Below are positions 1-64,000 of a stretch of 64,000 bases of DNA, in pieces. How positions within the stretch are numbered: position 1 is the first letter of the stretch; every line of letters begins with the position of its first letter. A program made the translations under genes and the position numbers. The DNA lies in assembly GCF_000217795.1 (NCBI RefSeq), contig NC_015681.1, forward strand, positions 1,789,244 through 1,853,243, in the 5' to 3' direction. The notes below the pieces were generated by a model that was not told the DNA's origin, did not search any database, and saw only the letters and a program-made list of their open reading frames with translations. Origin of the DNA: Thermodesulfatator indicus DSM 15286. Lineage in GTDB: Bacteria > Desulfobacterota > Thermodesulfobacteria > Thermodesulfobacteriales > Thermodesulfatatoraceae.

Positions 1-796
1 AAAAAGTGGCCGGTAAAGTGAGAAGTACCTCTCCTTTACCGTTTATGAATTGAGCAGGTAATAGCGTGCTATTATATAAAAATTGAGGATTGGGAGGTAC
101 ATTTTGATAGGTTACCTTTCCATCTAAATCCAGATCTATTTTGGAACGATAAATAAGGCCAAAAGTGGTATGCTTCCAGGGTTTAAAGGTAAGGGCAGCC
201 AGCCAGCCACTGGCATAATCATCTCCTTCAAGTTTTGATCTAACGTCTCCTGTTGTGGTTAAGAGAGCTTTCTCCATTTCGGCATCGGCGTAAACTAGCT
301 GGGCTCCAACGGCTATTGAAAGCTTGTCATTCAATTTAAAAGAAATACTCGGTACCCAGAAAAAAGTCTTAAGGCTGGTATAATCAGCGTCGTATCTACC
401 TGGCCAATCATTAGGCCAATCAGTTGCAAGCCCATACGGAAGGTTAAAAGAAAAAGAAAGAGAAACTCTATTATTTACCGGAAAAATTCCATAAAAAAAT
501 GGCAGAGGATGCACGTGTTTTACCATTTCGTATTCTTCGCCAGATTTATCCTTATAAGTAAAAGAAGGTTTTACCAGCGCCATTCCGGCCAGCATCTCTG
601 GCCCAGAAAAGAAAGCTGCGGCTGAAGGGTTGTACCAGGCAGATTCCACCATGTCGCTTCTGGCAGTAACCGCCGCTCCAAGACCCATTACCCGAGCAGA
701 ACCTTCATTAAAAAGCTGAAACCCTGCTCCCCAAGTACAAGTATTGCCCACAGATAACAATAAAATAGCCAAAAACAAACCTAAACTCTTTTTCAT
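1..796 (-). CDS. FadL/OMPP1/TodX-family outer membrane transport protein (partial, C-terminus outside window)
   Basis: I translated the minus strand from an ATG at 796, which follows a good AGGAGG site. About 265 residues are visible before the window edge. A signal peptide of about 23 residues (MKKSLGLFLAILLLSVG...) is followed by the FadL-type start of the mature protein: FQLFNEGSARVMGLG, then AVTARSD and SAWYNPSAAAF. The family forms 14-strand outer-membrane barrels with an N-terminal hatch that take up hydrophobic compounds such as long-chain fatty acids. Family members are usually 400-450 residues, so roughly the last 150 are missing here. The substrate cannot be told from sequence. The gene is transcribed divergently from HU. 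Confidence 0.8.
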   Translation of the reverse strand, partial: MKKSLGLFLAILLLSVGNTCTWGAGFQLFNEGSARVMGLGAAVTARSDMVESAWYNPSAAAFFSGPEMLAGMALVKPSFTYKDKSGEEYEMVKHVHPLPFFYGIFPVNNRVSLSFSFNLPYGLATDWPNDWPGRYDADYTSLKTFFWVPSISFKLNDKLSIAVGAQLVYADAEMEKALLTTTGDVRSKLEGDDYASGWLAALTFKPWKHTTFGLIYRSKIDLDLDGKVTYQNVPPNPQFLYNSTLLPAQFINGKGEVLLTLPATF

Positions 797-972
797 AGCC
801 CCTCCTAATTAGGTTTTAGGACTTTTTAAAAGCAAAAATAAAGGCTTTGTCAATAAACCCGATTAGACTTTTGTAATTTAATTTTGCCTGTCCCCCGAAA
901 ACCCTAGAAGTTTACTAAAGATTAGATATTAAAAATTTTTTTGAAAGAATTAATTTTTAAGATATTTTTGGG

Positions 973-1001
973 TTGACCTGAGCGTATTTTTACCATAAGA
1001 A
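973..1001 (+). promoter_or_regulatory. Putative sigma70-type promoter of the HU gene
   Basis: TTGACC (973-978) and TAAGAA (996-1001) are separated by 17 bases, about 60 bases before the HU ATG. The match to the -35 consensus is strong and to the -10 moderate. It lies in the AT-rich gap between the divergent FadL-type gene and HU. Placement is by pattern only. Confidence 0.45.
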
Positions 1002-1059
1002 ACTAGAAAGATTCTTAGTCTTCCAAACCAAGAAGATATTATTGTAAAGGAGGGTGTTT

Positions 1060-1332
1060 ATGAACAAGGCCGAATTGGTCAATCGCATGGCTGAAATTGC
1101 GGATTTGCCCAAGGTTACAGCTGAAAAGGCTTTAAATGCTTTTATGGAAGCGGTGACCGAAGCCCTTAAAAATGGAGACAAGGTTACCCTAGTAGGTTTT
1201 GGCACTTTCACCGTAGTAGAAAGGGCTGAAAGGATGGGCCGTAACCCCCGCACAGGTGAGCAGATTAAGATTCCTGCTCGCAAAGTCGTCAAGTTTAAGC
1301 CTGGTAGCAAATTAGAAGAAGCCGTAGGTTAA
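1060..1332 (+). CDS. hup: HU family DNA-binding protein
   Basis: A 90-residue histone-like protein that binds and bends DNA as a dimer and compacts the nucleoid. The start [12 protein letters not shown] and the arm motif with [21 protein letters not shown] are diagnostic of HU/IHF; the beta-arm proline lies in [13 protein letters not shown]. An in-frame GTG at 1054 is possible, but AAAGGAGG at 1046-1053 is placed correctly only for the ATG at 1060. The length is standard for the family. The gene is monocistronic: its own promoter-like site lies upstream and a strong hairpin terminator follows at 1350. HU rather than IHF is inferred from the generic sequence. Confidence 0.95.
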
Positions 1333-1349
1333 TTCAAAACTTTTAGTAG

Positions 1350-1377
1350 GCGAGGGGAATCAAAGCCCCTCGCTTTG
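1350..1377 (+). terminator. Intrinsic terminator after HU
   Basis: An 8-bp perfect stem, GCGAGGGG (1350-1357) and CCCCTCGC (1366-1373), with an 8-base loop, followed by a short T-rich stretch. It lies between two convergent genes and may serve both. Confidence 0.75.
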
Positions 1378-1378
1378 C

Positions 1379-1720
1379 TTATCCTCGGTGAAAATGGACC
1401 CCAGCTAAAGCAAAGATTTCTTTGGCTTTTTCAATGAGAAAAAGCTTCTGGGCTGGAGTAGCTGGAGCAATACACTCGCAGCGCATACTCTTGAAATTGC
1501 GTACTAAAAATTCAAAGCTAATAAAGTCCTCTCCTATTTCTACGGCAAAGTAGTGCGGCCCACATTCTTTATGTTTAATCTGGATAGGAGCTAAAATGTT
1601 TTCAGGTATTTCTATCCAGTAGAGCCCGCCTATTGGCGAAGGTTTTGTTTTCTCTTGAAGGACTTTTTCCAGTTTAGCCACTTCTTCCTGATTTAGGTTA
1701 TCTACCACGAAGTTTTGCAT
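1379..1720 (-). CDS. Conserved hypothetical protein, 113 aa
   Basis: I do not recognise a named family. The start at 1720 has a GGAG ribosome site 6 bases upstream. The protein has no signal peptide or membrane segment. The N-terminus is acidic and helical (NQEEVAKLEKVLQEK), followed by an apparent beta-rich core with a WIEIPENILAP stretch, and two cysteines (IKHKECGPHYF and SMRCECIAP) that could bind a metal. The C-terminal helix ends in VHFHRG. It is convergent with HU and shares the terminator region. Composition is like the neighbours, so it is probably a real native gene, function unknown. Confidence 0.6.
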   Translation of the reverse strand: MQNFVVDNLNQEEVAKLEKVLQEKTKPSPIGGLYWIEIPENILAPIQIKHKECGPHYFAVEIGEDFISFEFLVRNFKSMRCECIAPATPAQKLFLIEKAKEIFALAGVHFHRG

Positions 1721-1805
1721 CTTCTACTCCTATTTGTGAATTTCCAAGTTTTCAAGTTGTTTCAAGCCTTGTTACCTGCGCCTACCAGAATATTAGATTT
1801 CTTGT

Positions 1806-2070
1806 CAATTAGGGACACCACGAGGGGCTCGAAAGTCCTGACGAAGTGCCCCCTAAGACTGCTTCGCTACGCTCGCAGTGACAATGAGAAAATGTCATTA
1901 CGAGGAGTGAGAATGCGCGACGAAGTGACCCAGCCGGGTCATTACGAGGAGGCCCGTAGGGCCGACGAAGTAATCTCACAGGCTGAGATCGCCGCGACGC
2001 CATTTGTGCATCGCCACAAGGACTGCTTTGGTATCTAGATCTTTCGCTTCGCTCAGGACAAGGGCTGAAA
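1806..2070. repeat. REP-like palindromic repeat cluster
   Basis: This gap holds several copies of the dispersed repeat arms (CACGAGGGGCTCG, GTCATTACGAGGAG, GGCCCGTAGGGCCGACGAAG, GACTGCTTCGCTACGCTCGCAGTGAC), ending in CTTCGCTCAGGACAAGG. Open frames through it are compositional artefacts. No gene is seen in 1721-2085. Confidence 0.85.
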
Positions 2071-2085
2071 AATTTTTTAAACATT

Positions 2086-5067
2086 TTATTTTGCCAGTTT
2101 TTCACTTTTATTTTTAGTCTTAAATGGCCCAACTTTTATATTAATAGCTTTCCCTTTGCGTAAAATTGTTATGAGCACATGGTCATCAGGTTTTTTTACG
2201 GCCAGTATGGCTTTTAGGTCAGCTAGGTCGTTTATGTCCTGTTTATCAGCTTTTATGATAACGTCTCCTTCTTTTAGCCCTGCCTTTTTAGCTGGGGTGT
2301 CGGGAAAAACTTTTTTGATGAGGAGGCCATTAGGCTTTTCTTCTATCAGGACACCAAGTTTGGCCGCAAAAGGGGCCTCTTTGGGCTCAGGGAAGAGCAC
2401 GTAATCGGCCATGGCTGGGTTAAGGGCTTCTTCAGGCCCTAAAAGGATGATGGCGTAATCTTTTATGCCTCTTCTGGCTACACGAGATGGAATTCCGTAG
2501 CCGTAAACAACATGGCCGCTTCCTACCAGAACAACCATTTGTTTATCGGGATGCTTCTCAAGATAATTGACAATGCTCTGGGCCATGGTTTCGTCCCACA
2601 CAAGCTGGGCTTCGTAAAACGTCTCAAAATTTTTTATCTTACCACTGCTATTTTCATGATGTTCAAAAACAAAACGCAAAAATTCTTGGTAGGCTAGATT
2701 TTGGCGGTCAATTTCGGGAACCTGGGCCTTTTCTTCAGGAGAAAGGGCGCCTATGCCTTCTTTGGCTACTTTATCCGTTATTTCCTTGGGAGCGTTTAAA
2801 GCTACCAACGGAATCTTATTTTCGCGGGCGTAGTCAATTATGGGCTTATATAGCTTCCAGTTATAGCCCCATCTTTTGAAGTATTCACTCTGGCGCAAGA
2901 ATTCATCTTCACCTATGCGTCCGGCAATGTAGTCGTCAAGAGCTTGCTGGAAGGGGCGCTGGAACATCTCCAAACCTATGGCAATGGGACGGCCGTGTTC
3001 GTGTAACCATTTGATGATTTCCAGCTGAGCCAGGTGCTGTTCATAGCGATCGTGCCGTTCTCCTAAAAAGATGACTTTTTTTAAAGAAACAGCTCTGGCA
3101 ATACTTTCTATGGAATTGAGTTCTTTCAAGGCCAATCCTTTTACATCAAAGTCTAAATTTACTTTTATCCCTTTTTCAAAAGTCGGTTCTATTTTGGTTG
3201 TTAAAACACCGTTATTAGAACAAATTCCTTGATAGCGGCCAAGATGTTCCAGTTTGTGAAGCACTCGTTGAATCTCCTGAGTGCTCGTGGTTTGAGCAAG
3301 AGCAATAATCTGAGACGGATTTTCCGGGTTTTCTACAGTGAGCAAATAAAAATTGCCTTCGGCCTGGGGAAAAAGGTTTTTATATTTCTCTGGAATAGTA
3401 TCCAGATACACAATGTTTTCCGTTACTTCGTCAGGAGAAATAAAGTTAGGGCTTAAAATATAGCCTCGCTTTTCTAAAAACGAGACGAGCGGCTTGTAGC
3501 GATCAAGAATTATTTGGCTAGGAACAACGATAAAGCCTTTTCTACCGAAGAGTCGTGCCAAAACCGGAGGAAATTCGGGTTCAGTCAGGATTCTGGCCAA
3601 ATCATAATTTTGGTCTAGCACGGCCTTAAGGGGTTTTCCTTTTATTTTTACATCGAGCCTTGCTTGCGGGCCGGAAATTTTAGCTTGTATGGACTTTGTT
3701 TCTTTTTCGGAAATCACTTCCACCGGCACGGATAGCTGATAATAAGGTTTTTCCTGGGTTACGCGCAAAGCCACCAAATATTCGTCATTTTTTAGGGGAA
3801 TAACCCTTTCTTTGACAAGGTTTAGTTTGGGAAGGCCTGTTCGCTCAAGCCATTCGCTGAAGAAAGTATGCAGATTGGAATTGGTTTCTTTTTCAAAGGC
3901 CTTTTTGATGTCTTCCCAGGAGGCGTATTTAAAGAGATTTTCCTGGTAAAAAAGCTTTAGCCCATCAAAAAAGGCCTTGTCTCCCAATTTTTGGCGAAGC
4001 ATGTGGAAAAAGAGCGCTCCCTTTCCGTACCCAATGGCCTGAGAGGCCCGGTCTTTACGGCCGATAAACATTTTCAAGGGGAAATCTCTTTCAGGGGTAA
4101 CATAGCTTTGATAATTAACCAGTAAGCGATGTCTGTATAACGCACCTTCTCCTTTCTTTTCCGCCAGGCGATGGTCAGCCAGGTAAGTAACCAGGCCTTC
4201 ACTCCAGTTTCCTTTAGACCAATCCACATAAACTCCGCAACCAAACCAGTTATGAAGGATCTCGTGGGGAAGCGATGTCTCGCGGATAAAAGGCAAAGGT
4301 AATAAGCGGCTGCCTATGAGGGTAAAAGTAGGGAAGGCGTAGCCGGTTTGAAAAATATTTTCTACTACGGCAAAGCGGCGGTAAGGATAGGGGCCAATCA
4401 GGGATTCATATTCGTTTATAGTTTTTTTTATCTGGTTAAGATAGGCCTGGGCCAGGTTGGCGTTTTTTTCAAACAAATAAACGGCAAGGGTCAACTTTTT
4501 ATATTTTTCCTGGTAGGTAAAATAAGGGCCAGCCACGAGGGGTGGCCTTTCCTGAGGATGTTTAAAAACAAAATGATAAGTATTTTTCCTGCCGGATTTT
4601 ATTTTGATTTCGTCACTTGGAGCTATGGCTACAAACTTTTTGGGTAAGGTTATTTTTATATCGTAGTGGGCCAGGCCTTCTACAGACGGGAACCAGTTTC
4701 CGGTAAGCACAATAGCCCTTTCAGAAATAATATTGGGAAGATTCGTAAATCTGGCTGAAAATTCAATTTTTAAGTGCTGGGGCGAATTAGATGGAGAAAG
4801 ATTTATATATTTTTGGGGCGGAGAGATACGTTTCCCGTTTATATAAAATTTTTTAACTTTTAAACCCGAAAGATTAAGCGACACATCTTGGCCAGGGGGA
4901 GTTTTAATTTCGGCCTTTCCCTCTATGAGATTTTTTTCAGGTTTTAGTGAGGCTTCAAGTGAGACAAAAGGAATTAAAAGGGATTTCGCCTGGCATAGGC
5001 CGGGAACCAGTAACACAAATAAAAAAAGAACTACGAGCATTTGAAGTTTTTTGAATAGATTTTTCAT
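2086..5067 (-). CDS. Secreted M1-type metallopeptidase fused to a ChaN-like domain and a PDZ domain
   Basis: 993 residues, starting at 5067 after AAAGGGGTG. A signal peptide (hydrophobic stretch about 9-24, cut near GLCQAKS) points to export. Residues about 30-620 resemble M1 aminopeptidases: zinc motif HEILHNW at about 268-274, then GNWSEGLVTY carrying the third zinc ligand Glu. Residues about 660-880 resemble the ChaN/DUF399 haem-binding family (VIFLGERHDR, GLEMFQRPFQ, VVLVGSGHVVYGYG). Residues about 900-985 are a PDZ domain (DTPAKKAGLKEGDVI). The usual Tyr proton donor of M1 enzymes was not located with certainty. Known: each domain separately. Inferred: an envelope protease whose PDZ recognises substrate termini and whose ChaN part binds haem or a similar ligand. 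It stands alone between repeat clusters. Confidence 0.85.
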   Translation of the reverse strand: MKNLFKKLQMLVVLFLFVLLVPGLCQAKSLLIPFVSLEASLKPEKNLIEGKAEIKTPPGQDVSLNLSGLKVKKFYINGKRISPPQKYINLSPSNSPQHLKIEFSARFTNLPNIISERAIVLTGNWFPSVEGLAHYDIKITLPKKFVAIAPSDEIKIKSGRKNTYHFVFKHPQERPPLVAGPYFTYQEKYKKLTLAVYLFEKNANLAQAYLNQIKKTINEYESLIGPYPYRRFAVVENIFQTGYAFPTFTLIGSRLLPLPFIRETSLPHEILHNWFGCGVYVDWSKGNWSEGLVTYLADHRLAEKKGEGALYRHRLLVNYQSYVTPERDFPLKMFIGRKDRASQAIGYGKGALFFHMLRQKLGDKAFFDGLKLFYQENLFKYASWEDIKKAFEKETNSNLHTFFSEWLERTGLPKLNLVKERVIPLKNDEYLVALRVTQEKPYYQLSVPVEVISEKETKSIQAKISGPQARLDVKIKGKPLKAVLDQNYDLARILTEPEFPPVLARLFGRKGFIVVPSQIILDRYKPLVSFLEKRGYILSPNFISPDEVTENIVYLDTIPEKYKNLFPQAEGNFYLLTVENPENPSQIIALAQTTSTQEIQRVLHKLEHLGRYQGICSNNGVLTTKIEPTFEKGIKVNLDFDVKGLALKELNSIESIARAVSLKKVIFLGERHDRYEQHLAQLEIIKWLHEHGRPIAIGLEMFQRPFQQALDDYIAGRIGEDEFLRQSEYFKRWGYNWKLYKPIIDYARENKIPLVALNAPKEITDKVAKEGIGALSPEEKAQVPEIDRQNLAYQEFLRFVFEHHENSSGKIKNFETFYEAQLVWDETMAQSIVNYLEKHPDKQMVVLVGSGHVVYGYGIPSRVARRGIKDYAIILLGPEEALNPAMADYVLFPEPKEAPFAAKLGVLIEEKPNGLLIKKVFPDTPAKKAGLKEGDVIIKADKQDINDLADLKAILAVKKPDDHVLITILRKGKAINIKVGPFKTKNKSEKLAK

Positions 5068-5154
5068 TTTTCACCCCTTTAAAATTGTTATTATAGGGAG
5101 CACAACACAAATGATTATTTTCTACCCTGTTACGGCAAGTAGCCAACACCCATT

Positions 5155-5670
5155 CCGTCACAGCGAGGAGCTATCTCCCCCAAATCGTCACTGCGAGGGG
5201 CCTTTCCCTTTCTGTCACTGCGAGCGGAGCCTTCTCCATTCTGTCACTGCGAGGGGCCTTTCTCACCTGTCACTGCGAGTGGAGCGAAGCAGTCTCTTGG
5301 ATGAGAGATCGCCACGGCGACTGTGTCGCCTCGCGACAAGGATTGCTTCGGCTGCTAACGCAGCCTCGCAACGACAAAATAAAGGGCGCGGCTCGCAATG
5401 ATAGCCCCCTACTTGTCACCGAGAGGAGCCTTCTCCATTCTGTCACTACGAGGAGGCTTCCCCAACCGTCACTGCAAGGAGCGCGTATGCGCGACGAAGC
5501 AGTCTCATAGATTACTTCGCCGGCTCTGCAGACCTCTTCGTAATAGCACAGCTGGGCTACTTTGTCGGTCCTGCGGGCCATTTTGTAATGACCCCGTCTG
5601 GGCACTTTGTTTATAAGCAATGACAAAATTACTTCGCCGTAATAACTGCGTTGCCTGGCAATGATGTTTT
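5155..5670. repeat. Large REP-like palindromic repeat cluster
   Basis: About ten repeat arms in both orientations (GTCACTGCGAG, GTCACTACGAGGAGG, CTCGCAACGAC, GTCACTGCAAGGAG) with the sub-module GATCGCCACGGCGACTGTG and a reverse copy. Frames crossing it encode repeat-type peptides only. No gene is seen from 5068 to 6026. Confidence 0.9.
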
Positions 5671-5779
5671 GTAATGTAAAAAATGCTTTCATGATTGGAA
5701 AGATTTTAATTTAATATTTGAGCTAAGTATAGGGGCAAGTTTGTTAATGGGTTGCCATTTGCCATCGGCTATCAACTAT

Positions 5780-5975
5780 AGTATCACTGCGAGCTAAGCG
5801 CAGTAGTCTCAGGGATTGCTTCGGCTGCTAACGCAGCCTCGCAACGACAAAATAAAGGGCGCGGCTCGCAATGACACCCCCACCCGTCACTGGGAGGAGC
5901 CATCTCCCCAAATCGTCACTGCGAGGAGCCGAAGGGAGATCCCTTCGCTGGCGCTCGGGACAGGCGAAGCAGTCT
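5780..5975. repeat. REP-like palindromic repeat cluster upstream of the CoA-binding gene
   Basis: Repeat arms ATCACTGCGAG, CTCGCAACGAC, CTCGCAATGAC, GTCACTGGGAGGAG and GTCACTGCGAGGAG, plus the module CCCTTCGCTGGCGCTCGGGACAGG. It ends just before a promoter-like TTGCAG (5991) - TATAGT (6013) pair. Confidence 0.85.
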
Positions 5976-6026
5976 CTCAAATTTTTAAAGTTGCAGGAAA
6001 TGTTTGCTTAGCTATAGTGGAAAAAT

Positions 6027-6464
6027 ATGGAAAACTGCAAACTACCTGATTATTCAAATATTCCCGAAGAGGCTTTACAAATTGTTTCAGAAACTAAAAC
6101 TATCGCTTTGGTAGGGGCCAGTCCTAAAGAAGAACGCCCGAGTCATCAGGTAATGAAATACCTTCTGGAAAAGGGATTCAAAGTCATCCCGGTAAATCCC
6201 GGCCAAAAAGAGATTCTCGGCCAAAAATGTTATCCTTCCATTTCGGCTATCTCTGAGGGAGAAAAAGTTGACACGGCCATTATTTTCCGAAGGTCTGACC
6301 TGGTTCTTCCTATTGTAGAGGAGGCCTTGTCTAGAGGGATAAAAAACATTTGGCTCCAGGAAGGCATTGTTAATGAAGAAGCCCAGAAGCTAGCCCATCA
6401 AAAAGGCGCCCGCATCGTCATGAACCTGTGTTTCAAGAAAGTCCATTTAGCGGGTGCTTCTTAA
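6027..6464 (+). CDS. CoA-binding domain protein (YccU-like)
   Basis: A 145-residue single-domain Rossmann protein of the CoA-binding family (YccU type). The nucleotide loop TIALVGASPKEERPSHQVM lies at about residues 26-44; family hallmarks are VIPVNPGQKEILGQKCYPSIS and the C-terminal NLCFKKVHL. Relatives bind CoA and are related to the succinyl-CoA synthetase alpha N-domain; no reaction is established. The start at 6027 has no clear Shine-Dalgarno. A TTGCAG-N16-TATAGT pair ends only 8 bases before the ATG, so translation may be leaderless (inference). It is flanked by repeat clusters on both sides. Confidence 0.85.
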   Translation: MENCKLPDYSNIPEEALQIVSETKTIALVGASPKEERPSHQVMKYLLEKGFKVIPVNPGQKEILGQKCYPSISAISEGEKVDTAIIFRRSDLVLPIVEEALSRGIKNIWLQEGIVNEEAQKLAHQKGARIVMNLCFKKVHLAGAS

Positions 6465-6571
6465 ATGTATTAAAGGTTTTTTAGGAGACTTTTGCTAAGG
6501 TCGCTTTAGCTTTTATGAAAGGCCCCGTAGCGATTTAGGTGCTGTCTCTGTAGGGCCCGATTCGCTTATTA

Positions 6572-6930
6572 GAGATCTTTGCAAAATTCAGGAAAATATA
6601 GATTGATCGCCACAGCGCTTAGCGCTTCGCGACAGGGATTGCTTCGGCTGCTGGCTCAGCCTCTCAATGACACCACCTCTGTCACTGCGAGGAGGCCCGT
6701 AGGGGAGATCCCTTCGCTGTGCTCGGGACAAGCGAAGCAGTCCCTGGGATTGCTTCGGCCTCTAGCGAGACCTCGCAATGACAGTGTTAATTAAGGCCTC
6801 GCAATGACAGTGTTAAATTAAAACCATACAATGACTCTTTGTGGTTATCACTGCGAGCCTATTTTCTATCTGTCACTGCGAGCCAATATGGGCGAAGCAG
6901 TCTCTTAAATAAATATTTTGCAAAGGTCTC
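6572..6930. mobile_element. MITE-like element with terminal inverted repeats, filled with REP-like repeats
   Basis: The left end GAGATCTTTGCAAAAT (6572-6587) and right end ATTTTGCAAAGGTCTC (6915-6930) are inverted copies with one mismatch. Both are flanked by TATTA (6567-6571 and 6931-6935), a candidate 5-bp target duplication. The interior carries several palindromic repeat modules (CTGTCACTGCGAGGAGG, CCTCGCAATGACAG) and no coding frame that I would accept. Any transposase would have to act in trans. The right-hand TATTA supplies the stop codon of the adjacent minus-strand pilin gene. Confidence 0.65.
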
Positions 6931-6932
6931 TA

Positions 6933-8264
6933 TTAGTAAGTTTTCCAGCTTACAATTTTAATATCTCCAGCATTATCAATTTGTTCTTTTAATTGACAAT
7001 AAATTTGCCTAAAAGATTCAGGAATTCCTAAAGAGTTACCATTTTCATCTACATTATTGCAATATTTTACAATTTCTTCATATGTTAGGCCGCTTCTTTC
7101 TTCGCTTCCACTAAAAGACCATTTATCAAAATAAGCATCTCCATCTGCCACAATAATAGAAAAATTTCTGAAAGTATTAGAAGAACCACTGATGTCAAAA
7201 CCTCCATTTTCACTACCTACTCCTTTATCTGCCCAGATTAAAAAGTTTACATCCTTTTTAGTGGTAGCTGTATCGTCTACCAAATCTCTATTAATAATTA
7301 TATTACCGGGTGTAATTATGAATACATTTGATACATTTTCTTTATTTTGATTACCAGAAATTGAAAGCCACTGTCCAGTGCTATCAAGACCTTCTATTCC
7401 TTGTTCAGAATAAATTAAGATATTAAATCCATCGTCTGCACCAGCAAAGTCTATATTAGTATTATCTTCAAAATAAATTTTCCCTCCTGATATTAGTTTT
7501 AACCAAACAGTTGGTCCAGTATTATCTCTTTTTAGTGTGGTGCCTTTTGTAAAGTAGATATTTGCTGTTGCTGCAATTGTTAGATTATTGTTGAATTTAA
7601 TTAATGTGTCATCTAGTGTAATATTTTGGCCGCATACTATAATCTTATCATCACTATTCTGATCAGATAAGTCTTTTGTAAATGTCTGATTGTCGCTGTA
7701 GTTGCCATAGTCACATTCACTTTGATCTGGATAAACGATATTTAAATCTGCGGCTTTAGGAAGATCTAATTGTGATGGAGTTATTAAATCAAATCCGGCA
7801 TTTTTAAAATCTTCTTCAGGTATATCTAGCTTTTTAGCGGCAATTACAGCATCTGTCCAATTTCCAGATCCTGTATCTTGGAAGTTATTTATAGTTAATT
7901 TCCCATTTATAGCAAAAGGATAAAAATCTTTTTTATTATCAAAATTCACTACGACTTTTCTTTTTGCCTCGTTATATCTTCCTTCAGAAGTTATGGTTTT
8001 ATTTGAAGGATCATAATCTATCTTTGCAGTTCCACCTATAATATTATAAATCCCATCAATTTCAGTTTCATCTTTACCTTCTTTAACTTTAGTCAAAGCG
8101 ATTTCCGTACCGCTTTCGGCGATGCGTAGGGCTATAATGGCATCTTTGGTGATTTTATTGCCCTTAGTGCGATTAATAATCATATTGGTTGTTAAGGTGC
8201 CAGTTATTGTTAAGACTAGCATTATGCCAAGTGTCGTTACAAAGGTAAAAGCTTTTTTATTCAT
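6933..8264 (-). CDS. PilX-like type IV pilus-associated protein
   Basis: 443 residues. The N-terminus MNKKAFTFVTTLGIMLVLTITGTL has a short basic leader and a hydrophobic helix as in PilX-type minor pilins, but it lacks the canonical G-F-x-x-x-E prepilin motif: there is no Glu at mature +5. A Glu in RIAESGTEIALTKV near residue 45 matches the PilX region after the helix. The rest is a large, Asn/Asp-rich, beta-type extracellular region. It is fourth in a minus-strand set with PilW-, PilV- and FimT-like proteins, so it probably belongs to a minor-pilin tip complex. RBS AAGGAGG precedes the ATG at 8264. The stop codon lies inside a TATTA duplication next to a MITE-like element. Confidence 0.65.
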   Translation of the reverse strand: MNKKAFTFVTTLGIMLVLTITGTLTTNMIINRTKGNKITKDAIIALRIAESGTEIALTKVKEGKDETEIDGIYNIIGGTAKIDYDPSNKTITSEGRYNEAKRKVVVNFDNKKDFYPFAINGKLTINNFQDTGSGNWTDAVIAAKKLDIPEEDFKNAGFDLITPSQLDLPKAADLNIVYPDQSECDYGNYSDNQTFTKDLSDQNSDDKIIVCGQNITLDDTLIKFNNNLTIAATANIYFTKGTTLKRDNTGPTVWLKLISGGKIYFEDNTNIDFAGADDGFNILIYSEQGIEGLDSTGQWLSISGNQNKENVSNVFIITPGNIIINRDLVDDTATTKKDVNFLIWADKGVGSENGGFDISGSSNTFRNFSIIVADGDAYFDKWSFSGSEERSGLTYEEIVKYCNNVDENGNSLGIPESFRQIYCQLKEQIDNAGDIKIVSWKTY

Positions 8265-8279
8265 GATATTCCTCCTTAT

Positions 8280-8819
8280 CTATTTCCAATTACGGCAATA
8301 AACTTTATTTGTTATGGTAAAATTCCCCAATGCTGCTTCAGCCTCAATTTTGAATTCAACGGTTTTTTCGGTGCTATTTGTTGTTATATCAAAGGTATTA
8401 ATTTTTATTTTTTGAGGGTCATTCATAGCTTGAAAGCCACTTCCATTCAAATCTCTTTTTAAGGTATAATCTTCTAGTTTGTATTTTATAGTTGTGTTAC
8501 AACTGGAAATGGTACTATTCCATGTCTCATTCTCACATGTTGGTTCTTCATAATCAACATACTCTATAGTTAGTATGCCATTACTATATTCAATTGGATC
8601 AGGGGGGTTCCCGTATCCTGCCTTTCTTAAGTCTGAACTTATTATCTCGGCTATCTGGAATACGACCTGTTCGGCATAGGTTTTATCTATCACTTTGGCG
8701 GTAATTTTGTTTTGCTGAATCCAGAATATAGTCCCTGCCATAATGACTAAAAGTGACACTATCATAGCCACTAACAATTCTACTAATGTTAAGCCTTTTT
8801 TGTTATGTTTAGTTTTCAT
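8280..8819 (-). CDS. PilW-like minor pseudopilin
   Basis: About 179 residues with a type III prepilin signal: KKGLTLVELLVAM, where peptidase cleaves after Gly and the mature protein starts with Leu (N-methylation site) with Glu at +5. A single hydrophobic helix follows. I prefer the ATG at 8819, with AAGGTGAC just upstream, over an in-frame GTG at 8828. The start overlaps the preceding gene by 11 bases, indicating translational coupling. Gene order (FimT, PilV, PilW, PilX) matches minor-pilin operons that prime type IV pili; calling it PilW rests on order and length. Four cysteines (PTCENETWNSTISSCN and CRNWK regions) may form disulfides. Confidence 0.75.
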   Translation of the reverse strand: MKTKHNKKGLTLVELLVAMIVSLLVIMAGTIFWIQQNKITAKVIDKTYAEQVVFQIAEIISSDLRKAGYGNPPDPIEYSNGILTIEYVDYEEPTCENETWNSTISSCNTTIKYKLEDYTLKRDLNGSGFQAMNDPQKIKINTFDITTNSTEKTVEFKIEAEAALGNFTITNKVYCRNWK

Positions 8820-9204
8820 TCCAGTCACCTTTTATATACTTTAATGTTACTTGTCCCATATAATTTGAGTAATAAAAATTTCCGGTGACAGTTATTTCTT
8901 TTGTGTTAGCTACTGGGCCATTTGTTACTTTCCATTTTATATTGTTGTTTCCAGCTTCATCTCCACAGCATAAGCTCGTATCAACTGCACACGATTTGTC
9001 GATTCCAATTGCTAAACATGAGTCGTCAAATTTAAGTGATATCAAATGTGACAATACTTTGTTGCACTGATATAGTGTTTCTTCTCTAATTTCATTAATT
9101 TTGGCTGATCTTATGTTATTAATCATCAGCGGTCCCAGACCCGCTACTATTATTATTAGTATGACCATGGCCACTAAGCATTCTACTAGTGTAAATCCTT
9201 TCAT
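8809..9204 (-). CDS. PilV-like minor pseudopilin
   Basis: 131 residues starting MKGFTLVECLVAMVILIIIV, a textbook prepilin leader with cleavage after Gly3 and Glu at mature +5. The mature part is short, with a cysteine-rich segment (SCLAIGIDKSCAVDTSLCCGDE) that may be disulfide-bonded. The start overlaps the end of the FimT-like gene by four bases. A PilV role follows from gene order and size; pairwise identity to known PilV is expected to be low outside the leader. Confidence 0.75.
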   Translation of the reverse strand: MKGFTLVECLVAMVILIIIVAGLGPLMINNIRSAKINEIREETLYQCNKVLSHLISLKFDDSCLAIGIDKSCAVDTSLCCGDEAGNNNIKWKVTNGPVANTKEITVTGNFYYSNYMGQVTLKYIKGDWNEN

Positions 9205-9659
9205 GATATTTTCTCCAGGCGAATTCTTCCAGTTATATGATTAACTAATATTTTATAGGTTACTCCGTATCCTGAAATTTCTATGGTGCCGTTTGAAGTT
9301 GGAAGTTTATTTCTTTGAAATATTAATTCGTTAGAAGTTGAAAAAAAAGTTGCCGATATAGTTATTCCATTTTCTAATATTTTCGTAAATAAAGTGGTTC
9401 CAATTGGTACTTCTGCTATATAATTATTAGTATTAAAAGTTATTTTACTTTCTCCTTTAGCCAAAGCCATGGATTGGACATACTGAATATCACTTAATAC
9501 TTGATAAGCGGCCTTTTTTGTTTTGGCCTGTTTTATCCATGTATTGATTTTTGGAATGGCCACACTGGCCAGTATCGCCAGAATAGCAATAACTAGAACT
9601 AGTTCCACTAAGGTTAGGCCCACATATCGTATTTTTTTGTTGTGTATTAGTTTGCTCAT
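9201..9659 (-). CDS. FimT/GspH-like minor pseudopilin
   Basis: About 152 residues with prepilin motif VGLTLVELVLVIAILAILASVA (leader of about 14 residues, cleavage after Gly, Glu at +5) and the typical following region AIPKINTWIKQAK...AAYQVLSDIQYVQSMA. First gene of the four-gene minor-pilin set. GTG at 9665 and ATG at 9659 are both in frame; AAGGG is spaced well only for 9659. GspH/FimT proteins are minor components of the pilus or type II secretion pseudopilus. No pilus motor or secretin genes are in the window, so which machine it serves is open. Confidence 0.75.
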   Translation of the reverse strand: MSKLIHNKKIRYVGLTLVELVLVIAILAILASVAIPKINTWIKQAKTKKAAYQVLSDIQYVQSMALAKGESKITFNTNNYIAEVPIGTTLFTKILENGITISATFFSTSNELIFQRNKLPTSNGTIEISGYGVTYKILVNHITGRIRLEKIS

Positions 9660-9807
9660 CTCCACCCTTAAAGATGGTCTCTTTTAAAACTTATCGGCTG
9701 GGGGAGGGTAGGAGTTTAAAAATTACTATTTTCCCCGTATGTCATTGGAAATGCTTTGTTTTACAGGGTGGTTATTTTAAATCCGAGAGTTTTTACAAAG
9801 GGAGAGG

Positions 9808-9968
9808 GTATTGCGAGCCCTGTCAGGGGCGAAGCAATCTCGTGGCAAAGCAATCTCAGAGACTGCTTCGTCGGCCTTGCGGGCCTCTTCGCAGTGACAG
9901 GGTGGGTATCTTGCGAGGCCCTGTCAGGGACGAAGCAATCCCTGTTTTCTGAATTTTACAAAGGTCTC
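9808..9968. repeat. REP-like repeat cluster ending in a MITE-type terminus
   Basis: Repeat arms ATTGCGAGCCCTGTCAGGG, GACTGCTTCGTCGGCC and CTTCGCAGTGACAGG are followed by ATTTTACAAAGGTCTC (9953-9968), the same right terminus as the 6.6-kb MITE-like element. A matching left terminus was not found, so this may be a solo end. It interrupts the 3' part of a small lipoprotein-like frame. Confidence 0.75.
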
Positions 9969-10191
9969 TTACAGATAATTTATAGGGCCTTTCCGGAAAT
10001 TGTATCGGCAGTAAGCCGCACCTTGGCTTTTTGGATGGACGAAAGCCGCCTTTGTCGTTATCAAAATAATTCTTGTAATAGACAGTAACTTCTTGAACTT
10101 CTTTAGCTTGAAAGTCAATTTCTGCCGAGCATGCGGTTAAGACAAATACAAAACAAGTAAAAAGATTAAGCTTTTCGTAAAGGCAGTCCAA
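9856..10191 (-). pseudogene. Remnant of a small lipoprotein gene truncated by a repeat insertion
   Basis: A frame beginning with TTG at 10191, directly after the preceding gene's stop, encodes a hydrophobic stretch with a lipobox (VLTACSAEI, Cys about residue 21) and about 50 further polar residues up to PYKLSV. The MITE-type terminus AGAGACCTTTG then starts, and the rest of the frame is pure repeat peptide. Read literally, a 111-residue lipoprotein with a repeat-encoded tail; more likely a broken gene. No family is recognisable. The N-terminal part follows the polysaccharide gene at 10193 and may have been its last operon member. Confidence 0.35.
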
Positions 10192-10192
10192 A

Positions 10193-12691
10193 TTATCTTT
10201 TCCACCAGAGTAGTTTTTTCTTTACGCGTATCTTTTGAGGAACAAAGTTTTCTGGTTCTCCAAAATCGTAATTTTCTTCAGGCCATTTGGGAGGAGCTAG
10301 TTTTTCAAACCAGTAGAAACTAAAGCCACTTTGCAAAATAATGGCTAAAGGCCTGGTAAAACTCCAGGTAGAAAAAGATAGCAAGCGCTCAAGGCTTTCC
10401 TGGTAAAAGAATTTAGCTTTTTCCAAAAAAAGTTTTCTTTCATTGGTAGCAGAGGAAAAATAAGCAGCCAGATTAAACACTTCGGCCTTGCGTATTTCCT
10501 GGGCGGCCCAGGTCTCAGTGGGATATTCTAAAAGTTCGGGCTTATCAAGGTAAATGTATTCATTTTTGGCCATCCAGCGGGCGTAATGTAATAGAGATTC
10601 CCGACCATAAGCAAACATATAGTCAAGTTCATTCCATTCGTGTTTTAAAAGCAAGTACTTGCCAAGAACCTGCAGAAACACCGTGTATGACCAGCGTTTT
10701 TCAGGTTTTCGTAGTTCACGGGCTTCAATATCGTCTCTGGGGTGGATACAGCGGCGAATAAGCTCTTCGGCTTTGGCCAAAAATTTCCTATCACGCGTTA
10801 GCTGGTAAGCGTCTAAAAGACAATTGATGGAATTTCCGGCTCCGCGTCCCGGGCCGTGATACCAGGGGTCGCGGGTCTGGCTGGCAAGCCCACTTGGGCT
10901 ATTATCAAGCCAGCGCAAGAATTTAAGAGGCTTGTCCATCTCTATAACGTGCTCACCAAATTTGATTACTACCTCTTTAGCCCTGGGGTCTCCTGTTAGC
11001 AAGTAGTAAAGAAGAAGTCCTGAAGAGTATAGATGTTCGTTGGAAGGGCCGCCTCCGGTTATACCGGCGTCACGCGAATAGCAGCGGTGAGTTGAACGAT
11101 AAGCATCTACGTAATGAAAAGTATGCCAGAAAAGGCCATTATTATACGCCTGTTTATCTTCTTCTGTGTGATAGACGTCTATGTCGTAAACGTGCCTGGC
11201 GAGCTCATGGCCCAGATTGAACCAGCGGATATCCCCAGTGCGCAAAAATTGTATTAAAAAGCTGTAAATCAGGTCATACTGGTTGTTGTAGTGAGAAACT
11301 AGTGGTCGCTTTCCTTTATGAAAAATCGTTTCGTGGTCAGCATAGACGTCGCCAAAGTTTCGCCAGCCGTATTCGTCTATTTTTTCGCGTTTGATAAAAA
11401 ATGAATTTTCCCCCTCAACAGCTTCTTGAGTTATTTTGTTGTAATTTTTGTCTCCCTGGTTTTCGGAGAAATATAAAACCGCCTCTGTCTGGCTGATCCA
11501 ATTCGGGTCTAGTATCGGCGTAATCGGAGAATAGGTCCAGGCCAATTCTGGGGCCGGGTATTTCTCATCGCCAAAAGCCAGCCAGAATTCGTGAGTTTTT
11601 TGCTCTCCCCCTTGGACTTCGTGCAAATCATTGAATTCTTTTGGGAAGAGGGAAATACAGATTAAATCTTTTTCAACTTTTATAGCTTTTGGGAAATTTT
11701 GCCAGAAATAAGGTACGGCCAAGCTAATTTCTGTTTTGTCTTTCGTCAATATTTTGACTAGTGGGCTGGCCCTTAGTCCGTAAGTTTCCGAATGGCCCGC
11801 TTTTAGGCGATATCCTTTAAAGGTAAGAGAAACAATACCATCTTTGTTCACATGGACCGGACTTTGCCATAATTTTCCGCCACTTGAGTCTTGATAAATT
11901 TCAAAAGGTGGAACTGTTTCTTGAAAAGGGTTAGATGTTTCCGTGGAAAAAAGTATTGTTTCAGCCGGCTGTGAAGGCCATAAAACAAGAGAAAGGTCTT
12001 TTATGTACATGGAACCAGGGTCTCCCAGGTCCCAGTAACCGCCTTTGTGTTTGGCCCGGCGCGGGTTTCTTACGGTAAACTCAATTTTTACCAGGGAAAG
12101 CCCAGCCCAAAAAGTAAACCTTTGGTAAAATAGCAGGTGCAAATCCCGTTTTGGCGAGGATATTTGCCCCTTTATACCGATAACAACTTTTAACGGGCCG
12201 CTTTCTTCTATTGCTAACGATTTTATTTTGAGAGAGGTTTCCTTATCTTTACTTCCTATAACCTGCCATTTTGTTTTAGCAAAAAGAGGCGTGCTGTTTA
12301 AAAAGATATTTTCCAGAAAAGACGATAATTTGGAAATTAGAATAGAAGTTTGGCCGTTGTTTATATTAATTTCGTTTTCAGTCTGCCGAATAACAAATGA
12401 ACTTTTAAGCTTTGAATGGGTTTCTACGAGAGCGATGGCATAATTTTTCTTTTCACCTGGTTTAAGATCGGCTAAGAAATTTCCCAAAACCCATTTTAGA
12501 CTCCCGTCGGGCCACAGGAGGGTTGGCTCCCATTGGCTTGTTAGCTGGCTTTCTTGAGAATCAAGAATTACCAGTTGTTTTGGATTTTTAACTAACCCCT
12601 TTGGTAACGGAAGGCCAAAAGAAACGGGTTCCTTTACACGCTTGATACCGGCTTTTTCCTGTAGGGTTATATAAGTTAACTTTTTAGTCAT
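10193..12691 (-). CDS. Putative polysaccharide-active protein, PcRGLX/YetA-like (RIFT-barrel plus alpha/alpha-barrel)
   Basis: 832 residues without a signal peptide. The N-terminal half is beta-rich, with PVSFGLPLPKGLV near residue 22 and WPDGSLKWVLGNF near 60, the pattern of the RIFT-barrel domain of PcRGLX/YetA-like proteins. The C-terminal half is alpha-helical, with FHKGKRPLVSHYNNQYD, GGGPSNEHLYSSGLLLYYLLTGD and HGPGRGAGNSINCLLDAYQLT, suggesting a six-hairpin toroid as in polysaccharide lyases and glycosidases. Rhamnogalacturonan-type activity is known for some relatives; the substrate here is unknown. It is downstream of the asparagine-synthase-like and UbiA genes with 6-base spacing, so it probably belongs to the exopolysaccharide operon. 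The cytoplasmic prediction is odd for a lyase. Confidence 0.6.
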   Translation of the reverse strand: MTKKLTYITLQEKAGIKRVKEPVSFGLPLPKGLVKNPKQLVILDSQESQLTSQWEPTLLWPDGSLKWVLGNFLADLKPGEKKNYAIALVETHSKLKSSFVIRQTENEININNGQTSILISKLSSFLENIFLNSTPLFAKTKWQVIGSKDKETSLKIKSLAIEESGPLKVVIGIKGQISSPKRDLHLLFYQRFTFWAGLSLVKIEFTVRNPRRAKHKGGYWDLGDPGSMYIKDLSLVLWPSQPAETILFSTETSNPFQETVPPFEIYQDSSGGKLWQSPVHVNKDGIVSLTFKGYRLKAGHSETYGLRASPLVKILTKDKTEISLAVPYFWQNFPKAIKVEKDLICISLFPKEFNDLHEVQGGEQKTHEFWLAFGDEKYPAPELAWTYSPITPILDPNWISQTEAVLYFSENQGDKNYNKITQEAVEGENSFFIKREKIDEYGWRNFGDVYADHETIFHKGKRPLVSHYNNQYDLIYSFLIQFLRTGDIRWFNLGHELARHVYDIDVYHTEEDKQAYNNGLFWHTFHYVDAYRSTHRCYSRDAGITGGGPSNEHLYSSGLLLYYLLTGDPRAKEVVIKFGEHVIEMDKPLKFLRWLDNSPSGLASQTRDPWYHGPGRGAGNSINCLLDAYQLTRDRKFLAKAEELIRRCIHPRDDIEARELRKPEKRWSYTVFLQVLGKYLLLKHEWNELDYMFAYGRESLLHYARWMAKNEYIYLDKPELLEYPTETWAAQEIRKAEVFNLAAYFSSATNERKLFLEKAKFFYQESLERLLSFSTWSFTRPLAIILQSGFSFYWFEKLAPPKWPEENYDFGEPENFVPQKIRVKKKLLWWKR

Positions 12692-12697
12692 ACTTAT

Positions 12698-14509
12698 TTA
12701 ATCTAAAAATTCCCGGAACCAGAGTTCAAGCCCGGCCGCTGTGCCCAAAAACCGGGCGTAATTTTTCTTCCCGGTAATGTGAGCGTCAAAAACTTCTTTA
12801 AGAACGCGAGGTTCATATATGCCTCGGTCTAAAGTCTTTTTATCAAATAGTATTTGTTCTAAAGCCTCGCGGAAATATTTACGTTGCCACTTGTCAAATT
12901 CAGTGTAGTGCCTGAAACCCGGCACGCTTAGTTTCTTTAGCAAGGAATTAAATTTGTCGGTAAGCCAAAGGCGCAGCTTCCCGGCATCAAGCGGTGCTCC
13001 GGTATTAGAATTGGGCACTTTTACCAAGGCGGGCATACATGTTTTGACTATTTCTATGTGAATTTCTCCTTCCCAGCGCTTTTCAATTGGAAGAGAGAAC
13101 AATTTTTTTAGAAACACCTCATCTGTAAATGGTAATCGCACTTCTATTTGAGTTCTGAAGATATTCAAGGACGAAACAACTTGGCGACTCATATATTCAA
13201 ACAAGTAAAAATGCAAAAATACATCTCCAGGTGATAAATTTTCCAGAAGACTTGATATTTTACTAAGAGATTCTTCCTTAATTCTTGCTGGTAAGCGCTT
13301 CAAATCTTCTATCAGGAAAAATTTTTCCGGCGCAATGTCTGGTAAAACCAGATTAGCCTTGCGGAGAAAGATCTCGGTTAAAGTCAGAGGGCTATCAGAG
13401 TTTAAGACTTGCTTATCTACCTGAACCGGAAAGGCCAGGGAAGCCTTGGCGAGCTCTCCGCCGTGGCCACGAAAAAGTATTTTAAAAGGAGCCCTTTTAA
13501 AGTAATCAAGGGCTACCTTTTCTGTTGACTCGTGAGGAAAATAAAAACCATCACTGTAGTAAACCAAGGTTTTGGCAAGAGACACAAAATCTCGCAAACT
13601 GTCTTCGGTGATGGGCAAAAACTCGTGCCTGGTGCCGGCAATTTGGGCCATACGGGCCGAAAGCCTCTCATCTTCACAGCTGGGAAGCCCGAGGGTATAT
13701 GAGGGTAAGCCCTGAGCTTCTCCGCCAAGGGCGGCCAAAATACTTCTGGAATCAAGCCCCCCCGAAAGCGAGATACCTAGTAACTCTCTATTTTTAACAC
13801 GCTTGTGCACCCCTTCCCTAAAAATTTCGGCGATTTCGTTTAGGGCAATATCTTGATATTCTCCTTTTGGAGTGAAAACAGAAAGGGTATCCCAATAAGA
13901 TGACAGTTCTAAAGAATCTTCTTTTAAAGAATAGCCTAACACCGAGGCCTGGGGTAAAAGCTTAGCTCCTTTAATGAGGGTTTTATCACCGGTGGCAAAA
14001 CTAAAAAAAAGTAAGTCGCCAATAGTCTTCCAATCAATGGCCTTTTTTACTTGAGGATGACGTAAAATAGCCTTTAACTCAGAAGCAAAAACAAAGCCTT
14101 TGTCTAATTTAGCGTAATAAAGAGACTTTAAACCAAATTTGTCAACAGCAAGATATACTTTCTGGGAAGCCTTATCATATAAACAGAAAGAAAATATGCC
14201 TTCCACATCAGACAAAAAAGAAAAATTTTTATGTTGTTTAAAAAGAGTTAAAATATATTGAGCATCATTAAATTGGCTTTGATTATTGTAAAGTTCACCG
14301 TCTAAAAAAATAATAAAATCTCTGTCTTCAATTATTTTCTTAGGTTTTGCTAATTCTTTTATCAAAATTAATGAGCCCCAAAATGGAGGATATTTAATTA
14401 ATTCTATCTGGTAATCCTGGCGATGTTTAAGACTTTCTACTAGCTTATTTAAAATAGATTGACTGGCAATATCTTCTCGCTCTGAACATACTCCCACTAG
14501 ACCTGGCAT
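12698..14509 (-). CDS. Asparagine synthase-like protein with a degenerate glutaminase domain
   Basis: 603 residues. The N-terminal class II amidotransferase fold is present (FIIFLDGELYN, EGIFSFCLYDK, DKFGLKSLYYA), followed by the ATP-pyrophosphatase domain with the P-loop SGGLDSR near residue 247. The protein begins Met-Pro-Gly where active glutamine amidotransferases have Met-Cys-Gly, so the N-terminal catalytic Cys is absent and glutaminase activity should be lost. Such AsnB relatives are common in polysaccharide loci, where a sugar acid might be amidated with ammonia or another amine (inference). Genes on both sides are only 1-6 bases away, indicating one operon with the UbiA and RIFT-barrel genes. 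Confidence 0.8.
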   Translation of the reverse strand: MPGLVGVCSEREDIASQSILNKLVESLKHRQDYQIELIKYPPFWGSLILIKELAKPKKIIEDRDFIIFLDGELYNNQSQFNDAQYILTLFKQHKNFSFLSDVEGIFSFCLYDKASQKVYLAVDKFGLKSLYYAKLDKGFVFASELKAILRHPQVKKAIDWKTIGDLLFFSFATGDKTLIKGAKLLPQASVLGYSLKEDSLELSSYWDTLSVFTPKGEYQDIALNEIAEIFREGVHKRVKNRELLGISLSGGLDSRSILAALGGEAQGLPSYTLGLPSCEDERLSARMAQIAGTRHEFLPITEDSLRDFVSLAKTLVYYSDGFYFPHESTEKVALDYFKRAPFKILFRGHGGELAKASLAFPVQVDKQVLNSDSPLTLTEIFLRKANLVLPDIAPEKFFLIEDLKRLPARIKEESLSKISSLLENLSPGDVFLHFYLFEYMSRQVVSSLNIFRTQIEVRLPFTDEVFLKKLFSLPIEKRWEGEIHIEIVKTCMPALVKVPNSNTGAPLDAGKLRLWLTDKFNSLLKKLSVPGFRHYTEFDKWQRKYFREALEQILFDKKTLDRGIYEPRVLKEVFDAHITGKKNYARFLGTAAGLELWFREFLD

Positions 14510-14510
14510 A

Positions 14511-15470
14511 TTAAAACTCCCATAATGGATTGATGTTGTAAGGTATAATTTTAAACAACTTATAAAGTACTGGAATCTTTACAAAAAGTAAAAAAACAAA
14601 AGCGGTAAAACAAACCCCCAGATAAAGCATAAGCCCTGTTTCACGATAAAGATGTTCAGGACGTTGGACGGGGCTGTTGTCGCGAAAAGCAATTTTTAAA
14701 TAATAGGCAAAAAACCCGGCTAATAACGGCACACATAACAATAACTCTAAGTGATAACGCACAATAAAAATTCCTAAAAAGAAGGCACAAAAAATGGCAT
14801 AGTAAAATATGCTGATAAGCAGCCTTTCTTCAGTATAGTGAGCAAACGACTTACGATATTTGGCTGCCCTTTCAGGGTCACCAATCATGCGGTATTCAGC
14901 AAATCTTTTAGCCGCCATAAAAAAGGCTCCGGCCATCCAATAGGCAACTACCAAAGAAAGAGGTGGAATTTTATTGGTAATTAAGACAAACCAGCCCAAG
15001 AATAGACGAATTGGATTATTAATAGCCTCGGTAAGAACATCCAGATAGGGAATGTCTTTGGTGCGAAAAGGTGGCACATTATAAAAGAAACCCATTACCC
15101 AAAGCCAGAGGGCTGATAAGAAAAAGGCCATATTTATTTTATAGGCAATAGATAAACCGATAACGGCCAGGATAAGCCATTCGGCATAGGCCAAAGGTAA
15201 ATAAACACGTCCCGAAGGAATGGGACGATTTTTTTTCGTCGGGTGTAAAGCATCTTTGGGAGCGTCAAGTATTTCGTTAATGACGTAATTGCTTGAGGCT
15301 ACCAGGCAGGCCACTATTATGCCTAGCAACACCTTCAAATACCAGTTTGTTTTTATCAGTTGAGGTTCTATGAAGAAGGCCAATAAGATACCCAGGACCA
15401 TAAAACCGTTTTTGAACCAGTGGTCCGGCCGGGCAATGGCGATGTAGGCCTTAAAATCAAAATTTTTCAT
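14511..15470 (-). CDS. UbiA-family prenyltransferase (decaprenyl-phosphate phosphoribosyltransferase-like)
   Basis: 319 residues with about eight membrane helices. The first Asp-rich motif appears as NYVINEILDAPKDALHPTKKNRP, close to the pattern of decaprenyl-phosphate phosphoribosyltransferases that attach a phosphoribosyl group to polyprenyl phosphate. The second acidic region is EYRMIGDPERAAKYRKS. The role in the operon is probably to make or modify a polyprenyl-phosphate-linked sugar used by the neighbouring GT39 or ligase proteins (inference). It lies 1 base from the asparagine-synthase-like gene. A start at 15470 with GGGTGGAAC upstream is reasonable. Confidence 0.8.
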   Translation of the reverse strand: MKNFDFKAYIAIARPDHWFKNGFMVLGILLAFFIEPQLIKTNWYLKVLLGIIVACLVASSNYVINEILDAPKDALHPTKKNRPIPSGRVYLPLAYAEWLILAVIGLSIAYKINMAFFLSALWLWVMGFFYNVPPFRTKDIPYLDVLTEAINNPIRLFLGWFVLITNKIPPLSLVVAYWMAGAFFMAAKRFAEYRMIGDPERAAKYRKSFAHYTEERLLISIFYYAIFCAFFLGIFIVRYHLELLLCVPLLAGFFAYYLKIAFRDNSPVQRPEHLYRETGLMLYLGVCFTAFVFLLFVKIPVLYKLFKIIPYNINPLWEF

Positions 15471-15527
15471 GTTCCACCCTTTCTGGTATTTTTTTCTGTT
15501 AGTGTGAGGCCTGTTCCTCCCTCCATG

Positions 15528-15860
15528 TCATTGTTGCGAGGCTGCAGTAGCAGCCGAAGCAACCTCAGAGACTGCTTCGTCGGCACTTCGTGCCTCCTCG
15601 CAGTGACAGAAGAGGGGCGGCTCCTCGCAGTGACGGTGAGGGTTTCATTGAGAGGCTGCTCACCATCATTGTTATTCATTGTCATTGCGAAGCTGTTCTC
15701 CATCATTGTCATTGCGAGGGGCGAAGCCCCGAAGCAATCCTTGTCGCGAGGCGACACAGTCGCCATGGCGATCTCAAAGATCCCTTCGCTCCGCTCGGGA
15801 CAGGGACTGCTTCGCTTCGCTCGCAGTGACGGTGAGGTTCTCCTCGCAGTGACAGGATAG
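15528..15860. repeat. REP-like palindromic repeat cluster
   Basis: Many arms (GTCATTGTTGCGAGGC, CTCGCAGTGAC, GTCATTGCGAAG, GTCATTGCGAGGGGCGAAG, CTTCGCTCGCAGTGAC) and the sub-module TTGTCGCGAGGCGACACAG. It is followed at 15860-15950 by degenerate GCCGATGGC and pyrimidine-rich CACCCCTTACCCCTC microrepeats. No gene is seen in 15471-15951. Confidence 0.9.
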
Positions 15861-15951
15861 CCGGTGGCCGATAGTAGATGGCCGATGGCTCTAAGCAACT
15901 TTTCACCCCTCACCCCTTACCCCTCATCTCTCACTTTTCACTTTCTACATG

Positions 15952-16623
15952 TTATTTAGCAAAGTTCTTACTATACATAAAAACTAGGTTTTCAAAATAT
16001 TGTTTTATTTTTAACCATTCTTTTTCAGTCAATACTTGTTTTTTGTTAATTAACACTTGTTGTCCTTCAGCGTCATTAAAATAGGTTAAAGCTTTAAGTA
16101 AATTTTTTTCCACAGACTTAAAAGAAATATATTTTTTCTGACAAAAATCTACCACATCAGCCAAATTCCATTTACGCTTTGCCAGTAAAAAATAAAAATC
16201 AAAAAAGTCTTTTTTTTGCCCGCGCTGTATAATAGCAATAGCTTTGGTAGCTATAAGGTCTTCATCAGAAGAAACACTTACTAACATATTATTTAATTTT
16301 AAATTTTCTAAATCCTTTATTAAAGGATAGGGATATGAGAAAAAACTTACTAGAACTTCAGTAATTCTTCCCTGAATAGTACCTTTAGATATGGTCTCTA
16401 CTTCACCCCACTTAGACCACTCGTTGATAATTTCTTCTGCAGGGAAGTTGTCTTCAGCGAATTGAGGAAGTGTAAATAAATCTAAGTCTTCGGATATACG
16501 ATGATCATACTTTAGTGTAAGGGCAGTACCTCCTGTTAAATAAAACTTTTTAAAAACGCCAGATTTCGCAAGAAGTTCTAAAGCTATTTTTTGTTCTTTG
16601 CTTAATTTCTTCATCAGATACAT
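15952..16623 (-). CDS. Nucleotidyltransferase of the AbiEii/AbiGii type (toxin-like)
   Basis: 223 residues. The nucleotidyltransferase motif YLTGGTALTLKYDHRISEDLDLF (residues about 28-50) has the G-G/S and D-x-D pattern of AbiEii proteins; EDLIATKAIAI and KKDFFDFYFLL follow as in the family. AbiEii toxins add nucleotides to tRNA or other targets and act in abortive infection. Start at 16623 or 16614. The gene overlaps the preceding small gene by up to 74 bases, the arrangement expected for a cognate antitoxin-toxin pair. Composition is more AT-rich than the flanking polysaccharide genes, which suggests acquisition. A solitary housekeeping NTase is a less likely alternative. Confidence 0.75.
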   Translation of the reverse strand: MYLMKKLSKEQKIALELLAKSGVFKKFYLTGGTALTLKYDHRISEDLDLFTLPQFAEDNFPAEEIINEWSKWGEVETISKGTIQGRITEVLVSFFSYPYPLIKDLENLKLNNMLVSVSSDEDLIATKAIAIIQRGQKKDFFDFYFLLAKRKWNLADVVDFCQKKYISFKSVEKNLLKALTYFNDAEGQQVLINKKQVLTEKEWLKIKQYFENLVFMYSKNFAK

Positions 16624-16819
16624 CCAATATTAATTTCCAAAAAGTGAAATTTTCTCGCTTAAAAAGATGTATATTTTTTAAAAAAGTTTTTTTTAATGTG
16701 CTTTTTTTATATTGCTTTAAAAGTTCCAGAGGGTCATCATAGAGCATGCGTCTCACTAAAAGAACTTCTGAGTCATTACAATGATCCCAGTTCCATTTTT
16801 TTTGTTTTTCGTTCATCAT
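16550..16819 (-). CDS. Small partner protein of the AbiEii-type nucleotidyltransferase (DUF6922-like)
   Basis: About 89 residues beginning MMNEKQKKWNWDHCND. It resembles small proteins encoded directly upstream of AbiEii-like nucleotidyltransferases: a positively charged middle (EVLLVRRMLYDDPLELL...YKKSTLKKTF) and a FTFWKLILDVSDEE segment. I infer an antitoxin or DNA-binding role from position; no helix-turn-helix is certain. ATGs at 16819 and 16816 follow GGTGG; an upstream TTG is possible. It overlaps both the nucleotidyltransferase and the end of the upstream glycoside-hydrolase-like gene (by about 44 bases), so the unit appears to have been inserted tightly into the end of that gene. Confidence 0.55.
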   Translation of the reverse strand: MMNEKQKKWNWDHCNDSEVLLVRRMLYDDPLELLKQYKKSTLKKTFLKNIHLFKRENFTFWKLILDVSDEEIKQRTKNSFRTSCEIWRF

Positions 16820-18089
16820 AAACAACCACCAGGCCTTCCCACGGCTTTAAAACGAATTTTTGGCCCTTTTCAAACATTAACATGCCGTCAATCTTACCGT
16901 CTTTACTGACCGGCCCACCCCCTTGAGGTATTACCCGAAAAACCGGCTGTTTAAAATTAACTACTTTATCTTTTCGGGAAATATTCACACAAACTTCACC
17001 TTTTTCATACTTTCGGCAATATAAATTTTTTCCCCTTTCTAGATCTTTTATGGATTTAACCGGCTCAATAGGTTTACCTAGCTTAAGATCCCATTCTGGA
17101 TACCAGGAGAAAATACTTTTAGCGAAGTAATTGAGATAACTGTAGCGGCCTTTTATAAGCAGATAACAACCTAAGTAATACATTCTCGTTTTATAATCGG
17201 CATCTCTTTTAAGATATGACTGGAAGATAACAATTTTGTCCCGATTAATAAGTTTAAGGGTGCGGTCCATGGCCATCTTCCAGTCTTTGGCGTTTCTAGT
17301 CTGAAAGGCATGTTCCATGAAGGCACCAGAGGCGGTAGTATAATAATCAGTCTTATCCCAGGTAGTAAAAAGGGCACCTATGTTGGGCAAAGTGGCAAAG
17401 CCCAAAAACTCCATAAACCCGGTTAAATCAGCCATAAAAATTTCATAGGCTTCGCACCAGGTAAGTCCGTTTAATTCTTCAAATCGCCTGGAGCATGCAG
17501 CCTTTCTGGCCAAACGTGGATCCGCCCAGGCTGTTTCCCACGGCAGTAGAGCCGGTGAGGCAGAGTCAAGAAAAACTCCCTGGTATTCCCCGGCTATTAT
17601 CTGGCGAGCGATAGACTTTTTCCAGTATTTACGAAACTCGGGGTTCATAATGTTCATGAGGTATTTGCCATCAATTTTAGAGCGGACTCTTTTTCCTTTT
17701 TCGTTGTGCCAGAACCAATCCTCGTGTTTGTTCACAAAATCCCAGTCATTTCCCCATCGTTTTCCGTCAATAATGAACTGGTGTTTTGGTTGTTGTTGCC
17801 AGATGGCTAAATGATAATGGAGGACGACAAACTTCGGATTGTATTTTCTTAATCGTTTAGTAATGCCTAAAGTAAGTTTTTGGCTACCTACATAATGCGT
17901 AGCGGCAAAACGTGCTCTAGCCTCTGTCATGTAAGAAGGAAGCTGGTCAGCAAATATAGCTATTTTGTTCGTGGTTTCCGGAAAGCCAAACTTTGATTGG
18001 GCTTTGGCCAGGCTGGTTGTTATGAGAAAGAACAATATTACCGGGACTACAAAACAGATAACAATTTTAGGGCTGTCATTGCGAGTCAT
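16776..18089 (-). CDS. Putative secreted glycoside hydrolase-like protein (GHL15-type)
   Basis: About 437 residues. After a short polar start there is a hydrophobic signal or anchor (IVICFVVPVILFFLITT) ending at SLAKAQS. The body looks like a TIM-barrel glycosidase-like protein: FVVLHYHLAIWQQQP, DWFWHNEKGKRV, a candidate catalytic segment YQGVFLDSASPALLPW and FMEHAFQT. This fits the hypothetical glycosyl hydrolase family (GHL15) often found in exopolysaccharide loci; no activity is established. I prefer the ATG at 18089, preceded by GGGGGAGAT. The first codons (MTRNDS) are read from a repeat arm (ATGACTCGCAATGACAG), so the start appears to be derived from the REP-like element. Confidence 0.6.
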   Translation of the reverse strand: MTRNDSPKIVICFVVPVILFFLITTSLAKAQSKFGFPETTNKIAIFADQLPSYMTEARARFAATHYVGSQKLTLGITKRLRKYNPKFVVLHYHLAIWQQQPKHQFIIDGKRWGNDWDFVNKHEDWFWHNEKGKRVRSKIDGKYLMNIMNPEFRKYWKKSIARQIIAGEYQGVFLDSASPALLPWETAWADPRLARKAACSRRFEELNGLTWCEAYEIFMADLTGFMEFLGFATLPNIGALFTTWDKTDYYTTASGAFMEHAFQTRNAKDWKMAMDRTLKLINRDKIVIFQSYLKRDADYKTRMYYLGCYLLIKGRYSYLNYFAKSIFSWYPEWDLKLGKPIEPVKSIKDLERGKNLYCRKYEKGEVCVNISRKDKVVNFKQPVFRVIPQGGGPVSKDGKIDGMLMFEKGQKFVLKPWEGLVVVYDERKTKKMELGSL

Positions 18090-18235
18090 ATCTCCCCCTT
18101 CGTTATTGTTGTGAGTTATAAATCGAACATTTTTTGCACGACAAATCGTTATTACAAGACTCAATAATAGCTTTGATTATCTCTCCGTCATTACAAAAAG
18201 GCTCACAGGGGCCAATGAAGTAATCTTAAGACAGG

Positions 18236-19786
18236 CTAAGAAGAAACCTCTTCCCACTCAAAGCCGACGATGTTTCGCTCTTTCTTGCTGAACTCAACGC
18301 CTATGAGATAAACTTTCTGGCATCTGCCAAGGTATTTTTCGTGGTACTTTTTGGCTTTTAATTGCGAAAGAGCTTGGTTTTCAGGTTCAAGCTCAACTAC
18401 TTTGAATTCAAAAAGGTAACATATTCCGTCAAACAACACGGCCATGTCTAAACGGCCGTGGCTGGTCGCATCTTCTACTTTCACCTCAACCCCTAACGCC
18501 GCAAAGTAGGCGTAAAACACGCTGGCGTAAAAACCTTCGTAATGGTGAAGTTCGGTCTTCCTATACCAATCATGGGGTATGGAGGCGAAAAAGGCCTTAA
18601 AAGCTTCCTTCAGGCCTTCAAGGTCGTTTTTCTCAAGCGCCTCGTAAACACGGTCTAGATTTTTCTCCTTTTCAATAAGGTCAAGAAAGGTATTCAAAAG
18701 ATAATTGTTAAAGCTTACTTTGACCTCAAGGTTTGGCCAGCCAAGGCGGTACTTCAAAATAGCCCTTCGTTTTTTAACTTCTTTTATGGTGAGATAACCT
18801 GTCTGAAAAAGAAGACTTTCAGGATAAATTCTATCCACATCAAAGCTTTCAATAATCTCGTCACCTAGCTCAAGGTTTTCAAAAGTTGGCACACTAAGAC
18901 GCTTTTCAAGAATTAGCTTTATGAGAAAACTTGGCGTGCCCGTCTCAAACCAGTAGGGCCTGAATTCTTTCAAGTCAAGAAATAATAAGATATCAAAAGG
19001 ATTGTAAACGGGTTTCCCAAGCCAGGAGTAGCCGTTATACCAACGGCGAACTTCGTCTAGGTCAACGCCTTCAAGGCGATCAGCAAAAGTTTTTTCAAAT
19101 TCAGCCTGAGTATAGCCACAAATAGTGGCATAACCACCGTGAAGAGTAACGTCTTTCAAGTTATTCAGGCCGGAAAAGAGAGAGACCTTGCTGAACTTGG
19201 TAACACCGGTGATGAAGACGAATTTTAGATAAGGGTCAGCGTCTTTCAGGACAGAGTAAAAGTTTTTAAGTTCCTCGCGTATCTCGGTAGCAATTTCTAT
19301 TTTGTTTATGTTGTCAAGGATGGGTTTATCGTATTCGTCAATGAGAACTACTACTTTTTGGCCGTATTTTTGGTAAATTTTTTCTATAATGTCTGCAAAT
19401 CTGTCTTTAATGGAAGGAAAATCCGATTGAATTTGGTATTTTTCTTCGTGTTTTTTGAGAATGACATTTTCGGTTTCCTGGAGTTCTTGAACGTTTCGGT
19501 GCACTCCGCTACCGAAGGAAATGTAAATAACCGGGTATTTTATTGACCAGTCCCAATTGTTTTCCAGGTAAAGGCCCTTAAAGAGTTCTTTTTTGGCCAG
19601 GAAGGCCTGGCGCAAGGTATCAAGAAAGAGACTTTTCCCGAAGCGCCGCGGACGAGATAGAAAATAATATTTTCCTTCGTCAACAAGTTTTTTTACGAAC
19701 TGAGTCTTGTCAACGTAATAATAATTTTCCGTGCGAATATTTTCAAAACTCTGGATGCCTACCGGAAGCCTTTTCATACGAAACAT
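18236..19786 (-). CDS. AAA-ATPase-like / PD-(D/E)XK nuclease domain protein
   Basis: 516 residues. The N-terminal AAA-ATPase-like domain opens with LPVGIQSFENIRTENYYYVDKT; the P-loop region is FLSRPRRFGKSLF near residue 44 and the Walker B-like segment VVLIDEYDKPILDN near 145. The C-terminal DUF1703-type nuclease core is GRLDMAVLFDGICYLFEFKV near 445-465, with the D and E-x-K residues present. Such genes are common, multi-copy and mobile in anaerobes; their role is unproved, with defence and DNA processing suggested. Starts at 19786 and 19777 are both ATG. Downstream lies a degenerate repeat. It appears intact and stands alone inside the polysaccharide region. Confidence 0.85.
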   Translation of the reverse strand: MFRMKRLPVGIQSFENIRTENYYYVDKTQFVKKLVDEGKYYFLSRPRRFGKSLFLDTLRQAFLAKKELFKGLYLENNWDWSIKYPVIYISFGSGVHRNVQELQETENVILKKHEEKYQIQSDFPSIKDRFADIIEKIYQKYGQKVVVLIDEYDKPILDNINKIEIATEIREELKNFYSVLKDADPYLKFVFITGVTKFSKVSLFSGLNNLKDVTLHGGYATICGYTQAEFEKTFADRLEGVDLDEVRRWYNGYSWLGKPVYNPFDILLFLDLKEFRPYWFETGTPSFLIKLILEKRLSVPTFENLELGDEIIESFDVDRIYPESLLFQTGYLTIKEVKKRRAILKYRLGWPNLEVKVSFNNYLLNTFLDLIEKEKNLDRVYEALEKNDLEGLKEAFKAFFASIPHDWYRKTELHHYEGFYASVFYAYFAALGVEVKVEDATSHGRLDMAVLFDGICYLFEFKVVELEPENQALSQLKAKKYHEKYLGRCQKVYLIGVEFSKKERNIVGFEWEEVSS

Positions 19787-19903
19787 TATAGCAGAACCTG
19801 TTTACTTTTCATAAATTTTTGCTGGGCCTTTTACAGCAAAAGATGTCTGATTAGGAGTTCTCTATACTTCTTCACTCTGCTTGCAATGGGCTCTAAAGCA
19901 GTC

Positions 19904-21553
19904 TCAAAACACTATACGCAAAAAGGCCTCTATTTTATCTTTGCTCCCGATAAAAATATCATAGGTCCAAAACAGACCAAAAACCAAACACACTGGAACA
20001 AATACCCACCAGAAACGCCTGCGTTGGTTTTGCCAGAATTCCTTAAAATGCACGACAAAATAAGAGGCATACATACAGAGTAATGGAATTAACGGTAGGT
20101 GATACCGCGAATGCCCAAAAACAATGGCATGAATAGCCGTGAAATATAAGATGAGCAAAACGATCAACCAGTCTACATATCTCTGGGATTGCTTCGTCGG
20201 CTCTAACGAGCCTCCTCGCAATGACATATCTCTTGTCATTGCGAGGGGCCGTCTTCCCTCTGTCATTGCGAGGTCCCCAACGGGGACCGAAGCAATCTCG
20301 TTCTTCCCTAAAGCCCGCCACAAAAGTCCGCAAAAACCAAAGATAACCACAAAGACATAGGCCCCCAAGATACTCAACGAAATCCAGATCTCTACCAATT
20401 TATTACGCAAACCAGGGAAGTAACCTCTTTGCATTCCAGCAATAATTGTGCGTTCAAGCTGCCAGAAATTGGCTGTTTTTATTAGAGTGCGAAGCGCAGT
20501 CAACCCCGGATTTTCTTTCATAAATTCCAGGGCTTTTTTAATGGCCCAGCGCTGTTTTTCGGCCTCGTTAAGGCCGCCTAACTCTTTTTCGTGGCCGCGA
20601 TACCAGGCAATCTCTGGCGGGTTGTCCACCGCGGCCCAGGCCCGGTGAAGTGGTGTATGTTCGTAGTTGCCCATGTATAGATTGAGGCCGCCCATGGTAT
20701 CTACGGCGATAAAATGTCCAAAAACCTGATAATTGCGGGCTATCCAGGGAGAAAGGGTGAGCACCGTGGCGAAAATAAAAAGGATTCCCGCGAAAAGCCC
20801 CTGTTTTTTGTTAGGTGAAACAAGAAATAAAAACAGGGCAATAAAAGGTGTAAGGGGGTAGGTCACACTACGGGTAAGGCTTGCTAACCCCCAGAAAATT
20901 CCGGCTAAGAGCGAATATATCCACGCCTTGCTATCACGAGACTGCTTCGCTTCGCTCGCAGTGACAGGGTGGGGGGTGTCATTGCGAGGCTTCTCTCCAT
21001 CATTGTCATTGCGAGGGGCGAAGCCCCGAAGCAATCTCGTAGCAAAGCAATCCCTCCCGTCCAACCTGTATAATTGCTCAATTCCTGCCACCAGAAGCCA
21101 CAAAGCCAATAGAAAAAGAAAAATAAAAAGAATTTCCGTCAAAATCAGGTAATTAAAAATCACAAGTGAAGGATAAAAAAGAAACAAGCCTGTAGCCAAA
21201 AGGGCCACTTTTTCTTCGTGAAAAATCTTTTTGGCCAGAGAATAAACAAGAAGGCCACTTAATATAGAAAGAAAAATCTGAATTACCCGAACGGCGTTAT
21301 AATTTTCCGGCCCAAAAACTTTATAGACCCCGGCCAGAAAAGCCGGATAAAGCGGCGGCCGAATGGCCGTAGGCTTTCCCGGCGCCCAGCCGTACTCGCC
21401 ACGTTCCAGGATAGCCAGGGCCAACTTATTGTAATGCTGCTCGTCAACGATATTAAGAGGCTGGTGGATAAATAGCGGTAAAAACAAAAGTCTCAGTAAA
21501 AGCGCTAGAAAAATAAGTAAAATTAGCTTTTTAATAGGTGATTTGCCCACCAT
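19904..21553 (-). CDS. GT39/PMT-ArnT-type membrane glycosyltransferase with two in-frame repeat insertions
   Basis: 549 residues, about ten membrane helices. The first periplasmic loop has the acidic catalytic segment NIVDEQHYNKLALAILERG, and AIRPPLYPAFLAGVYK follows, as in ArnT/PMT-type enzymes that use polyprenyl-phosphate sugars. Two polar segments disrupt the fold: about 44 residues around FATRLLRGFAPRND (20932-21060) and about 41 around AMTEGRRPLAMTRD (20179-20305). Both are translated REP-like repeats kept in frame, each located in a loop between helices. The stop codon also lies in repeat-like sequence. The family transfers sugars to lipids or proteins; the acceptor is unknown. Whether the enzyme still works with these insertions is uncertain. 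Confidence 0.8.
   Translation of the reverse strand: MVGKSPIKKLILLIFLALLLRLLFLPLFIHQPLNIVDEQHYNKLALAILERGEYGWAPGKPTAIRPPLYPAFLAGVYKVFGPENYNAVRVIQIFLSILSGLLVYSLAKKIFHEEKVALLATGLFLFYPSLVIFNYLILTEILFIFLFLLALWLLVAGIEQLYRLDGRDCFATRLLRGFAPRNDNDGEKPRNDTPHPVTASEAKQSRDSKAWIYSLLAGIFWGLASLTRSVTYPLTPFIALFLFLVSPNKKQGLFAGILFIFATVLTLSPWIARNYQVFGHFIAVDTMGGLNLYMGNYEHTPLHRAWAAVDNPPEIAWYRGHEKELGGLNEAEKQRWAIKKALEFMKENPGLTALRTLIKTANFWQLERTIIAGMQRGYFPGLRNKLVEIWISLSILGAYVFVVIFGFCGLLWRALGKNEIASVPVGDLAMTEGRRPLAMTRDMSLRGGSLEPTKQSQRYVDWLIVLLILYFTAIHAIVFGHSRYHLPLIPLLCMYASYFVVHFKEFWQNQRRRFWWVFVPVCLVFGLFWTYDIFIGSKDKIEAFLRIVF
20179..20305. repeat. REP-like repeat inside the GT39 coding region (3' copy)
   Basis: CTCTGGGATTGCTTCGTCGG to CGAAGCAATCTCG, with arms CTCGCAATGACA and GTCATTGCGAGG. 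It is in frame and stop-free on the minus strand, adding about 41 residues between two membrane segments. Confidence 0.85.
20932..21060. repeat. REP-like repeat inside the GT39 coding region (5' copy)
   Basis: CACGAGACTGCTTCG to AGCAAAGCAATCCC, including CTCGCAGTGACAGG, GTCATTGCGAGG and GGGGCGAAGCCCCGAAG. It is translated in frame on the minus strand, adding about 44 residues. Confidence 0.85.
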
Positions 21554-21664
21554 TCTTTTCTCTTTTGTGTTTGGCCAGGGATGTCTCTTTGCGTGTCCCC
21601 TTCAGTATCATCATACAAGCCATGTTTCTCTTTCTGTCATGCGAGTCCTTTTTACTTTGTAATT

Positions 21665-21815
21665 ACGAGCCCCGTCCCCTTCCCGTCATTGCGAGGGGCG
21701 AAGCCCTGAAGCAATCCCTAGAGATTACTTCGTCGGCCCTGTGGGCCTCCTCGTAATGATAAAAAAAGAAGTCATTACAAGCCCCGTCCCACTTTTTGTC
21801 ATGCGAGTCTTTTAT
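21665..21815. repeat. REP-like repeat cluster between GT39 and sulfotransferase genes
   Basis: Contains GTCATTGCGAGGGGCGAAG, GATTACTTCGTCGGCC and CTCCTCGTAATGA, preceded and followed by short ATTACGAGCC / ATTACAAGCC half-arms. No coding sequence is seen in 21554-21844. Confidence 0.85.
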
Positions 21816-21844
21816 TACCTTTCTATAATAGGACACTAATGATT

Positions 21845-22768
21845 TTACCAATCATAACCTTTTTCATATCCCAATTTAATTAGTAAATCTCCTGCTATTT
21901 TTTTAAAAATTTCTTTTTCTTTTTCTGAAAAGTGATTTCTCCAGTCACCAGAAACACCTTTGCGATAAAAACTTTTTTTATTTGCCTCTCCTCTTTTTCT
22001 TCCAGTTCTAAACTCAAAAGAAGACTTATGTATCATGTTTTCTAAAATATCGTTAGTATAATTAAGCCCTAAAAAATTAAGTATTTTTATAGCTATCGCT
22101 TTGTTATTGTTCAACATTTCTTCGTAAGAAATAGAAAATAATCCATATTCTTTTTCATATTGTAGCTGATATTCAATCATTTCTTTCCAGAGCTTTACGC
22201 TTTCTTCAAAGTCCCAGGGTAAATTCATGTTTTTAGCATAATACCTATGAGAAACTACAAAATCTCTTCCATCTCTATAAACTACTATTAGCTTGCTATT
22301 TGGATATGTGTTTTTTATACGTGGTATAGACCGTACATGGTCAGCACTTTTTTCTATTAAGCATTTGGGATTAAATTTCTTGATAAAATATCCAAAGAAT
22401 TCCTGACAATATTTCTCAGGGTCTTCAATTTTAAGAAGTTTTCTTTTTAACTTGTAACGTTCATTTAGACTTAAAGAATACTTAGTTAGTGGTTGTTCTA
22501 TATTTTTAAGGCCAACTACGGGTTTCCAGTATTTTCTCACAGGATTTAGTATCTTTCTGGCAAAAACTTTGATAAAAGGAGTACTCACTTCTGCCCAAGC
22601 TGTTTTATAGAAAAGAATTTTTGTTCTTTCCTTTGGTGACTTATTAAATGCATATTTAAAAAGATTAGTTTCTGCCAATCCGATGATATCAGGGTGTAAG
22701 CTAAGCATATTAATTAACCAAGTAGTGCCACATTTATAATGGCCAACAATAAAAGCAATACTAGACAT
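21845..22768 (-). CDS. Sulfotransferase (PAPS-dependent type)
   Basis: 307 residues. The 5'-phosphosulfate-binding loop IAFIVGHYKCGTTWLINML is at the N-terminus; the 3'-phosphate motif is KLIVVYRDGRDFVVSHRYY near residues 150-168. The family transfers sulfate from PAPS to a hydroxyl or amine of a carbohydrate, lipid or protein. One of three sulfotransferases in this polysaccharide region, which suggests sulfation of the exported glycan (inference). The end of the preceding GT4 gene overlaps its start by 8 bases. Composition is more AT-rich than the adjacent ligase gene. PAPS synthesis genes are not in the window. Confidence 0.85.
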   Translation of the reverse strand: MSSIAFIVGHYKCGTTWLINMLSLHPDIIGLAETNLFKYAFNKSPKERTKILFYKTAWAEVSTPFIKVFARKILNPVRKYWKPVVGLKNIEQPLTKYSLSLNERYKLKRKLLKIEDPEKYCQEFFGYFIKKFNPKCLIEKSADHVRSIPRIKNTYPNSKLIVVYRDGRDFVVSHRYYAKNMNLPWDFEESVKLWKEMIEYQLQYEKEYGLFSISYEEMLNNNKAIAIKILNFLGLNYTNDILENMIHKSSFEFRTGRKRGEANKKSFYRKGVSGDWRNHFSEKEKEIFKKIAGDLLIKLGYEKGYDW

Positions 22769-24170
22769 GGCTAACTACCTCATAAACTCTCCTAGAAACC
22801 AAAGACCAATCATGTTTTCTAGCCCAGAGGCGGGCCGCCTCTCCCATTTTTTGGCGCAGGTTCTTATCCTGCGCCAGGCGCCTGATAGCTTCCTTTAGTT
22901 CATTCAAGTTATTCCCATCAATTACAAAACCAGTTTCCTCGTGGCGTACGGCCTCAGGCTGGCCGCCGATATTTCCGGCAATAGAAGGAAGCCCCGCGGC
23001 GGCGGCTTCCATAAAAACAATGCCAAAACCCTCAATCATTGGCCCCACCTGAATGGAAGGCATAACATAAATATCTGCCGCGCAAAAACTCTTGATCTTT
23101 TCTTCTTCGGATATTTTACCCAAAAATTTAACCCAGGGTTCAAGATTATATTCTTGAACCATGTTTTTAAGCTTTCTTTCTTCTTCGCCAGATCCGGCTA
23201 TCACATAAGCCAAAGGAAGGCCCTCTTTTCTTAATTCTGCTACCGTTTTAATAACCGCGGCCTGGTTTTTCCTCGGCTCCATGCGCGCCACAGTCAGTAA
23301 AATTACGGTGTTTTCAGGGAAACCCCACTTCTGCCGATATTTTTGGCATTCTTCTTCAGGGATTTGATATTGCTCAAAATCCACACCCAGATGGACTACA
23401 TGTATCTTGTTTTCATCGCAGAATTCGGAGGCCAATCTTTTGGTAGAAAAACTATTAGCAATTACCAAATCTGATATTCGCAAGGCCTGCCTGGTTAACC
23501 AGCCAAGCTCTTTGCTGGTTTTGGCTACCAGGAATTCTTCTCCATGGGCATAGGTAACAATTTTTAGTTTGTCTTTCCATAAAAATTTTAGCCAGAGCAA
23601 ATTAGCCGCCTCGGGAATGGCTTTTACCACATGAATGGTGATAGGTTTTTCGATTTTTTTGAAGAATTGCCATAAAAGATAGGTGTTTTTAAAGAAATTT
23701 CTGTCAATGCCCCAGGAGGAAACGCAGAAAGGAAACCTTATAATTTCCAGAGGGTGCTCTTTTGGAAAGATTACTTCGTCGGCACTTTGTGCCTCCTCGT
23801 AATGACAAATGGAGGAGTTATTGCGATCTCCGTCCACCTCATTGTCATTGCGAGGCTCACCCCCATTTTTGTCATTGCGAGGCTGCGTTAGCGGCCGAAG
23901 CAATCCCAGAGACGGCTTCGCTTCGCTCGCAGTGACAGGGTGGGATGTTTCATTGCGGGGCTGCTCTCCATCATTGTCATTGCGAGGGGCGCTCTTTATT
24001 TTGTCATTGCGAGGGGCGAAGCCCCGAAGCAATCTCCCAGAAGAAACCCCAGAAGTAACGATCACGGCTGGGCGAGGCCAGTAACAGGCTACCTTATAAA
24101 GCCAGAGGTGAGCCCCACCTACTTTAGGGAAAAAATCATAAGTGAAAAAAAAATCAGCTCTCTTTCTCAT
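22761..24170 (-). CDS. GT4 glycosyltransferase with a large in-frame repeat insertion
   Basis: About 469 residues from the ATG at 24170 (a TTG at 24188 is in frame). The N-terminal GT-B domain opens FFFTYDFFPKVGGAHLWLY; the donor-binding domain has VILLTVARMEPRKNQ near residue 300, and the GT4 signature AAAAGLPSIAGNIGGQPEAV near 405. Between about residues 40 and 135 lies a segment of about 95 residues made entirely of REP-like peptides (LLRGFAPRND, SEAKPSLGLLRPLTQPRND). It splits the N-terminal Rossmann-like domain but keeps the frame open. The gene overlaps the O-ligase gene upstream by 17 bases. Acceptor and sugar are unknown; activity depends on whether the insertion is tolerated. Confidence 0.8.
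   Translation of the reverse strand: MRKRADFFFTYDFFPKVGGAHLWLYKVACYWPRPAVIVTSGVSSGRLLRGFAPRNDKIKSAPRNDNDGEQPRNETSHPVTASEAKPSLGLLRPLTQPRNDKNGGEPRNDNEVDGDRNNSSICHYEEAQSADEVIFPKEHPLEIIRFPFCVSSWGIDRNFFKNTYLLWQFFKKIEKPITIHVVKAIPEAANLLWLKFLWKDKLKIVTYAHGEEFLVAKTSKELGWLTRQALRISDLVIANSFSTKRLASEFCDENKIHVVHLGVDFEQYQIPEEECQKYRQKWGFPENTVILLTVARMEPRKNQAAVIKTVAELRKEGLPLAYVIAGSGEEERKLKNMVQEYNLEPWVKFLGKISEEEKIKSFCAADIYVMPSIQVGPMIEGFGIVFMEAAAAGLPSIAGNIGGQPEAVRHEETGFVIDGNNLNELKEAIRRLAQDKNLRQKMGEAARLWARKHDWSLVSRRVYEVVSHV
23767..24052. repeat. REP-like repeat cluster inside the GT4 coding region
   Basis: About 286 bases with four or more arms (CTCCTCGTAATGAC, GTCATTGCGAGGC, CTTCGCTCGCAGTGAC, GTCATTGCGAGGGGCGAAG), open in the GT4 reading frame on the minus strand. 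It is about three times the size of the other coding insertions, consistent with successive insertions. Confidence 0.85.
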
Positions 24171-25434
24171 CAGCAGACTTTTTAGCAAGATAAATAAGGG
24201 TATTAGCCAAAATAGCTAGATAAAATTGTATTTCAAAGCCGTTCAAAGTTAAAAACATGGAACAACCTAAAAAGCCACAAAGCGAGACCAATACCGCGTC
24301 ACATAAATAATATTCCAGCGAATCTCGCGGAAATGAATTACGGTATTTAAACACGCCCCAAAGGCAGCTTAGCATAAATAAGAGATAAAATAAAATGGCA
24401 AAAATGCCTGATTCCGCCGCAATTTGGACAAAGGTATTGTGAGCCATGCGAGGAGTTTTATCTGAATAAAAGGGAAAGGCCTGTGTAAAAGAGGCTAAGC
24501 CTACCCCAGTCAAAGGGTTGTCAAGCAGCATTTTGAGCCCGGCATCCCATGCTTCCAGGCGGGTGCGAGCCGAAGATTCCTCTTCATAAGTGGTAATGGT
24601 TTGGGCCCTGTGTTTAATGACAGAGCCTCCCTGCCATATATAAGCAATAATAAAGGCCGGAATAAGGGCTATGCCGATAATCTTCTTAGGGCTCCGAAAA
24701 GCAGCCAGAAGGCTAACCAACCCTGCCCCTACCAGCCCTCCTCGCGAAGCGGTGAGGAAGATAGCGTGCCAGGCAAAGGGCACCACCAGCCAGGCCCCCC
24801 AGCGTAAATACCAGCGTTTAAAATACCAGCCCAAATAAAAGAAAAAGGGAATAGCCGTTACAAAGAGCATGGCAAAGTTGTTTTCGTCAGAATACATGCC
24901 TGCTCCGGTTATATCTCTAGGGCCGGAGAGCCGTATAAAAAAGCGCCCGGAAAGGTACTGCATATTGGCCCAGTAAGTCAGATATAAAGCCGCAATTGGT
25001 AGTATGAAGGCAAAGTACTTAAGTTTTTTATGTTCCGAGATACATACCAGCCCGATAAAATAAAAAGTAAAGACTTTTAGCATGGTAATTAGCACCTGGT
25101 AGGGATCATAAAACCGCCACTGGTTTACCACATCTACATAAGGCCCGGTAAAGTAAGAAAGAAAAACAAAGAAAAAATAAAGTACAGAGAAAATCACCAG
25201 TTTGTTTTTAATAATTTCAAAATTTAGGGCTCCGCGGATAGCCCCAAACAAAAAGCCCAAAATAGTGGGAATGGCAATCATGTAAAATGCTCTAAGTCCC
25301 TGGAAATTCCACCACCAGATGTATTGCGGCCCCAAGATGTTGAACATATAACCGGCACATACTCCGAACCAGGGATTGGCCAGGGAATAAAAGGCATTGA
25401 CTACCAGTAGTAAAAATAACGCAATTTTACCCAT
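24154..25434 (-). CDS. O-antigen ligase/polymerase-like protein, exosortase A system-associated type
   Basis: 426 residues with 10-12 membrane helices. The N-terminus (NPWFGVCAGYMFNILGPQYIW, FQGLRAFYMIAIPTILGF) matches the putative O-glycosylation ligase family associated with exosortase A. The Wzy_C/WaaL region is ARTRLEAWDAGLKMLLDNPLTGVGLASF near residues 288-315, followed by MAHNTFVQIAAESG with the loop His of ligases. Known: WaaL/Wzy-fold enzymes transfer or polymerise lipid-linked glycans on the periplasmic side. No exosortase gene lies in the window, so the subtype suggests the locus continues or is linked elsewhere. It starts a set with the GT4 and sulfotransferase genes. Confidence 0.75.
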   Translation of the reverse strand: MGKIALFLLLVVNAFYSLANPWFGVCAGYMFNILGPQYIWWWNFQGLRAFYMIAIPTILGFLFGAIRGALNFEIIKNKLVIFSVLYFFFVFLSYFTGPYVDVVNQWRFYDPYQVLITMLKVFTFYFIGLVCISEHKKLKYFAFILPIAALYLTYWANMQYLSGRFFIRLSGPRDITGAGMYSDENNFAMLFVTAIPFFFYLGWYFKRWYLRWGAWLVVPFAWHAIFLTASRGGLVGAGLVSLLAAFRSPKKIIGIALIPAFIIAYIWQGGSVIKHRAQTITTYEEESSARTRLEAWDAGLKMLLDNPLTGVGLASFTQAFPFYSDKTPRMAHNTFVQIAAESGIFAILFYLLFMLSCLWGVFKYRNSFPRDSLEYYLCDAVLVSLCGFLGCSMFLTLNGFEIQFYLAILANTLIYLAKKSADEKES

Positions 25435-25469
25435 ATTTTATTTATCGGCTGCTGGGCCTCGTTCCCTTC

Positions 25470-25760
25470 TCTGTCATTGCGAGCCACGCCCTTTATTTCG
25501 TCATTGCGAGGGGCGAAGCCCCGAAGCAATCCCTAGAGATTACTTCGTCGGCCCTGCAGGCCTCCTCGTAATGACAGAAGGGGAACGGCTCCTCGCAGTG
25601 ACAAGTAGCTATCTCAGAGACTGCTTCGCTCCGCTCGCAGTGACAAGTGGAGATGTCATTGCGAGGCTGCGCCTCCCTTTCCGTTATTTGCGATGCCTCG
25701 TTCCCTTCTGTGTCATTGCGAGCGAGCCGCAGCGAGCGAAGCAATCTCAGACCCTTGCAA
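25470..25760. repeat. REP-like repeat cluster with a well-formed complete unit
   Basis: The clearest single unit spans 25500-25575. It starts GTCATTGCGAGGGGCGAAG and ends CTCCTCGTAATGAC, with two internal hairpins (GGGGCGAAGCCCC, GGCCCTGCAGGCC) around a central AATCCCTAGAGATTA palindrome. Partial copies flank it. No gene is seen in 25435-25780. Confidence 0.9.
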
Positions 25761-25780
25761 TCTCTAAAGTAAAACAATCC

Positions 25781-26068
25781 CTACAATTCATCATACAAAT
25801 CCCTCCACTCGGGATTGAATATATTTATCAATTCTATCTTTTTCTTTCTAGAGCCAGATTTGATTTTCTTTTCTCTTAAAATAGCATTTTCTGGATCTTC
25901 AAAGATCTCGTAATAAACCAGCTTAGTAACTTTATATTTTTTCGTAAATTTACTGCCTATTCCATTTTTATGCTGAAATATACGACGTTTAAGGTCACTA
26001 GTAATTCCCGTATAAAGAACTGTATTGTTTTTATTGGTCAAAATATAAACATAATATTGCTTTTGCAT
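25781..26068 (-). CDS. GIY-YIG domain nuclease-like protein
   Basis: 95 residues, a single GIY-YIG domain of the UPF0213/YhbQ-like type. YYVYILTNKNNTVLYTGITSDLKRRI carries the Y-V-Y and Y-T-G motif pair, the catalytic Arg is in the following helix (DLKRRIFQH), and the Glu is in DPENAILREKKIKS. Such small proteins are widespread and often sit among repeats; DNA nicking is known for the fold but a cellular role is not established. It lies between a repeat cluster and an IS110 copy that itself interrupts a repeat. Confidence 0.85.
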   Translation of the reverse strand: MQKQYYVYILTNKNNTVLYTGITSDLKRRIFQHKNGIGSKFTKKYKVTKLVYYEIFEDPENAILREKKIKSGSRKKKIELINIFNPEWRDLYDEL

Positions 26069-26089
26069 ATCTTAGCCCCACTCCAGAGA

Positions 26090-26182
26090 TCCCTTCGCTC
26101 CGCTCGGGACAAGGACTGCTTCGCTCCGCTCGCAGTGACAGATGAGGGTGTCATAGCGAGCCCGTCTCTTTTTTTGTCATTG
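26090..26182. repeat. REP-like repeat interrupted by IS110 copy 1 (left part)
   Basis: Modules CCCTTCGCTCCGCTCGGGAC, CTTCGCTCCGCTCGCAGTGAC and TGTCATAGCGAGCC end in TTTTGTCATTG (26172-26182). The repeat resumes as CGAGCCACGAAG at 27419. Removing the element restores GTCATTGCGAGCC. Confidence 0.85.
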
Positions 26183-26223
26183 TATGGTTTTAAGTAAAGG
26201 GCAAAAGCATTAAAGTAAAAAAA

Positions 26224-26391
26224 GTTGGTAGGGAGGGACAGGCTGTTGAGTCATGGAACGTTTGCTTTTTAGCAAACTGTTCGATCGCAAGATTAGCCGT
26301 CCTTCCCTGTGTTTGAACAGTATCCGGGACGTTTCCAATTACGGAAACTGTCCGTATACAAGGCTAAACCTGGAAGGACCTCCCTACCAAC
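26224..26391 (+). ncRNA. Predicted bridge RNA of IS110 copy 1
   Basis: A 168-nt non-coding segment closed by a perfect 13-bp stem (GTTGGTAGGGAGG, 26224-26236; CCTCCCTACCAAC, 26379-26391). Loop 1 has stem GTTTGCT/AGCAAAC with flanking GTCAT (26250-26254) and TCGCAA (26285-26290), matching the target GTCAT-TG-CGA on opposite strands. Loop 2 has stem GGACGTTTCC/GGAAACTGTCC with flanking ACAGTATC (26317-26324) and ATACAA (26356-26361), matching the joined element ends ACAGTATC-TTGTAT. That is the target-loop plus donor-loop layout of IS110 bridge RNAs. Transcription is not shown. Confidence 0.75.
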
Positions 26392-26431
26392 AATCTTTAT
26401 TTTATCTCAAAGAAAGGAGAATTGAAGACCT

Positions 26432-27400
26432 ATGAAAAATTTATCTTTTCTTGGGGTGGATGTGGCCAAGGATACATTGGTTATTTTTGATGGCCAGAAG
26501 GTTTACGAGTTTCAAAATGAAAGGGGTTTAAAGAAATTTAAGAGGAAGTTTTTTAAGAAGAAAGAAGACAGGAAGAAAAGGGTGGTGATATACGAGCCCA
26601 CAGGGCCATATTCGGCATTTCTGGAGGAGTTCTGTGCTACGAATATGATAAAAGTAGTATCCCTTAACCCCAGAAAAGTCCCCCGTTTAAGAGAAGTATT
26701 AGGTCACAGAGCAAAAACAGATAATCTTGATGCGAAACTGTTATACGAATATCACAAGATAGTTAGCGAAGAAGAGATCAAAGAAATAGAATATAACGAA
26801 AATTTAGAGAAATTAGCTTTATTGTTAAGTGAGTATCAATTATATCAAAACATAGAAAACAAGTTATCTAATTTTCTAGAGTATTTAGATAGAGTACCAG
26901 TAGATAGTAAAGAAAGCAAAAAACACATACAGAAAAACTTAGAAGAAACAAGGCAGAGGCTTCAGAAGATAAAGAAAGAGATGGAGGAATTAGTAAATAA
27001 AGATGACGACATAAACAAAGGGGTTAAAGAAATAGAGAAAGTTAAAGGTATAGGGAAGATGATAGCGACATATTGTTACATCTTTTTTCGGAAGAGGCGG
27101 ATAAGAAACCGGCGGGAGGTAGTAGCTCTAGCAGGATTGGACCCGGAAGTAAAGGAATCTGGTAAGAGGAAGCTGGTAACCAGGATAAGCAAGAAAGGGG
27201 ATAATAGGTTAAGGAGTTTGCTTTTTATGGGGGCGCTTAGTGCCATAAGATGTAAAGAAGGGGGACTAAAAGAGTATTACGAAAGTTTGATAAAGAGAGG
27301 AAAACCGAAGAAAGTGGCCATAATAGCCTGTGCCAGAAAATTATTGATATTTGCTTTCTATAATTACAAAAAATGGCAAATGGAAGCTCAAAGTGCTTGA
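26432..27400 (+). CDS. IS110-family transposase (DEDD recombinase), copy 1
   Basis: 322 residues. The N-terminal RuvC-like DEDD domain opens LGVDVAKDTLVIFDG and continues VVIYEPTGPYS and the family hallmark HRAKTDNLDAKLLYEY. The central part is a coiled coil (residues about 130-195). The C-terminal Transposase_20 domain has VKGIGKMIATYCYIFF, ALAGLDPEVKESGKRK and NRLRSLLFMGALSA with the catalytic Ser region. The start follows AAAGGAGA at a proper distance. Such enzymes recombine circular intermediates into a target chosen by the bridge RNA, without long duplications. It differs from copy 2 at only five residues and looks intact. Confidence 0.95.
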   Translation: MKNLSFLGVDVAKDTLVIFDGQKVYEFQNERGLKKFKRKFFKKKEDRKKRVVIYEPTGPYSAFLEEFCATNMIKVVSLNPRKVPRLREVLGHRAKTDNLDAKLLYEYHKIVSEEEIKEIEYNENLEKLALLLSEYQLYQNIENKLSNFLEYLDRVPVDSKESKKHIQKNLEETRQRLQKIKKEMEELVNKDDDINKGVKEIEKVKGIGKMIATYCYIFFRKRRIRNRREVVALAGLDPEVKESGKRKLVTRISKKGDNRLRSLLFMGALSAIRCKEGGLKEYYESLIKRGKPKKVAIIACARKLLIFAFYNYKKWQMEAQSA

Positions 27401-27418
27401 CAAAAACACAGTATCTTG

Positions 27419-27590
27419 CGAGCCACGAAGTAGCGAAGCAATCCTTGTCGCGAGGCGACACAGTCGCCGTGGCGATCTCTATCTCAGAGACTGCTTCGCT
27501 CCGCTCGCAGTGACAGATGAGGGTGTCATAGCGAGCCACGCCCTTTATTTTGTCATTGCGATGGGCGAAGCCCCGAAGCAATCTCATACA
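27419..27590. repeat. REP-like repeat continuing after IS110 copy 1
   Basis: CGAGCCACGAAGTAGCGAAGC, the sub-module TTGTCGCGAGGCGACACAG, then GACTGCTTCGCTCCGCTCG, CAGTGACAGATGAGGGTGTC and GTCATTGCGATGGGCGAAG. The stretch CTGCTTCGC...GTGTCATAGCGAGCC is also present just left of the element. Confidence 0.85.
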
Positions 27591-27598
27591 AAAATACC

Positions 27599-28714
27599 TC
27601 ACAACCCTAAAACAGTCTCATAAACCCTCAACATATTCTCAACATGCCGGTCAAGGCTAAAAACCACTTCACAGCGTCGCCTGGCGGCTTCCCCCATATC
27701 CTTAACCAGCAGAGGGTCTACTATCAACGAACGCAAAGCCTCAGCCAGAGCTTCAGGCTTTTTCGGCGGCACAAGGAGACCTGTTTCTCCATCTACGATC
27801 ATTTCGGGGATTCCTCCGACCGCTCCGCCAATAACCGGTCTTGCGTGAGCCATGGCCTCAAGGGTGGCGTTCCCGAGAGGCTCAATGTGGCTTGGCACGG
27901 TTACGATGTCCACGGCGTCTAACCACTCATCTACATTCTTTTGAAAGCCGCGAAAATCGGCTTTTACCCTCAGTTCTTTAGCCAGGTCTTCCATTTCCTG
28001 GCGATAAGCCCCCTGCCCGGCCAGGTCATCACCAATTATAACCAGGTGTGCCTTTTGTTTAACCTTATCAGGCAAAAGTTTCCAGGCCCTTATTAAATCC
28101 TGCACGCCTTTACGTGGGATAATCTGCCCGGCGAATAGCACGATAACTTTATCTCCGGGTAAGTTTAGTTTCTGCCGCAGCTCAAGGCGTTCGTTTTCAT
28201 TAGGGAGTTCAGGCAAAGGCAGGCCGTCATAAACAACTTCTCCCGGTTGAGAAGCAAGTGGCGGATAGGCCTTTTCTAGGTCCTTTCGCAAAGCGTTGGA
28301 AACAAATACATGATATTCAACCCCAAATTTTAGAAGCCACTTTATAGCGTCACTACCAAAAATGTAACGATGATGGCATATTCGTGGTGTTCTAAAAGGC
28401 TTTGCCGCTGCACTTAAAAATTGAAAGCTCGGTAGGTCGTTAGCATGCACTAAATCAAAGCCTTCACGCTTCAAATAACGGCGAAAGCGCCATACAGCCC
28501 ACCAGTAGTAAGGGAGATTTAGCTTTTCGGTAAAAGGCATGGGAAAGTGAACCCAGTTAACGCCTTGTTCGCTAAAGCGCCTCCCCACTTCATTATTTGA
28601 ACCCAATGCGCAAGTTACTTTGTGGCCACTGGCTTGAAGGCCCAAGGCCAGGCGTTCAAGGGCCACTTCCGCTCCACCGATAAAAGGTGCCAGACTAGTC
28701 AGGAGAATTTTCAT
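27599..28714 (-). CDS. GT4 glycosyltransferase
   Basis: 371 residues. The GT-B fold opens MKILLTSLAPFIGGAEVALERLALGL; the donor domain starts VIVLFAGQIIPRKGVQDLI near residue 190, and the GT4 E-x7-E region is PLGNATLEAMAHARPVIGGAVGGIPEMI near 285. Retaining enzymes of this family extend lipid-linked glycans in the cytoplasm from nucleotide sugars. Its start overlaps the preceding GT2 gene by 20 bases, so they are cotranscribed. It appears complete and free of repeat insertion, unlike the GT4 at 22.8 kb. The sugar is unknown. Confidence 0.9.
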   Translation of the reverse strand: MKILLTSLAPFIGGAEVALERLALGLQASGHKVTCALGSNNEVGRRFSEQGVNWVHFPMPFTEKLNLPYYWWAVWRFRRYLKREGFDLVHANDLPSFQFLSAAAKPFRTPRICHHRYIFGSDAIKWLLKFGVEYHVFVSNALRKDLEKAYPPLASQPGEVVYDGLPLPELPNENERLELRQKLNLPGDKVIVLFAGQIIPRKGVQDLIRAWKLLPDKVKQKAHLVIIGDDLAGQGAYRQEMEDLAKELRVKADFRGFQKNVDEWLDAVDIVTVPSHIEPLGNATLEAMAHARPVIGGAVGGIPEMIVDGETGLLVPPKKPEALAEALRSLIVDPLLVKDMGEAARRRCEVVFSLDRHVENMLRVYETVLGL

Positions 28715-29702
28715 TATGTTTAGATAGAAATAATTTTTTTACTAAACAAAAAAAGTATGTTTTCCATAACAACAAATTAAAAGGATAAATTTTCAGAGCT
28801 TTTTTAAAATAATAAAAAGCTTTATCAGTGTTTAAATTTTGCCAAAATAAACTATATCCTATATCCCAAAAATAAATCTGAGACAATTTTTTGATAACTA
28901 AACTTCTTTCTCTTTTTCGTGAAGCAGGCAATCTTTCTAATAATATTTTATAATGTTTAGTATATTCTAGAATCTTTTTCTCTTGAGAGAATAAATCTTG
29001 CGAATAGACATTTGATAGATGATTTTCATGAACACGGTAAGTAGCATGAATATTTAGCAAATAAGCAAATTTAAGACCTGACAAAATTGCTTCATAAACT
29101 AATAGTTTATCTTCACCAATACGTACGTCTTCATTGAAGTTTACAAAGTTAAAAGTAGACTTTTTAATTACAGATGTCTGTAAACCAGCATAAATTTCGT
29201 ATTTAATAGCTTTATATAAAAATTCCTGGTCATTAAAAAGAAAAAAGTTAGGTTCTAGTTCTAAATAGGAAAATTTAGTTCTTCCATGCCAATTTTTCTT
29301 TTTTATAGAAGAAATAATAACATTATTGTTTTTGACTAATTCGACATCGGCATAAAACCAATCAATATATTTATATTTGGTTAACAAAAAAATAGCTTTT
29401 TCTAAATGCCATGGTTTCCACAAGTCATCACTATCTAAGAATGCGATATATTCACCTCTTGCATTTTGAATTCCATACTTTCTAGCACCGGCAGGACCTT
29501 TTTTAAATTTATTAGTTAAATATTTTATTCTAGGTTCTTTTCGAGCAAGGTCTGAAACTATTTCTTTCGTATTGTCTGTACTTCTATCATCAATAATTAA
29601 AAGCTCCCAGTCTTGGAAGGTTTGATTAATTACTGAAAAAATTGCTTCTCTCAATAAAAAAGCTCTATTATAAGTTGGAATAATTACTGAAACCAAAGGC
29701 AT
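28695..29702 (-). CDS. GT2 glycosyltransferase
   Basis: 335 residues, a GT-A inverting transferase: VSVIIPTYNRAFLLREAIFSV at the N-terminus, LLIIDDRSTDNT near residue 35 and the metal-binding D-x-D as YIAFLDSDDLW near 88. The C-terminal part is helical without clear membrane segments. It sits 1 base from the downstream end of a sulfotransferase gene and overlaps the GT4 gene by 20 bases, forming one transcription unit with both. Very AT-rich compared with the GT4 gene, as is common for exchanged polysaccharide genes. The sugar is unknown. Confidence 0.9.
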   Translation of the reverse strand: MPLVSVIIPTYNRAFLLREAIFSVINQTFQDWELLIIDDRSTDNTKEIVSDLARKEPRIKYLTNKFKKGPAGARKYGIQNARGEYIAFLDSDDLWKPWHLEKAIFLLTKYKYIDWFYADVELVKNNNVIISSIKKKNWHGRTKFSYLELEPNFFLFNDQEFLYKAIKYEIYAGLQTSVIKKSTFNFVNFNEDVRIGEDKLLVYEAILSGLKFAYLLNIHATYRVHENHLSNVYSQDLFSQEKKILEYTKHYKILLERLPASRKRERSLVIKKLSQIYFWDIGYSLFWQNLNTDKAFYYFKKALKIYPFNLLLWKTYFFCLVKKLFLSKHNENSPD

Positions 29703-29703
29703 T

Positions 29704-30585
29704 TTATATTTCTTTTAAACCTAACAGTTTCCTGATTTTATAAGAAAATTGTAACTTACATAAAAAAGAAATCTTAGGTACTTTTTCAATATAACCTAAA
29801 TCTTTCATTAAAGGTCCACAAATATCATACACTCTGGAAATTTCTAATTTAGTTAAAGAAAAATTTTGATTAATGCTTCCCGTTCCAAAAAAACCTTCTG
29901 GTTCTTTATATATTGTTTTTATTGTATCAAATTTCTTTTGTTTTTTCAGTTTGCTTAATGAACATTTTTCTATAATTTCTCTAAGCATTTCATGGTCATA
30001 TTCTAAATTTAGCCAGGAAAAAATATCAGATAATAAAGAAATGGTATTAATCCTTAAATTTTCATATTTCAATTCAAAATATCTATCTTGGGGAAGGGTT
30101 CTTCCAAAAGATATACCAGAAGATACACAGTTTTTCCAAACTAAAGCTGCAACTGTTGGCGAAATATAACGTCCGTTAAGCTCAAATACTCTTTTTAAAG
30201 AAGCTACAACGTGTCTGGCATCTCTTATAAGATGAATAAATTTAGAGTCTGGAAATATTTTTGAAATAAGTGGGATATGAAAAACATGTTCTGGCGTTTT
30301 TTCTAGAAAATATTTAATATCTTTTTTTTCTGAATTTTTTAGAACAGGTTTAATAAATTCTAAAAAATACAATCTCCATAGGTCGTATTCTTTTTCTTCG
30401 GGCCAATAAGCAGGTAATCCTACTACTCTCCAATCATCCCGTTTTTTGTAAAACTCAATAAATTTTGAAAGAGCACTAAAAAAGTGGGTTTCCTGGCCAG
30501 TAATCACTTGAGGATGACTCGCTAAAAGAGCCTGCAACCAGGTTGTTCCACTTCTCGGTGCTCCGACAATAAAAATAAAATTCAT
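29704..30585 (-). CDS. Sulfotransferase (second of three)
   Basis: 293 residues. The PAPS phosphosulfate loop FIFIVGAPRSGTTWLQALLASHP is at the N-terminus; the 3'-phosphate motif SKFIHLIRDARHVVASLKRVF is near residue 120. The helical C-terminus has GFFGTGSINQNFS. The family is similar to carbohydrate or lipid sulfotransferases. It lies between the GT2 gene (1 base) and the oxidoreductase-epimerase fusion (2 bases), implying coupled expression. It shares only the PAPS motifs with the sulfotransferases at 21.8 and 35.2 kb, so the three probably have different acceptors. Confidence 0.85.
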   Translation of the reverse strand: MNFIFIVGAPRSGTTWLQALLASHPQVITGQETHFFSALSKFIEFYKKRDDWRVVGLPAYWPEEKEYDLWRLYFLEFIKPVLKNSEKKDIKYFLEKTPEHVFHIPLISKIFPDSKFIHLIRDARHVVASLKRVFELNGRYISPTVAALVWKNCVSSGISFGRTLPQDRYFELKYENLRINTISLLSDIFSWLNLEYDHEMLREIIEKCSLSKLKKQKKFDTIKTIYKEPEGFFGTGSINQNFSLTKLEISRVYDICGPLMKDLGYIEKVPKISFLCKLQFSYKIRKLLGLKEI

Positions 30586-30587
30586 AG

Positions 30588-32819
30588 CTAAACAATCCCG
30601 CTAAATTTTACCCAATCTATTGTCTTGACTATTGCTTCTTCTTTTGAGCAAGCTAGTTCAAAAGAAAGTTTATATTTGAGTTTGCTAATATCAAGGACAG
30701 CGTTCATCCCTCCCCCTAAAACTACTAAGTTAGATACTGAATTTTTAGGCTGGAAAACGGGCAAACTACCGCCGCCAAAAAGCTTTTTGACTTTTTCTTC
30801 TACTTTTGGCAATTCCAAGATTTTTCTGGGAAGCATACCAATAGGATCGGTATAAATAGTTTTTCGCATAAAAGCCTTAAATTCAGGAGAAGTAAAAAGT
30901 TCTTTGAAATTACCTATATATTCTTTAAGTTTGCTATCCTTTTTTGTTTCCGTTTTTGAAAAAACCGGTACCTCTTCTATATCCAAAGGAATATTTAGAC
31001 CTTCAATAAAAGCTCTGTAGAATTCTTTCCAGGTCATAGAATCCTGTTCTCCCAGGTTAAACACTTCTCCTGCAATATCTTCAGGCTCTGCATGTATAGC
31101 ACAAATGAAAGCCTCTACCACATTGTCAACATATATCATATCACAAGGTGTATCTGGATCTCCCTTCCAGGCAAACCTTCTTTCAGTCATAGCCTGCAAA
31201 GGGTTAGTCACAAAAGTAAAACCAAATGGCCCAAAAACTCGGGCTGGCCTAAAAATTACCGCAGGCAGGCCCTTTTTTGCATAATATTGTACTACGTGTT
31301 CGGCTTTAGCCTTACTTTTTCCGTAAACACTTTCGGAGTCAGGCTTAAGCGGGAAAGATTCGTCTATTAAGCCACTTATTTTGGAGCCATAAACTGCCAT
31401 AGAGCTTACATGGATGAAATGCTTAACACCTTTTTTAAAAGCCGCCCTGGCAAGCTTGCGTGTGCCTTCCACGGTAACGTTAAAAATTTTTTTAGGGTCC
31501 CCATAGGCTGTGCCTACAGCACAATGTATAACCGCGTCACAACCTTCCACTAGCTCGTCAAAACCTTTATCCTGTTCAAGATCAAACTGAACCATCTCAA
31601 CATCAAGCCTGGCCAGACGAGCGGCTTTGCCGGGATTCCTCACTACAGCACGCACCTCAAAACCTTCGCGTAACCGCAGTATTTCTGCCGCCCGGCAGCC
31701 TATAAAACCCGTTGCTCCAGTAACCAGAACTTTTGTTTTTTTAGGAAGCTTTTTTCTTTTTAAAAATTTGTTTTCAGATGGAGTAAGCCAACTTTTAGGG
31801 AGAGTCTTTTTGTTGTGATAGCATTTTTCAATCAGGGCCAAAACTGGTAAAGAACTTTGTGCCGAAGCTAGTGGTTCTTTGTCTTCTTTTATGGCAGCTA
31901 GCCAGTCGTCATAAACACGAGCGAAAGTGGCGTACCAGGACTCATCTTCGTTTAAATCATTTTTCCATAGCCCTTGATATATAAAAGGCTTTTTAGAGTT
32001 ATCCCAAAAATCTTCTATGCCAGTTTCTTTAGGAAAGATAATTAATCTATAGCGTTCTGAAGGTTTAAATTCCAGGATAGCCCTTTCACACTCAATCTTT
32101 ATGCCACCATTTAACTTGCGGGTTCTCGCAAATTCACCTATTCCCTCAACAGATTTCCCTTCAAAATTAAATCTAAGTTTTAAGATACAATCCGCTTCAA
32201 TTCCACCAAGAGCATCATCTTGATATTCTAAAAGCTCCACCGGCTCTTCAAAAATTTGAAACAAAAAATCCAAAAAATGAGGCCCTAGATCCATTAAAAC
32301 CCCACCGCCTGCAAGTTCTTTTTTCATATTGCCAAGAGAAGCCGCAGGCCAATTATAAAACCCCCCAGCTTTTACCGAAAAATTTAACGGTATTCCAAAA
32401 ACTTTATTTTTAATCAGTGAGACCATTAACCTGAAGCTAGGGAAAAAACGACGATATAAAGGCACAGCTACTTTTAAGTTTTTTTCTTGAGCCAGGCTGA
32501 TTACTTTTTTGGCTTCGTCAACTGATAAGGCCAGAGGTTTTTCAACTAATAGGTGAATTCCTTTATGTAGAAGTTCTATAGCACAGGGCGCATGATGAAA
32601 TGGTGGGGTAGCGATAACGGCTGCGTCTATGTCAGAGAGGTCTGCTTCTGATATATCGGAATAAACCCGCGGCACTTTATAACCTTTGGCAAAATAGTGT
32701 GCACGTTCTAAATTGGGGTCAACTAAAGCAACCAAATCAATCTCAGGATGCCCGGCCAGAACCGGTAAATGAAGCTGTTCAGAAATAGCTCCACAGCCGA
32801 TGAGTATGGTTTTAAGCAT
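30588..32819 (-). CDS. Fusion of a Gfo/Idh/MocA oxidoreductase and an extended SDR epimerase/dehydratase
   Basis: 743 residues. Residues 1-345 form a Gfo/Idh/MocA NAD-dependent sugar dehydrogenase: ILIGCGAISEQLHLPVL, then LLVEKPLALSVDEAKK with the EKP motif, and GGGVLMDLGPHFLD. Residues about 360-740 form an extended short-chain dehydrogenase: VLVTGATGFIGCRAAE, the HVSSMAVYG segment and the catalytic Y-x-x-x-K in SVYGKSKAKAEH. Known: each domain oxidises, epimerises or dehydrates nucleotide sugars. Inferred: one polypeptide carrying two successive steps of sugar-nucleotide synthesis for the locus. It overlaps the GT2 gene upstream by 8 bases. The joint near residue 350 is a lysine-rich linker. 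Confidence 0.9.
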   Translation of the reverse strand: MLKTILIGCGAISEQLHLPVLAGHPEIDLVALVDPNLERAHYFAKGYKVPRVYSDISEADLSDIDAAVIATPPFHHAPCAIELLHKGIHLLVEKPLALSVDEAKKVISLAQEKNLKVAVPLYRRFFPSFRLMVSLIKNKVFGIPLNFSVKAGGFYNWPAASLGNMKKELAGGGVLMDLGPHFLDFLFQIFEEPVELLEYQDDALGGIEADCILKLRFNFEGKSVEGIGEFARTRKLNGGIKIECERAILEFKPSERYRLIIFPKETGIEDFWDNSKKPFIYQGLWKNDLNEDESWYATFARVYDDWLAAIKEDKEPLASAQSSLPVLALIEKCYHNKKTLPKSWLTPSENKFLKRKKLPKKTKVLVTGATGFIGCRAAEILRLREGFEVRAVVRNPGKAARLARLDVEMVQFDLEQDKGFDELVEGCDAVIHCAVGTAYGDPKKIFNVTVEGTRKLARAAFKKGVKHFIHVSSMAVYGSKISGLIDESFPLKPDSESVYGKSKAKAEHVVQYYAKKGLPAVIFRPARVFGPFGFTFVTNPLQAMTERRFAWKGDPDTPCDMIYVDNVVEAFICAIHAEPEDIAGEVFNLGEQDSMTWKEFYRAFIEGLNIPLDIEEVPVFSKTETKKDSKLKEYIGNFKELFTSPEFKAFMRKTIYTDPIGMLPRKILELPKVEEKVKKLFGGGSLPVFQPKNSVSNLVVLGGGMNAVLDISKLKYKLSFELACSKEEAIVKTIDWVKFSGIV

Positions 32820-33747
32820 GTTTAAACCCCTTGGAATAAATTTTTAAAAGCAGATGAGGGCCTAATAGAAAATAAAGATAAATAAAAGAAGAACCGCGTC
32901 TATTTAAAATTAAAAAGCGTGATAAAGTTCTCAAAGATTTAGCTGAATTTTCTATGTATTTCCAAGGAATATTATAAAATTTAGCTTGTAACAAAGTCCC
33001 CCATGTAGACCAAAACGCTTGCTGTCCGTATTTAGAAAGTAAGTCCTTTCTATGAAGGAATCCGGCACATAAAGTTTCTTTTACTTTTAGATATCCGAAC
33101 AACCTTTTTCTTTGATCATAATTTTTACACGTAGATGACTCGTGTGAACGATAATAGACACCTATGAAATTAGTAGTAATTAACTTTGCTCCAGCAAAAG
33201 CTATTCTAAGAAGAAATTCCCAATCTTCAGCAAAAAAAATTTCTTCATTAAAACCTGCCAATTTTTTAACTAAACTAGAAGGAAATAGAAAGGCATTTGG
33301 AGGTGCTAAATTAGTAAAAATAATTTTTGGCCAAAAATCAGCTACTATATTATCAATTTTAAAAATATTATCAATCGAGCCTGCAAAACGAGCAACATTC
33401 ATAGCTGCTACCAAATTGTTCCCAGACATAGCAATATTGACTAAATTATCAAGAGCTTTTGGATGTAAAATATCATCAGAATCTAAAAAGTAGTAGTAAT
33501 GACCACTTGCTAATTTAATGCCTAAATTTCTTGCAGCAGACACTCCTTTATTATTTTGGGTAACTATTTTTATGAAATTATTAGTCGAATATTTATTTAT
33601 AATATCAAGAGAATTGTCAGTAGATCCATCATTAACAATAATAATTTCATAATTTTTCAAGGTTTGATCTAATACAGATTGGATAGCTTCTTCTAAAAAG
33701 ATAGAACAGTTATAGCATGGTATAATAACAGAAACAAGAGGACCCAT
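32812..33747 (-). CDS. GT2 glycosyltransferase
   Basis: 311 residues, GT-A fold: VSVIIPCYNCSIFLEEAIQSV, IIIVNDGSTDNSLDII and the D-x-D as YYFLDSDDILHP near residue 90. A catalytic-base candidate lies in EEIFFAEDWEFLLRIAF near 170, matching the E-D-W-[ED] motif of the family. Very AT-rich. It shares base 33747 with the flippase fragment upstream and overlaps the fusion gene downstream, so it is in the middle of an operon. The acceptor is unknown. Confidence 0.9.
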   Translation of the reverse strand: MGPLVSVIIPCYNCSIFLEEAIQSVLDQTLKNYEIIIVNDGSTDNSLDIINKYSTNNFIKIVTQNNKGVSAARNLGIKLASGHYYYFLDSDDILHPKALDNLVNIAMSGNNLVAAMNVARFAGSIDNIFKIDNIVADFWPKIIFTNLAPPNAFLFPSSLVKKLAGFNEEIFFAEDWEFLLRIAFAGAKLITTNFIGVYYRSHESSTCKNYDQRKRLFGYLKVKETLCAGFLHRKDLLSKYGQQAFWSTWGTLLQAKFYNIPWKYIENSAKSLRTLSRFLILNRRGSSFIYLYFLLGPHLLLKIYSKGFKHA

Positions 33748-34556
33748 TATCTAAATGACTCCTTTAAAAGGACTAAAACTTCCTTTATAAAACTAGAAAA
33801 CACTTTAAAAACAAAGAAAAAAGTAAGAATTAAATATAGAAAACCGACTAAAATAAATCCTAAATAAAAATTAAAATTTTGTAGAAATGGGAAAATAAAT
33901 ATTTTCAATATAAAAGAAATGATTAGAATACCGGTAATAAGTAAAAAAAAGAAGGGTAAAAGATCAAAAATTTTGCCATTTAAAATTTTTAAACTATAAA
34001 CAAAATAAAAAACAGGTACAGTAAGTCCTAGAAGAACAGCTAATGCAGCTCCTTGAAGGCCAAATTTTGGAGTTAGAAACAACAGTAAAATAATAGTTAA
34101 AAAGGCGTGTAAAAAATTAGATTTAAAATTTAAATCAGGCCTTTCAAATGCTAAGAAAATAGAGTTTCTAACAGAAATTATACACTCAATAAGAGCACCA
34201 ATACTGGCAATAATTAAAAGAGTGACTATTTTTAACCATTTTTCTCCCCACAAAAACAAGATAATCTCTCTAGAAAAAACTGCCAAAAAAAGGAGAATAA
34301 TTGAGGAAACAATGGCATTGATTTTAATAACTGTATAAACACCATATAGTGAACGGGATAAATCCTTTGATTTAACTAAGACAGGGAAAAGAACAGAAGA
34401 CAAAGGTTGCGAAAATCGCCAACGGACAAGATGTGGGATACGATAAGAAAACTCATAAAATCCTAAATTGGTAGTGCCTAAAAACCTGCTAACTACTAAA
34501 TAATCCGCATGTCCTAAAAAATAAATCATTAGAGAAGAACCTATGCCATTAGTGAT
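33747..34556 (-). CDS. Oligosaccharide flippase (MOP/Wzx type), C-terminal part after a frameshift
   Basis: Continues the flippase of the next entry in another frame: YITNGIGSSLMIYFLGHADYLVVSRFLG, TNLGFYEFSYRIP and later about seven membrane helices. With one A fewer in the A7 run at 34550-34556 the two frames join into one polypeptide of about 480 residues, the usual size of a Wzx flippase that moves lipid-linked oligosaccharide across the membrane. The first internal ATG is at 34529. Either a pseudogene, a slippage-controlled (phase-variable) gene, or a sequencing error at the homopolymer. The short overlapping start at 34634 is not meaningful. Confidence 0.75.
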   Translation of the reverse strand: MTNGIGSSLMIYFLGHADYLVVSRFLGTTNLGFYEFSYRIPHLVRWRFSQPLSSVLFPVLVKSKDLSRSLYGVYTVIKINAIVSSIILLFLAVFSREIILFLWGEKWLKIVTLLIIASIGALIECIISVRNSIFLAFERPDLNFKSNFLHAFLTIILLLFLTPKFGLQGAALAVLLGLTVPVFYFVYSLKILNGKIFDLLPFFFLLITGILIISFILKIFIFPFLQNFNFYLGFILVGFLYLILTFFFVFKVFSSFIKEVLVLLKESFR

Positions 34557-35193
34557 ATATTTTTTTATAATAATGAAAACTATCAAGAGAAAACTCAAAA
34601 GTTGGACGCCACCCTGTAATGATAAATAAAGCAATCTGAGAGAACAAACAAGAAATCAACATAGCTATAACCAATGACCAATAATGAAAATGGAATTTTA
34701 CAGCCAACAAAATAGCAATAAAGCTTTCTAATGCTACAGACAAAATCTGAATGATATTTAGTGAAAAGAAGCGCAAATTTTTAGATAGAAGAGAATAGGG
34801 AACAGTAGATATAACAGAAATCAAAAAGGCAAATGACATAACTCGTAAGACATCTGTTAAACGAGGTTCATTAAAAAAAGCCGCTAAAAATGGGGCAAAA
34901 ATGTAAGTAATAAAAAATAAGAATACCCTGAAAATTAACATAAACCAAAAAGCAGTAGATAAATCAGTCTGATTATAATTACGTTTAGCAACTATTCCGG
35001 CACCAATACCTGCATTACTAATTAAATTTAAAAAAGAAATTATCATCATACCAATACCCATAATTCCAAAATCAAAAGGATTTAGAACGCGAGCAAGGAC
35101 CATGCTGGCTGCCAATCTTATAATAGTCTGAAGAACTCCTCCACTTATATTCCAAACCGCTCCTTTTATAGCTAGGCTTTTAAGAGAAATCAT
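34549..35193 (-). CDS. Oligosaccharide flippase (MOP/Wzx type), N-terminal part before a frameshift
   Basis: 214 residues: LAIKGAVWNISGGVLQTIIRL, LARVLNPFDFGIMGIG and SNAGIGAGIVAKRNY, the classical start of polysaccharide-type MOP flippases, with about six membrane helices. Translation ends at HYYKKIYH, immediately after the A7 run; the sequence just past it in the other frame continues the family pattern. It would be the only complete flippase of this locus if the frame is restored, so its function is critical for export of the glycan. It abuts the sulfotransferase gene with no gap. Confidence 0.75.
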   Translation of the reverse strand: MISLKSLAIKGAVWNISGGVLQTIIRLAASMVLARVLNPFDFGIMGIGMMIISFLNLISNAGIGAGIVAKRNYNQTDLSTAFWFMLIFRVFLFFITYIFAPFLAAFFNEPRLTDVLRVMSFAFLISVISTVPYSLLSKNLRFFSLNIIQILSVALESFIAILLAVKFHFHYWSLVIAMLISCLFSQIALFIITGWRPTFEFSLDSFHYYKKIYH

Positions 35194-36183
35194 TTATTTA
35201 TTATTAGTTATTAAATTGTCTAAGCCATATAAGATAAGAATTTTATCTAAAACCGACTCAGAATAACAAGCCTCTTTTAAAATCTGATTCATATCTTCAG
35301 TTGAACGTCTTATACTCGTATGGCTAGGCTTGTTAAGATATTTCTGTAATTCGTTATATGATATAGATATACCTAAAAAAGAGAAAAGTTTTCTCCATTC
35401 CTTCTCAGAGGAAACTAATCTTTCATAAGAAACAAGAAGAACATTTGGTAACTCATAAACTTTTTGAGAAAATGGAACGTAATTCTCAATACACCATCTA
35501 TGCATCAATCGTTCAGGTAAGGTCTTAGATTTCTTTATAAAGATTAAAAATGGACACAACCAATCTTTAATTAGAAATTTCTGTTTCAAGAGATTATCGT
35601 CTAAATCAAATGACCAGCTATATCTTTTTGATAAATAAATTTGAGATTTAATTACATTATAAGGATTACGTATAATCCATATTATTTTAATTTTTTGCCA
35701 TTCATTAGCTATAAATTTTATCATCAAATTAGCTCTAACTTCTTTAATAACTCTTTTTTTATATTTTTTTCTAAAATCTACATCCCTATCCGTCCATTGT
35801 GATCTTACTTTGCCTTTTAAAATATTTTCTATCTGTTTATATAATTTACTAGATATATATTTTCTAGAAGAAATATACGGAGAATAATTCATTAAAAGAT
35901 TTTCATGTTTTTTTCTATTCCAAGAACGCTTAAACAAAGAACAAGAAAAATAAAACTCGTATTTTTTATTCATAATAAATGGTTCAAATATAGGTCTAGC
36001 ATTTAAAATTTTTGCGCAAACATCACCTAACCAGGTAGTACCACTTCGCGCAGAACCAACAATTAAAATTGTCCCATCAATAGAATGATTATCTTCTATC
36101 TTTTTATAATTTAAAAGATATTGATTATATATTCTCCAGTAAATTTCTTTTATTTTTAATAAAGAGTTATCTACTTTGTGCAT
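35194..36183 (-). CDS. Sulfotransferase (third of three)
   Basis: 329 residues. After about 35 N-terminal residues comes the PAPS loop TILIVGSARSGTTWLGDVCAK, and the 3'-phosphate segment is KIIWIIRNPYNVIKSQIYLS near residue 170. Basic and very AT-rich. It starts at 36183 and overlaps the end of a truncated flippase fragment by 13 bases, so it seems to have been brought in by recombination that cut the older flippase. It is followed without a gap by the current flippase. Substrate unknown; likely acts on the exported glycan (inference). Confidence 0.85.
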   Translation of the reverse strand: MHKVDNSLLKIKEIYWRIYNQYLLNYKKIEDNHSIDGTILIVGSARSGTTWLGDVCAKILNARPIFEPFIMNKKYEFYFSCSLFKRSWNRKKHENLLMNYSPYISSRKYISSKLYKQIENILKGKVRSQWTDRDVDFRKKYKKRVIKEVRANLMIKFIANEWQKIKIIWIIRNPYNVIKSQIYLSKRYSWSFDLDDNLLKQKFLIKDWLCPFLIFIKKSKTLPERLMHRWCIENYVPFSQKVYELPNVLLVSYERLVSSEKEWRKLFSFLGISISYNELQKYLNKPSHTSIRRSTEDMNQILKEACYSESVLDKILILYGLDNLITNNK

Positions 36184-36383
36184 GTGCCAAACCCCATAGA
36201 AAGGGCCATAACTATGAGCTCTTGATAAAGAAGGGCCATGCCGAAAAGGCCGAAGTCAGAAGGCTTGAGCGCCCGGGCAAGGTAAATGCTTGCCCCTAAG
36301 CGAACTAGGGTTTGCCAGCCGCCTCCGGCCACCTGCCAAAGGGCCGCTCGCCCGGCCTTTATGCCTAATGACTCTTCTGCCAT
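36171..36383 (-). pseudogene. Truncated N-terminus of a second MOP/Wzx flippase
   Basis: 70 residues: GIKAGRAALWQVAGGGWQTL, LARALKPSDFGLFGMALL and VMALSMGFGT, matching the first two to three helices of polysaccharide flippases. The frame ends as the sulfotransferase gene begins; the remaining 400 or so residues are absent. Its base composition is clearly more GC-rich than the flippase at 34-35 kb, like the other native polysaccharide genes, suggesting it is the resident gene replaced by an AT-rich imported block. Confidence 0.75.
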
Positions 36384-36424
36384 TTGTCCTCTATCTTAAT
36401 TTTTCCACCTCTTGGGTGGATTAG

Positions 36425-36760
36425 ATTGCTTCGCGAGAGAGATCGCCACGGCGACTGAGTCGCCTCGCGACAGAAATTGCTTCGCCACTTCGTGGCTCGC
36501 AATGACGAAATAAAAGGCGTGGCTCGCCATGACGAAATAAAAAGCGCCCCTCGCCATGACAAAAAATACTAGCCTCGCCATGACTTCTTTTTTTGTCATT
36601 ACGAGGAGGCCCGTAGGGCCGACGAAGTAATCTCTGAGATTGCTTCGGCTGCTGACTCAGCCTCGCAATGACAAAAAAGAGGGCTCGCCATGACACGTTC
36701 CCTTGTCACTGCGAGCGGAGCGAAGCAGTCTCTTTCCGAGCCGAGCAAAGCAATCTCATA
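36425..36760. repeat. REP-like palindromic repeat cluster
   Basis: Six or more arms (CTCGCAATGACG, CTCGCCATGACG three times, GTCATTACGAGGAGG, CTCGCAATGAC, GTCACTGCGAGCGGAGCG) and the module GATCGCCACGGCGACTGAG. Small hairpins CCACCTCTTGGGTGG (about 36406) and CCACCTTTTGGGTG (about 36820) sit on either side. No gene is seen between 36384 and 37141. Confidence 0.9.
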
Positions 36761-36914
36761 AACTAATAACCATCTGCAATCGGCCAATTGTCAATCCTTC
36801 TTGCCTTATTTTACCCACCTTTTGGGTGAAGTTACCTTCTAATCGCGGATTTATTATTAACACTTTTCGGCTTTTTTGAGAATTATTTGAGGAATTTTTT
36901 TAGTGGCTTGACCG

Positions 36915-37110
36915 GGCTGAGATTGCTTTGGGATGAGAGATCGCTACGGCGACTGTGTCGCCTCGCGACAGGGATTGCTTCAGGGCTTCGCCCTTCGCAA
37001 TGACAAAATAAAAGGCGTGGCTCGCAATGACACCCCCATCTGTCACTGCGAGGAGGCTCGTAGGAGATCCCTTTGCTGGCGCTCGGGACAAGCGAAGCAG
37101 TCTCATTCAT
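36915..37110. repeat. REP-like palindromic repeat cluster
   Basis: Modules GATCGCTACGGCGACTGTG, GGATTGCTTCAGGGCTTCG, CTCGCAATGAC, GTCACTGCGAGGAGG and GCGCTCGGGACAAGCGAAGC. It ends near TTTTCACAAGTCTC (37113-37126), a degenerate form of the MITE-type terminus. Confidence 0.85.
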
Positions 37111-37141
37111 GTGTTTTCACAAGTCTCTTAGTCAGAGATTT

Positions 37142-37366
37142 TTAAGCTGCTTTTTTAAATATAAAATCAGAAATAGGCAGGTTTATTATCTCAAGGTCTT
37201 TAAAACGCACTTTTTGGCTAGCATTTGAAATTTCTATCCCTACGGGAACTCCGTTTTCATCAAAGTCTATCACTATACCAGGAGAAACTTCTTCGGATTC
37301 CATACTAGGTTTGTCCTGAAGATCAATATATATGATATCATCTTCAGAATAATAGATAATTTTCAT
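37142..37366 (-). CDS. DUF2283 family protein
   Basis: 74 residues: MKIIYYSEDDIIYIDL, then SPGIVIDFDENGVPVGIEISNAS, the hallmark of DUF2283. These small proteins usually pair with a DUF4258 gene, and a decayed copy of such a gene lies immediately upstream with an ATGA overlap. A toxin-antitoxin role has been proposed for such pairs but is not established. AGGAGG precedes the ATG at 37366. The gene itself appears intact. Confidence 0.8.
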   Translation of the reverse strand: MKIIYYSEDDIIYIDLQDKPSMESEEVSPGIVIDFDENGVPVGIEISNASQKVRFKDLEIINLPISDFIFKKAA

Positions 37367-37593
37367 GGCTTAAACCTCCTATCAAAAAAGGCATTGTGTA
37401 TTGTTTTCCCGTCAGGTTCCAAAATCACACGGAGATACTTATCAGCTTCCTGGATATAGCCCTAAAGTCTAATACGACCATCTGGTTGAACTTCTTTTTT
37501 TTATCGGAGCTTCAATCACTCGTTCAATCCATCTATACGCAAATAAGGACGTTTTGAAAGAACTTTGTTAGAGAAGTAAAAAGTAAATTTCAT
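37363..37593 (-). pseudogene. Decayed DUF4258-like gene
   Basis: From an ATG at 37593 with AGGGGTGG upstream, the frame reads MKFTFYFSNKVLSKRPYLRI and so on to EAPIKK. An A8 run then shifts the frame. In the other frame it continues EVQPDGRIRL, a TAG stop, GYIQEADKYLRVILEPDG and TIHNAFFDRRFK, typical of DUF4258-like C-termini (Y-L-R-V...H-N-A-F-F-D-R). Thus at least one frameshift and one nonsense change (probably TGG to TAG). It ends at the ATGA junction with the DUF2283 gene. Confidence 0.65.
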
Positions 37594-37638
37594 TCCACCC
37601 CTTTAATTTACTATTAATCCAATTTTTTACACTATTTA

Positions 37639-37919
37639 GAGACCTTAGCAAAATTTAGAAAATATAGATAGATCATCACGGCGACTGTGTCGCCTTTCGA
37701 CAGGGATTGCTTCGCTCGCCTGAGGCTCCCTCGCAATGACAAATAAAGGGTGTGGCTCGCTCGCAATGATAAAGAAAGGGAGCGATGGCTCGCCATGACA
37801 CCCCCGTCTGTCATTACGAGGAGGCCGTAGGGAGATCCCTTCGCTGGCGCTCTGGACAAGCGAAGCAGTTCATTTCCGAGCAAAGCAGTCTCTTAGGGAT
37901 AGCATTTTGCAAAGATCTT
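37639..37919. mobile_element. MITE-like element with terminal inverted repeats, filled with REP-like repeats (second copy)
   Basis: The left end GAGACCTTAGCAAAAT (37639-37654) and right end ATTTTGCAAAGATCTT (37904-37919) are inverted, imperfect copies of the termini at 6572/6930. Subterminal sequence TTTAGAAAATATAGATAGATC is shared with the first copy (TTCAGGAAAATATAGATTGATC). The interior has repeat arms CTCGCAATGAC, CTCGCCATGAC and GTCATTACGAGGAGG. No clear target duplication. No transposase. Confidence 0.65.
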
Positions 37920-37992
37920 ATGATAGAAAAAGTTGTAAAATTATCCTAAAAATCGTATTTTTAAAAGTATAATCTTTCGTACTGGAGGGAGT

Positions 37993-38241
37993 ATGATTAT
38001 TACGGCGAATGAATTAAAAACTAAAGGAATATCATTTGTTGAAAAGCTCATGAAAAAATCCAGAGAAGTTTTTATTTCGGTTAGGGGCCAGAAAAAGTTT
38101 GTAATATTGCCAATTGAAGAATACGAACGCTTAAAAGAAGCTGAACTTGAAAGTATTATCAGACAAGCAGAAAAAGACTATCAAGAGGGAAGATATGTAG
38201 TGGAATCAGCTGAAGAGCATTTTAAACGGCTGGGAATTTAA
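37993..38241 (+). CDS. Phd/YefM-type antitoxin
   Basis: 82 residues. The N-terminal Phd/YefM fold MIITANELKTKGISFVEKLMK with VFISVRGQKKFVILPIEEYERLKE is the DNA-binding antitoxin domain; the charged C-terminal tail (ESIIRQAEKDYQEGRYVVES) would wrap the toxin. The ribosome site GGAGGGAG precedes the ATG, and TATAAT at 37968-37973 is a plausible -10. Its stop overlaps the toxin start (TAATG), the usual coupling. Known family behaviour: neutralises a RelE/YoeB-type toxin and represses its own operon. It lies between repeat clusters. Confidence 0.85.
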   Translation: MIITANELKTKGISFVEKLMKKSREVFISVRGQKKFVILPIEEYERLKEAELESIIRQAEKDYQEGRYVVESAEEHFKRLGI

Positions 38242-38516
38242 TGTACAAACTCATTTTTACAGATACTTATCTCCGCCAAGAAAAGAAATTTTTGAAACGC
38301 CATCCAGAATTAATAGAACGCTACAAAAAGATACTTAGACTCTTGGAACTGAACCCTTCCCATCCATCTCTTAGGTTACATAAACTTAAAGGAAAGTTTC
38401 TCGGCAAATATTCTGTTTCTATCACAATGTCATACAGGATCATTATTACCTTTACTGTAACTGAGAAAGGTATAGTTCTGCTTGACATAGGAAGCCATGA
38501 CGAGGTGTATAGCTGA
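38241..38516 (+). CDS. RelE/ParE-superfamily toxin
   Basis: 91 residues: LIFTDTYLRQEKKFLKRHPEL, LRLHKLKGKFLGKYSVSITMSYRIII and GIVLLDIGSHDEVY, the typical RelE/YafQ fold with basic surface residues and a C-terminal D-x-G-x-H-D motif as in YafQ-like mRNA interferases. It begins one base into the antitoxin stop. Expected to cut ribosome-bound mRNA when freed from the antitoxin; not tested. Appears intact. Confidence 0.85.
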   Translation: MYKLIFTDTYLRQEKKFLKRHPELIERYKKILRLLELNPSHPSLRLHKLKGKFLGKYSVSITMSYRIIITFTVTEKGIVLLDIGSHDEVYS

Positions 38517-38529
38517 AGGCTGTACTTGC

Positions 38530-38800
38530 TCATGGAGAGATTGCTTCGCTCGCTGCGGCTCGCAATGACTTTTTTTTCGTCATTACGAGGAGGCCCGCAG
38601 GGCCGACGAAGTAATCTCTGAGATTGCTTCGGCTGCTGACGCAGCCTCGCAATGACAAAGAAAGGGAGCGATGGCTCGCCATGACAAATTAAAAAACGGG
38701 CTCGCCATGATACCCTCCCTCTGTCACTCTGTCACGGCAAGCCTGTAGGGCGAAGCAGTCTCGCGCTGGCGCTGGGGATAGGCAAAGTAGTCTAGTTTGT
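38530..38800. repeat. REP-like palindromic repeat cluster
   Basis: Arms GGCTCGCAATGAC, GTCATTACGAGGAGG, GCCTCGCAATGAC, GGCTCGCCATGAC (twice) and GTCACGGCAAGCC, with hairpin GGCCCGCAGGGCC. A promoter-like TTGTCA-N17-TGTAAC (38813-38841) follows before the phosphatase gene. Confidence 0.85.
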
Positions 38801-38891
38801 GTTGTTGCAGTTTTGTCACTTTTTAAACATCTTCTTGTAACAAAGTGGAGCTATTTATGAGTATCACCAAATAAATTCTGGGGGTCTTAAA

Positions 38892-40406
38892 ATGAAGCAA
38901 GGTGTTTTCAGAAGAGAGTTTTTAGCTTGTTTAGCCACTTTGGTTGCGTCATTTGTTTTTCTTTTATTCGTAAGTGTTGGTCAAGTAGAAGCCGGAAAAG
39001 CGAAATACATTTTTCTTTTTATTGGTGATGGTATGGGCATTCCACAGCGTGTGGCTGCCGAACAGTTTATTGGTGAAAAACTACTGATGGATAAATTACC
39101 AGCCCAGGGTATAACCACTACTTACGCTGCTAATCGTTTTATTACTGGTTCTGCAGCAGCGGCTACAGCTATTGCTTGTGGACATAAAACTAATATCGGT
39201 ATGATTGGTATAACACCTGATGGGCAGGTTATTAAAAGTGTTGCTGAGTTAGCTAGAGATAAAGGGATGAAAGTTGGTATTATATCTAGTGTTTCAATTG
39301 ATCATGCTACTCCAGCTGGTTTTTACGCGCACGTAAAAAAACGTAGCCAATACTATGATATTGCCCTTCAGTTAGCTAAGAGCAATTTTAACTTTTTTGG
39401 AGGTGGTGGTTTTAAAGACCCTAACAATAAGAAACATAATAGTGTAAACTATCAGGGTAATGCTTTTGATATTATACGTAATGCCGGATATCGTATCATT
39501 CGCGATAAAAATGAATTTGAAAGTTTGAAAAAAGGAGATGACAAAGTAATTGTTATTAATCCACGCTTACCAGATGGTAAAGCAGAGCCTTATGCTATTG
39601 ATCAAACTCCAGCTGATATTTCTCTTGCAGAATTAACGGATAAAGCTATTCAGTTATTAGATAATAAAAAAGGCTTTTTTATTATGGTTGAAGGAGGTAA
39701 GATAGATTGGGCTTGTCACGCAAATGATGCTGTTACAGCTATTAAAGATACCTTAGCTTTTAATGATGCTATTAAAGTAGCTTATGACTTTTATTTAAAG
39801 CACCCTAAGGATACTCTTATTGTAGTGACTGCGGATCACGAAACTGGAGGTTTAACCTTGGGTTTTGCTGGCACAAAATATGCTAGCTATTTTGACGTGC
39901 TCCATCATCAAAATATATCTTTCAAAATGTTTACTGATGAGATTATGAAAAATTTAAAGAAGAGTAAATATATTACCTTCGAAGATGTTAAGCCTATAAT
40001 TACTAAATATTTTGGCCTCAAGTTTTCTGGTGATCCTTCTGATCCTATGGTTTTAAAACCTTATGAAATTGTACAGTTGGTAAAAGCTTTTGAAGTTAGC
40101 ATGAAAGGTAAGTATGATGAGCATGATCCTCAGCTTTATTTGCTTTATGGTGGTTATGATCCTCTCACTGTAACTATTACTCATATCTTGAATCATAAGG
40201 CAGGTCTTGCTTGGACATCTTATAAACATACTGGTGTTCCTATTCAAACAACTGCTGTAGGTATTTATGCTGACTTATTTAATGGTTATTACGATAATAC
40301 TGATATAGCTAAGAAAATTATGAAAGCTATGGGTATCACTCCTAAAGTTTACTATGTAAATAACTATTCAACTGAAACCGTCCGTTCCTTAGTTGCTAAT
40401 TTCTAA
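38892..40406 (+). CDS. phoA: Alkaline phosphatase
   Basis: 504 residues with a signal peptide (hydrophobic residues about 11-30, cut near VGQVEAGKA). Metal and catalytic motifs are all present: IFLFIGDGMGIPQR, the nucleophile in ITGSAAAATAIACGHKT (Ser87), SIDHATPAGFYAHV, MVEGGKIDWACHAND and VTADHETGGLTL. It is therefore a two-zinc, one-magnesium periplasmic phosphomonoesterase. It is longer than the E. coli enzyme owing to an insertion after the last motif. Very AT-rich codon use with frequent GCT and GGT compared with the neighbouring housekeeping genes. The start has GGGGGTC upstream. A strong terminator follows. No Pho-box was assigned. Confidence 0.92.
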   Translation: MKQGVFRREFLACLATLVASFVFLLFVSVGQVEAGKAKYIFLFIGDGMGIPQRVAAEQFIGEKLLMDKLPAQGITTTYAANRFITGSAAAATAIACGHKTNIGMIGITPDGQVIKSVAELARDKGMKVGIISSVSIDHATPAGFYAHVKKRSQYYDIALQLAKSNFNFFGGGGFKDPNNKKHNSVNYQGNAFDIIRNAGYRIIRDKNEFESLKKGDDKVIVINPRLPDGKAEPYAIDQTPADISLAELTDKAIQLLDNKKGFFIMVEGGKIDWACHANDAVTAIKDTLAFNDAIKVAYDFYLKHPKDTLIVVTADHETGGLTLGFAGTKYASYFDVLHHQNISFKMFTDEIMKNLKKSKYITFEDVKPIITKYFGLKFSGDPSDPMVLKPYEIVQLVKAFEVSMKGKYDEHDPQLYLLYGGYDPLTVTITHILNHKAGLAWTSYKHTGVPIQTTAVGIYADLFNGYYDNTDIAKKIMKAMGITPKVYYVNNYSTETVRSLVANF

Positions 40407-40420
40407 AAATATTATTAAAA

Positions 40421-40462
40421 AAAGGGGGAGTATCCTTAGATGCTCCCCTTTTGTCTTATTTT
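40421..40462 (+). terminator. Intrinsic terminator after alkaline phosphatase
   Basis: GGGGAGTATC (40425-40434) pairs with GATGCTCCCC (40439-40448) around loop CTTA, followed by TTTTGTCTTATTTTT. The stem tolerates one G-T pair. Confidence 0.85.
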
Positions 40463-40474
40463 TCGGAGAAATCT

Positions 40475-41620
40475 ATGCCTTTTAATAAAAAAGATTTTAT
40501 AATGGCTTGTTTTTTTCTTTGTTTATCCGTCATTTTATTTTTTTATCCTAATAAGTTTGAACATAGAACTGAAAGGAAATCGATCCGCTGTAAAGGTCTT
40601 ATTTTAAAAGTAGATAACTCTGATATTATACAGCATGGTTTAGTGAAAACAGGAACTCAAGATGTAGTTGTTAAAATATTAGATGGCCCTTTTAAAGGAA
40701 AAATTTTAAAATCGACTAATCAACTACTAGGGCAGCTGGATATTGATAAAATTTTTAAGCCAGGTGATAAGGTTTTGGTTGTTTTATCCTTGACTAAGGA
40801 TAATAAAATATTTTATGTTAATGCTCAAGATATTTATAGAATAGATATAGAATTGATACTTTTTTTATCGTTTGCCTTTTTTCTTGTTGTGTTTGGAGGT
40901 TGGATTGGACTTAGAGCATTATTATCTTTTATTTTTACGGTTTTAGTTGTTTGGAAGATACTTATCCCTACCCTTTTAAATGGTATTAATCCTATTTATC
41001 TTTCTGTTGGAATAGTCATTATTATAGTTACGGCTATTATTTTTCTGGTAGGAGGTCTTAATCAAAAAAGTTTGGTTGCTTTTTTAGGGTCTATTTTAGG
41101 TGTTATAACTACCTGTATTTTAGCTATATATGCTACTAAAAAGGCCCATATTCATGGTGCAGTTATGCCCTTTTCTGAACCATTACTATACTCTGGTTTT
41201 GAGTATTTAGACCTTACCAAAATATATATTGGGGCTATCTTCCTGTCTGCTTCTGGGGCTTTGATGGATTTATCTATGGATATCGCTTCTAGCATGGATG
41301 AGTTAGTCAAAAAGAGGCCTGACCTTAGTTTTTTTGAGTTAGCCTTATCTGGTATGACAGTATGCCGTTATGTAATGGGCACAATGGTTACAACTTTACT
41401 TTTGGCTTATTGCGGTGAATATATATCTGTACTCATGTTTTTTATGGCTCAAGGTGTCCCCTTGGTTAATTTCCTTAATTTTGTTTACGTAGCTGCAGAA
41501 ATTATTAAAACACTTGTAGGTAGTTTTGGTTTGGTTTTAACTGGCCCATTTACAGCAATTGTGGGAGCTATGTTGTTAAAAAAATCATCTCAAAACAGAG
41601 AAAAGTTACTTCGGGTTTGA
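40475..41620 (+). CDS. YibE/F family membrane protein
   Basis: About 381 residues from the ATG at 40475, preceded by GGAGAAAT; an upstream in-frame ATG at 40451 lies in the terminator and is rejected. One N-terminal helix, a beta-rich loop (GLILKVDNSD, DVVVKILDGPFKG, GDKVLVVLSL) and then about seven helices. The YibE/F hallmarks are GGWIGLRALLSFIFTVLVVWKILIP, the SASGALMDLSMDIASSMDE motif and MGTMVTTLLLAYCG. Function unknown; some relatives neighbour transport or phosphate genes. It shares the AT-rich codon style of the phosphatase upstream, so the two may have arrived together. Confidence 0.88.
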   Translation: MPFNKKDFIMACFFLCLSVILFFYPNKFEHRTERKSIRCKGLILKVDNSDIIQHGLVKTGTQDVVVKILDGPFKGKILKSTNQLLGQLDIDKIFKPGDKVLVVLSLTKDNKIFYVNAQDIYRIDIELILFLSFAFFLVVFGGWIGLRALLSFIFTVLVVWKILIPTLLNGINPIYLSVGIVIIIVTAIIFLVGGLNQKSLVAFLGSILGVITTCILAIYATKKAHIHGAVMPFSEPLLYSGFEYLDLTKIYIGAIFLSASGALMDLSMDIASSMDELVKKRPDLSFFELALSGMTVCRYVMGTMVTTLLLAYCGEYISVLMFFMAQGVPLVNFLNFVYVAAEIIKTLVGSFGLVLTGPFTAIVGAMLLKKSSQNREKLLRV

Positions 41621-41760
41621 GATGGTTTCTTCTGTTGCGTTCTAGCTTTTCAAGTGTTCTGGAGGAGCTGTCCTCCTAGCCAGAGGTAACTGGAGATTTG
41701 CCGAAATTTTCTTCGGATTTCTGACCAGAAATACCCGACCGCACTTGACTGTAAGTAGAG

Positions 41761-41833
41761 AGCCGGCGAGGGGACTTGAACCCCTGACCTGCGGATTACG
41801 AATCCGCTGCTCTACCAGCTGAGCTACGCCGGC
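41761..41833 (-). tRNA. tRNA-Thr (anticodon CGT)
   Basis: Reverse strand: 7-bp acceptor GCCGGCG/CGCCGGC with discriminator T, D-arm GCTCAGCTGGTAGAGC, anticodon stem GCGGA/TCCGC with loop TTCGTAA giving CGT, variable loop AGGTC and T-arm AGGGGTTCAAGTCCCCT. The CCA end is not encoded. Frames through it encoding VAQLVEQRIRNPQVRGSSPL are shadows of the tRNA. Confidence 0.95.
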
Positions 41834-41937
41834 TAAAATTAATATCGCTTTACAAAAATAACATTTATATGATTTCGTTTCAATAAATGGAATGAGAAGT
41901 GAGAAGTTACTTAGATCCATCTGCCAATGGCCAGCCA

Positions 41938-42057
41938 GTCACTGCGAGCGGAGCGAAGCAGTCCCTGTCCCGAGCGGAGCGAAGGAATCTTTGAGATCGC
42001 CACGGCGACTACGTCGCCTCGCGACAGGGATTACTTCGCTCGCCTGCGGCTCGCTCG
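41938..42057. repeat. REP-like repeat interrupted by IS110 copy 2 (left part)
   Basis: GTCACTGCGAGCGGAGCG, CCGAGCGGAGCGAAGG, the module GATCGCCACGGCGACTACG and GATTACTTCGCTCGCC, ending CTCGCTCG (42057). On the far side of the element CAATGACAAATAAA continues it, so removing the element gives CTCGCAATGAC. Confidence 0.85.
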
Positions 42058-42076
42058 CAAGATACTGTGGTTTTTG

Positions 42077-43045
42077 TCAAGCACTTTGAACTTCCATTTG
42101 CCATTTTTTGTAATTATAGAAAGCAAATATCAATAATTTTCTGGCACAGGCTATTATGGCCACTTTCTTCGGTTTTCCTCTCTTTATCAAACTTTCGTAA
42201 TACTCTTTTAGTCCCCCTTCTTTACATCTTATGGCACTAAGCGCCCCCATAAAAAGCAAACTCCTTAACCTATTATCCCCTTTCTTGCTTATCCTGGTTA
42301 CCAGCTTCCTCTTACCAGATTCCTTTACTTCCGGGTCCAATCCTGCTAGAGCTACTACCTCCCGCCGGTTTCTTATCCGCCTCTTCCGAAAAAAGATGTA
42401 ACAATATGTCGCTATCATCTTCCCTATACCTTTAACTTTCTCTATTTCTTTAACCCCTTTGTTTATGTCGTCATCTTTATTTACTAATTCCTCCATCTCT
42501 TTCTTTATCTTCTGAAGCCTCTGCCTTGTTTCTTCTAAGTTTTTCTGTATGTGTTTTTTGCTTTCTTTACTATCTACTGGTACTCTATCTAAATAGTCTA
42601 GAAAATTAGATAACTTGTTTTCTATGTTTTGATATAATTGATACTCACTTAACAATAAAGATAATTTCTCTAAATTTTCGTTATATTCTATCTCCTTGAT
42701 TTCGTCTTCGCTAACTATCTTGTGATATTCGTATAACAGTTTCGCATCAAGATTATCTGTTTTTGCTCTGTGACCTAATACTTCTCTTAAACGGGGGACT
42801 TTTCTGGGGTTAAGGGATACTACTTTTATCATATTCGTAGCACAGAACTCCTCCAGAAATACCGAATATGGCCCTGTGGGCTCGTATATCACCACCCTTT
42901 TCTTCCTGTCTTCTTTCTTCTTAAAAAACTTCCTCTTAAATTTCTTTAAACCCCTTTCATTTTGAAACTCGTAAACCTTCTGGCCATCAAAAATAACCAA
43001 TGTATCCTTGGCCACATCCACCCCAAGAAAAGATAAATTTTTCAT
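42077..43045 (-). CDS. IS110-family transposase (DEDD recombinase), copy 2
   Basis: 322 residues, differing from copy 1 at five positions (for example YSVFLEEF for YSAFLEEF, SEDEIKE for SEEEIKE). The same DEDD motifs are present: GVDVAKD, YEPTGPYS, HRAKTDNLDAKL, and the C-terminal Transposase_20 domain. The start follows AAAGGAGAATTG. It appears intact, so both copies may be active; either could supply recombinase for the other. Confidence 0.95.
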   Translation of the reverse strand: MKNLSFLGVDVAKDTLVIFDGQKVYEFQNERGLKKFKRKFFKKKEDRKKRVVIYEPTGPYSVFLEEFCATNMIKVVSLNPRKVPRLREVLGHRAKTDNLDAKLLYEYHKIVSEDEIKEIEYNENLEKLSLLLSEYQLYQNIENKLSNFLDYLDRVPVDSKESKKHIQKNLEETRQRLQKIKKEMEELVNKDDDINKGVKEIEKVKGIGKMIATYCYIFFRKRRIRNRREVVALAGLDPEVKESGKRKLVTRISKKGDNRLRSLLFMGALSAIRCKEGGLKEYYESLIKRGKPKKVAIIACARKLLIFAFYNYKKWQMEVQSA

Positions 43046-43085
43046 AGGTCTTCAATTCTCCTTTCTTTGAGATAAAATAAAGATT

Positions 43086-43253
43086 GTTGGTAGGGAGGTC
43101 CTTCCAGGTTTAGCCTTGTATACGGACAGTTTCCGTAATTGGAAACGTCCCGGATACTGTTCAAACACAGGGAAGGACGGCTAATCTTGCGATCGAACAG
43201 TTTGCTAAAAAGCAAACGTTCCATGACTCAACAGCCTGTCCCTCCCTACCAAC
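43086..43253 (-). ncRNA. Predicted bridge RNA of IS110 copy 2
   Basis: Identical in layout to the copy 1 segment: 13-bp closing stem (CCTCCCTACCAAC at 43241-43253, GTTGGTAGGGAGG at 43086-43098 on the plus strand) and the same target guides (GTCAT, TCGCAA) and donor guides (ACAGTATC, ATACAA) read on the minus strand. Conservation in both copies is expected because they are recent duplicates, so it is not independent support. Confidence 0.75.
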
Positions 43254-43297
43254 TTTTTTTACTTTAATGCTTTTGCCCTTTACTTAAAACCATACAA

Positions 43298-43440
43298 TGA
43301 CAAATAAAAAAACCGGTTCGCAATGACACCCCCTCTGTCACTGCGAGGAGGCCCGTAGGGCCGACGAAGCAGTCCTTGGGATTGCTTCGGCCTTTAGCGA
43401 GGCCTCGCAATGACAGGGTTAAATTAAGACCTCGCAAGAA
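43298..43440. repeat. REP-like repeat cluster next to IS110 copy 2
   Basis: ATGACAAATAAAAAAACCGG, TTCGCAATGACACC, GTCACTGCGAGGAGG, hairpin GGCCCGTAGGGCC and CCTCGCAATGACAGG. It fills the gap between the element and the tRNA nucleotidyltransferase gene. Confidence 0.85.
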
Positions 43441-43450
43441 AAATTCTCGC

Positions 43451-44896
43451 TTATTTAAAATTTTCCCCGAATTTTTCTTGAATAAGAAATCCTAACAAGG
43501 AAAGGGCTTCTTCGCGGGTTTTTATCTTGCCTTCGCTGCGAGCCTCTTCTACGGCTTCAAGAAGTTCGCGAAATATAGGGCCTGGTTCCAGGCCGAAAAG
43601 GTCTATCAAATCTTGGCCAGTAACGAGCCTTTCTTTTTCCTGCTTTATCAATATTTCTTCATTAAAACGGTGAATCTCCCAGAAAAGCTCGGCTAATTCC
43701 TTTTCTAGATTTGATTCTTTATCAGGTCCAGCAGAGGCCAGGCTGTCAGCCATGGCTACCATAAAAAGGGCAGGGTAGTTAGGAACATCTTTTATAAGTC
43801 TGCGCATGGCGCGGCGGCTAAGGCGGCCTGCCCTGAATTCGTGTAATAGGTGAAAAGGCCGCATGTGATGCCTTATTAAATGTGCTACTTCTTTTTTGAA
43901 TTTTTTAGAAAACCTCAGCCTTTCTCCTATCTTAAAAAAGATTTCAGCGCCTACGCGGTCATGTTCATAAAAAGTGATGCGATGTCTTATGGCAAAAGTA
44001 TGAGGTTTCCCTATGTCGTGAAAAAGGGCGGCTAAACGGATGACAGCTTTTGTTCGAGAATTTTTTTTAATAGAAACAAAAGGATCTTCATTAAAAAGAG
44101 CTTCACCAAAATATTTTTTCGGGGATTCCAATACTAGGTCTGCCATTTCAAGGGCCAACAAAATATGTTCAAAAACGTCTAGATGGTGAAAAGTTGGTTG
44201 GGCAACTCCTCTGGCCATTTCTAATTCTGGAAAAATGTCAAACAAAATGTAGTCTTCGGCCATTAGCCAAACAACCTTTCCTGCAGGGTGAGAAAAAAGT
44301 CTTTCAAGCTCTGCGGCTATTCTTTCCTTGGCCACGCAGTTTAAATGTTCATGAAGTTCTTTTATCCATTTTCTAGTTTGGAGGTCGAGAGTAAAGCCGA
44401 GTTCAGCTGCCAGTCGATAGCCTCTTAGCATTCTTAGTGGGTCGTCTAAAAAATTTTGGCGGCCAAGGGCCCTCAATAAACCACGTGATAAATCTTTCTT
44501 CCCTTCGAAGGGATCAATTAAGTTCCAGTAGGCGGGATTAAGAGAAAGAAATTCTTTAAGGGTAACAGCCATAGCGTTTACGGTGAAATCCCTAAGGCCG
44601 AGATCTTTTTCAATAGAAGAGCTGCCTTGGCGAAAGTTTGAAAAATCCAAGAAAAAATCATTTATTGCTACTCGAAAAACCCCTTCTTCTTCGTCCAAGG
44701 GGATAAAATGTCCATCGGAGTTCCTGGCTATTTTTTGGGCTATTTCTCTGGCGCCTTTGGGTAAAGTTAAGTCAATATCTTTGAAGGGCCTTTCCAAAAA
44801 TGAGTCCCTTATTGGCCCTCCGGCAACGTATATTTCTTGCTCGGCCTCGGCCAAATTTCTAAGTACTTTATATATGGAGGTGGGAATAAATTTCAT
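43451..44896 (-). CDS. CCA-adding/poly(A) polymerase-family tRNA nucleotidyltransferase with HD domain
   Basis: 481 residues. The class II nucleotidyltransferase head has YVAGGPIRDSFLERPFKDIDLTLP (residues about 24-47, G-G and D-x-D), then LRDFTVNAMAV and the RNA-binding DDPLRMLRGYRLAAELGF. An HD hydrolase domain follows: LAALFHDIGKPHTF near residue 280 and HLIRHHMRPFHLLHE near 330. Known role: adds or repairs CCA on tRNA 3' ends; the nearby tRNA-Thr lacks an encoded CCA, consistent with need for such an enzyme. The HD domain may remove 2',3'-cyclic phosphates. Divergent from the PEP carboxylase gene across a 53-base gap. Confidence 0.9.
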   Translation of the reverse strand: MKFIPTSIYKVLRNLAEAEQEIYVAGGPIRDSFLERPFKDIDLTLPKGAREIAQKIARNSDGHFIPLDEEEGVFRVAINDFFLDFSNFRQGSSSIEKDLGLRDFTVNAMAVTLKEFLSLNPAYWNLIDPFEGKKDLSRGLLRALGRQNFLDDPLRMLRGYRLAAELGFTLDLQTRKWIKELHEHLNCVAKERIAAELERLFSHPAGKVVWLMAEDYILFDIFPELEMARGVAQPTFHHLDVFEHILLALEMADLVLESPKKYFGEALFNEDPFVSIKKNSRTKAVIRLAALFHDIGKPHTFAIRHRITFYEHDRVGAEIFFKIGERLRFSKKFKKEVAHLIRHHMRPFHLLHEFRAGRLSRRAMRRLIKDVPNYPALFMVAMADSLASAGPDKESNLEKELAELFWEIHRFNEEILIKQEKERLVTGQDLIDLFGLEPGPIFRELLEAVEEARSEGKIKTREEALSLLGFLIQEKFGENFK

Positions 44897-44949
44897 TTTG
44901 GAATTTTAAGGTATTGATTTTTAACGTCAAACTTTTAGCATAAAAAAAC

Positions 44950-47900
44950 ATGCTAAGAGATATTTTTCAAAATTTATTGGCAGAGGAAAAAGAGCTTTTC
45001 CCTTCGAATAATCTTCTTTTTAAGCCTATCGATAGAGAAACTAACATACTAGACCTATACGAAGACCTAAAAATACACTTGAAGCATTTTCGTTCAGTAA
45101 CCGATGAAAATCCATTTGCCAATCCTATTTTACTTTTGGCCATTAATCTTACCCGCCGTTTGGAAAAAGGAGAAGTTACTTTTTCTGCCCTAGAACAGCT
45201 GGTTCAGTTTCTTGATACCAAGGCCTACGTGGTTAGAGCAGAACGTATGGGCCAATATGTTGGGGAAAGGGACCCGCTTAAGAATTTAAAACTTATCGAA
45301 AATTTTATAAAAAAAATTCCCGGTCTAGATGATAACGATTGGGAAGTTTTTGCCGCTCAAGTATCTAGCGAGTTTTTCGGGATAGTTATAACCGCTCATC
45401 CTACTTTTGCTTTGCGTTTTGACCTCCTGCGTGCCCTTTCTGACCTGGCCAGTGGCCGAAATAATGATGGCGTGCCCTTAAATAAAGAGCAGATAAAACA
45501 ATTGCTCGTAAAGGCTTTGCATACGGAACATTTACCTGAGCCAAACATTTCTCTTGATAAAGAACACGCTTTAGCTTTAGAGGCTATTTCCAACCTCAAA
45601 AAAGCGATTTTGCTCCTCTATGACCTGGTATTTAAAGTAGCGCGAGAACATTTTCCTGATAAATGGTGGGAGATTCACCCACGCTTGATAACGGTAGCTT
45701 CCTGGGTAGGTTATGACTTAGACGGCCGCCGTGACATTGACTGGGCTAAATCTTTTACTTTCCGCCTGGAAGAAAGGAAACTGGCTCTAACCCGCTATCA
45801 ACAACAATTTCAAGATATTTTGGGCTTATGCTCTGATTCAGAGGGAAGTAAGGCTTTACGAGAAGTATTGGCTGAGGCTTTAGGTGCTGTTACGCAAAAT
45901 CTTGAAGGGATAGACGAAGAAATAGACGTTTTCCGCAGGCTTTCTGAAAATAAACTCGAAAGCATTGAAGATTTACGGCGCGTATCTCAAAAGATGTACA
46001 AGGGGCTTTCGCGCCGTCTGACTAAGCCCAGCGTCCTTATTAGCTGGATTGATGAGGCCATAGCCAAAGCTAAAGATTATCCAGAACTACTCCACCGACT
46101 CTGTGTTTTGCGAGCTGAGGTTGACAACTTCGGCCTGGGAGGCTCGCACATTCACGTGCGCTTGAATTCCAAGCAGATTCATAACGCCATTCGTACCTTG
46201 ATAGGCCTTGAGACTGACCCTGAAGACCCCAGTGCTAAAAAGACATATCTCAAAGCCCTTGATAGACTTCTGGCCGAGGTTTCTCCCGTTACCATTAATT
46301 TTGGCTCTCTCCTGGCTGAGCGCACTACGGCCAAGCGGCTTTTCATGTTAGTTGCCCAAATGGCCAAATATATTGACGCTGAGACACCGATCAGGTTTTT
46401 GATAGCTGAAACAGAGAGTAGTTTCACTCCCATCGCGGCTCTTTATTTTGCTAAGTTATTCAACGTAGAAGAAATTGTAGATATTTCTCCCCTCCTTGAG
46501 ACGCCTAGGGCCTTGATTCGCGGTGCACGCATTATCGATGAAATGCTTAATGATTATTACTACCGCAATTATGTCCTCCTAAGAGGGCGGCTTTGTGTGC
46601 AAACTGGTTTTTCCGATGCTGGCCGTCACCTAGGGCAGACGGCTGCAGGCTTTATTATAGAAAATTTCCGCCGGCGTTTAGCCAAAATTTTAGACAAGCA
46701 AAAATTAAACGATATAGAACTGGTTATTTTTAATACCCACGGAGAATCAATTGGTAGAGGTGCTCACCCGGCTAGTTTTGAGGCTCGGTTTAATTATCTT
46801 ATGTCTCCTCGTAGTCGTAAAGAGTTGCTCAGAGTTGGAATAAATTTAAAAGAGGAAGTTTCCTTTCAAGGTGGTGATGGTTACGTTTATCTTTTGAACC
46901 CCTGTCTTGCTCTTGCGGTTTTGACCCGAATTTTTGAATTCCTTGAAAAATCTTTGAAGGTTTCCGATGATGATCCCTATTATCAGGAATGGGATTATGT
47001 GTTTGAGTTTTTTACCACCATTCAGCAATTTAATGAGCGATTAATGCAAGATTCAGATTATGCGCTCCTTTTAAACGACTACGGTAGAAATTTTCTTTTT
47101 CCGACTGGTTCAAGGCCTGTTAAGCGGCAGTTTGAGATTGAAAAATCTCTTTTGACAGCGGCAGAAATAAGGGCTATTCCGCATAACGCTGTTTTACATC
47201 AATTAGGCTTATTAGCTATCCCCATGGGAGGAGTAGGGCAGGCCATAGGAAAAAATCCCGAAATGTTTTTACATCTCGAAAGGCGATCTTCTAGGTTTAA
47301 GCTCGTTGTTTCTATGGCGGAATATGCCCTTTCTTTTTCGGATTTTTATGCATTTCTGGGATATATAAATGTGTTAGACCCTGGTTTTTGGCTTATGTTA
47401 TCAGCCAAAGCCGATAATTCTCTTCATGCCGAGGAATTACGTCAGGTAGCCAATGCCCTAGAGAATAAAGATTATTTCGTAAAGTTTTCTAAGATAGGCC
47501 GTCTTTTTGGCCGAGACTTATTGCTTTTTACCGAGGTTTTACAAATTATTCACAGTATAAGAGGAAATAGGCCGGGAGTTTTATACGAAAGAGACGGCCT
47601 CTGGATGGATGAGCGGGTTAGAGATTATCTTGAAATTCTTCACGCGGTAAGATTGGCTATTATTTGTAACATCTTTACTCTGGCTGTTCAGATTCCAGAC
47701 TTTAGCCCCCAAAGAGGAACCACTAGAGAAGAAGTTATTGAACGTCTTCTTTGTCTAGAGGTAGAAGAAGCCGTCAAAGTTTTGAAAGATATATTCCCTC
47801 TACTTGAGCATTCCTCTAATGCCGAGGATTTTGGAGAAAAGGCTACTTATCAAAGTGAGCAATATTTAGGCTATTTTCAGGAGCATCAAAATATTTTTAT

Positions 47901-47976
47901 CCCTTTGGAAAGTCTTTATCGTTTGATAAAAAGAATTACAGGTGGTGTAACCCACATTATCGGCTCTTTTGGCTAG
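44950..47976 (+). CDS. ppc: Phosphoenolpyruvate carboxylase, atypical
   Basis: 1008 residues. Recognisable PEPC landmarks in order: IVITAHPTFALR (catalytic His, near residue 152), LGGSHIHVRLNSKQIHNAIR near 395, GFSDAGRHLGQTAAGF near 553, FNTHGESIGRGAHPASF near 597 (the place of the loop H-G-R-G-G) and LRAIPHNAVLHQLGLLAIP near 737. The residues differ from the classical enzyme: TAHPT is followed by F-A rather than E-I, and the C-terminal Q-N-T-G is replaced by IIGSFG. Known reaction: PEP plus bicarbonate to oxaloacetate, anaplerotic. Assignment to the superfamily is firm; activity is less so. Monocistronic. Confidence 0.8.
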   Translation: MLRDIFQNLLAEEKELFPSNNLLFKPIDRETNILDLYEDLKIHLKHFRSVTDENPFANPILLLAINLTRRLEKGEVTFSALEQLVQFLDTKAYVVRAERMGQYVGERDPLKNLKLIENFIKKIPGLDDNDWEVFAAQVSSEFFGIVITAHPTFALRFDLLRALSDLASGRNNDGVPLNKEQIKQLLVKALHTEHLPEPNISLDKEHALALEAISNLKKAILLLYDLVFKVAREHFPDKWWEIHPRLITVASWVGYDLDGRRDIDWAKSFTFRLEERKLALTRYQQQFQDILGLCSDSEGSKALREVLAEALGAVTQNLEGIDEEIDVFRRLSENKLESIEDLRRVSQKMYKGLSRRLTKPSVLISWIDEAIAKAKDYPELLHRLCVLRAEVDNFGLGGSHIHVRLNSKQIHNAIRTLIGLETDPEDPSAKKTYLKALDRLLAEVSPVTINFGSLLAERTTAKRLFMLVAQMAKYIDAETPIRFLIAETESSFTPIAALYFAKLFNVEEIVDISPLLETPRALIRGARIIDEMLNDYYYRNYVLLRGRLCVQTGFSDAGRHLGQTAAGFIIENFRRRLAKILDKQKLNDIELVIFNTHGESIGRGAHPASFEARFNYLMSPRSRKELLRVGINLKEEVSFQGGDGYVYLLNPCLALAVLTRIFEFLEKSLKVSDDDPYYQEWDYVFEFFTTIQQFNERLMQDSDYALLLNDYGRNFLFPTGSRPVKRQFEIEKSLLTAAEIRAIPHNAVLHQLGLLAIPMGGVGQAIGKNPEMFLHLERRSSRFKLVVSMAEYALSFSDFYAFLGYINVLDPGFWLMLSAKADNSLHAEELRQVANALENKDYFVKFSKIGRLFGRDLLLFTEVLQIIHSIRGNRPGVLYERDGLWMDERVRDYLEILHAVRLAIICNIFTLAVQIPDFSPQRGTTREEVIERLLCLEVEEAVKVLKDIFPLLEHSSNAEDFGEKATYQSEQYLGYFQEHQNIFIPLESLYRLIKRITGGVTHIIGSFG

Positions 47977-48079
47977 TTTTTTGATGGGTACTTTTTATCC
48001 AACAAAGAGTTATTAGCTTATCAACAGCCATCGGCTATCGGCCAACAGCTATTTGCCATCAACCATCAGCCATCTACCA

Positions 48080-48205
48080 TCCCGTCACTGCGAGGAGGCC
48101 CGTAGGGCCGACGAAGCAGCCCCTATTCCGAACACAACTAAGGGGTCTCTGAGATCGCCTCAGCGCCGCTCATGCTTCGCGAAGGCAAGGGGCTCACAAG
48201 AGTAT
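48080..48205. repeat. REP-like repeat, partial, with neighbouring GCCAT microrepeats
   Basis: GTCACTGCGAGGAGG, hairpin GGCCCGTAGGGCC and GACGAAGCAGCCCC, then degenerate GATCGCCTCAGCGC. Just upstream (48025-48075) is a run of GCCATCGGCTATCGGCC-type microrepeats also seen at 5757 and 15862. No gene is seen in 47977-48364. Confidence 0.75.
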
Positions 48206-48364
48206 ATATTGCGCTGCAGGAGTGCCGCAGTTGGTTGGGCATGTTATCTTTTTTCAAAGATTTTTATTTAAAAATTAATATCTTCTTGAATTGTCAGAAA
48301 TTCGTTATATAAGAGCAAAAGGCAAAAACACTTATTTTAAAGATAAGAGATAAGGTGGAGGCAA

Positions 48365-50131
48365 TTGGAAAGACGCCGTTTATGGCTTTTATTTGACGCT
48401 TTCTTTTTAGGAATTGTGGGGGCTATAGCGGCCTATATTTTTGCCCATCTGGTTAACCTTTCTCAAGAATTTTTCTTACATAATTTAGCCAAATATAAAC
48501 CCCCAGGGCTTCCCTCTGAAGGGGGGTCCTTAAAAGAATGGATAGGTCCCTATGGTTTACTGCTTATCCCGGTAGTTACTACTCTTGGAGGCCTTCTTTC
48601 CGGTCTTATTGTCTATTTTTTTGCTCCCGAGGCTCGTGGTCACGGGACAGATGCTGCCATTAGAGCTTTTCATTTTAAAGAAGGACGTGTTCCTCACCAT
48701 GTCCCTTTTGTTAAGATGGTTGCTTCGGCTATTACTTTGGGTTCAGGTGGTTCGGCGGGTCGTGAAGGGCCTACGGCTCAAATTGGTTCAGGTATTGGAG
48801 CCATTTATGCCCACCTTACCAAGCGTTCTCCTTACGAGAGACGCCTTCTTCTTCTGATGGGTATGGCGGCCGGGCTTTCGGCTATTTTCCGTTCACCCAT
48901 AGGCTGCGCCTTCTTTGCTATTGAAGTTCTTTATAGCCAGATTGAATTTGAATCCAGGGCCTTGCTTTATTGTATTATTGCTTCAGTAGTGGCTTATGCC
49001 TTCTCGGGCTTTTTTATGGGCTGGGAGCCTTTATTTATTCTTCCTCACCACATTGGTATTACCCAAACCCATGAGTATTTATTTTTTGCGGTATTGGGAA
49101 TTTTTAGCGGCATTATGGGGGCTTTGCTTCCTAATATCTTTGGCTTTATTCATTCCTATTTTGAAAAGATGCCAGGCCCATTTTTTGTAAAGCCAGCCAT
49201 AGGAGGCTTGCTTCTAGGTCTTTTTGCCCTTTTTCTTCCTCAAATATTGGGGATTGGTTACGGCTGGGTGCAAATGGCTATTAATGGCCAGCTTACAGGG
49301 GACTTGATGCTTCTGCTGGCCTTTGCTAAAGCCCTTGCCTTTTCTTTAACAGTTGGTTCTGGCGGTTCAGGCGGGGATTTTGCTCCGAGCCTCTATGTAG
49401 GAGGAATGCTAGGTGGTTTTGTGGCTAGCCTTTTTGGTCAAGATCCAGCGGCCTATGTAGTGGTGGGGATGGCTTCGGTTTTTGGCGCTGCTGCGAGAGC
49501 GCCTATTGCCAATAGTTTGATTGTGGTGGAAATTACTGGAGGTTTCGAGCTTCTGCCGGCTGCCGCTCTTTCGGTTATGCTAGCTTATCTTATTCAAACG
49601 TGGCTCACTAGATTTTTACCTTATAAAAGCCTTTATGAATCTCAAGTTCCTTCGCCGGTTCATTCTCCAGCACATCGAGGTGAATTTTTTACCGATATTC
49701 TTACAGGCATAAAGGTAAAAGACATTTTTAACCCCCATAAAGTCTGGGCCACCATCCCTGAAGACATGACTTTTAGGCAATTTTTAGAGTTTTTCGGGCG
49801 CTCTGAGCAACATTATTTTCCGGTGGTGGATAGAGAAGGAAATCTGGTAGGTATTTTTTCCATAAACGATATCAGGCCTTTCCTTTTCAATGAGGAATTA
49901 AAAGATATTCTTTTAATCAAAGATATTGCGAGAAAAGATGTGATTACCACTCATCCTTCAGAGGACATCAACACAGTTTTAAAGAAATTTACTTTGAGAA
50001 ACATTGACCAATTACCAGTGGTGGCCGATGATGACCCTAAAAAGTTTTTAGGGATGATAAGCCGACGAGAAGTAATAGCGTTTTACAACAAGCGCCTGGA
50101 GGAACTTAAAAAACAGGCAGAAGAGACCTAG
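48365..50131 (+). CDS. ClC-family chloride channel/antiporter with CBS domains (first of a tandem pair)
   Basis: 588 residues starting at TTG (48365) with GGTGGAGG upstream. Ten or more membrane helices. Selectivity-filter motifs: GSGGSAGREGP near residue 130, including the gating Glu typical of H+/Cl- exchangers, and GSGGSGGDFAPSL near 330, where Asp replaces the variable residue of G-x-F-x-P. Two CBS domains form residues about 455-580 (VLKKFTLRNIDQLPVV). The family moves chloride or related anions across the inner membrane; CBS domains often sense nucleotides. The stop overlaps the next gene by one base. Confidence 0.93.
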   Translation: MERRRLWLLFDAFFLGIVGAIAAYIFAHLVNLSQEFFLHNLAKYKPPGLPSEGGSLKEWIGPYGLLLIPVVTTLGGLLSGLIVYFFAPEARGHGTDAAIRAFHFKEGRVPHHVPFVKMVASAITLGSGGSAGREGPTAQIGSGIGAIYAHLTKRSPYERRLLLLMGMAAGLSAIFRSPIGCAFFAIEVLYSQIEFESRALLYCIIASVVAYAFSGFFMGWEPLFILPHHIGITQTHEYLFFAVLGIFSGIMGALLPNIFGFIHSYFEKMPGPFFVKPAIGGLLLGLFALFLPQILGIGYGWVQMAINGQLTGDLMLLLAFAKALAFSLTVGSGGSGGDFAPSLYVGGMLGGFVASLFGQDPAAYVVVGMASVFGAAARAPIANSLIVVEITGGFELLPAAALSVMLAYLIQTWLTRFLPYKSLYESQVPSPVHSPAHRGEFFTDILTGIKVKDIFNPHKVWATIPEDMTFRQFLEFFGRSEQHYFPVVDREGNLVGIFSINDIRPFLFNEELKDILLIKDIARKDVITTHPSEDINTVLKKFTLRNIDQLPVVADDDPKKFLGMISRREVIAFYNKRLEELKKQAEET

Positions 50132-51873
50132 TGAATAGGAAACATACCCGCCTATTTATTGATGCTCTTTTGTTGGGGCTTGTAGGCTTTTTGGCCGCTC
50201 AAGTTTTCACCTTTATGGTAAATTATGTTCATCATCTGTTTTTAGAAACTTTCGTAGGGTATGAGCCGGGCAAACCTTTATCTGAAGCGGCTCGTTTTTT
50301 AATTCCCGTAAGCACTACCTTGGGTGGTTTATTATCTGGTCTAATCGTTTATACCCTGGCCCCGGAGGCGGAGGGCCACGGTACAGATGCGGCTATCAAG
50401 GCCTACCATTTTGAAGATGGCTATATTAGGCCGCGGGTTCCCTTTGTAAAGATGTTGGCTTCGGCTATAACCATCGGTTCAGGAGGTTCAGCGGGCAGAG
50501 AAGGCCCGGTAGTTCAGATTAGCGCTGGTATTGGCTCTATTTATGCCTCTCTTACTAATAGATCTGTAACTGAAAGACGACTCTTGATTCTCATCGGTAT
50601 GGCTGCTGGATTGGGAGCAGTTTTTCGTTCTCCAATTGGAGCAGCTATGTTCGCTATAGGTGTACTTTACAGCGAAATGGACATTGAAAGCCGAGCTGTT
50701 TTGTTTTGCCTGTTGGCCTCGGTTACTGGTTATGTACTAAATGGTGTTTTTGTAAGCTGGGAACCTCTTTTTAAAGTACACCAAATTCCTGTAACCCAGT
50801 GGAATCAATATCTTTTTTTCGTCAGTCTTGGAATTTGTGCAGGTTTGGTGGCTGTTATATTACCCGAAGTTTTTTATCGTTTAAGAGATCTTTTTAGGTC
50901 TTTTAAAATTCCTCAAGTTTTGAAACCCGCTTTAGGTGGTCTAGGGGTAGGGCTTTTGGCTATTTATTTTCCCCAGATTTTGGGTGGAGGATATCCTTGG
51001 ATTCAAAGTGCCCTTGATGGGACACTTCCCTTTCATTTAATGATGATACTCATTTTTCTCAAGATAATCGCTCTTGGTCTAACGGTTGGTTCTGGAGGCT
51101 CAGGTGGAGTTTTTGCTCCCAGTTTATTTGTAGGGGCTATGCTAGGTGGCGTGCTGGCCCACTTTTTTAATCAGCCACCAGGGGCATTTGTTGTACTGGG
51201 AATGCTTTCTGTTTTTGGGGCAGCGGCCCGGGTGCCTTTAGCTGCTCTTTTTATGGTTATTGAGATGACAGGGGCTTTTCACTTATTAGGAGCAGCGGCT
51301 CTTTCTGTAGTCCTTTCCTATTTTGTCCAGAAATTTTTATCTGATGCTTTTAAATATCAGAGTCTTTATGAGTGGCAGGTTCCCACCAAATTTGAATCTC
51401 CAGCTCACAAGGGGGAATTTTTCTTAGATGTTTTAATGGGTATCAAAGTTAAAGATGTTTTTGATCCTTCGCAAAAAAAATGGCTGGTGTTACCTGAAGA
51501 TATGTCTTTTAAAGATTTTGTTAAGTTTTTTTACGAAACAGAACAACATTATTTTCCAGTGGTAAATAAAGACGGAAAACTTTCGGGAATTTTTTCTATA
51601 AACGATATTCGAGAAATTTTAAAACAACCAGACGTATGGGACCTACTTAAAATTAGAGATGTTGCTCGCAAAGATATGATTACTACTAATCCTTCCGAGG
51701 ACATTCACTCTGTTTTTCGAAAGTTTACCATCAGAAATATAGATACCCTTCCTGTGGTGGCTGAAGACGACCCCGGAAAATTTTTGGGTATGCTTAGCCG
51801 TCGTGAAGTAATATCTTTCTATAATCAACGCCTTGAAGAACTTGAAAACCAGAAAACCAGTCTTAGAGTATAG
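50131..51873 (+). CDS. ClC-family chloride channel/antiporter with CBS domains (second of a tandem pair)
   Basis: 580 residues, starting GTG at 50131 inside the stop of the first copy (TAGTG). Motifs GSGGSAGREGP and GSGGSGGVFAPSL are both canonical; the variable filter position is Val here rather than Asp. CBS pair at the C-terminus (VFRKFTIRNIDTLPVVAEDD). It is clearly a tandem duplicate of the preceding gene but considerably diverged. ClC proteins act as dimers, so a heterodimer is possible (inference). The differing GxFxP positions suggest different ion handling. Confidence 0.93.
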   Translation: MNRKHTRLFIDALLLGLVGFLAAQVFTFMVNYVHHLFLETFVGYEPGKPLSEAARFLIPVSTTLGGLLSGLIVYTLAPEAEGHGTDAAIKAYHFEDGYIRPRVPFVKMLASAITIGSGGSAGREGPVVQISAGIGSIYASLTNRSVTERRLLILIGMAAGLGAVFRSPIGAAMFAIGVLYSEMDIESRAVLFCLLASVTGYVLNGVFVSWEPLFKVHQIPVTQWNQYLFFVSLGICAGLVAVILPEVFYRLRDLFRSFKIPQVLKPALGGLGVGLLAIYFPQILGGGYPWIQSALDGTLPFHLMMILIFLKIIALGLTVGSGGSGGVFAPSLFVGAMLGGVLAHFFNQPPGAFVVLGMLSVFGAAARVPLAALFMVIEMTGAFHLLGAAALSVVLSYFVQKFLSDAFKYQSLYEWQVPTKFESPAHKGEFFLDVLMGIKVKDVFDPSQKKWLVLPEDMSFKDFVKFFYETEQHYFPVVNKDGKLSGIFSINDIREILKQPDVWDLLKIRDVARKDMITTNPSEDIHSVFRKFTIRNIDTLPVVAEDDPGKFLGMLSRREVISFYNQRLEELENQKTSLRV

Positions 51874-51906
51874 CCCCTTGGTAAAAACTAAAAAATGGTT
51901 ATACTT

Positions 51907-51948
51907 ATGAAAAAACAAAAATTGATAAAAAAATTAGAAGAAAAATGA
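51907..51948 (+). CDS. Possible 13-codon leader peptide before phoH
   Basis: ATG at 51907 reads MKKQKLIKKLEEK and stops in an ATGA overlap with the phoH start at 51945. There is no strong ribosome site upstream of it. It may couple translation into phoH or be chance in a lysine-rich stretch. Confidence 0.2.
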   Translation: MKKQKLIKKLEEK

Positions 51949-52949
51949 AAGCTATGAAAGAAAAAATGGCAACACCAGAAGTAATTACTTTACAACGCAC
52001 TTTTGAAGACAACGCTTTAGCCCGTTGGCTTTACGGTGAAAAAGGTTCTCACCTTAAAACTATTGAACGGGCCTTTAACGTGCACATTCAGGTGCGCGGA
52101 AATGAGATGCATATTACCGGGGAGCGTTTGGATACTGAACTTGCCGACCGCACCTGTGAGCAACTCTATGGCTTGCTTAAAGCCGGCTATACTCTTTATC
52201 CGAGCGATGTTGAGTATGCTACTCGTATTATCAGCCAAAATCCCCTGGCCAACTTAAAAGATATTTTTCTGGAAACGGTTTTTGTAAGTTCGGGACGCAA
52301 GGTCATCACTCCCAAGACCTTGAACCAAAAAGTCTATATTGATGCCATAAGGAACCACGATATCGTTTTTGGGGTTGGCCCGGCAGGAACTGGAAAGACT
52401 TATCTGGCCATGGCTATGGCTATTTCTTACTTTATGCGAGGAGATATACAACGTATTGTCTTGGTGCGTCCGGCGGTAGAAGCTGGTGAAAAACTCGGTT
52501 TTTTGCCTGGAGACATGATAGAAAAAGTAAACCCTTATTTGCGGCCGCTTTACGATGCCCTTTATGACATGCTTCCTTATGATAAGGCCTCGCGCCTTAT
52601 ACAAAAAGGAGTTATAGAAGTTGCCCCTTTGGCCTTTATGCGAGGCCGCACCTTAAATGAGGCTTTTATAATTCTCGATGAGGCCCAGAATACTACTTCT
52701 GAACAAATGAAAATGTTCCTTACCCGCTTAGGCTTTAGCTCTCGGGCAGTGATTACCGGAGATATTACCCAGATAGACCTTCCTGATGCCCGTAAAAGTG
52801 GCTTGGTGGAGGCGGTAGAACTTCTGCAAGGTATTGAAGGCATAGCTTTTGTGTTCTTTGATAAGCAAGACGTAGTGCGCCACCCTCTGGTGCAACGTAT
52901 TATCGAAGCGTATGACCAGAAGGCCCGCAAGAAAGGATTTACTCAATGA
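51945..52949 (+). CDS. phoH: PhoH-like ATPase
   Basis: 334 residues. An N-terminal KH-like region (KTIERAFNVHIQVRGNEMHI) is followed by the PhoH ATPase core: DIVFGVGPAGTGKTYLAMAMA (Walker A, near residue 140) and FIILDEAQNTTSEQMKMFLTR (Walker B, near 243), with the family signature VLVRPAVEAGEKLGFLPGD between. PhoH/YbeZ proteins are ATPases linked to RNA processing and ribosome assembly, often beside ybeY. Here the next gene is a molybdopterin-binding protein overlapping by four bases (ATGA). Start codon choice among three nearby ATGs is uncertain; the N-terminus before ATPEVI is not conserved in type. Confidence 0.9.
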   Translation: MKAMKEKMATPEVITLQRTFEDNALARWLYGEKGSHLKTIERAFNVHIQVRGNEMHITGERLDTELADRTCEQLYGLLKAGYTLYPSDVEYATRIISQNPLANLKDIFLETVFVSSGRKVITPKTLNQKVYIDAIRNHDIVFGVGPAGTGKTYLAMAMAISYFMRGDIQRIVLVRPAVEAGEKLGFLPGDMIEKVNPYLRPLYDALYDMLPYDKASRLIQKGVIEVAPLAFMRGRTLNEAFIILDEAQNTTSEQMKMFLTRLGFSSRAVITGDITQIDLPDARKSGLVEAVELLQGIEGIAFVFFDKQDVVRHPLVQRIIEAYDQKARKKGFTQ

Positions 52950-53980
52950 AAACTAGAAAGGTTCCTGTGGAAGAGGCCGTGGGGATGGTCATTCCCCACG
53001 ACCTTACGGAAATCCTTCCAGGCAAATCTAAAAAACCCGCTTTTAAAAAAGGACATGTTATTAGGGAAGAAGATATCTTGCGCTTAAAGCGTATGGGCAA
53101 AGATCACATTTACGTTCTCGAGCTTGAGCCTGATGAAGTTCACGAAGACGAAGCCGCTTTACGATTAGCTCAGGCTGTGGCGGGAGAGGGTATCGAATAT
53201 GACCCACATATAAAAGAAGGAAAAGTAGTTCTTCGGGCTGCTTATAAAGGACTTTTAAAGGTCGATACCGAGGCCCTTTATCAGTTGAATATGCTTGGTG
53301 AAATCATACTTTCTACCAAACACTCTAATTTTATGGTGAGAGAAGGAGAAGCAGTGGCAGCAGGGCGGGCTATTCCTCTGGTAGTTAAGGAAGGCCTTTT
53401 GCAAGAGGTAGAAAAAATTTGTTCTGGAAGAAAAGTAGTTTCCGTAAAAAGGCCTGTTATGAAGAAAGTAGGCCTGGTGATTACGGGAAACGAAGTTTAT
53501 TACGGGCGGGTGGAAGATGCTTTTTTTCCGGCCTTGGCCCCGAAACTTAAAAGCTATGACTTGGAAATTAGCGGCCCTCGTTTTTGCCCTGATAATAGCG
53601 AAGTTATTACCAGGGCCATCTCAGAAGCTATTTCTGGTGGGGCAGATATGGTTCTGATAACCGGGGGCATGTCCGTTGACCCTGATGATGTTACCCCCAA
53701 GGCTATTGCTGATGTCGGGGTGGATTCTTTAGTTTACGGAAGTCCGGTCTTGCCAGGCTCTATGTTTCTTGTAGCCTATAAAGGAGATATCCCTATCCTT
53801 GGAATTCCGGCCTGTGGGATGTATTTTAGAGTAACAGTGCTTGATTTAGTGTTACCTAGAATAATTTGTGGGGAAAAGTTAGGGCGAGAAGATATAGCCA
53901 AGCTGGGTCATGGTGGTTTTTGTTTGGGATGTAAGGAGTGTCATTACCCGGTTTGTCCTTTTGGGCGAGGCGGACTTTAG
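52946..53980 (+). CDS. Molybdopterin-binding domain protein (MoeA-like) with a C-terminal Cys cluster
   Basis: 344 residues. The N-terminal half resembles the MoeA substrate-entry domain (VPVEEAVGMVIPHDLTEI, FKKGHVIREEDILRLKRMG). The MoCF-biosynthesis/MogA-type fold follows from about residue 175 (KVGLVITGNEVYYGR, MVLITGGMSVDPDDVTP, ILGIPACGMYF). The end carries CLGCKECHYPVCPFG, four cysteines likely to bind a metal or Fe-S cluster, unusual for MoeA. Such proteins occur in anaerobes with many molybdo- or tungstoenzymes. It may bind molybdopterin or insert metal (inference). The gene overlaps phoH by four bases. Confidence 0.8.
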   Translation: MKTRKVPVEEAVGMVIPHDLTEILPGKSKKPAFKKGHVIREEDILRLKRMGKDHIYVLELEPDEVHEDEAALRLAQAVAGEGIEYDPHIKEGKVVLRAAYKGLLKVDTEALYQLNMLGEIILSTKHSNFMVREGEAVAAGRAIPLVVKEGLLQEVEKICSGRKVVSVKRPVMKKVGLVITGNEVYYGRVEDAFFPALAPKLKSYDLEISGPRFCPDNSEVITRAISEAISGGADMVLITGGMSVDPDDVTPKAIADVGVDSLVYGSPVLPGSMFLVAYKGDIPILGIPACGMYFRVTVLDLVLPRIICGEKLGREDIAKLGHGGFCLGCKECHYPVCPFGRGGL

Positions 53981-53995
53981 ATGGGAGGAGAATAA

Positions 53996-54292
53996 ATGTT
54001 TGTCTTAGCACATTTTTTACAAGCGTTGGCTACGGTTCTTAATATAGCTCTTAACATTTACATGTGGATTATAATCATCAGGGCTTTGCTATCCTGGGTA
54101 AACCCTGATCCATATAACCCCATCGTAAGATTTCTTTACGGAATTACTGAACCCGTGCTTTCGCGTATTAGGAGAGTGGTGCCGCCCATGGGGGGTATAG
54201 ATCTTTCACCGTTGGTAGCTATATTGATAATAATCTTTTTGCAACAATTTTTAGTTCCGGTACTTTATGACCTTTCTTATTCTTTGAGGTGA
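53996..54292 (+). CDS. YggT family membrane protein
   Basis: 98 residues with two hydrophobic segments and the family motif IIRALLSWVNPDPYNPIVRFLYGITEPVLSRIRRVVPPMGGIDLSPL. GGGAGGAG precedes the start. YggT-type proteins commonly neighbour division genes and divIVA in Gram-negative and cyanobacterial genomes; a role in membrane or division organisation is inferred from that context. Followed after 4 bases by divIVA, consistent with the classical order yggT-divIVA-yggU(DUF167). Confidence 0.9.
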   Translation: MFVLAHFLQALATVLNIALNIYMWIIIIRALLSWVNPDPYNPIVRFLYGITEPVLSRIRRVVPPMGGIDLSPLVAILIIIFLQQFLVPVLYDLSYSLR

Positions 54293-54296
54293 TTTT

Positions 54297-54746
54297 ATGA
54301 GTCTTACGCCCCTTGATATTCAGGAAAAGAGTTTTTCAAGTTCACTTTTTGGCTATAACAAAGGCGAAGTAGATGAATTTCTTGAAGAAATAGCCGAAGC
54401 CTTTAAAGAACTCCAGCGCGAAAACAATTCTTTAAAAGATAAAGTGGCTAAACTGGAAAAAGAGGTGGAAGAACTCAAGCGCGAAGAAAAGCTTATTAAA
54501 GAAGCCTTGCTTAAGGCAGAAACCCTGGCGGAAAGCATCAAAAGAGAAGCTGAGGCTGAGGCCAAGGCCTTTATGCTTGAAGCCCGTGAAGAGGCTGATC
54601 GTATCATAAAAGAGGCCAAAGATAAACGAGATGAAATCCTTTTTGAAATAGAAACCCTTAAAAATGAAAGAGAAAAAATACTCATTGAGTTCAAGACCTT
54701 TCTTAAAACCTGGGAAGAGTACTTAGAACGCGCCTTTAAAGAATAA
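54297..54746 (+). CDS. DivIVA domain protein
   Basis: 149 residues. The N-terminal DivIVA motif is MSLTPLDIQEKSFSSSLFGYNKGEVDEFLEEI, followed by a long coiled coil (residues about 35-140). DivIVA proteins sense negative membrane curvature and recruit division or polarity proteins. The tail lacks any extra domain. The DUF167 gene begins directly after its stop. Located in the yggT-divIVA-DUF167 cluster, so the assignment is strong. Confidence 0.92.
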   Translation: MSLTPLDIQEKSFSSSLFGYNKGEVDEFLEEIAEAFKELQRENNSLKDKVAKLEKEVEELKREEKLIKEALLKAETLAESIKREAEAEAKAFMLEAREEADRIIKEAKDKRDEILFEIETLKNEREKILIEFKTFLKTWEEYLERAFKE

Positions 54747-55046
54747 ATGCTTGAAAAGTACGAAAAGGGCTTTTTGCTTTCGATATATCTCCAGCCCAAA
54801 GCTAAAAAAGAAGAAATAGTAGGGTTTTATCAAGAAGCTCTTAAAATCAAAGTCAAATCTCCCCCTGTTGACGGAAAAGCTAATGAGGCTTTAATATCTT
54901 TTCTGGCCAAAAAGTTAGGGCTGTCTAAGAAAAATCTAAAGTTGTTGGCAGGTTTTACTTCAAAGCATAAAAAGGTTTACATTGAAGGCCTTGAAGAAAA
55001 AGAAATTAAAAAACGATTAGGTATTGTTAATGATGCTATTAAATAG
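54747..55046 (+). CDS. DUF167 (YggU) family protein
   Basis: 99 residues with the family's IYLQPKAKKEEIVGF, ALKIKVKSPPVDGKANEALISFLAKKLGLSK and GFTSKHKKVYIEG. Small cytoplasmic protein of unknown activity, widespread beside yggT. The ATG abuts the divIVA stop with no gap, so translation is coupled. A repeat cluster ends the operon. Confidence 0.92.
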   Translation: MLEKYEKGFLLSIYLQPKAKKEEIVGFYQEALKIKVKSPPVDGKANEALISFLAKKLGLSKKNLKLLAGFTSKHKKVYIEGLEEKEIKKRLGIVNDAIK

Positions 55047-55056
55047 GTGACAAGAG

Positions 55057-55125
55057 CGGTCATTGCGAGCGAAGCGAAGCAATCCCTGAGACTGCTTCGA
55101 CCTCTAACGAGGCCTCGCAGTGACA
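55057..55125. repeat. REP-like repeat, single unit
   Basis: GTCATTGCGAGCGAAGCGAAGC to GCCTCGCAGTGACAG: one complete unit with the central palindrome AATCCCTGAGACTGC. It is the last copy before the 9-kb stretch to the window end that has none. Confidence 0.85.
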
Positions 55126-55198
55126 GCGAAGGTTACTTTGCTTTAGCGATTATGTCAGCGGCGATACTTTGTTGTGTAAAAAACATTCGGATTAATAA

Positions 55199-55867
55199 AT
55201 GGAAACTCTAAAAGATAAAGAAGCCATTTTGTTTGACATGGACGGAGTAGTTCTTGACAGTATGCCCTGGCACGTGCGGGCCTGGCAGGAGGCTTTCCGG
55301 GAGTTTGGTTTAAATGTGCCTGAAGAGGCCCTTTATCTTCATGAGGGGGCTATTGAAGCGGAAACTTCTCGGAAAATTTTTGAGGATCAAGGAGTTTCTC
55401 CTACGAGAGAGCTTTTTGAAGCCGTTTTAAGACGCCAGCGAGAACTTTTTAAAAAGAAATACCAAGCTTTTGTTAAGCCTTTTCCCGAGATTCCTGATCT
55501 TTTATCTGACTTGAGGCGAGAGGGGAGAAAACTTGCTCTTGTGACTAGCTCCCACCACGAAATCTTAAAAGAAATTTTGCCTGAAAAGCTTATGAAGCTT
55601 TTCCATTTTATTCTTACGGGAGATAAAGTTAGACGTCGCAAACCCCATCCGGAGCCTTATCTACTGGCGCGAAAGGCCGTGGGAGTTAAGGCTGAAGAAG
55701 CCTCCGCCGTGGAAAACGCTCCTGCTGGCATCAAAAGTGCTAAAGGGGCCGGGCTTCTGTGTGTGGCTTTAACTACCACTTTACCTCCCGAACACCTCCG
55801 TGAAGCTGATATTATTCTTGATTCGCACCAAGAGCTTTTTAAGCTGGTAAGGAACGGAAAGGAATAA
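55199..55867 (+). CDS. HAD-superfamily hydrolase (beta-phosphoglucomutase/phosphatase-like)
   Basis: 222 residues. HAD motif I is ILFDMDGVVLDSMPWHVRAW (nucleophile D13 and acid D15), motif II LALVTSSHHE, motif III Lys in KPHPEPYLLARKAVG, and motif IV appears as ASAVENAPAGIKSAKGAG, where Glu-Asn replaces the usual Glu-Asp. The alpha-helical cap between residues 20 and 90 is of the beta-PGM type. Substrate unknown: a small phosphorylated sugar or glycolate phosphate is typical. The stop overlaps the following methyltransferase start. Confidence 0.85.
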   Translation: METLKDKEAILFDMDGVVLDSMPWHVRAWQEAFREFGLNVPEEALYLHEGAIEAETSRKIFEDQGVSPTRELFEAVLRRQRELFKKKYQAFVKPFPEIPDLLSDLRREGRKLALVTSSHHEILKEILPEKLMKLFHFILTGDKVRRRKPHPEPYLLARKAVGVKAEEASAVENAPAGIKSAKGAGLLCVALTTTLPPEHLREADIILDSHQELFKLVRNGKE

Positions 55868-56793
55868 TGCTAAAGCTTTCAGAGGCTCCAGCCTATTTTG
55901 AACGTTATAAGGACATAATTCCTGATTTTGAAAGATTTTTAGAGCATTTAAAAGAACCTTTGCCCCTTTATTTCCGTTTAAACGAACTCAAATGCCCCGA
56001 GCCTGAAATGGCGTTAAAAGGCCTGGCCCGCCAGGGAGTCCAAACTGAGCCCGTGCCAGGGTTACCTCAATTTTATAAGGTAGAGCCTCGTGATTTTCCT
56101 CTGGGCAATACAGAAGAGTATTACCTTGGCTACATTTATCCTATGACTATTAGCAGTGCTTTGCCGGTAATCGCCCTTGAGCCTGAACCCGGTGAATATA
56201 TACTGGATATGTGTGCGGCTCCAGGGAGCAAGACCACGCAGATAGCTCAGGCGGCTAAAGATAAAGCGGTAATTGTCGCCAATGACCGTCGCCTGGATCG
56301 ACTTACGGCCCTGGTGGCTAATCTAAAGCGCTTGGGTGTGGCTTCGGCCATGACCACTTTGTATCGAGGAGAGGTTTTTCCTTTTGGAGTTCCTTTTGAT
56401 AAAGTGCTGGTAGATGCCCCTTGCTCAGGGGAAGGCCGTTACCGCCAGGGTTATGAAGGCGAACTCCTTTACCAGAAAGAAGGCCATACAAATCTTCCCG
56501 CTATTCAAAAAGGGCTACTGGTCAGGGCCTTTGACCTGGTAAAAGTAGGCGGAGTGGTGGTTTATTCTACCTGCACTTTTAATCCCGAAGAAAATGAACT
56601 GGTGGTGGATTATCTTTTGCGTAAAAGGCAGGCCGAGATTCTGCCCTGTGAATATCCTTTGCCCTGTCACCCAGGGATAACCGAATGGGAAGGAAAAATA
56701 CTTCATCCCGGGCTTGCTAACGCGGCGAGATTTTACCCGCATGAAACGCAATCAGTGGGTTTTTTTGTAGCCAAGATAAAGAGGTTGATGTAA
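55867..56793 (+). CDS. RsmB/NOP2/Sun-family RNA m5C methyltransferase
   Basis: 308 residues. N-terminal substrate-recognition part, SAM-binding ILDMCAAPGSKTTQIAQAAKD near residue 115, motif IV VDAPCSGEGRYRQG near 180 with Cys, and motif VI VVYSTCTFNPEENE near 235 with the nucleophilic Cys. It methylates cytosine C5 in rRNA or tRNA. It lacks the C-terminal PUA-like domain of RsmF-type enzymes, and the next gene, overlapping by one base, encodes a protein resembling that part. Pairing as a split RsmF-like enzyme is an inference. Confidence 0.9.
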   Translation: MLKLSEAPAYFERYKDIIPDFERFLEHLKEPLPLYFRLNELKCPEPEMALKGLARQGVQTEPVPGLPQFYKVEPRDFPLGNTEEYYLGYIYPMTISSALPVIALEPEPGEYILDMCAAPGSKTTQIAQAAKDKAVIVANDRRLDRLTALVANLKRLGVASAMTTLYRGEVFPFGVPFDKVLVDAPCSGEGRYRQGYEGELLYQKEGHTNLPAIQKGLLVRAFDLVKVGGVVVYSTCTFNPEENELVVDYLLRKRQAEILPCEYPLPCHPGITEWEGKILHPGLANAARFYPHETQSVGFFVAKIKRLM

Positions 56794-57266
56794 TGCCTAA
56801 AAAAAAGCAGGTGAAAAAAATTCACAAAGAGGCTAAGTGGCCACGAGTAACAAGTTTTGAAGAAAGAGACGAAGTCCTTTCTTTTTGGGAAGAGCGCTTT
56901 GGTATCCCTAAAAACGCTTTTAGTGGTTACCTTCTCCTCTCTACTTCTAAAAATTACTGGCTTTTTGTAGAGCCACCAGAAATTAAACCTTTACAAGGTT
57001 TAAAAGTACAAACTGTGGGGCTTCTTTTTACCAGGCGTGTTTCTCGCTGGCTTAAACCCACTTCAACGGCCCTTCAGCGCTTCGGCCATCTGGCTACTAA
57101 AAACATAATAGACCTTACCCCAGCTGAACTTGACCGCCTGCGTCGGGAGAAAAAGATTTCTTTTTCAGCCCAGATAGAAGAAGGTTATGTTATTTTACGC
57201 TGCGAGCAAAAGGTTTGGGGCTGCGGCCTTTACGCTAAAGAGTCCTTGATAAGCTTTTTACCGTAA
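56793..57266 (+). CDS. PUA-like RNA-binding protein, probable partner of the m5C methyltransferase
   Basis: 157 residues with a lysine-rich start (MPKKKQVKKIHKEAKWP), FEERDEVLSFWEERFGIP, and a C-terminal part TAELDRLRREKKISFSAQIEEGYVILRCEQKVWGCGLY that resembles the RsmF C-terminal RNA-binding domain. The start ATG overlaps the stop of the methyltransferase gene (TAATG). The likely job is to hold the rRNA substrate; not demonstrated. No catalytic motif. Recognition is moderate because the family is divergent. Confidence 0.65.
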   Translation: MPKKKQVKKIHKEAKWPRVTSFEERDEVLSFWEERFGIPKNAFSGYLLLSTSKNYWLFVEPPEIKPLQGLKVQTVGLLFTRRVSRWLKPTSTALQRFGHLATKNIIDLTPAELDRLRREKKISFSAQIEEGYVILRCEQKVWGCGLYAKESLISFLP

Positions 57267-57426
57267 ATAAGTTTCAATTATCTTAAATCAACTGCTTTCA
57301 AACAATGTATTTTTTTGATTTGTTTCTTTAAACTTCGCAATTTATACTTAACAAAAATTAATTTTATTCCAATTTTTTTAATAGAATAGTTAAAATTTTT
57401 TAATTTTTTGTATCAAAAAAGTTTTA

Positions 57427-57455
57427 TTGACAAAAAAAAATAAATAATATATGCG
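57427..57455 (+). promoter_or_regulatory. Putative promoter of the hdr-mvh operon
   Basis: TTGACA (57427-57432) followed 15-17 bases later by TATATG/TATGCG (57448-57455), in a very AT-rich 230-base gap upstream of the FrhB-like gene. A perfect -35 with an uncertain -10. No terminator was seen upstream, so some readthrough is possible. Confidence 0.45.
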
Positions 57456-57496
57456 GCTTAATGAAATAATTTATTTTTGTTTAACAGGAGTGTCCT

Positions 57497-58600
57497 ATGA
57501 AAACTTTTGCGAATCTTCAGGAAGAAGTAATACAAAAGGGCTTATGTCACAGGTGTGGTGGTTGTGTATCTGTTTGTACCGCCATTAACTATGGCGCTTT
57601 AGGTTTTAATGAAGAAGGTTATCCTCAATACAAAGATGTAGAAAAGTGTATTGAATGTGGTGTTTGTTACATGGTGTGCCCTGAGGCGGCCTATGAGGAA
57701 GAGGCCTTTATGAAAGCTATTGGCTGGGAGCCGCCGATTGGGCCGGTCTTAGCTGTTAAAGTTGGCCGTGCTATTAGTCCGGAAATTCGCCAGAGGGCTA
57801 CAGATGGCGGAGTGGTTACCGCTCTTTTGGTCCATCTCTTCAAAAGAGGCATGATTGACGGGGCTGTTGTGGCCAAACGAATCAGTCCTTTTAAAGTAGT
57901 TCCTTCTTTGGTTACTTCAGCCGAAGAGGTGATTGAAGCGGCTGGATTTTATCATGACGTTTCTGCTGGTGTTCAGGATTGGAGTGAAAAATATAGTACT
58001 TTTGCTCCTTCTTTTGAGGAAATGCGGCCGGCTATGGTAGAAAAGCTTAAACGGGTAGCCATTGTAGGAACTCCTTGTCAAATTCATACCTTACGTAAGA
58101 TGCAGTTTTTTAAGGTAGCTCCTTCAGAGACTTTTTATATGCTTTTAGGCCTTTTCTGTTCTGGGCATTTCAATTTTGACGAAGCTGGTCGTAAGAAGCT
58201 TGAAGAGATAGGTGGATTCAAGTGGGATGACATTGCCAAAATTAATATTAAAGACGCTTTGATTATTACACTCCAAAATGGAGAAGTGAAACGTATTCCT
58301 CTTGATGAAGTGGAAGACCTTAAAAGACCAGCCTGTAAATTCTGTGAAGATTATGCGGCGGAATTTGCAGATATTTCTTTTGGTGGTATAGGAGCCCCTG
58401 ATGGCTGGACTTCAGTTATTATTAGAACACCAAAGGCAAGGGGCGCTTTTGCTGATGCACGCCGTAAAACCATAGAAGAATTCCCATTGGAAGAAGATCC
58501 TAAACTTACCGAGAAAGTTCTAGAAACAGTCAAAAAAGCCACTGAAATCAAAAAAGAAAAAGCCAAAGAAAACAAGAAAAAATATTTAAATAACGGATAA
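57497..58600 (+). CDS. Coenzyme F420 hydrogenase/dehydrogenase beta-subunit-like protein (FrhB/FdhB family)
   Basis: 367 residues. Two [4Fe-4S] motifs CHRCGGCVSVC and CIECGVCYMVC at about 16-62, then the FrhB N- and C-domains: ATDGGVVTALLVHLFKRG, VAIVGTPCQIHTLRKMQ and the cluster CKFCEDYAAEFADISFGGIG near residue 280. Known: the family binds flavin and Fe-S clusters and, in methanogens, F420. No F420 genes are visible here, so it more likely handles ferredoxin, NAD(P) or another carrier for the Hdr complex (inference). First gene of the operon; AGGAGTG precedes the ATG. The end is lysine-rich (KEKAKENKKKYLNNG). Confidence 0.85.
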   Translation: MKTFANLQEEVIQKGLCHRCGGCVSVCTAINYGALGFNEEGYPQYKDVEKCIECGVCYMVCPEAAYEEEAFMKAIGWEPPIGPVLAVKVGRAISPEIRQRATDGGVVTALLVHLFKRGMIDGAVVAKRISPFKVVPSLVTSAEEVIEAAGFYHDVSAGVQDWSEKYSTFAPSFEEMRPAMVEKLKRVAIVGTPCQIHTLRKMQFFKVAPSETFYMLLGLFCSGHFNFDEAGRKKLEEIGGFKWDDIAKINIKDALIITLQNGEVKRIPLDEVEDLKRPACKFCEDYAAEFADISFGGIGAPDGWTSVIIRTPKARGAFADARRKTIEEFPLEEDPKLTEKVLETVKKATEIKKEKAKENKKKYLNNG

Positions 58601-58633
58601 ACGATAATAAGGTCCTTTAAAGGAGGAAAGTAT

Positions 58634-60649
58634 ATGCCAAAAATTGGAGTTTATGTGTGTTTTTGTGGCGAAAATATCGCTGGAGTTATTGATTGTGAGG
58701 AGGTAAGAGCCTTTGCGGAAAAATTGCCAGGAGTCACTGTAGCTAGAACCAATCTCTTTATGTGTTCTGATCCTGGTCAGGAAATAATCAAAGAAGATAT
58801 TCGTAAAGGATTGGTTGATCGAGTAGTAGTGGCGGCTTGTACTCCCAGGACTCACGAACCAATTTTCCGTAAAGCCTTGGAAGATGCTGGTTTAAACAAA
58901 TATTTACTTGAGATGGCTAATATTCGTGACCAGGATTCATGGGTACACGCGTTTGATAAAGAAGGGGCTACCAAGAAGGCCAAACAGTTGGTAGCATCTG
59001 CGGTAGCCAAAGTATTTTACGCTGAACCTCTTGAAGAAACGGAAGTCGATGTTACCAAAGCGGCTCTTGTAATTGGTGGCGGTGTGGCGGGTATCTTTTC
59101 TTCTCTTGAACTCGCCAATATGGGTTATAAGGTCTATCTGGTTGAGAAAGACCCTTCTATTGGTGGGGTGATGGCCCAGCTTGATAAGACCTTCCCCACC
59201 AATGATTGTTCGGCGTGAATACTCACGCCCGCTATGGTGCAGGTTAGCACCAATCCAAATATCGAGCTTATTACTTACGCTGAGGTAGAAAACGTGGAAG
59301 GCTTTGTAGGGAACTTTAAAGTTAAGGTTCGCAAAAAGCAAACCTGGGTTGACTGGTCAAAATGTACCGGTTGCGGTGAATGTTTGGAAAAGTGCCCAGT
59401 CAAAGTGCCCAATGAATTTAACGCGGGCCTTGATCACCGCCCAGCAGTATATATTCAGTTCCCTCAGGCAGTGCCTAAAAAAGCAGTTATTGACATTGAT
59501 AATTGTATTAATTGTGCTGGCCGTAAATTTGGCACCCAACCAAAAATTAGTAAACGTACAGGCAAGCCTATATTGGCTCCCTGTGAAAGGGCTTGTGGTA
59601 CAGGGGCTATTAATCGTAGTCTTAATCTTGATCCTAACGGTGAGGTTGTAGAAATAGAAGTAGGGACTATTGTAGTGGCTACTGGTTTCAAAGTAATGGA
59701 AAAAGACTGGTTTAAAGAATACGCCCCTCATCACCCTGATGTTATAACCTCTCTTCAGCTTGAGCGTCTTACTTCTGCTACTGGGCCTACTGGTGGTAAA
59801 TTATTGAGGCCTTCTACCAACCAAAAGCCCAAGGTAATTTCTTTTATTTCTTGTGTAGGGTCCAGGGATTCTCGCTATCATACCTACTGTTCCCGTGTGT
59901 GTTGTATGTATATGATTAAGCAAGCTAAACTCATTAAGAGCAAGTATCCTGATATCGACATTTATATGCATTTCATGGACGTAAGAACTCCTGGTAAGGA
60001 TTTTGACGAGTATTATACTTCGGCCATTGAAATGGGTATCAATATTGTGAGGGGGAAACCTGGTGGTATTGAAGTTCTTCCTGACGGACGTTTACGGGTA
60101 ATGGCTTATGATGCAGGACTTGGAAAAAATATAGAAGTACATGCCGACATGGTAGTTCTGGCTACGGCTATGGAACTGCCTGAATCTGCCAAAAAGCTTG
60201 CTTCTACTTTAAATCTTACCCTTGATGCGGCAGGCTTTTTTAAAGAACTCCATCCTAAACTTAAGCCAGTAGAAACTACTGTTGAGGGAATATTCCTTGC
60301 AGGTTGTTGCCAAGGTCCCAAAGACATACCTGATACAGTCTCTCAAGCCAAAGGTGCTGCAGCGGTGGCTGCTGGGCCTTTAGCTAAGGGTAAAGTGGTT
60401 ATTGAACCTATTATTTCTGAAGTTGATCAGAATAAATGTAGTGGTTGTGGTTTATGTGTTCCCGTGTGTCCGTATAAGGCTATTTCTCTAGAGTTAGTAA
60501 ACGATCGTCCCAGAGCCAAAATAAGCCCCACGGCTTGTAAAGGTTGTGGACTATGTACTAGCACGTGTCCAACAGGGGCTATTATCCTTCACGGTTTTAC
60601 AGATAAGCAAATAGAGGCCCAGGTTGAGGCCTTAACCATGCCGGTTTAG
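58634..60649 (+). CDS. hdrA: Heterodisulfide reductase subunit A, selenocysteine-containing (UGA at residue 195)
   Basis: 671 residues if UGA 59216-59218 is read as Sec. Domain order: N-terminal [13 protein letters not shown] domain, FAD-binding [22 protein letters not shown] near 150, then TFPTNDCSA[11 protein letters not shown], which fits the HdrA motif DCS-x-C-I-L-T-P with Sec in place of Cys. An Fe-S domain follows ([12 protein letters not shown] near 244) and two C-terminal ferredoxin motifs [12 protein letters not shown] and [12 protein letters not shown] near 602-645. The halves lie in the same frame and nothing is missing, so this is not a broken gene. HdrA carries the bifurcating flavin that sends electrons to ferredoxin and to HdrBC. 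AGGAGG precedes the ATG. A SECIS-like hairpin follows the UGA. Confidence 0.95.
59216..59252 (+). promoter_or_regulatory. UGA (Sec) codon and bacterial SECIS-like hairpin in hdrA
   Basis: TGA 59216-59218. After 16 bases a 6-bp stem TGGTGC (59235-59240) / GCACCA (59247-59252) closes the loop AGGTTA. Position, stem sequence and the G-G-U apical loop closely resemble the E. coli fdhF SECIS (loop AGGUCU), which is bound by SelB. The hairpin lies inside the coding sequence, as in bacteria. Confidence 0.85.
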
Positions 60650-60659
60650 GAGGGAAATT

Positions 60660-61181
60660 ATGTATGAAGGAGTAGTTGTAGTAAATGAAAAAGACCGCCA
60701 GCTGGCGCTTCAAACTATTATTGAACGCGGTGGCGAGGGGATTCTCCGATGTATTCAGTGTGGGGCCTGTCAATCTATTTGTCCTATGGCGCTGGCTGAT
60801 TTTACTTTGAATCCTAGAAAGTTAATTCGTTTAATCCAGTTTGGATATTTAGAAGAAATGATTGAAGATTCCTCTACTTGGGCCTGTCAGGCCTGTAATC
60901 GTTGTGTGGAGATTTGTCCTCGAAATGTCAAGCCTTTTGAGATAGTTTTTGCTTATCGTCGTTATCAGGCCATGGAGCTTGCCTTCTCTACCTCAGCGGT
61001 TCAGAGCCAGATGAACCTTTATATGAAAGGGCACGCTGTTTTCACTGAGGCCTATAAAGAAATTAGACAAAAAGTGGGGCTTCCACCTGATACTCCCACG
61101 GCTGTTACCTATCCAGAGGCAGTTAAGGAAATTCAAACACTTATTGAAAGCAGTCCTATTATGGAATTGGGGTTATTTTAG
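60660..61181 (+). CDS. hdrC: Heterodisulfide reductase subunit C
   Basis: 173 residues. Two [4Fe-4S] motifs CIQCGACQSICPMALADFT (about 31-49) and CQACNRCVEICPRNVKP (about 79-95), with the family link NPRKLIRLIQFGYLEEMI between. The C-terminal half is helical. HdrC passes electrons from the HdrA flavin to the HdrB catalytic clusters. GGAGGGAAA precedes the ATG. Gene order A-C-B is as in other HdrABC sets. No membrane segment, so this is the soluble cytoplasmic type. Confidence 0.95.
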   Translation: MYEGVVVVNEKDRQLALQTIIERGGEGILRCIQCGACQSICPMALADFTLNPRKLIRLIQFGYLEEMIEDSSTWACQACNRCVEICPRNVKPFEIVFAYRRYQAMELAFSTSAVQSQMNLYMKGHAVFTEAYKEIRQKVGLPPDTPTAVTYPEAVKEIQTLIESSPIMELGLF

Positions 61182-61196
61182 TTAAGGAGGCTATAC

Positions 61197-62117
61197 ATGA
61201 AAACTATGGGACTTTTTTTGGGATGTAATATTCCTTTTAAATTACCAGATATAGAACAATCTCTCAGGAAGACATTGCCTGAATTAGGGATAGATTTGGT
61301 TGACCTGGAAGGGGCTAGTTGCTGCCCTTCGTGGGGTACCTTACCTTCATTTGATCTGCCTACTTGGCTGGCTGTTTCCGCCAGGAATATCACTCTAGCC
61401 GAGGCTAAAGGTGTTGATATTGTTACCGGGTGTAATAGCTGTTTTGGTATTCTTGCTGAAACCAAACATATGGTTGAACATGACGAGGAATACCGTAAGG
61501 CAGTCCAAGAAAAGCTAGCTTTAATTAATCGTGAATACAAAGGCACTTCTAATGTTTATCACGTCTTGCACGCGCTTTATAAGTTTGTTGGTCCAGAGGC
61601 TATCAATCAAAAAATAAAATACACCCTTAGTCAGCTTACTATTGCCGTACAAATAGGTTGTCACGCTACTTGGCCTTCAAAGATTATGGCGGTAAAAGAG
61701 CCCAATCCCTTTTTCCCCAGTATTTTAAAAGAACTCTGTGAAGCCCTTGAAGCAGAGGTGCCACATTATAGCCGCCTTGAGGCCTGTTGCGGTATGGGTG
61801 GTATGAGAAGTACTAATATGGAAAAATCTCTTGGGCTTCTTAAAGAAAAGCTTATCTCTATTAAAGAAGAAATAGACGCTGACATGATCGTGGTTGGCTG
61901 TTCTTCCTGTTATCTTCAAATGGACGGCGGGCAAAAGATTTTGCGTGACCGCGGTGAGATTGATTTTGAGATTCCGGTTTTTTATTACACGCAACTTTTG
62001 GCCTTGTGTATGGGGTTTGATCCCAAACAGGTAGCAGCTATTCACGAAATACCTAGGGAAGAAATTATCGCTCGTATTCAGAGCGAAGAGCGTCTTAAAG
62101 AAAAACAGGAGGGTTAA
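61197..62117 (+). CDS. hdrB: Heterodisulfide reductase subunit B
   Basis: 306 residues with two CCG domains: C9...SCCPSW...GCNSCF in the first half, and GCHATWP...ACCGMGG...GCSSCY in the second. In archaeal HdrB these cysteines bind two non-cubane [4Fe-4S] clusters that cleave the heterodisulfide. In a bacterium the disulfide is probably not CoM-CoB; a DsrC trisulfide or similar thiol partner is inferred. AAGGAGGC precedes the ATG. The mvhD start lies 2 bases after its stop. Confidence 0.95.
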   Translation: MKTMGLFLGCNIPFKLPDIEQSLRKTLPELGIDLVDLEGASCCPSWGTLPSFDLPTWLAVSARNITLAEAKGVDIVTGCNSCFGILAETKHMVEHDEEYRKAVQEKLALINREYKGTSNVYHVLHALYKFVGPEAINQKIKYTLSQLTIAVQIGCHATWPSKIMAVKEPNPFFPSILKELCEALEAEVPHYSRLEACCGMGGMRSTNMEKSLGLLKEKLISIKEEIDADMIVVGCSSCYLQMDGGQKILRDRGEIDFEIPVFYYTQLLALCMGFDPKQVAAIHEIPREEIIARIQSEERLKEKQEG

Positions 62118-62119
62118 CT

Positions 62120-62530
62120 ATGGAATTTACACCTAACATTATATGTTTTGCTTGTCACTGGTGATGCTACGGAGCAGCAGATGCGGCAGGTGTCGCTCGG
62201 TTCAAGTATCCACCAACAGTTAAATTTATAAGGGTGCCGTGTTCAGGTAGGGTAGATGTAGAGTTTGTAATGGAAGCATTAGCCAGAGGAGCCGACGGTG
62301 TTATCGTTGGTGGGTGCCGTTTAGGAGAGTGCCATTATCAGGTGGGCAATTACAAAGCCAATAAGCGTTTTGAAATATTTAAAAAACTTTTGGCAGATCT
62401 TGGTTTTGAGCCTGACCGTGTAAAGACCTTGTGGATTTCGGGTTCTGAAGGGCAAAAATTGGCACAAGAGGTTACGGCTTTTAGTGAACATATTCAAAAT
62501 CTTGGTCCGAATCCATTGAAGGCAAGTTAG
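62120..62530 (+). CDS. mvhD: Methyl-viologen-reducing hydrogenase delta subunit (MvhD/FlpD), selenocysteine-containing (UGA at residue 15)
   Basis: 136 residues if UGA 62162-62164 is read as Sec. The start reads MEFTPNIICFACHW-Sec-CYGAADAAGV, matching the family's C-N-W-C-x-Y-x-x-A-D-x-A-G with Sec for the second Cys of the C-x-x-C pair. The rest has VPCSGRVDVEFVMEALARGADGVIVGGCRLGECHYQVGN, typical of MvhD, which binds a [2Fe-2S] cluster and links the hydrogenase MvhAG to HdrA. GGAGGG precedes the ATG at 62120. A gene finder treating UGA as stop would begin at an internal GTG near 62234 and lose the N-terminal 38 residues. Confidence 0.95.
62162..62196 (+). promoter_or_regulatory. UGA (Sec) codon and bacterial SECIS-like hairpin in mvhD
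   Basis: TGA 62162-62164. After 18 bases the stem GCGGC (62183-62187) / GTCGC (62192-62196), with one G-T pair, closes the loop AGGT. The same A-G-G-U loop and nearly the same spacing as in hdrA, though the stem is shorter. Confidence 0.7.
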
Positions 62531-62551
62531 ATTAATTTTTAGGAGGATCCT

Positions 62552-63511
62552 ATGTCCAATAAAATAAAGTTAGGGGTCTTGTTGGCCGGTGGATGTGCCG
62601 GTTGTGAAATGGCCATCGTAGATCTATCTGAAAGATTACTTGATGCCCTAGAGCACCTAGAGGTTGTTTTCTGGGCGCCAACGGTGGCTGACGTGAAGTA
62701 TAAAGATTTAGAGGCTATGCCAGAAGGGGCCATAGATGTAGCACTGGTGGATGGCATGGTTCGTCTCGACGAGCATGAGCATATGCTAAAGGTATTGCGT
62801 GAAAAGTCTAAAGTCTTGGTGGCCTTTGGAAGCTGTGCTTCTGAGGGTTGTATCCCTGGTATGGCTAACCTTTTTAAGGCTGAAGATTTATTAAAACAGG
62901 GTTATGTAGATACTTTTAGTACTGATAATCCTGATGGCATTTTGCCTCAGCCTGAGTGGAAAGAAGATGGTAAATATGACCTTACGCTTCCGCGCTTCTT
63001 AGATAAGGTTTCTCCTATATCTTCAGTAGTAGAAGTTGATTATTTCATGGGTGGATGTCCGCCTCATCCTGATTTCGTTTGGGAAGCTATTTTAGCTATT
63101 GTTCAGGGAAATCTTCCGCCAAAAGGTTCTTGGATTACCTGTGGAAAATCAGTTTGTGAATTTTGTGGGCGCAATCCTGCTATCCAGGGCCGTACTCGCG
63201 AAATGGCTAAAGAAGTCAAGCGTACCTTTGAAGGCGCTCCAGATGATGGAAAGTGCCTTTTAGAACAGGGTTATGTTTGTTTTGGCCCTTTTACCCAGGG
63301 AGATTGTAAAGCACTTTGCCCCAAAATTGGAATCCCCTGTCGTGGTTGCGGAGGTCCGCTTCCGGGAGTTAAGGATTACGGAGCCAAGGCGGTTAGTGCC
63401 CTCGGTAGCATGCTAACTGACGAAGCAGTAGAACAATTACTTAACAAATATACTAATTTGGCCCAGTTTGTTTATCGCTATTCTTTACCGGCCAGTTTGC
63501 TTAAGAAATAA
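62552..63511 (+). CDS. mvhG: [NiFe] hydrogenase small subunit MvhG-type
   Basis: 319 residues. The proximal-cluster motif is LAGGCAGCEMAIVDL at the N-terminus, then AFGSCASEGCIPG near residue 92 and MGGCPPHPDFVWEAI near 167 (the fourth ligand). Further cysteine groups follow: CGKSVCEFCGRNP, CLLEQGYVCFGPFTQGDCKALCPKIGIPCRGCGGP, giving medial and distal clusters. No twin-arginine signal, so it is a cytoplasmic group 3c-type enzyme partner. AGGAGGATCC precedes the start. It sits between mvhD and mvhA as expected. Confidence 0.95.
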   Translation: MSNKIKLGVLLAGGCAGCEMAIVDLSERLLDALEHLEVVFWAPTVADVKYKDLEAMPEGAIDVALVDGMVRLDEHEHMLKVLREKSKVLVAFGSCASEGCIPGMANLFKAEDLLKQGYVDTFSTDNPDGILPQPEWKEDGKYDLTLPRFLDKVSPISSVVEVDYFMGGCPPHPDFVWEAILAIVQGNLPPKGSWITCGKSVCEFCGRNPAIQGRTREMAKEVKRTFEGAPDDGKCLLEQGYVCFGPFTQGDCKALCPKIGIPCRGCGGPLPGVKDYGAKAVSALGSMLTDEAVEQLLNKYTNLAQFVYRYSLPASLLKK

Positions 63512-63529
63512 GTTTGAGGAGGATCCTTG

Positions 63530-64000
63530 ATGAAAAAGATAACTATAGAACCGATTACCCGTCTGGAAGGGCACGGGAAGATTGCTATTTTTCTTGATGA
63601 TAATGGAAATGTTGATAATGCCTTCTTTCAGGTAGTTGAATTTCGCGGCTATGAGAAGTTTGTTCAAGGAATGCCGATGGAAGAGGTGCCCCGGACGGTT
63701 TCTACCATCTGTGGTGTTTGTCGAGGGGTTCACTTTACCGCTTCGATGAAGGCCTTGGACCAGATTTTTGGTGTAGAACCAACACCGGTGGCTAGGAAAC
63801 TTAGAGAAATTTTCTTTAATGCCCATTATGTTGAAGACCATGCTGCTATTCTTTATGCCCTTGGTCTTCCTGATTTTGTAGTTGGGCCTGAGGCTTCACC
63901 AGCGGAGCGTAACGTGATAGGTCTTATTCAGAAGGTCGGAGTGGATATAGGCCGTCAAGTACTTAAAAGACGTGGTTATGCTGTTAAAATTTTCGAACTC
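63530..64000 (+). CDS. mvhA: [NiFe] hydrogenase large subunit MvhA-type (partial, C-terminus outside window)
   Basis: 157 residues are visible before the window end. It begins KKITIEPITRLEGHGKIAI, the standard large-subunit start, and carries the N-terminal nickel-binding motif STICGVCRGVHFTASMKALD (C-x-x-C near residue 63). AFFQVVEFRGYEKFVQGMPMEEVPR is typical of group 3 enzymes. The C-terminal D-P-C-x-x-C motif lies beyond the edge. It oxidises or evolves H2 at the Ni-Fe site. AGGAGGATCC precedes the ATG at 63530. Confidence 0.95.
   Translation, partial: MKKITIEPITRLEGHGKIAIFLDDNGNVDNAFFQVVEFRGYEKFVQGMPMEEVPRTVSTICGVCRGVHFTASMKALDQIFGVEPTPVARKLREIFFNAHYVEDHAAILYALGLPDFVVGPEASPAERNVIGLIQKVGVDIGRQVLKRRGYAVKIFEL

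What the first reader, a model, noticed from the sequence alone, without database searches (positions are those of the whole stretch)
23767..24052. A 286-bp repeat cluster translated in frame inside a GT4 glycosyltransferase
The GT4 at 22761-24170 is otherwise a normal family member, but about 95 residues composed of repeat peptides (APRND, SEAKPS, LLRPLTQPRND) sit within its N-terminal domain without stop or frameshift. This resembles Rickettsia palindromic elements, which also insert in frame in genes. The element may be selected to be stop-free in one frame.
Basis: partly seen in the sequence, partly recalled or inferred. Interest (0 to 1): 0.75.

Follow-up and report, generated by a model that had tools for sequence, protein, structure and literature searches.

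The report
Palindromic repeats translated within surface-sugar enzymes
A run of small mobile-looking DNA palindromes sits, in frame, inside a working sugar-transferring enzyme of a heat-loving bacterium and adds a floppy loop of about 90 amino acids; its sister species carries a different run at the same spot, so a gene can live with such junk for a long time.

Summary
A 272-bp array of REP-like palindromes (23766-24037) lies in frame in a functional GT4 gene (22761-24170, minus). It is an insertion: four homologues have about 20 residues there. It is not decay: the Thermodesulfatator autotrophicus orthologue carries a different in-frame array at the same place, and the gene is conserved on both sides (dN/dS about 0.03 and 0.08). 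AlphaFold2 makes the segment a disordered loop between strands 2 and 3 of the N-terminal domain.

The nearby PMT-like gene (19904-21553) has two more in-frame arrays, also at the same sites in the sister species. Of 108 multi-unit clusters examined, these three are the only clearly internal in-frame ones.

"Selected to be stop-free in one frame" is not supported. The 32 repeat heads in six arrays are read in all five open phases, never in the stop phase, and intergenic arrays up to 300 bp are about as open as shuffles. Selection keeps the host frame, not a peptide.

Most likely these are tolerated selfish repeats that entered flexible loops before the species split and have turned over since. 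In-frame REPs are published (Rickettsia RPE, CGTC REPs): an informative new member of a known kind.

The parts
22761..24170 (-). GT4 glycosyltransferase gene, 469 aa, host of the array
   Evidence: ORF, Pfam, GT-B matches in PDB, dN/dS
23766..24037 (.). REP-like array, about 91 codons, in frame (about residues 46-136 of the GT4)
   Evidence: units from the covariance model; absent in four homologues
24002..24037 (+). full repeat unit; first unit in the reading direction of the gene, shared in place with T. autotrophicus
23908..23937 (-). full repeat unit
23870..23908 (+). full repeat unit
23766..23807 (-). full repeat unit; last in the reading direction of the gene
23844..23854 (+). repeat head without a matching second half
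23976..23986 (+). repeat head without a matching second half
19904..21553 (-). PMT_2-family membrane glycosyltransferase gene, 549 aa, with two in-frame arrays
20937..21039 (.). in-frame array at site 1 of the PMT gene, two full units
20184..20300 (.). in-frame array at site 2 of the PMT gene, two full units

Best explanation
The segment is an array of CGTC-like REP units: short palindromes with a tag that is mostly NGTC, an outer stem such as ATTGC/GCAAT, an inner stem of variable length, and mostly alternating orientation (shown). Such units entered the codons of flexible loops in two neighbouring surface-polysaccharide genes before the window species and T. autotrophicus split (inferred from shared sites and a shared first unit). 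Since then the arrays have gained, lost and replaced inner units in each species, probably by recombination or template switching with other copies (inferred; no transposase gene is linked). Purifying selection on the enzymes lets through only arrays that keep the host reading frame and hold no stop, whatever frame each unit is read in (shown by comparison of six arrays). The product is a tolerated disordered loop of about 90 residues between strands 2 and 3 of the GT4 N-terminal domain (predicted). No function of the peptide is needed.
For: Insertion: four of five homologues lack the segment. Live gene: dN/dS 0.028 before and 0.076 after the array; 0.131, 0.037 and 0.154 in three parts of the PMT gene. 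Shared sites: three of three internal arrays of the window species have in-frame counterparts at the same sites in T. autotrophicus, with different inner content. Frame filter: six of six arrays open; 0 of 20 antisense heads in the TGA phase, the other five phases all used. Not a translated design: intergenic arrays up to 300 bp are about as open as shuffles. Permissive place: pLDDT under 50 for residues 42-138 between strands 35-41 and 142-147; the PMT protein is encoded as two separate ORFs, broken near site 1, in two relatives. Repeat family: covarying stems, at least 150 units in the genome, hot spot in this window.
Against: No expression data. The first GT4 unit agrees in 34 of 35 bases between the species although synonymous sites around it are near saturation: this suggests recent homogenisation, separate insertion at the same spot or constraint on the hairpin, and weakens the simple story of one old insertion. 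Six arrays are not six independent events. The PMT model is weak (mean pLDDT 56). The mechanism of growth is not shown. That two genes of one locus hold all three internal arrays may hint at something beyond mere tolerance, though the locus is a hot spot for the repeats anyway.
Confidence: 0.8

Rival explanations
1. The loop has been taken into service: the charged, disordered insert helps the GT4 and the PMT, for example by holding enzymes of one pathway together or at the membrane.
For: All three internal arrays lie in two genes of one locus, and all three are kept in both species.
Against: The peptide is not conserved; the last GT4 unit is even read in different frames in the two species, and relatives do without it.
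Confidence: 0.08
2. The array matters as RNA or DNA, not as peptide: hairpins in the message tune stability or translation of the operon, or the DNA palindromes serve as binding or recombination sites.
For: Stems covary across units; the segment folds strongly; REPs elsewhere are known to act on messages (PMC3733652, abstract read).
Against: The great majority of units are outside genes, and nothing ties the intragenic ones to a role; relatives lack them.
Confidence: 0.08
3. The gene is a decaying copy and the open frame is chance.
For: Large insertions often mark decay.
Against: dN/dS far below 1 on both sides of the array, and an open in-frame array in the sister species too.
Confidence: 0.01
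4. The ribosome skips the array, or it is cut from the message, so that it never reaches the protein.
For: Strong hairpins; bypassing of inserts is known from a few systems (recalled).
Against: Skipping would remove the need for an open frame, yet six of six arrays are open and the stop phase is avoided in 20 of 20 antisense heads.
Confidence: 0.03

Closest known systems
CGTC-tagged REPs, including intragenic ones (PMC3733652; sections 6 and 15 and passages read)
   Same: Short tagged palindromes in high copy, paired in opposite orientation, no linked transposase; in-frame intragenic clusters of 43-82 residues are reported, and REPs at about the same site of recB in two Xanthomonas species.
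   Different: Stem is interrupted by an unpaired G-A stretch, tail is mostly not CCA, first base of the tag is often not C; arrays are compared here between two species at three sites; the paper's main text has no match for 'thermodesulf'.
Rickettsia palindromic elements (RPE; passages of PMC10969869 read, original papers recalled)
   Same: Palindromic repeats inserted in frame in working genes; PMC3733652 equates RPE-4 and RPE-6 with CGTC types.
   Different: RPEs are about 150 bp and each encodes a conserved peptide, nearly half lie in ORFs; here units are 30-42 bp, read in five phases, and 3 of 108 multi-head clusters are internal to genes.
dRS3 repeats of Neisseria (CGTC-1 according to PMC3733652)
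   Same: CGTC-type REP by that paper, mostly in large clusters.
   Different: Sequence not compared here; in-frame use not looked up.

Membership tests
[quoted passage not shown]
   Of 303 full units 151 have TGTC and 30 CGTC, but 56 have AGTC and 29 GGTC.
CGTC-tagged REP superfamily (PMC3733652) | Stem of 8 or 9 bp with A-T residues in the first two places | tested here: not met
   Outer stem of 5 bp, then an unpaired G-A stretch, then an inner stem of variable length; first pair A-U in 40 of 43, second U-A in 28 and C-G in 15 of 43.
CGTC-tagged REP superfamily (PMC3733652) | Unpaired tail, mostly CCA | tested here: not met
   TCT 95, TCA 72, CCT 51, CCA 12 of 303.
CGTC-tagged REP superfamily (PMC3733652) | HH dimers predominate, TT dimers rare, clusters rare | tested here: inconclusive
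   Tail-to-tail 53, head-to-head 40, same direction 17 of 110 close pairs; I did not see the paper's drawing of H and T.
CGTC-tagged REP superfamily (PMC3733652) | No linked transposase gene | tested here: met
   16 Y1_Tnp places in the genome; the nearest of the 150 best units is 2,453 bases off.
Rickettsia palindromic elements | In-frame insertion in working genes | tested here: met
Rickettsia palindromic elements | About 150 bp, encoding one conserved peptide | tested here: not met
   Units of 30-42 bp with flanks read in five phases.
Rickettsia palindromic elements | Sequence homology to RPE families | not tested
   No Rickettsia sequence was compared.
GT4 glycosyltransferases (host gene) | GT-B fold with GT4 N- and C-terminal domains | tested here: met
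   Pfam above cut-off; Foldseek matches to MshA, BshA and PimB'.

The most novel reading that the evidence does not exclude
REP arrays act as a standing source of loop variation in surface-polysaccharide enzymes: a repeat hot spot rebuilds disordered loops in frame again and again, and this is kept because varied loops alter the cell-surface product. The arrays would then be a slow, selection-filtered generator of diversity rather than mere junk.
Probability: 0.08. Interest if true: 0.75.

Novelty: new member of a known kind. Interest (0 to 1): 0.45.

Why it matters
Selfish palindromes inside proteins are best known from Rickettsia, where small populations may make tolerance easy. Here a bacterium outside that group (a thermophile by its genus, recalled) keeps them in two enzymes under strong purifying selection. 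Two species with different arrays at three identical sites separate selection for the host frame from selection for the repeat peptide. That makes the old question, whether such inserts are useful or only tolerated, testable with one gene and its array-free relatives.

Tried and rejected
Decay of the gene was rejected by dN/dS on both sides of the array. A conserved domain was rejected by four homologues without it. Selection of the element for one open frame was rejected: five phases are used, and intergenic arrays up to 300 bp are about as open as shuffles. Above 300 bp they are somewhat more open (0.31 against 0.08 frames of six, 16 clusters), which I cannot explain. Mobilisation by the Y1_Tnp (RAYT-like) genes was considered; none has a unit near it (one search scanned three of these loci, measured distances for 16 places to the 150 best units only). 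Rfam found only a tRNA in the window. A scan of viral contigs gave no relative of the GT4.

Results that weaken the picture: of seven same-genus relatives, G002 and G003 have no unit and G001 has 13, so the family is patchy. In T. autotrophicus two more ORFs carry arrays near the N-terminus (L157, L170); I left them out of the count of internal arrays because the true start may lie downstream. L096 of the window genome is the same kind of case. Single-head matches inside ORFs (L072, L118; L203) were dropped as chance. One search, with looser limits, also lists short ORFs made largely of repeats and one chance match inside a long gene (L102); I dropped these as not being arrays inside recognised genes, by eye. 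L102 overlaps the window by 468 bases, which were masked but not. G004, with 61 units, was not scanned for in-frame arrays.

In searches I saw no title or abstract that describes in-frame REPs in Thermodesulfatator; most subscription papers are not held.

Full report
WHAT IS THERE. The window is part of a single-contig genome of 2,322,224 bases. Its close relative G007 has a contig of 24,346 bases that corresponds to NZ_LSFI01000045.1 of Thermodesulfatator autotrophicus S606 (same length, same genes); the search puts both in one genus. The size fits T. indicus, which I recall and no call confirms, so I write 'the window species'. The GT4 gene is 22761-24170 on the minus strand. Its array runs from 23766 to 24037 and holds four full repeat units and six heads, in both orientations.

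THE REPEAT. The unit is a palindrome: a tag that is mostly NGTC, an outer stem such as ATTGC/GCAAT, a short unpaired G-A stretch, an inner stem of variable length with a small loop, and a tail such as TCT or TCA. In 43 distinct window units two outer pairs show exchanges on both sides (UA 28 and CG 15; GC 37 and AU 6), 97.7% of cells are paired, and the covariation score exceeds all 500 shuffles and every slid version. In 303 full units of the fetched stretches the stems ACTGC/GCAGT (123), ATTGC/GCAAT (89) and ATTAC/GTAAT (20) dominate. Of 110 close pairs 53 are tail-to-tail (33 of them 5 bases apart), 40 head-to-head and 17 in the same direction. A covariance model finds 150 units in the genome, the number scored being capped at that, 310 in the window and 83 stretches, and 121 in G007 at E up to 1e-4. 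Of 60 relatives 17 have a match (stricter filters). The window is a hot spot: 29 of the 150 best units lie in it, 0.45 per kb against 0.054 elsewhere.

IT IS AN INSERTION. The GT4 orthologues of G004, G010, a Desulfohalobiaceae MAG and a MAG labelled Heimdallarchaeota have 386-405 residues and about 20 residues where the window gene has about 100. T. autotrophicus has 488-490 residues and an array at the same place.

IT IS OLD, AND THE GENE IS ALIVE. The first unit begins at residue 46 in both species, and 34 of 35 of its bases agree (counted), but inside the arrays differ in number, order and type of units. dN/dS (Nei-Gojobori; synonymous sites near saturation, so rough) is 0.028 over the 40 residues before the array and 0.076 after it. 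In the nearby PMT-like gene two more arrays lie in frame, and T. autotrophicus has longer arrays at the same two sites; the three gene parts around them have dN/dS 0.131, 0.037 and 0.154. So three of three internal sites are shared, and six of six arrays are open and in frame. A complete single-contig genome and an independent draft agree, so this is not an assembly artefact.

WHAT IS SELECTED. In the six arrays there are 32 heads (my tally). Twenty lie antisense to the gene: 12 are read with ..RND, 8 with .AMT, none in the third phase, which would give TGA. Twelve lie in the sense direction: 4 as V.AS, 5 as .H.E, 3 as SLRG. If placed independently, 0 of 20 in one of three phases would have a chance of about 0.0003, but shared units make for fewer than 20 events. 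Intergenic clusters with two or more heads compare with their shuffles as follows, in open frames of six: under 100 bp 2.14 against 2.21 (14 clusters); 100-150 bp 0.79 against 0.99 (33); 150-200 bp 0.79 against 0.53 (19); 200-300 bp 0.26 against 0.29 (23); above 300 bp 0.31 against 0.08 (16). So apart from the longest class the repeats show no special design for translation; the host gene filters them. The last full unit of the GT4 array is read in different frames in the two species (CHYE against GSLRG) while the frame on both sides is kept. Selection sees the frame, not the peptide.

WHERE IT SITS IN THE PROTEIN. AlphaFold2 (seven-sequence alignment, mean pLDDT 72.5) gives pLDDT below 50 for residues 42-138, between strands 35-41 and 142-147, and a confident C-terminal domain; the model matches MshA, BshA and PimB'. 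This loop also varies among homologues. The PMT arrays fall between predicted helices (weak model, three sequences). In G004 and G008 the PMT protein is encoded by two ORFs on different contigs, 164 residues for the N-terminal part and 321 or 317 for the C-terminal part, broken near site 1. The loop is thus a place where the protein can apparently be broken altogether.

HOW SPECIAL. Of 108 clusters with two or more heads in the window and its genome's stretches, four lie inside an ORF of 200 residues or more: the three described, and L096, which sits at an N-terminus. In the T. autotrophicus stretches (111 clusters, single heads included) the same three sites are the only multi-head ones well inside an ORF; two N-terminal cases are ambiguous. 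These counts cover stretches around model hits, not whole genomes.

MECHANISM. Best supported is tolerated selfish DNA under a frame filter (0.8). How arrays grow is inferred: units identical to array units occur elsewhere in the same genome for some units (up to six copies) but not for most, which fits exchange between copies followed by drift. A role of the peptide (0.08), a role of the hairpins as RNA or DNA (0.08), skipping by the ribosome (0.03) and decay (0.01) are less likely.

KNOWN OR NEW. PMC3733652 (sections 6 and 15 and passages read) describes tagged REPs in more than 80 species, equates RPE-4 and RPE-6 with CGTC types, lists in-frame intragenic REPs with clusters of 43-82 residues, and notes REPs at about the same site of recB in two Xanthomonas species. 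PMC10969869 (passages) sums up the RPEs. PMC12306157 (passages) has T. atlanticus in a table of REP counts. So in-frame REPs, and even same-site REPs, are in print. The units here resemble CGTC REPs but fail the stem and tail criteria, so I call them CGTC-like and do not file them as members. What is added is a paired comparison at three sites under measured purifying selection, and the phase result.

SIDE FINDING. The genome has eight full-length copies of one IS110-family element and a ninth whose frame is broken in two. All eight full-length copies sit at one position in the head of a repeat unit, with left flank ..GTCATTG and right flank TTGCGAG... The leader of the window copy folds strongly (z -5.5) and has GTCAT and TCGCAA on the two sides of a hairpin, as one would expect of a bridge RNA target loop (that architecture is recalled). 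That REPs are targets of insertion sequences is known (PMC1525189, abstract read).

Noticed in passing
about 26183-27415 (+) and about 42061-43294 (-); also L129, L130, L132-L135: All eight full-length IS110-family copies of this genome are inserted at the same position inside a repeat-unit head (GTCATTG / TTGCGAG). The leader has a strong hairpin flanked by GTCAT and TCGCAA, a likely bridge RNA target loop aimed at the repeat.
   Followed up: partly
L123 with L125 (G004); L124 with L127 (G008): The PMT-like glycosyltransferase is encoded as two separate ORFs on different contigs in two relatives, broken near array site 1 of the window gene: possibly a split membrane glycosyltransferase.
   Followed up: partly
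L025-L028 and further places in G000: Some 16 places match Y1_Tnp (RAYT-like, frames of about 290-350 aa), none near a repeat unit. What they mobilise is not known.
   Followed up: partly
48022-48081; similar peptides in L052, L057, L091: A 21-base tandem repeat next to a repeat unit; translations of other repeat clusters show a similar SAISHQP-like run, which suggests a second, associated repeat.
   Followed up: no
L157 1092-2435 and L170 1111-2436 (T. autotrophicus): Arrays lie in frame near the N-terminus of two longer ORFs that look like exported proteins; the true starts may be downstream.
   Followed up: no
L031: A contig in a MAG labelled Heimdallarchaeota carries the same Wzy-like and GT4 gene pair (GT4 about 54% identical): mis-binning or transfer.
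   Followed up: no
window, clusters above 300 bp in the fetched stretches: The longest intergenic arrays are open in more frames than their shuffles (0.31 against 0.08 of six, 16 clusters); unexplained.
   Followed up: no

What the first reader, a model, noticed from the sequence alone, without database searches (positions are those of the whole stretch)
25500..25575. A modular palindromic repeat family fills most gaps from 1.8 to 55 kb
Units have outer arms GTCATTGCGAG / CTCGCAATGAC, two variable inner hairpins (for example GGGGCGAAGCCCC, GGCCCTGCAGGCC, GGCCCGTAGGGCC) and a central GCAATCTC-AGAGA-TTGC palindrome. Frequent extra modules are CCCTTCGCT..CTCGGGAC and GCCACGGCGACTGTGTCGCC. The arms are constant while the inner hairpins vary, as if swapped. 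About twenty clusters are seen here, none in 55.2-64 kb. This is REP/palindromic-unit-like, and no RAYT-type transposase is in the window.
Basis: partly seen in the sequence, partly recalled or inferred. Interest (0 to 1): 0.7.

Follow-up and report, generated by a model that had tools for sequence, protein, structure and literature searches.

The report
REP-like hairpin repeats targeted by IS110
This stretch of bacterial DNA is studded with small hairpin-forming repeats of a known parasitic-looking kind whose spreading enzyme is still unknown; the same repeat occurs in roughly twenty bacterial phyla and in phages, and here a jumping gene appears to use an RNA guide to land precisely inside it.

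Summary
The repeat is real. There are 75 arm matches in the window against 0.5 expected, and 120 exact arms genome-wide against 0 for the reversed control. The window holds 51 full hairpins and about 35-40 'solo' half-units.

Each hairpin is YGTC - 5-bp stem - GA/GAA internal loop - variable inner hairpin - CTC/CCC tail. The stem exists in covarying versions (98% of cells paired; 21 double changes against 6 shuffled).

It matches the CGTC-tagged REP superfamily (Di Nocera 2013), which has no known transposase. A Novosphingobium copy has the diagnostic CGTC tag and CCA tail on the same stem. The genome carries 17 Y1 transposases, but with their own GGGGACAG ends and no arms nearby; a complete relative with 40 units has no detectable Y1 gene.

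Units lie in-frame inside two glycosyltransferase genes and occur as filled and empty sites without target duplication in phages. Exact copies occur in about twenty phylum-level groups.

All nine IS110 copies sit at one point of the arm (GTCATTG|CGAG), and their predicted bridge RNA carries matching guides.

Verdict: a new member of a known kind; the mobiliser remains unknown.

The parts
25500..25533 (+). Full hairpin unit: GTC-ATTGC-GA-GGGGC.GAA.GCCCC-GAA-GCAAT-CCC
   Evidence: sequence; covariance model hit 43.7 bits; DNA fold -8.1 kcal/mol, z -3.2
25536..25575 (-). Partner unit in inverse orientation, stem ATTAC/GTAAT, inner hairpin GGCCC..GGGCC; forms the tail-to-tail dimer with 25500-25533
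   Evidence: 46.2 bits; dimer folds at -18.2 kcal/mol as DNA, z -3.9
25473..25499 (+). Solo half-unit: arm + first bases of an inner stem + pyrimidine spacer, 27 bp, directly 5' of a full unit
   Evidence: 27-bp arm spacing recurs 8 times in the strict count
1855..1977 (.). Cluster of units 1.86-1.98 kb
5157..5544 (.). Cluster with solo arms and a TCGC-stem module
5783..5976 (.). Cluster of units including a nested TCCC-stem module
6635..6904 (.). Cluster; contains a solo arm (6818-6833, - strand) whose spacer begins with the IS110 left-end sequence TATGGTTTTAA
9807..9942 (.). Cluster of units
15530..15853 (.). Cluster including GTCGCGAG..GTGGCGATCTC-type and GATCCCTTCGC..GGGAC modules
20185..20299 (.). 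Units inserted in-frame in the PMT-like glycosyltransferase gene 19904-21553(-)
   Evidence: insert-encoded peptide absent from homologues
20938..21038 (.). Second in-frame insertion in the same gene (peptide DCFATRLLRGFAPRND..VTASEAKQS)
21659..21760 (.). Cluster of units between two genes
23767..24036 (.). Cluster in-frame inside the GT4 glycosyltransferase gene 22761-24188(-), splitting its N-terminal domain
25592..25748 (.). Rest of the 25.5 kb cluster
26183..27414 (+). IS110 element, copy 1, inserted inside an arm (GTCATTG|IS|CTTGCGAG)
26222..26396 (+). Predicted bridge RNA of IS110 copy 1: target guides GTCAT (26250-26254) and TCGCAA (26285-26290), donor guides ACAGTATC and ATACAA
   Evidence: fold -77.7 kcal/mol, z -7.4; guide matches
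26432..27400 (+). IS110 recombinase gene
   Evidence: NF033542 159.7 bits, over its cut-off of 140; PF01548 and PF02371
27416..27585 (.). Remainder of the disrupted arm and following units
36473..36732 (.). Cluster with a run of solo arms (GTCATGGCGAG)
36971..37104 (.). Cluster of units
37703..37892 (.). Cluster of units
38537..38762 (.). Cluster of units
41938..42061 (.). Units flanking IS110 copy 2
42062..43294 (-). IS110 element, copy 2, inserted at the same point of an arm
43317..43414 (.). Cluster next to IS110 copy 2
48084..48123 (+). Single unit
55059..55124 (.). Last dimer in the window

Best explanation
These are non-autonomous REP-like hairpin elements of the CGTC-tagged REP superfamily.

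The unit is one foldable strand: a YGTC tag, a 5-bp stem, a GA/GAA purine internal loop, a freely varying inner hairpin and a short CTC/CCC tail. Units are often paired tail to tail and are accompanied by 24-29 bp tandem half-units.

I think they spread as folded single strands inserted without target duplication, at replication or transcription bubbles, by an enzyme acting in trans that recognises the tag, stem and internal loop but not the inner hairpin. That enzyme is not encoded next to the repeats. Phages that pick the units up are a likely vehicle between lineages.

Shown here: anatomy, stem covariation, genome-wide dispersal, in-frame position in genes, presence/absence at one orthologous phage site, and the breadth. 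Inferred: single-strand mobilisation in trans, and phage transfer.

In this genome the units also serve as landing sites for an IS110 element whose predicted bridge RNA matches the arm. The 9/9 insertions are shown; the guiding is inferred from sequence.
For: Hairpin constraint: on 46 window units 98% of stem cells pair, 21 cells have changes on both sides (6.3 in shuffles, 0/500 as high), and sliding the partner destroys it. The strict motif gives 20 of 22 perfect stems in three versions against 7.5 expected.

Dispersal: 120 exact arms genome-wide, reversed control 0; at least 149 model hits, a lower bound because only 150 of 1,444 candidates were scored.

Mobility: a phage site with identical flanks TCAAGCATCG/GTGTAGAACTCC is filled (37-40 bp) in three contigs and empty in three, with no target duplication. 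In-frame inserts in a glycosyltransferase are absent from homologues.

Class: the 5' base is T or C in 199 of 214 units from other genomes; adjacent pairs are tags-outside in 45 of 61, the reverse in 1. Novosphingobium copies read CGTCATTGCGAG...GAAGCAATCCA with CGTC tag and CCA tail. CGTC REPs lack a dedicated transposase (PMC3733652).

IS110: 9 of 9 copies at one point of the arm; guides GTCAT and TCGCAA in the predicted bridge RNA.
Against: No enzyme was linked to the repeat in any genome examined, so mobilisation in trans is inference. The filled/empty phage site is only about 70% identical in most of its wider flanks, so deletion cannot be excluded there. Stem covariation reflects a few sublineages (three main stem versions), not many independent events. 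Some units do not fold better than shuffled DNA on their own.
Confidence: 0.62

Rival explanations
1. Classical REP/RAYT: the repeats are mobilised by the Y1 transposases of the same genome.
For: 17 Y1 genes in frames of about 290-350 aa in the genome. Across 148 genomes of the phylum, Y1 genes are commoner in repeat-bearing genomes (35/42 against 64/106; Fisher p 0.007).
Against: Their ends, where they could be read, are a different terminal repeat (GGGGACAGGCAAA), and none of the sampled loci has an arm within 1.5 kb. In 60 Y1 loci of other repeat-bearing genomes arms are rare and at background-like positions. Seven repeat-bearing genomes of the phylum have no Y1 match, including G159 with 40 units and full completeness. 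The weak association may reflect genome size or general mobile-element load.
Confidence: 0.15
2. Not transposed: copies arise by replication slippage, template switching at hairpins and gene conversion, and spread between lineages with ordinary DNA exchange.
For: Half-unit arrays of 24-29 bp differ in copy number between related phage contigs as simple tandem duplications. Arms end near the hairpin apex in half-units, as a polymerase jump would leave them.
Against: Slippage explains local arrays, not dispersed single units, in-frame inserts at new sites, or the same 22 defined bases in about twenty phylum-level groups.
Confidence: 0.15
3. MITE-like element moved by a DDE transposase through terminal inverted repeats GTCATTGCGAG.
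For: Dimers have near-perfect inverted ends.
Against: Single 27-40 bp hairpins are inserted alone and no target duplication is seen; no transposase family stood out among 1,502 ORFs near repeats in 238 loci.
Confidence: 0.04
4. Selected RNA element (terminator, mRNA stabiliser or processing site).
For: Conserved stem pairing would also suit an RNA; REPs in general are thought to be often transcribed (PMC3733652).
Against: No Rfam family matches. Units occur upstream, downstream, between divergent genes and inside genes in the window. Copy number ranges from 0 to 137 among genomes of one phylum, and is 0 in the four same-order relatives of the first sample.
Confidence: 0.1

Closest known systems
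CGTC-tagged REP superfamily (Di Nocera, De Gregorio and Rocco 2013, PMC3733652), incl. Neisseria dRS3 and Rickettsia RPE-4/RPE-6
   Same: GTC tag with T or C before it; stem starting with AT; short unpaired tail; inverted dimers; intragenic in-frame units; no associated transposase. Novosphingobium, a genus named there, carries the same stem with CGTC tag and CCA tail.
   Different: Here the stem is 5 bp plus a purine internal loop and a variable inner hairpin; tails are CTC/CCC rather than CCA; clusters and half-unit arrays are common. The consensus sequences of the paper are in a figure that is not held, so identity with one of its four families could not be read off.
GTAG-tagged REPs/REPINs with RAYT (TnpA-REP) transposases (PMC2817692, PMC3116915, PMC8266576)
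   Same: Small imperfect palindromes in hundreds of copies, inverted pairs, single-strand hairpin logic.
   Different: No GTAG tag; no RAYT flanked by the repeat.
TIRYT genes (PMC3733652)
   Same: The 17 Y1 genes of this genome fit: terminal inverted repeats with the GGGGWSAS motif (GGGGACAG).
   Different: They are not associated with the GTCATTGCGAG repeat.
IS110-family elements inserting in REPs by bridge RNA (IS621; PMC11208160, PMC1525189)
   Same: Insertion at one fixed point of a repeat; structured left-end RNA with target- and donor-matching guides.
   Different: A different element and a different target repeat; the bridge RNA is predicted, not tested.
Rickettsia palindromic elements in protein genes
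   Same: In-frame insertion of palindromic repeats in coding genes.
   Different: Different phylum; here two nearby glycosyltransferase genes carry three insertions.

Membership tests
CGTC-tagged REP superfamily | Unpaired CGTC (or TGTC/CCTC) tag at one end | tested here: met
   5' base before GTC: T 38 and C 8 of 51 in the window; T 124 and C 75 of 214 in other genomes
CGTC-tagged REP superfamily | Stem with complementary AT in first and second position | tested here: met
   Pair 1 is A-T in 39 of 42; pair 2 is T-A in 27 and C-G in 15 of 42: met for most, changed with compensation in one sublineage
CGTC-tagged REP superfamily | Stem of 8-9 bp and loop of 4-5 nt | tested here: not met
   5-bp stem, then internal loop, then an inner hairpin of 4-30 nt. 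How the paper counts mismatched stems is not given in the text held, and it notes that loops of other length and composition occur in some families
CGTC-tagged REP superfamily | Tail mostly CCA | tested here: inconclusive
   Window tails CTC 30, CCC 15 of 51: not met here; but Novosphingobium copies of the same stem end in CCA
CGTC-tagged REP superfamily | No dedicated transposase gene flanked by the repeat | tested here: met
CGTC-tagged REP superfamily | Inverted dimers predominate; intragenic units occur | tested here: met
   45 of 61 adjacent pairs tags-outside; in-frame insertions
GTAG REP / RAYT system | GTAG tag | tested here: not met
GTAG REP / RAYT system | RAYT gene flanked by the repeat | tested here: not met
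   own Y1 loci and 60 others
IS110 with bridge RNA (the element in the window) | DEDD and Transposase_20 domains | tested here: met
IS110 with bridge RNA (the element in the window) | Structured end RNA with guides matching target and donor sides | tested here: met
   Fold z -7.4; guides GTCAT/TCGCAA and ACAGTATC/ATACAA; 10 of 20,000 shuffles keep both target guides
IS110 with bridge RNA (the element in the window) | RNA-guided recombination in a cell or test tube | not testable with these tools
   needs an experiment

The most novel reading that the evidence does not exclude
The repeat is a pan-bacterial selfish hairpin that spreads as single-stranded DNA by a mechanism independent of Y1 transposases, carried between phyla largely by phages; IS110 elements exploit it with RNA guides. 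Its mobiliser would be a new activity, possibly a host or phage replication enzyme.
Probability: 0.15. Interest if true: 0.8.

Novelty: new member of a known kind. Interest (0 to 1): 0.45.

Why it matters
What moves the CGTC-type REPs has been an open question since 2013. This case narrows it. It extends the class from the five phyla then listed to about twenty phylum-level groups plus phages, gives a genome with many units and no detectable Y1 gene, and gives phage sites with and without a unit. It also offers an IS110 element whose natural target is this repeat, with the fixed insertion point and candidate guides already read, which makes RNA-guided targeting of repeats directly testable in another phylum. 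Practically, peptides such as 'FAPRND..VTASEAKQS' in protein records can be recognised as translated repeats.

Tried and rejected
RAYT mobilisation: the Y1 genes exist but carry other ends; Y1 loci in 46 other repeat-bearing genomes were checked, and two Chloroflexi cases with nearby arms turned out to be an ordinary gene next to polA.

Unsupervised search for a gene that travels with the repeat: 1,502 ORFs near arms in 238 loci. The large clusters were phage structural genes, not transposases.

Genomes with few copies: single units lie at ordinary spots such as between cas genes.

Generality of IS110 targeting: 11 IS110-type loci in other repeat-bearing genomes, none inserted in an arm.

Close relatives of this IS110 in genome contigs: none found.

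Orthologous sites between this genome and its congener: no overlap with the loci held.

Literature by sequence string: no paper in the held library prints the arm as a repeat.

Rfam: only a tRNA in the window.

Full report
OBSERVATION. Arms with at most one mismatch number 75 in the window against 0.47 expected. The whole genome (one contig of 2,322,224 bp) has 120 exact arms and none of the reversed control. The window holds 27 of those 120, where 3.3 would be expected from its share of the genome (p about 3e-17): the repeats crowd in this island rich in glycosyltransferase and sulfotransferase genes. The size equals, from memory, that of Thermodesulfatator indicus; this was not verified and nothing depends on it.

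ANATOMY. In the window 51 full units and about 35-40 half-units can be read (a few of its listed 'solo' hits, such as 1287, 49922, 51675 and 60929, look like chance). A unit is YGTC, a 5-bp stem, GA on one side and GAA on the other, an inner hairpin of 6-19 nt in most cases, the complementary stem, and CTC or CCC. The stem comes as ATTGC/GCAAT (20), ACTGC/GCAGT (17), ATTAC/GTAAT (6) and GTTGC/GCAAT (2). On an alignment of 46 units, 98% of the cells pair, 21 cells carry changes on both sides against 6.3 in shuffles, and sliding the partner by one column drops pairing to below 20%. A calibrated model finds 57 hits in the window at E below 0.03 and at least 149 in the genome; the latter is a lower bound because only 150 of 1,444 candidates were scored.

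HALF-UNITS. Many full units are preceded, on the same strand, by one or more arms lacking the 3' half. In the window the spacing is mostly 27 bp (8 of 12 in the strict count). In viral contigs of other lineages it is mostly 24-25 bp, and related contigs differ by single such steps. These arrays look like tandem duplications started within the hairpin.

BREADTH. The listed records span about twenty phylum-level groups by title: Chloroflexota, Bacteroidota, Pseudomonadota, Patescibacteria, Omnitrophota, Nitrospirota, Planctomycetota, Gemmatimonadota and others. Many are metagenome bins, but Chryseobacterium, Lacinutrix, Pedobacter, Mucilaginibacter, Sphingopyxis and Chloroflexus genomes are among them. 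Within the phylum of the window 42 of 148 genomes have it, with 0 to 137 copies, and four same-order relatives have none. A congener has 17 arms with a different set of inner hairpins. Viral contigs carry it too, and representative ones encode portal, major capsid and terminase proteins. In other genomes the base before GTC, which the search did not fix, is T or C in 199 of 214 units; adjacent pairs are tags-outside in 45 of 61 and the reverse in 1.

MOBILITY. At one phage site with identical flanks, TCAAGCATCG/GTGTAGAACTCC, three contigs hold a 37-40 bp insert made of one unit plus a fragment of an inverse arm, and three are empty; no target duplication is visible. The wider flanks are mostly only about 70% identical, so direction is inferred, not shown. 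In the window, two clusters lie in-frame in a PMT-like glycosyltransferase gene (19904-21553) and one in a GT4 gene (22761-24188). The alignment of the PMT protein with homologues shows both repeat-encoded stretches as insertions. For the GT4 gene the split of the N-terminal domain is seen in the Pfam match, but the homologue alignment is poorer.

WHAT MOVES IT. The genome has 17 intact Y1 transposase genes, 69-94% alike, outside the window. Where their ends could be read they are AGGGACAGGCAAA...TTTGCCTGTCCC with GGGGACAG, which fits the TIRYT genes of PMC3733652. No arm was found in the eight sampled loci reaching 1.5 kb to each side. Sixty Y1 loci from other repeat-bearing genomes show no consistent association. 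Y1 genes are somewhat commoner in repeat-bearing genomes (35/42 against 64/106, p 0.007), but seven such genomes have none, including a complete one with 40 units. A search of 1,502 ORFs near repeats found no other candidate. The mobiliser is therefore unknown; a single-strand mechanism in trans is my preferred inference because units are hairpins, insert singly, and leave no target duplication.

IS110. The window holds two copies and the genome nine (eight intact, one broken) of one IS110 element. All nine interrupt an arm at the same point: GTCATTG, element, CTTGCGAG. The left end encodes a strongly structured RNA (-77.7 kcal/mol, z -7.4). Its first loop contains GTCAT and TCGCAA, the latter complementary to TTGCGA; its second contains ACAGTATC and ATACAA, which match the right and left ends of the element. 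That is the layout described for IS621 and relatives (PMC11208160), and insertion of such elements in REPs is known (PMC1525189). In 20,000 shuffles of the first loop, 10 kept both target guides in order. Guidance is inferred from sequence. IS110-type genes in other repeat-bearing genomes do not sit in arms, so in this sample the targeting is particular to this element. One solo-arm variant in the genome shares its first eleven spacer bases with the left end of the element, which may be a trace of past recombination.

COMPARISON WITH WHAT IS KNOWN. Di Nocera and colleagues (PMC3733652) defined CGTC-tagged REPs: CGTC or TGTC tag, stem beginning with AT, short tail mostly CCA, inverted dimers, intragenic copies, and no dedicated transposase. 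The units here meet the tag, stem-start, dimer, intragenic and no-transposase criteria. They do not meet the stated stem and loop lengths, and the window tails are CTC or CCC. A bridging case is Novosphingobium: plasmids of this genus, which the paper names, carry CGTCATTGCGAG..GAAGCAATCCA with both tag and tail. The repeat therefore works like, and is most probably related to, that superfamily; strict membership in one of its four published families stays open because the stem and loop lengths differ and the consensus figure was not readable here.

VERDICT. Real, widespread and biologically interesting, but of a known kind. The additions are its extent (about twenty phylum-level groups and phages), the covarying modular anatomy with half-unit arrays, the in-frame gene insertions, the Y1-free high-copy genome, and the 9/9 IS110 insertions with matching predicted guides.

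Noticed in passing
26183-27414 and 42062-43294 (window); seven more copies in the genome (L313, L314, L316-L321): IS110 elements all inserted at the same base of the repeat arm, with a predicted bridge RNA matching target and donor.
   Followed up: yes
L017-L033 (17 places in the genome, outside the window): Seventeen intact Y1 transposase genes with GGGGACAG terminal inverted repeats (TIRYT-like), 69-94% identical, a separate repeat system in the same genome.
   Followed up: partly
6818-6833 (- strand) in the window; also L003, L314, L316, L318: A solo-arm variant GTCATTGTATGGTTTTAATTTAACCCT whose spacer starts with the first 11 bases of the IS110 left end.
   Followed up: partly
L293:2062 onwards: A sister repeat GTCATTCTGAGCGAAGCGAAGAATCTC with the same layout and stem ATTCT/AGAAT.
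   Followed up: no
L323 about 3981-4018: A single repeat unit between what look like cas8 and cas7 genes of a type I CRISPR operon in another genome of the phylum (gene names read from sequence, not searched).
   Followed up: no
L293, L297, L289: A conserved Chloroflexi gene of 424-553 aa with a Y1-like C-terminal domain, next to what looks like polA in all three.
   Followed up: no
L379-L395: The congener G195 has many repeat arms at contig ends, as if the repeats break its assembly; its inner hairpins differ from those of the window genome.
   Followed up: partly

What the first reader, a model, noticed from the sequence alone, without database searches (positions are those of the whole stretch)
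26224..26391. IS110 bridge-RNA-like segment whose target guides match the host's own dispersed repeat
The 168-nt segment upstream of the transposase folds into two stem-loops inside a 13-bp closing stem. In loop 1, GTCAT equals the top strand left of the insertion core and TCGCAA is the complement of TTGCGA right of it. In loop 2, ACAGTATC equals the element's right end and ATACAA is the complement of TTGTAT at the left end. Thus both target (GTCAT-TG-CGAG, the core of the REP-like repeat) and donor (joined ends) are encoded with the opposite-strand guide logic of IS110 bridge RNAs. The target is a repeat present in dozens of copies, which would give the element a large supply of safe intergenic sites.
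Basis: partly seen in the sequence, partly recalled or inferred. Interest (0 to 1): 0.92.

Follow-up and report, generated by a model that had tools for sequence, protein, structure and literature searches.

The report
RNA-guided jumping gene targeting host repeats
This is a jumping gene of the known IS110/IS621 kind: a small RNA it encodes carries short matches to its own ends and to a DNA repeat scattered through its host, and closely related copies in sister bacteria carry different guide letters that match their different landing sites.

Summary
Window 26181-27416 is a 1236-bp IS110-group insertion sequence. Its transposase aligns to IS621 with all five catalytic residues present. A 168-nt RNA (26224-26391) folds far better than shuffles (z = -7.8) into a target loop and a donor loop, in the IS621 guide register. 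The genome holds 9 copies, all in intergenic GTCAT^TGCGAG sites; 120 exact sites remain free.

Own copies alone barely test guidance, because almost every available repeat has the same core. Sister species can. G004's guide reads CGCGA: 5 of 6 right flanks are CGCGAG, although that form is 24 of 162 repeats (P about 4e-4). In G005 I predicted the guide from its right flanks (CTACA). The predicted string occurs three times in that genome, each time in a target-binding loop at a left end of the element. In G002 guide and flank are both C-rich. Helices keep pairing through double changes.

One correction: the core is not TG. Exchange lies after GTCAT; the core is CT in the donor, AT in the target.

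IS110 bridge RNAs, REP targeting and natural re-guiding are published, so this is a new member of a known kind. It differs in a 13-bp stem closing the whole RNA in place of the 5' stem-loop.

The parts
26181..27416 (+). IS110-group insertion sequence, 1236 bp; one of 9 copies in the genome, 98.96-100% identical
   Evidence: boundaries fixed by identical junctions GTCAT^TGTATGG and ACAGTATCT^TGCGAG in all copies (one copy has TGTGTGG)
26172..26180 (+). left half of the target (positions 1-9, TTTTGTCAT; core A8-T9 = 26179-26180)
   Evidence: compared with left target guide TTGAGTCAT, matches at positions 5-9 (GTCAT) and partly at 1-4
27417..27422 (+). right half of the target (TGCGAG, positions 10-15)
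   Evidence: pairs with right target guide UCGCA
26224..26391 (+). bridge RNA: 13-bp closing stem (26224-26236/26379-26391), target-binding arm (26241-26298), donor-binding arm (26300-26378)
   Evidence: compensatory changes across sister species
26246..26254 (+). left target guide UUGAGUCAU (ends with A8 U9 of the core)
26285..26291 (+). right target guide UCGCAAG (complement of CT-TGCGA); the next two bases AU (26292-26293) match the handshake positions of the donor
   Evidence: register from PMC11208158
26317..26324 (+). left donor guide ACAGUAUC, equal to the right end of the element
26356..26362 (+). right donor guide AUACAAG, complement of CTTGTAT at the joined ends
26432..27400 (+). IS110 transposase (322 aa), DEDD residues D10, E55, D97, D100 and serine S253
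27397..27402 (+). -35 box TTGACA in the right end; forms a promoter only in the circle
26183..26188 (+). -10-like box TATGGT in the left end; spacer of 16 in the joined circle
42053..43301 (-). second copy of the element in the window, opposite orientation; range is the aligned query, which includes a few bases of target
   Evidence: 99.3% identity

Best explanation
The segment is the bridge RNA of a recently active IS110-group (IS621-like) insertion sequence. The transposase excises the element as a circle, and joining right end to left end builds a TTGACA-N16-TATGGT promoter that transcribes the RNA (inferred). The donor loop pairs with the joined ends ACAGTAT-CT-TGTAT. [quoted passage not shown] Strand exchange 3' of the core T inserts the element there (guide-flank matching and exchange point shown from sequence; catalysis inferred from IS621). 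Because the target is a repeat with over 100 intergenic copies, the element can multiply with little harm. In sister species, relatives of the same element carry altered target loops that match other forms of the repeat or other repeats.
For: Transposase: NF033542 'IS110 family RNA-guided transposase' above cut-off; PF01548 + PF02371; IS621 8wt6 E 4e-15 with D-E-D-D and S aligned. RNA fold z -7.8. 18 of 37 examined pairs show double changes among five lineages, with 4 non-pairs in 172 cells. 9/9 copies at GTCAT^TGCGAG. G004: all five bridge RNAs read CGCGA and 5/6 right flanks are CGCGAG, against 24/162 in the genome, binomial 3.8e-4. G005: the guide predicted from right flank CTACA was found three times, every time in a target-binding loop at a left end of the element. 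G002: right guide CCCCC, flank CCCCCC; left guide TCCTACCCT, flank TCCTCCCCT. Swap test: the true pairing ranks 1 of 24. Donor identical to that of IS621 in L067. Junction promoter in four lineages.
Against: No RNA or activity data. Own copies barely test guidance, since 120 of 127 repeats of this kind in the genome carry the same core. Enrichment at target positions 3-4 is weak (5 of 9 GA, P 0.053, sites not independent). The right target guide encodes C at position 8 where the target has A. Exceptions: one G004 right flank CCTGAG; the G003 left guide matches its flank 6/9, no better than other guides; two of three G005 left flanks match 5/8; the left donor guide of the decayed G002 copies does not match the element's right end.
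Confidence: 0.95

Rival explanations
1. IS110 element whose transposase itself recognises the repeat (hairpin shape or sequence); the matching letters in the RNA are coincidental or relics of the ends.
For: Palindromic targets are recognised by protein in some insertion sequences (own knowledge); every own copy has the same target.
Against: Guide letters change with the flanks in four lineages while the rest of the RNA is far more constant; the guide predicted for G005 was found; IS621 is shown to work by RNA (PMC11208160).
Confidence: 0.03
2. The structured segment is a regulatory RNA or mRNA leader controlling the transposase (as in ISPpu9), not a guide.
For: It lies directly upstream of the gene; ISPpu9, also in REPs, has regulatory small RNAs (PMC8450116).
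Against: A leader need not match both target halves and both donor halves on opposite strands, nor co-vary with the flanks.
Confidence: 0.02
3. Copies spread by homologous recombination or segmental duplication within the repeat family rather than by guided insertion.
For: Two sites (L002, L006) share long flanks, so one may derive from a duplicated segment.
Against: The remaining sites have different flanks on both sides with base-exact junctions; sister species show the same exact junction logic at other targets.
Confidence: 0.03

Closest known systems
IS621 (IS110 group) and its bridge RNA (PMC11208160, PMC11208158)
   Same: DEDD+S transposase; RNA in the long left end; donor ACAGTAT-CT-TGTAT identical; left guide matches top strand and right guide its complement; exchange after core T9; promoter at the joined ends; targets a REP-type repeat
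   Different: Distant protein (phmmer 59 bits); target core AT instead of CT while the right guide still encodes CT; contiguous right donor guide (IS621 has flipped-out bases); no separate 5' stem-loop, instead a 13-bp stem enclosing both arms; target GTCATTGCGAG
REP-targeting IS110-family elements ISPpu9, ISPpu10, ISPa11 (PMC1525189; ISPpu9 also PMC8450116)
   Same: Specific insertion in dispersed palindromic intergenic repeats
   Different: Other repeats and hosts; compared from papers only, sequences not compared here
IS110/IS1111 seekRNA, including natural re-guiding ISEc11 versus ISXne4 (PMC11187229)
   Same: Related elements with altered loops matching altered targets
   Different: Here several re-guided relatives occur within one genus, some aimed at alternative forms of the same host repeat

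Membership tests
IS110 family, IS110 group | DEDD_Tnp_IS110 (PF01548) plus Transposase_20 (PF02371) | tested here: met
   both above cut-off; NF033542 above cut-off
IS110 family, IS110 group | Catalytic D, E, D, D and serine of IS621 | tested here: met
   D10, E55, D97, D100, S253 align
IS110 family, IS110 group | Long non-coding left end upstream of the gene, short right end | tested here: met
   251 bp before the gene, 16 bp after its stop
IS110 bridge RNA | Two internal loops; 5' side equals top strand, 3' side complements it, for target and donor | tested here: met
IS110 bridge RNA | Guides co-vary with insertion flanks among relatives | tested here: met
   with exceptions listed
IS110 bridge RNA | 5' stem-loop before the two arms (IS621 consensus, not required of the whole family) | tested here: not met
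   closing stem instead; IS110 RNAs are described as structurally diverse, PMC11208160
IS110 bridge RNA | Core CT paired by all four guides (IS621; first base reported as less conserved among relatives) | tested here: not met
   target core is AT; left target guide encodes AT, right target guide encodes CT, donor is CT; PMC11208158
IS110 bridge RNA | Promoter reconstituted at the joined ends | tested here: met
   TTGACA-16/17-TATGnT in four lineages; activity not tested
IS110 bridge RNA | RNA binds the transposase and is needed for recombination | not testable with these tools
   needs experiment
IS1111 group | RNA downstream of the gene | tested here: not met
   the element ends 16 bp after the stop codon

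The most novel reading that the evidence does not exclude
Within one genus, one IS110 lineage has repeatedly rewritten its target loop to follow the sequence forms of its hosts' own intergenic repeats. It does so with a bridge RNA whose two arms are held in one closed stem and with target and donor cores that differ at the first base, so that the right target guide pairs fully only after strand exchange.
Probability: 0.45. Interest if true: 0.5.

Novelty: new member of a known kind. Interest (0 to 1): 0.36.

Why it matters
It gives a compact natural series in one bacterial genus: related RNA scaffolds with different target loops, each matched by its own landing sites, and an out-of-sample prediction that worked. 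That makes the evolution of guide reprogramming, and co-adaptation between an insertion sequence and host repeats, testable. It also offers an IS110 system with a natural CT/AT core pair. The underlying mechanism is already published.

Tried and rejected
Rfam at gathering and permissive thresholds: no family for this RNA. Protein scan of genome contigs found nothing. Covariance-model scan of 395 phylum genomes found no copy outside the genus, but few candidates were scored per genome. DNA pattern for the donor loop in genome contigs gave only IS621-type elements in Klebsiella and Escherichia, a Ruminococcus match without an evident element, and the G003 copy. The idea that target positions 1-4 are strongly selected looked good in the window alone (0 of 27 GA) but faded genome-wide (about 26%). 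The repeat sequence was not found named in papers.

Full report
What is there. The window lies in a 2.32-Mb single-contig genome. A same-genus relative in the set (G003) has a contig of the same length and content as a record titled 'Thermodesulfobacteriales bacterium', so the host belongs to that order. The element is 26181-27416, 1236 bp. It holds one gene, 26432-27400, 322 aa. The protein matches PF01548 and PF02371 and NF033542, IS110 family RNA-guided transposase, above its cut-off. In the PDB it matches ISCro4 and IS621 transposases. Its D10, E55, D97, D100 and S253 align with the catalytic residues D11, E60, D102, D105 and S241 named for IS621 (PMC11208158).

The RNA. Segment 26224-26391 folds at -76.2 kcal/mol, z = -7.8. 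A 13-bp stem encloses two arms. Among the own, G004, G003, G002 and G005 versions, 18 of 37 examined pairs have changed on both sides while still pairing, and only 4 of 172 cells fail to pair; this includes 4 double changes in the closing stem (helices aligned by hand). The variable columns between own, G004 and G003 are concentrated in the two target guides, while the donor guides are constant.

Register. L067, an IS621-type element found by pattern, has the left junction ATCAGGCCT^TGTATTATCC and the same kind of donor loop. Our element has the identical donor ACAGTAT-CT-TGTAT. Applying the IS621 register (PMC11208158), the left target guide is UUGAGUCAU, the right target guide UCGCAAG, the left donor guide ACAGUAUC and the right donor guide AUACAAG. 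The two bases after the right target guide (AU) are complementary to donor positions 6-7 (AT), as the 'handshake' rule predicts. After the right donor guide, one of two bases fits the target.

Core. In the own copies TTG is shared by both junctions, so the exchange point is ambiguous. In G004 the right flanks are CGCGAG and the left junction is GTCAT^TGTATGG, which leaves only the single T in common. Hence the exchange is after GTCAT, and the core is AT in the target, CT in the donor. The left target guide encodes AT and the right one CT. All left junctions keep the target's base and all right junctions the donor's. IS621 cuts the top strand after position 9 and the bottom strand further left (PMC11208158); these junctions agree with the top strand being kept.

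Test of guidance in the own genome. All nine copies sit at GTCAT^TGCGAG. The genome keeps 120 exact free copies of GTCATTGCGAG. But 120 of 127 GTCATYSYGAG forms are of this type, so this agreement is weak evidence. Two sites match all nine letters of the left guide (L002, L006), but they share flanks. Enrichment at positions 3-4 is not convincing (P 0.053).

Test in sister species. G004: five left ends, all with right guide CGCGA. Of six right ends, five flanks are CGCGAG and one CCTGAG. GTCATCGCGAG is 24 of 162 GTCATYSYGAG forms there; five or more of six by chance has P 3.8e-4. G002, decayed copies: right guide CCCCC, right flanks CCCCCC and CCCTGC; left guide TCCTACCCT, flank TCCTCCCCT. G005: two right ends are followed by CTACA. 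From this I predicted the right guide to read TGTAG in the context TCGNTGTAGAGA. The pattern occurs three times in that genome, about one being expected by chance, and all three lie in a recognisable target-binding loop at a left end of the element. One of the three left flanks matches the left guide TGAGCCCC over 8 letters; the other two match 5 of 8. The left flank of L135 and the right flank of L098 together make one palindrome, so the G005 target is again a palindromic repeat. G003: right guide CCTGA, right flank not in the assembly; its left guide fits its flank only 6 of 9. Swapping guides among four lineages, the true pairing ranks first of 24, with a close second because own and G004 are similar. 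In fragmented assemblies (G004, G005, G002) a given left end and right end usually cannot be assigned to one copy.

Expression. The joined ends form TTGACA-16/17-TATGGT, TATGTT or TATGAT in four lineages, as in IS621, where excision reconstitutes a promoter (PMC11208160). No plus-strand consensus promoter was found in the integrated copy's left end.

Safe sites. Rebuilding the nine empty sites shows no convincing gene crossing them; the few frames that do cross look like translations of the repeat itself.

Verdict. IS621 was already known to enter REP sequences, other IS110 elements likewise (PMC1525189), guide-target co-variation was shown across thousands of elements (PMC11208160) and natural re-guiding has been reported (PMC11187229). 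This is therefore a new member of a known kind. The unusual points are the closed stem in place of a 5' stem-loop, the mixed AT/CT core and the clear within-genus series of re-guided relatives.

Noticed in passing
window 26181-27416 and 42053-43301: Two nearly identical copies lie about 15 kb apart in opposite orientation; recombination between them could invert the segment between, which includes glycosyltransferase-like genes.
   Followed up: no
L003 (G000:C1 near 82100), just left of the element: A short extra left-end fragment (GAGTCATTGTATGGTTTTAATTTAACCC) directly precedes the full left end, as if an earlier copy left a remnant in the neighbouring target.
   Followed up: partly
L009/L010 (G000:C1:816133-817307): One of the nine copies has its transposase split by a frame change; the other eight are open.
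   Followed up: partly
L140, L144 and other places in G000: About a dozen copies of a ~299-aa Y1-type (RAYT-like) transposase score near the Pfam cut-off; none found in G003, which has few repeats. Possible mobiliser of the GTCATTGCGAG repeat, but the two fetched copies are not flanked by it.
   Followed up: partly
L139 (G004:C7:81924-82256): A 221-aa Y1_Tnp frame lies next to several GTCATTCTGAG/GTCATCCTGAG repeats.
   Followed up: partly
L082/L101 and L102 (G008, another genus): Right-end fragments, 94-97% identical to G004's element, are joined to unrelated sequence with flanks TGCGAG and TCTGGG; relics without a left end.
   Followed up: partly
L098, L135 (G005): Another dispersed palindrome, GCTACGCCACTCTACAC..GTGTAGAGTGGCGTAGC, is the target of the G005 relative and overlaps the GTCATCGC repeat family.
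   Followed up: partly
window 25781-26068, minus strand: Small GIY-YIG domain protein (PF01541) directly upstream of the element; not part of it.
   Followed up: no
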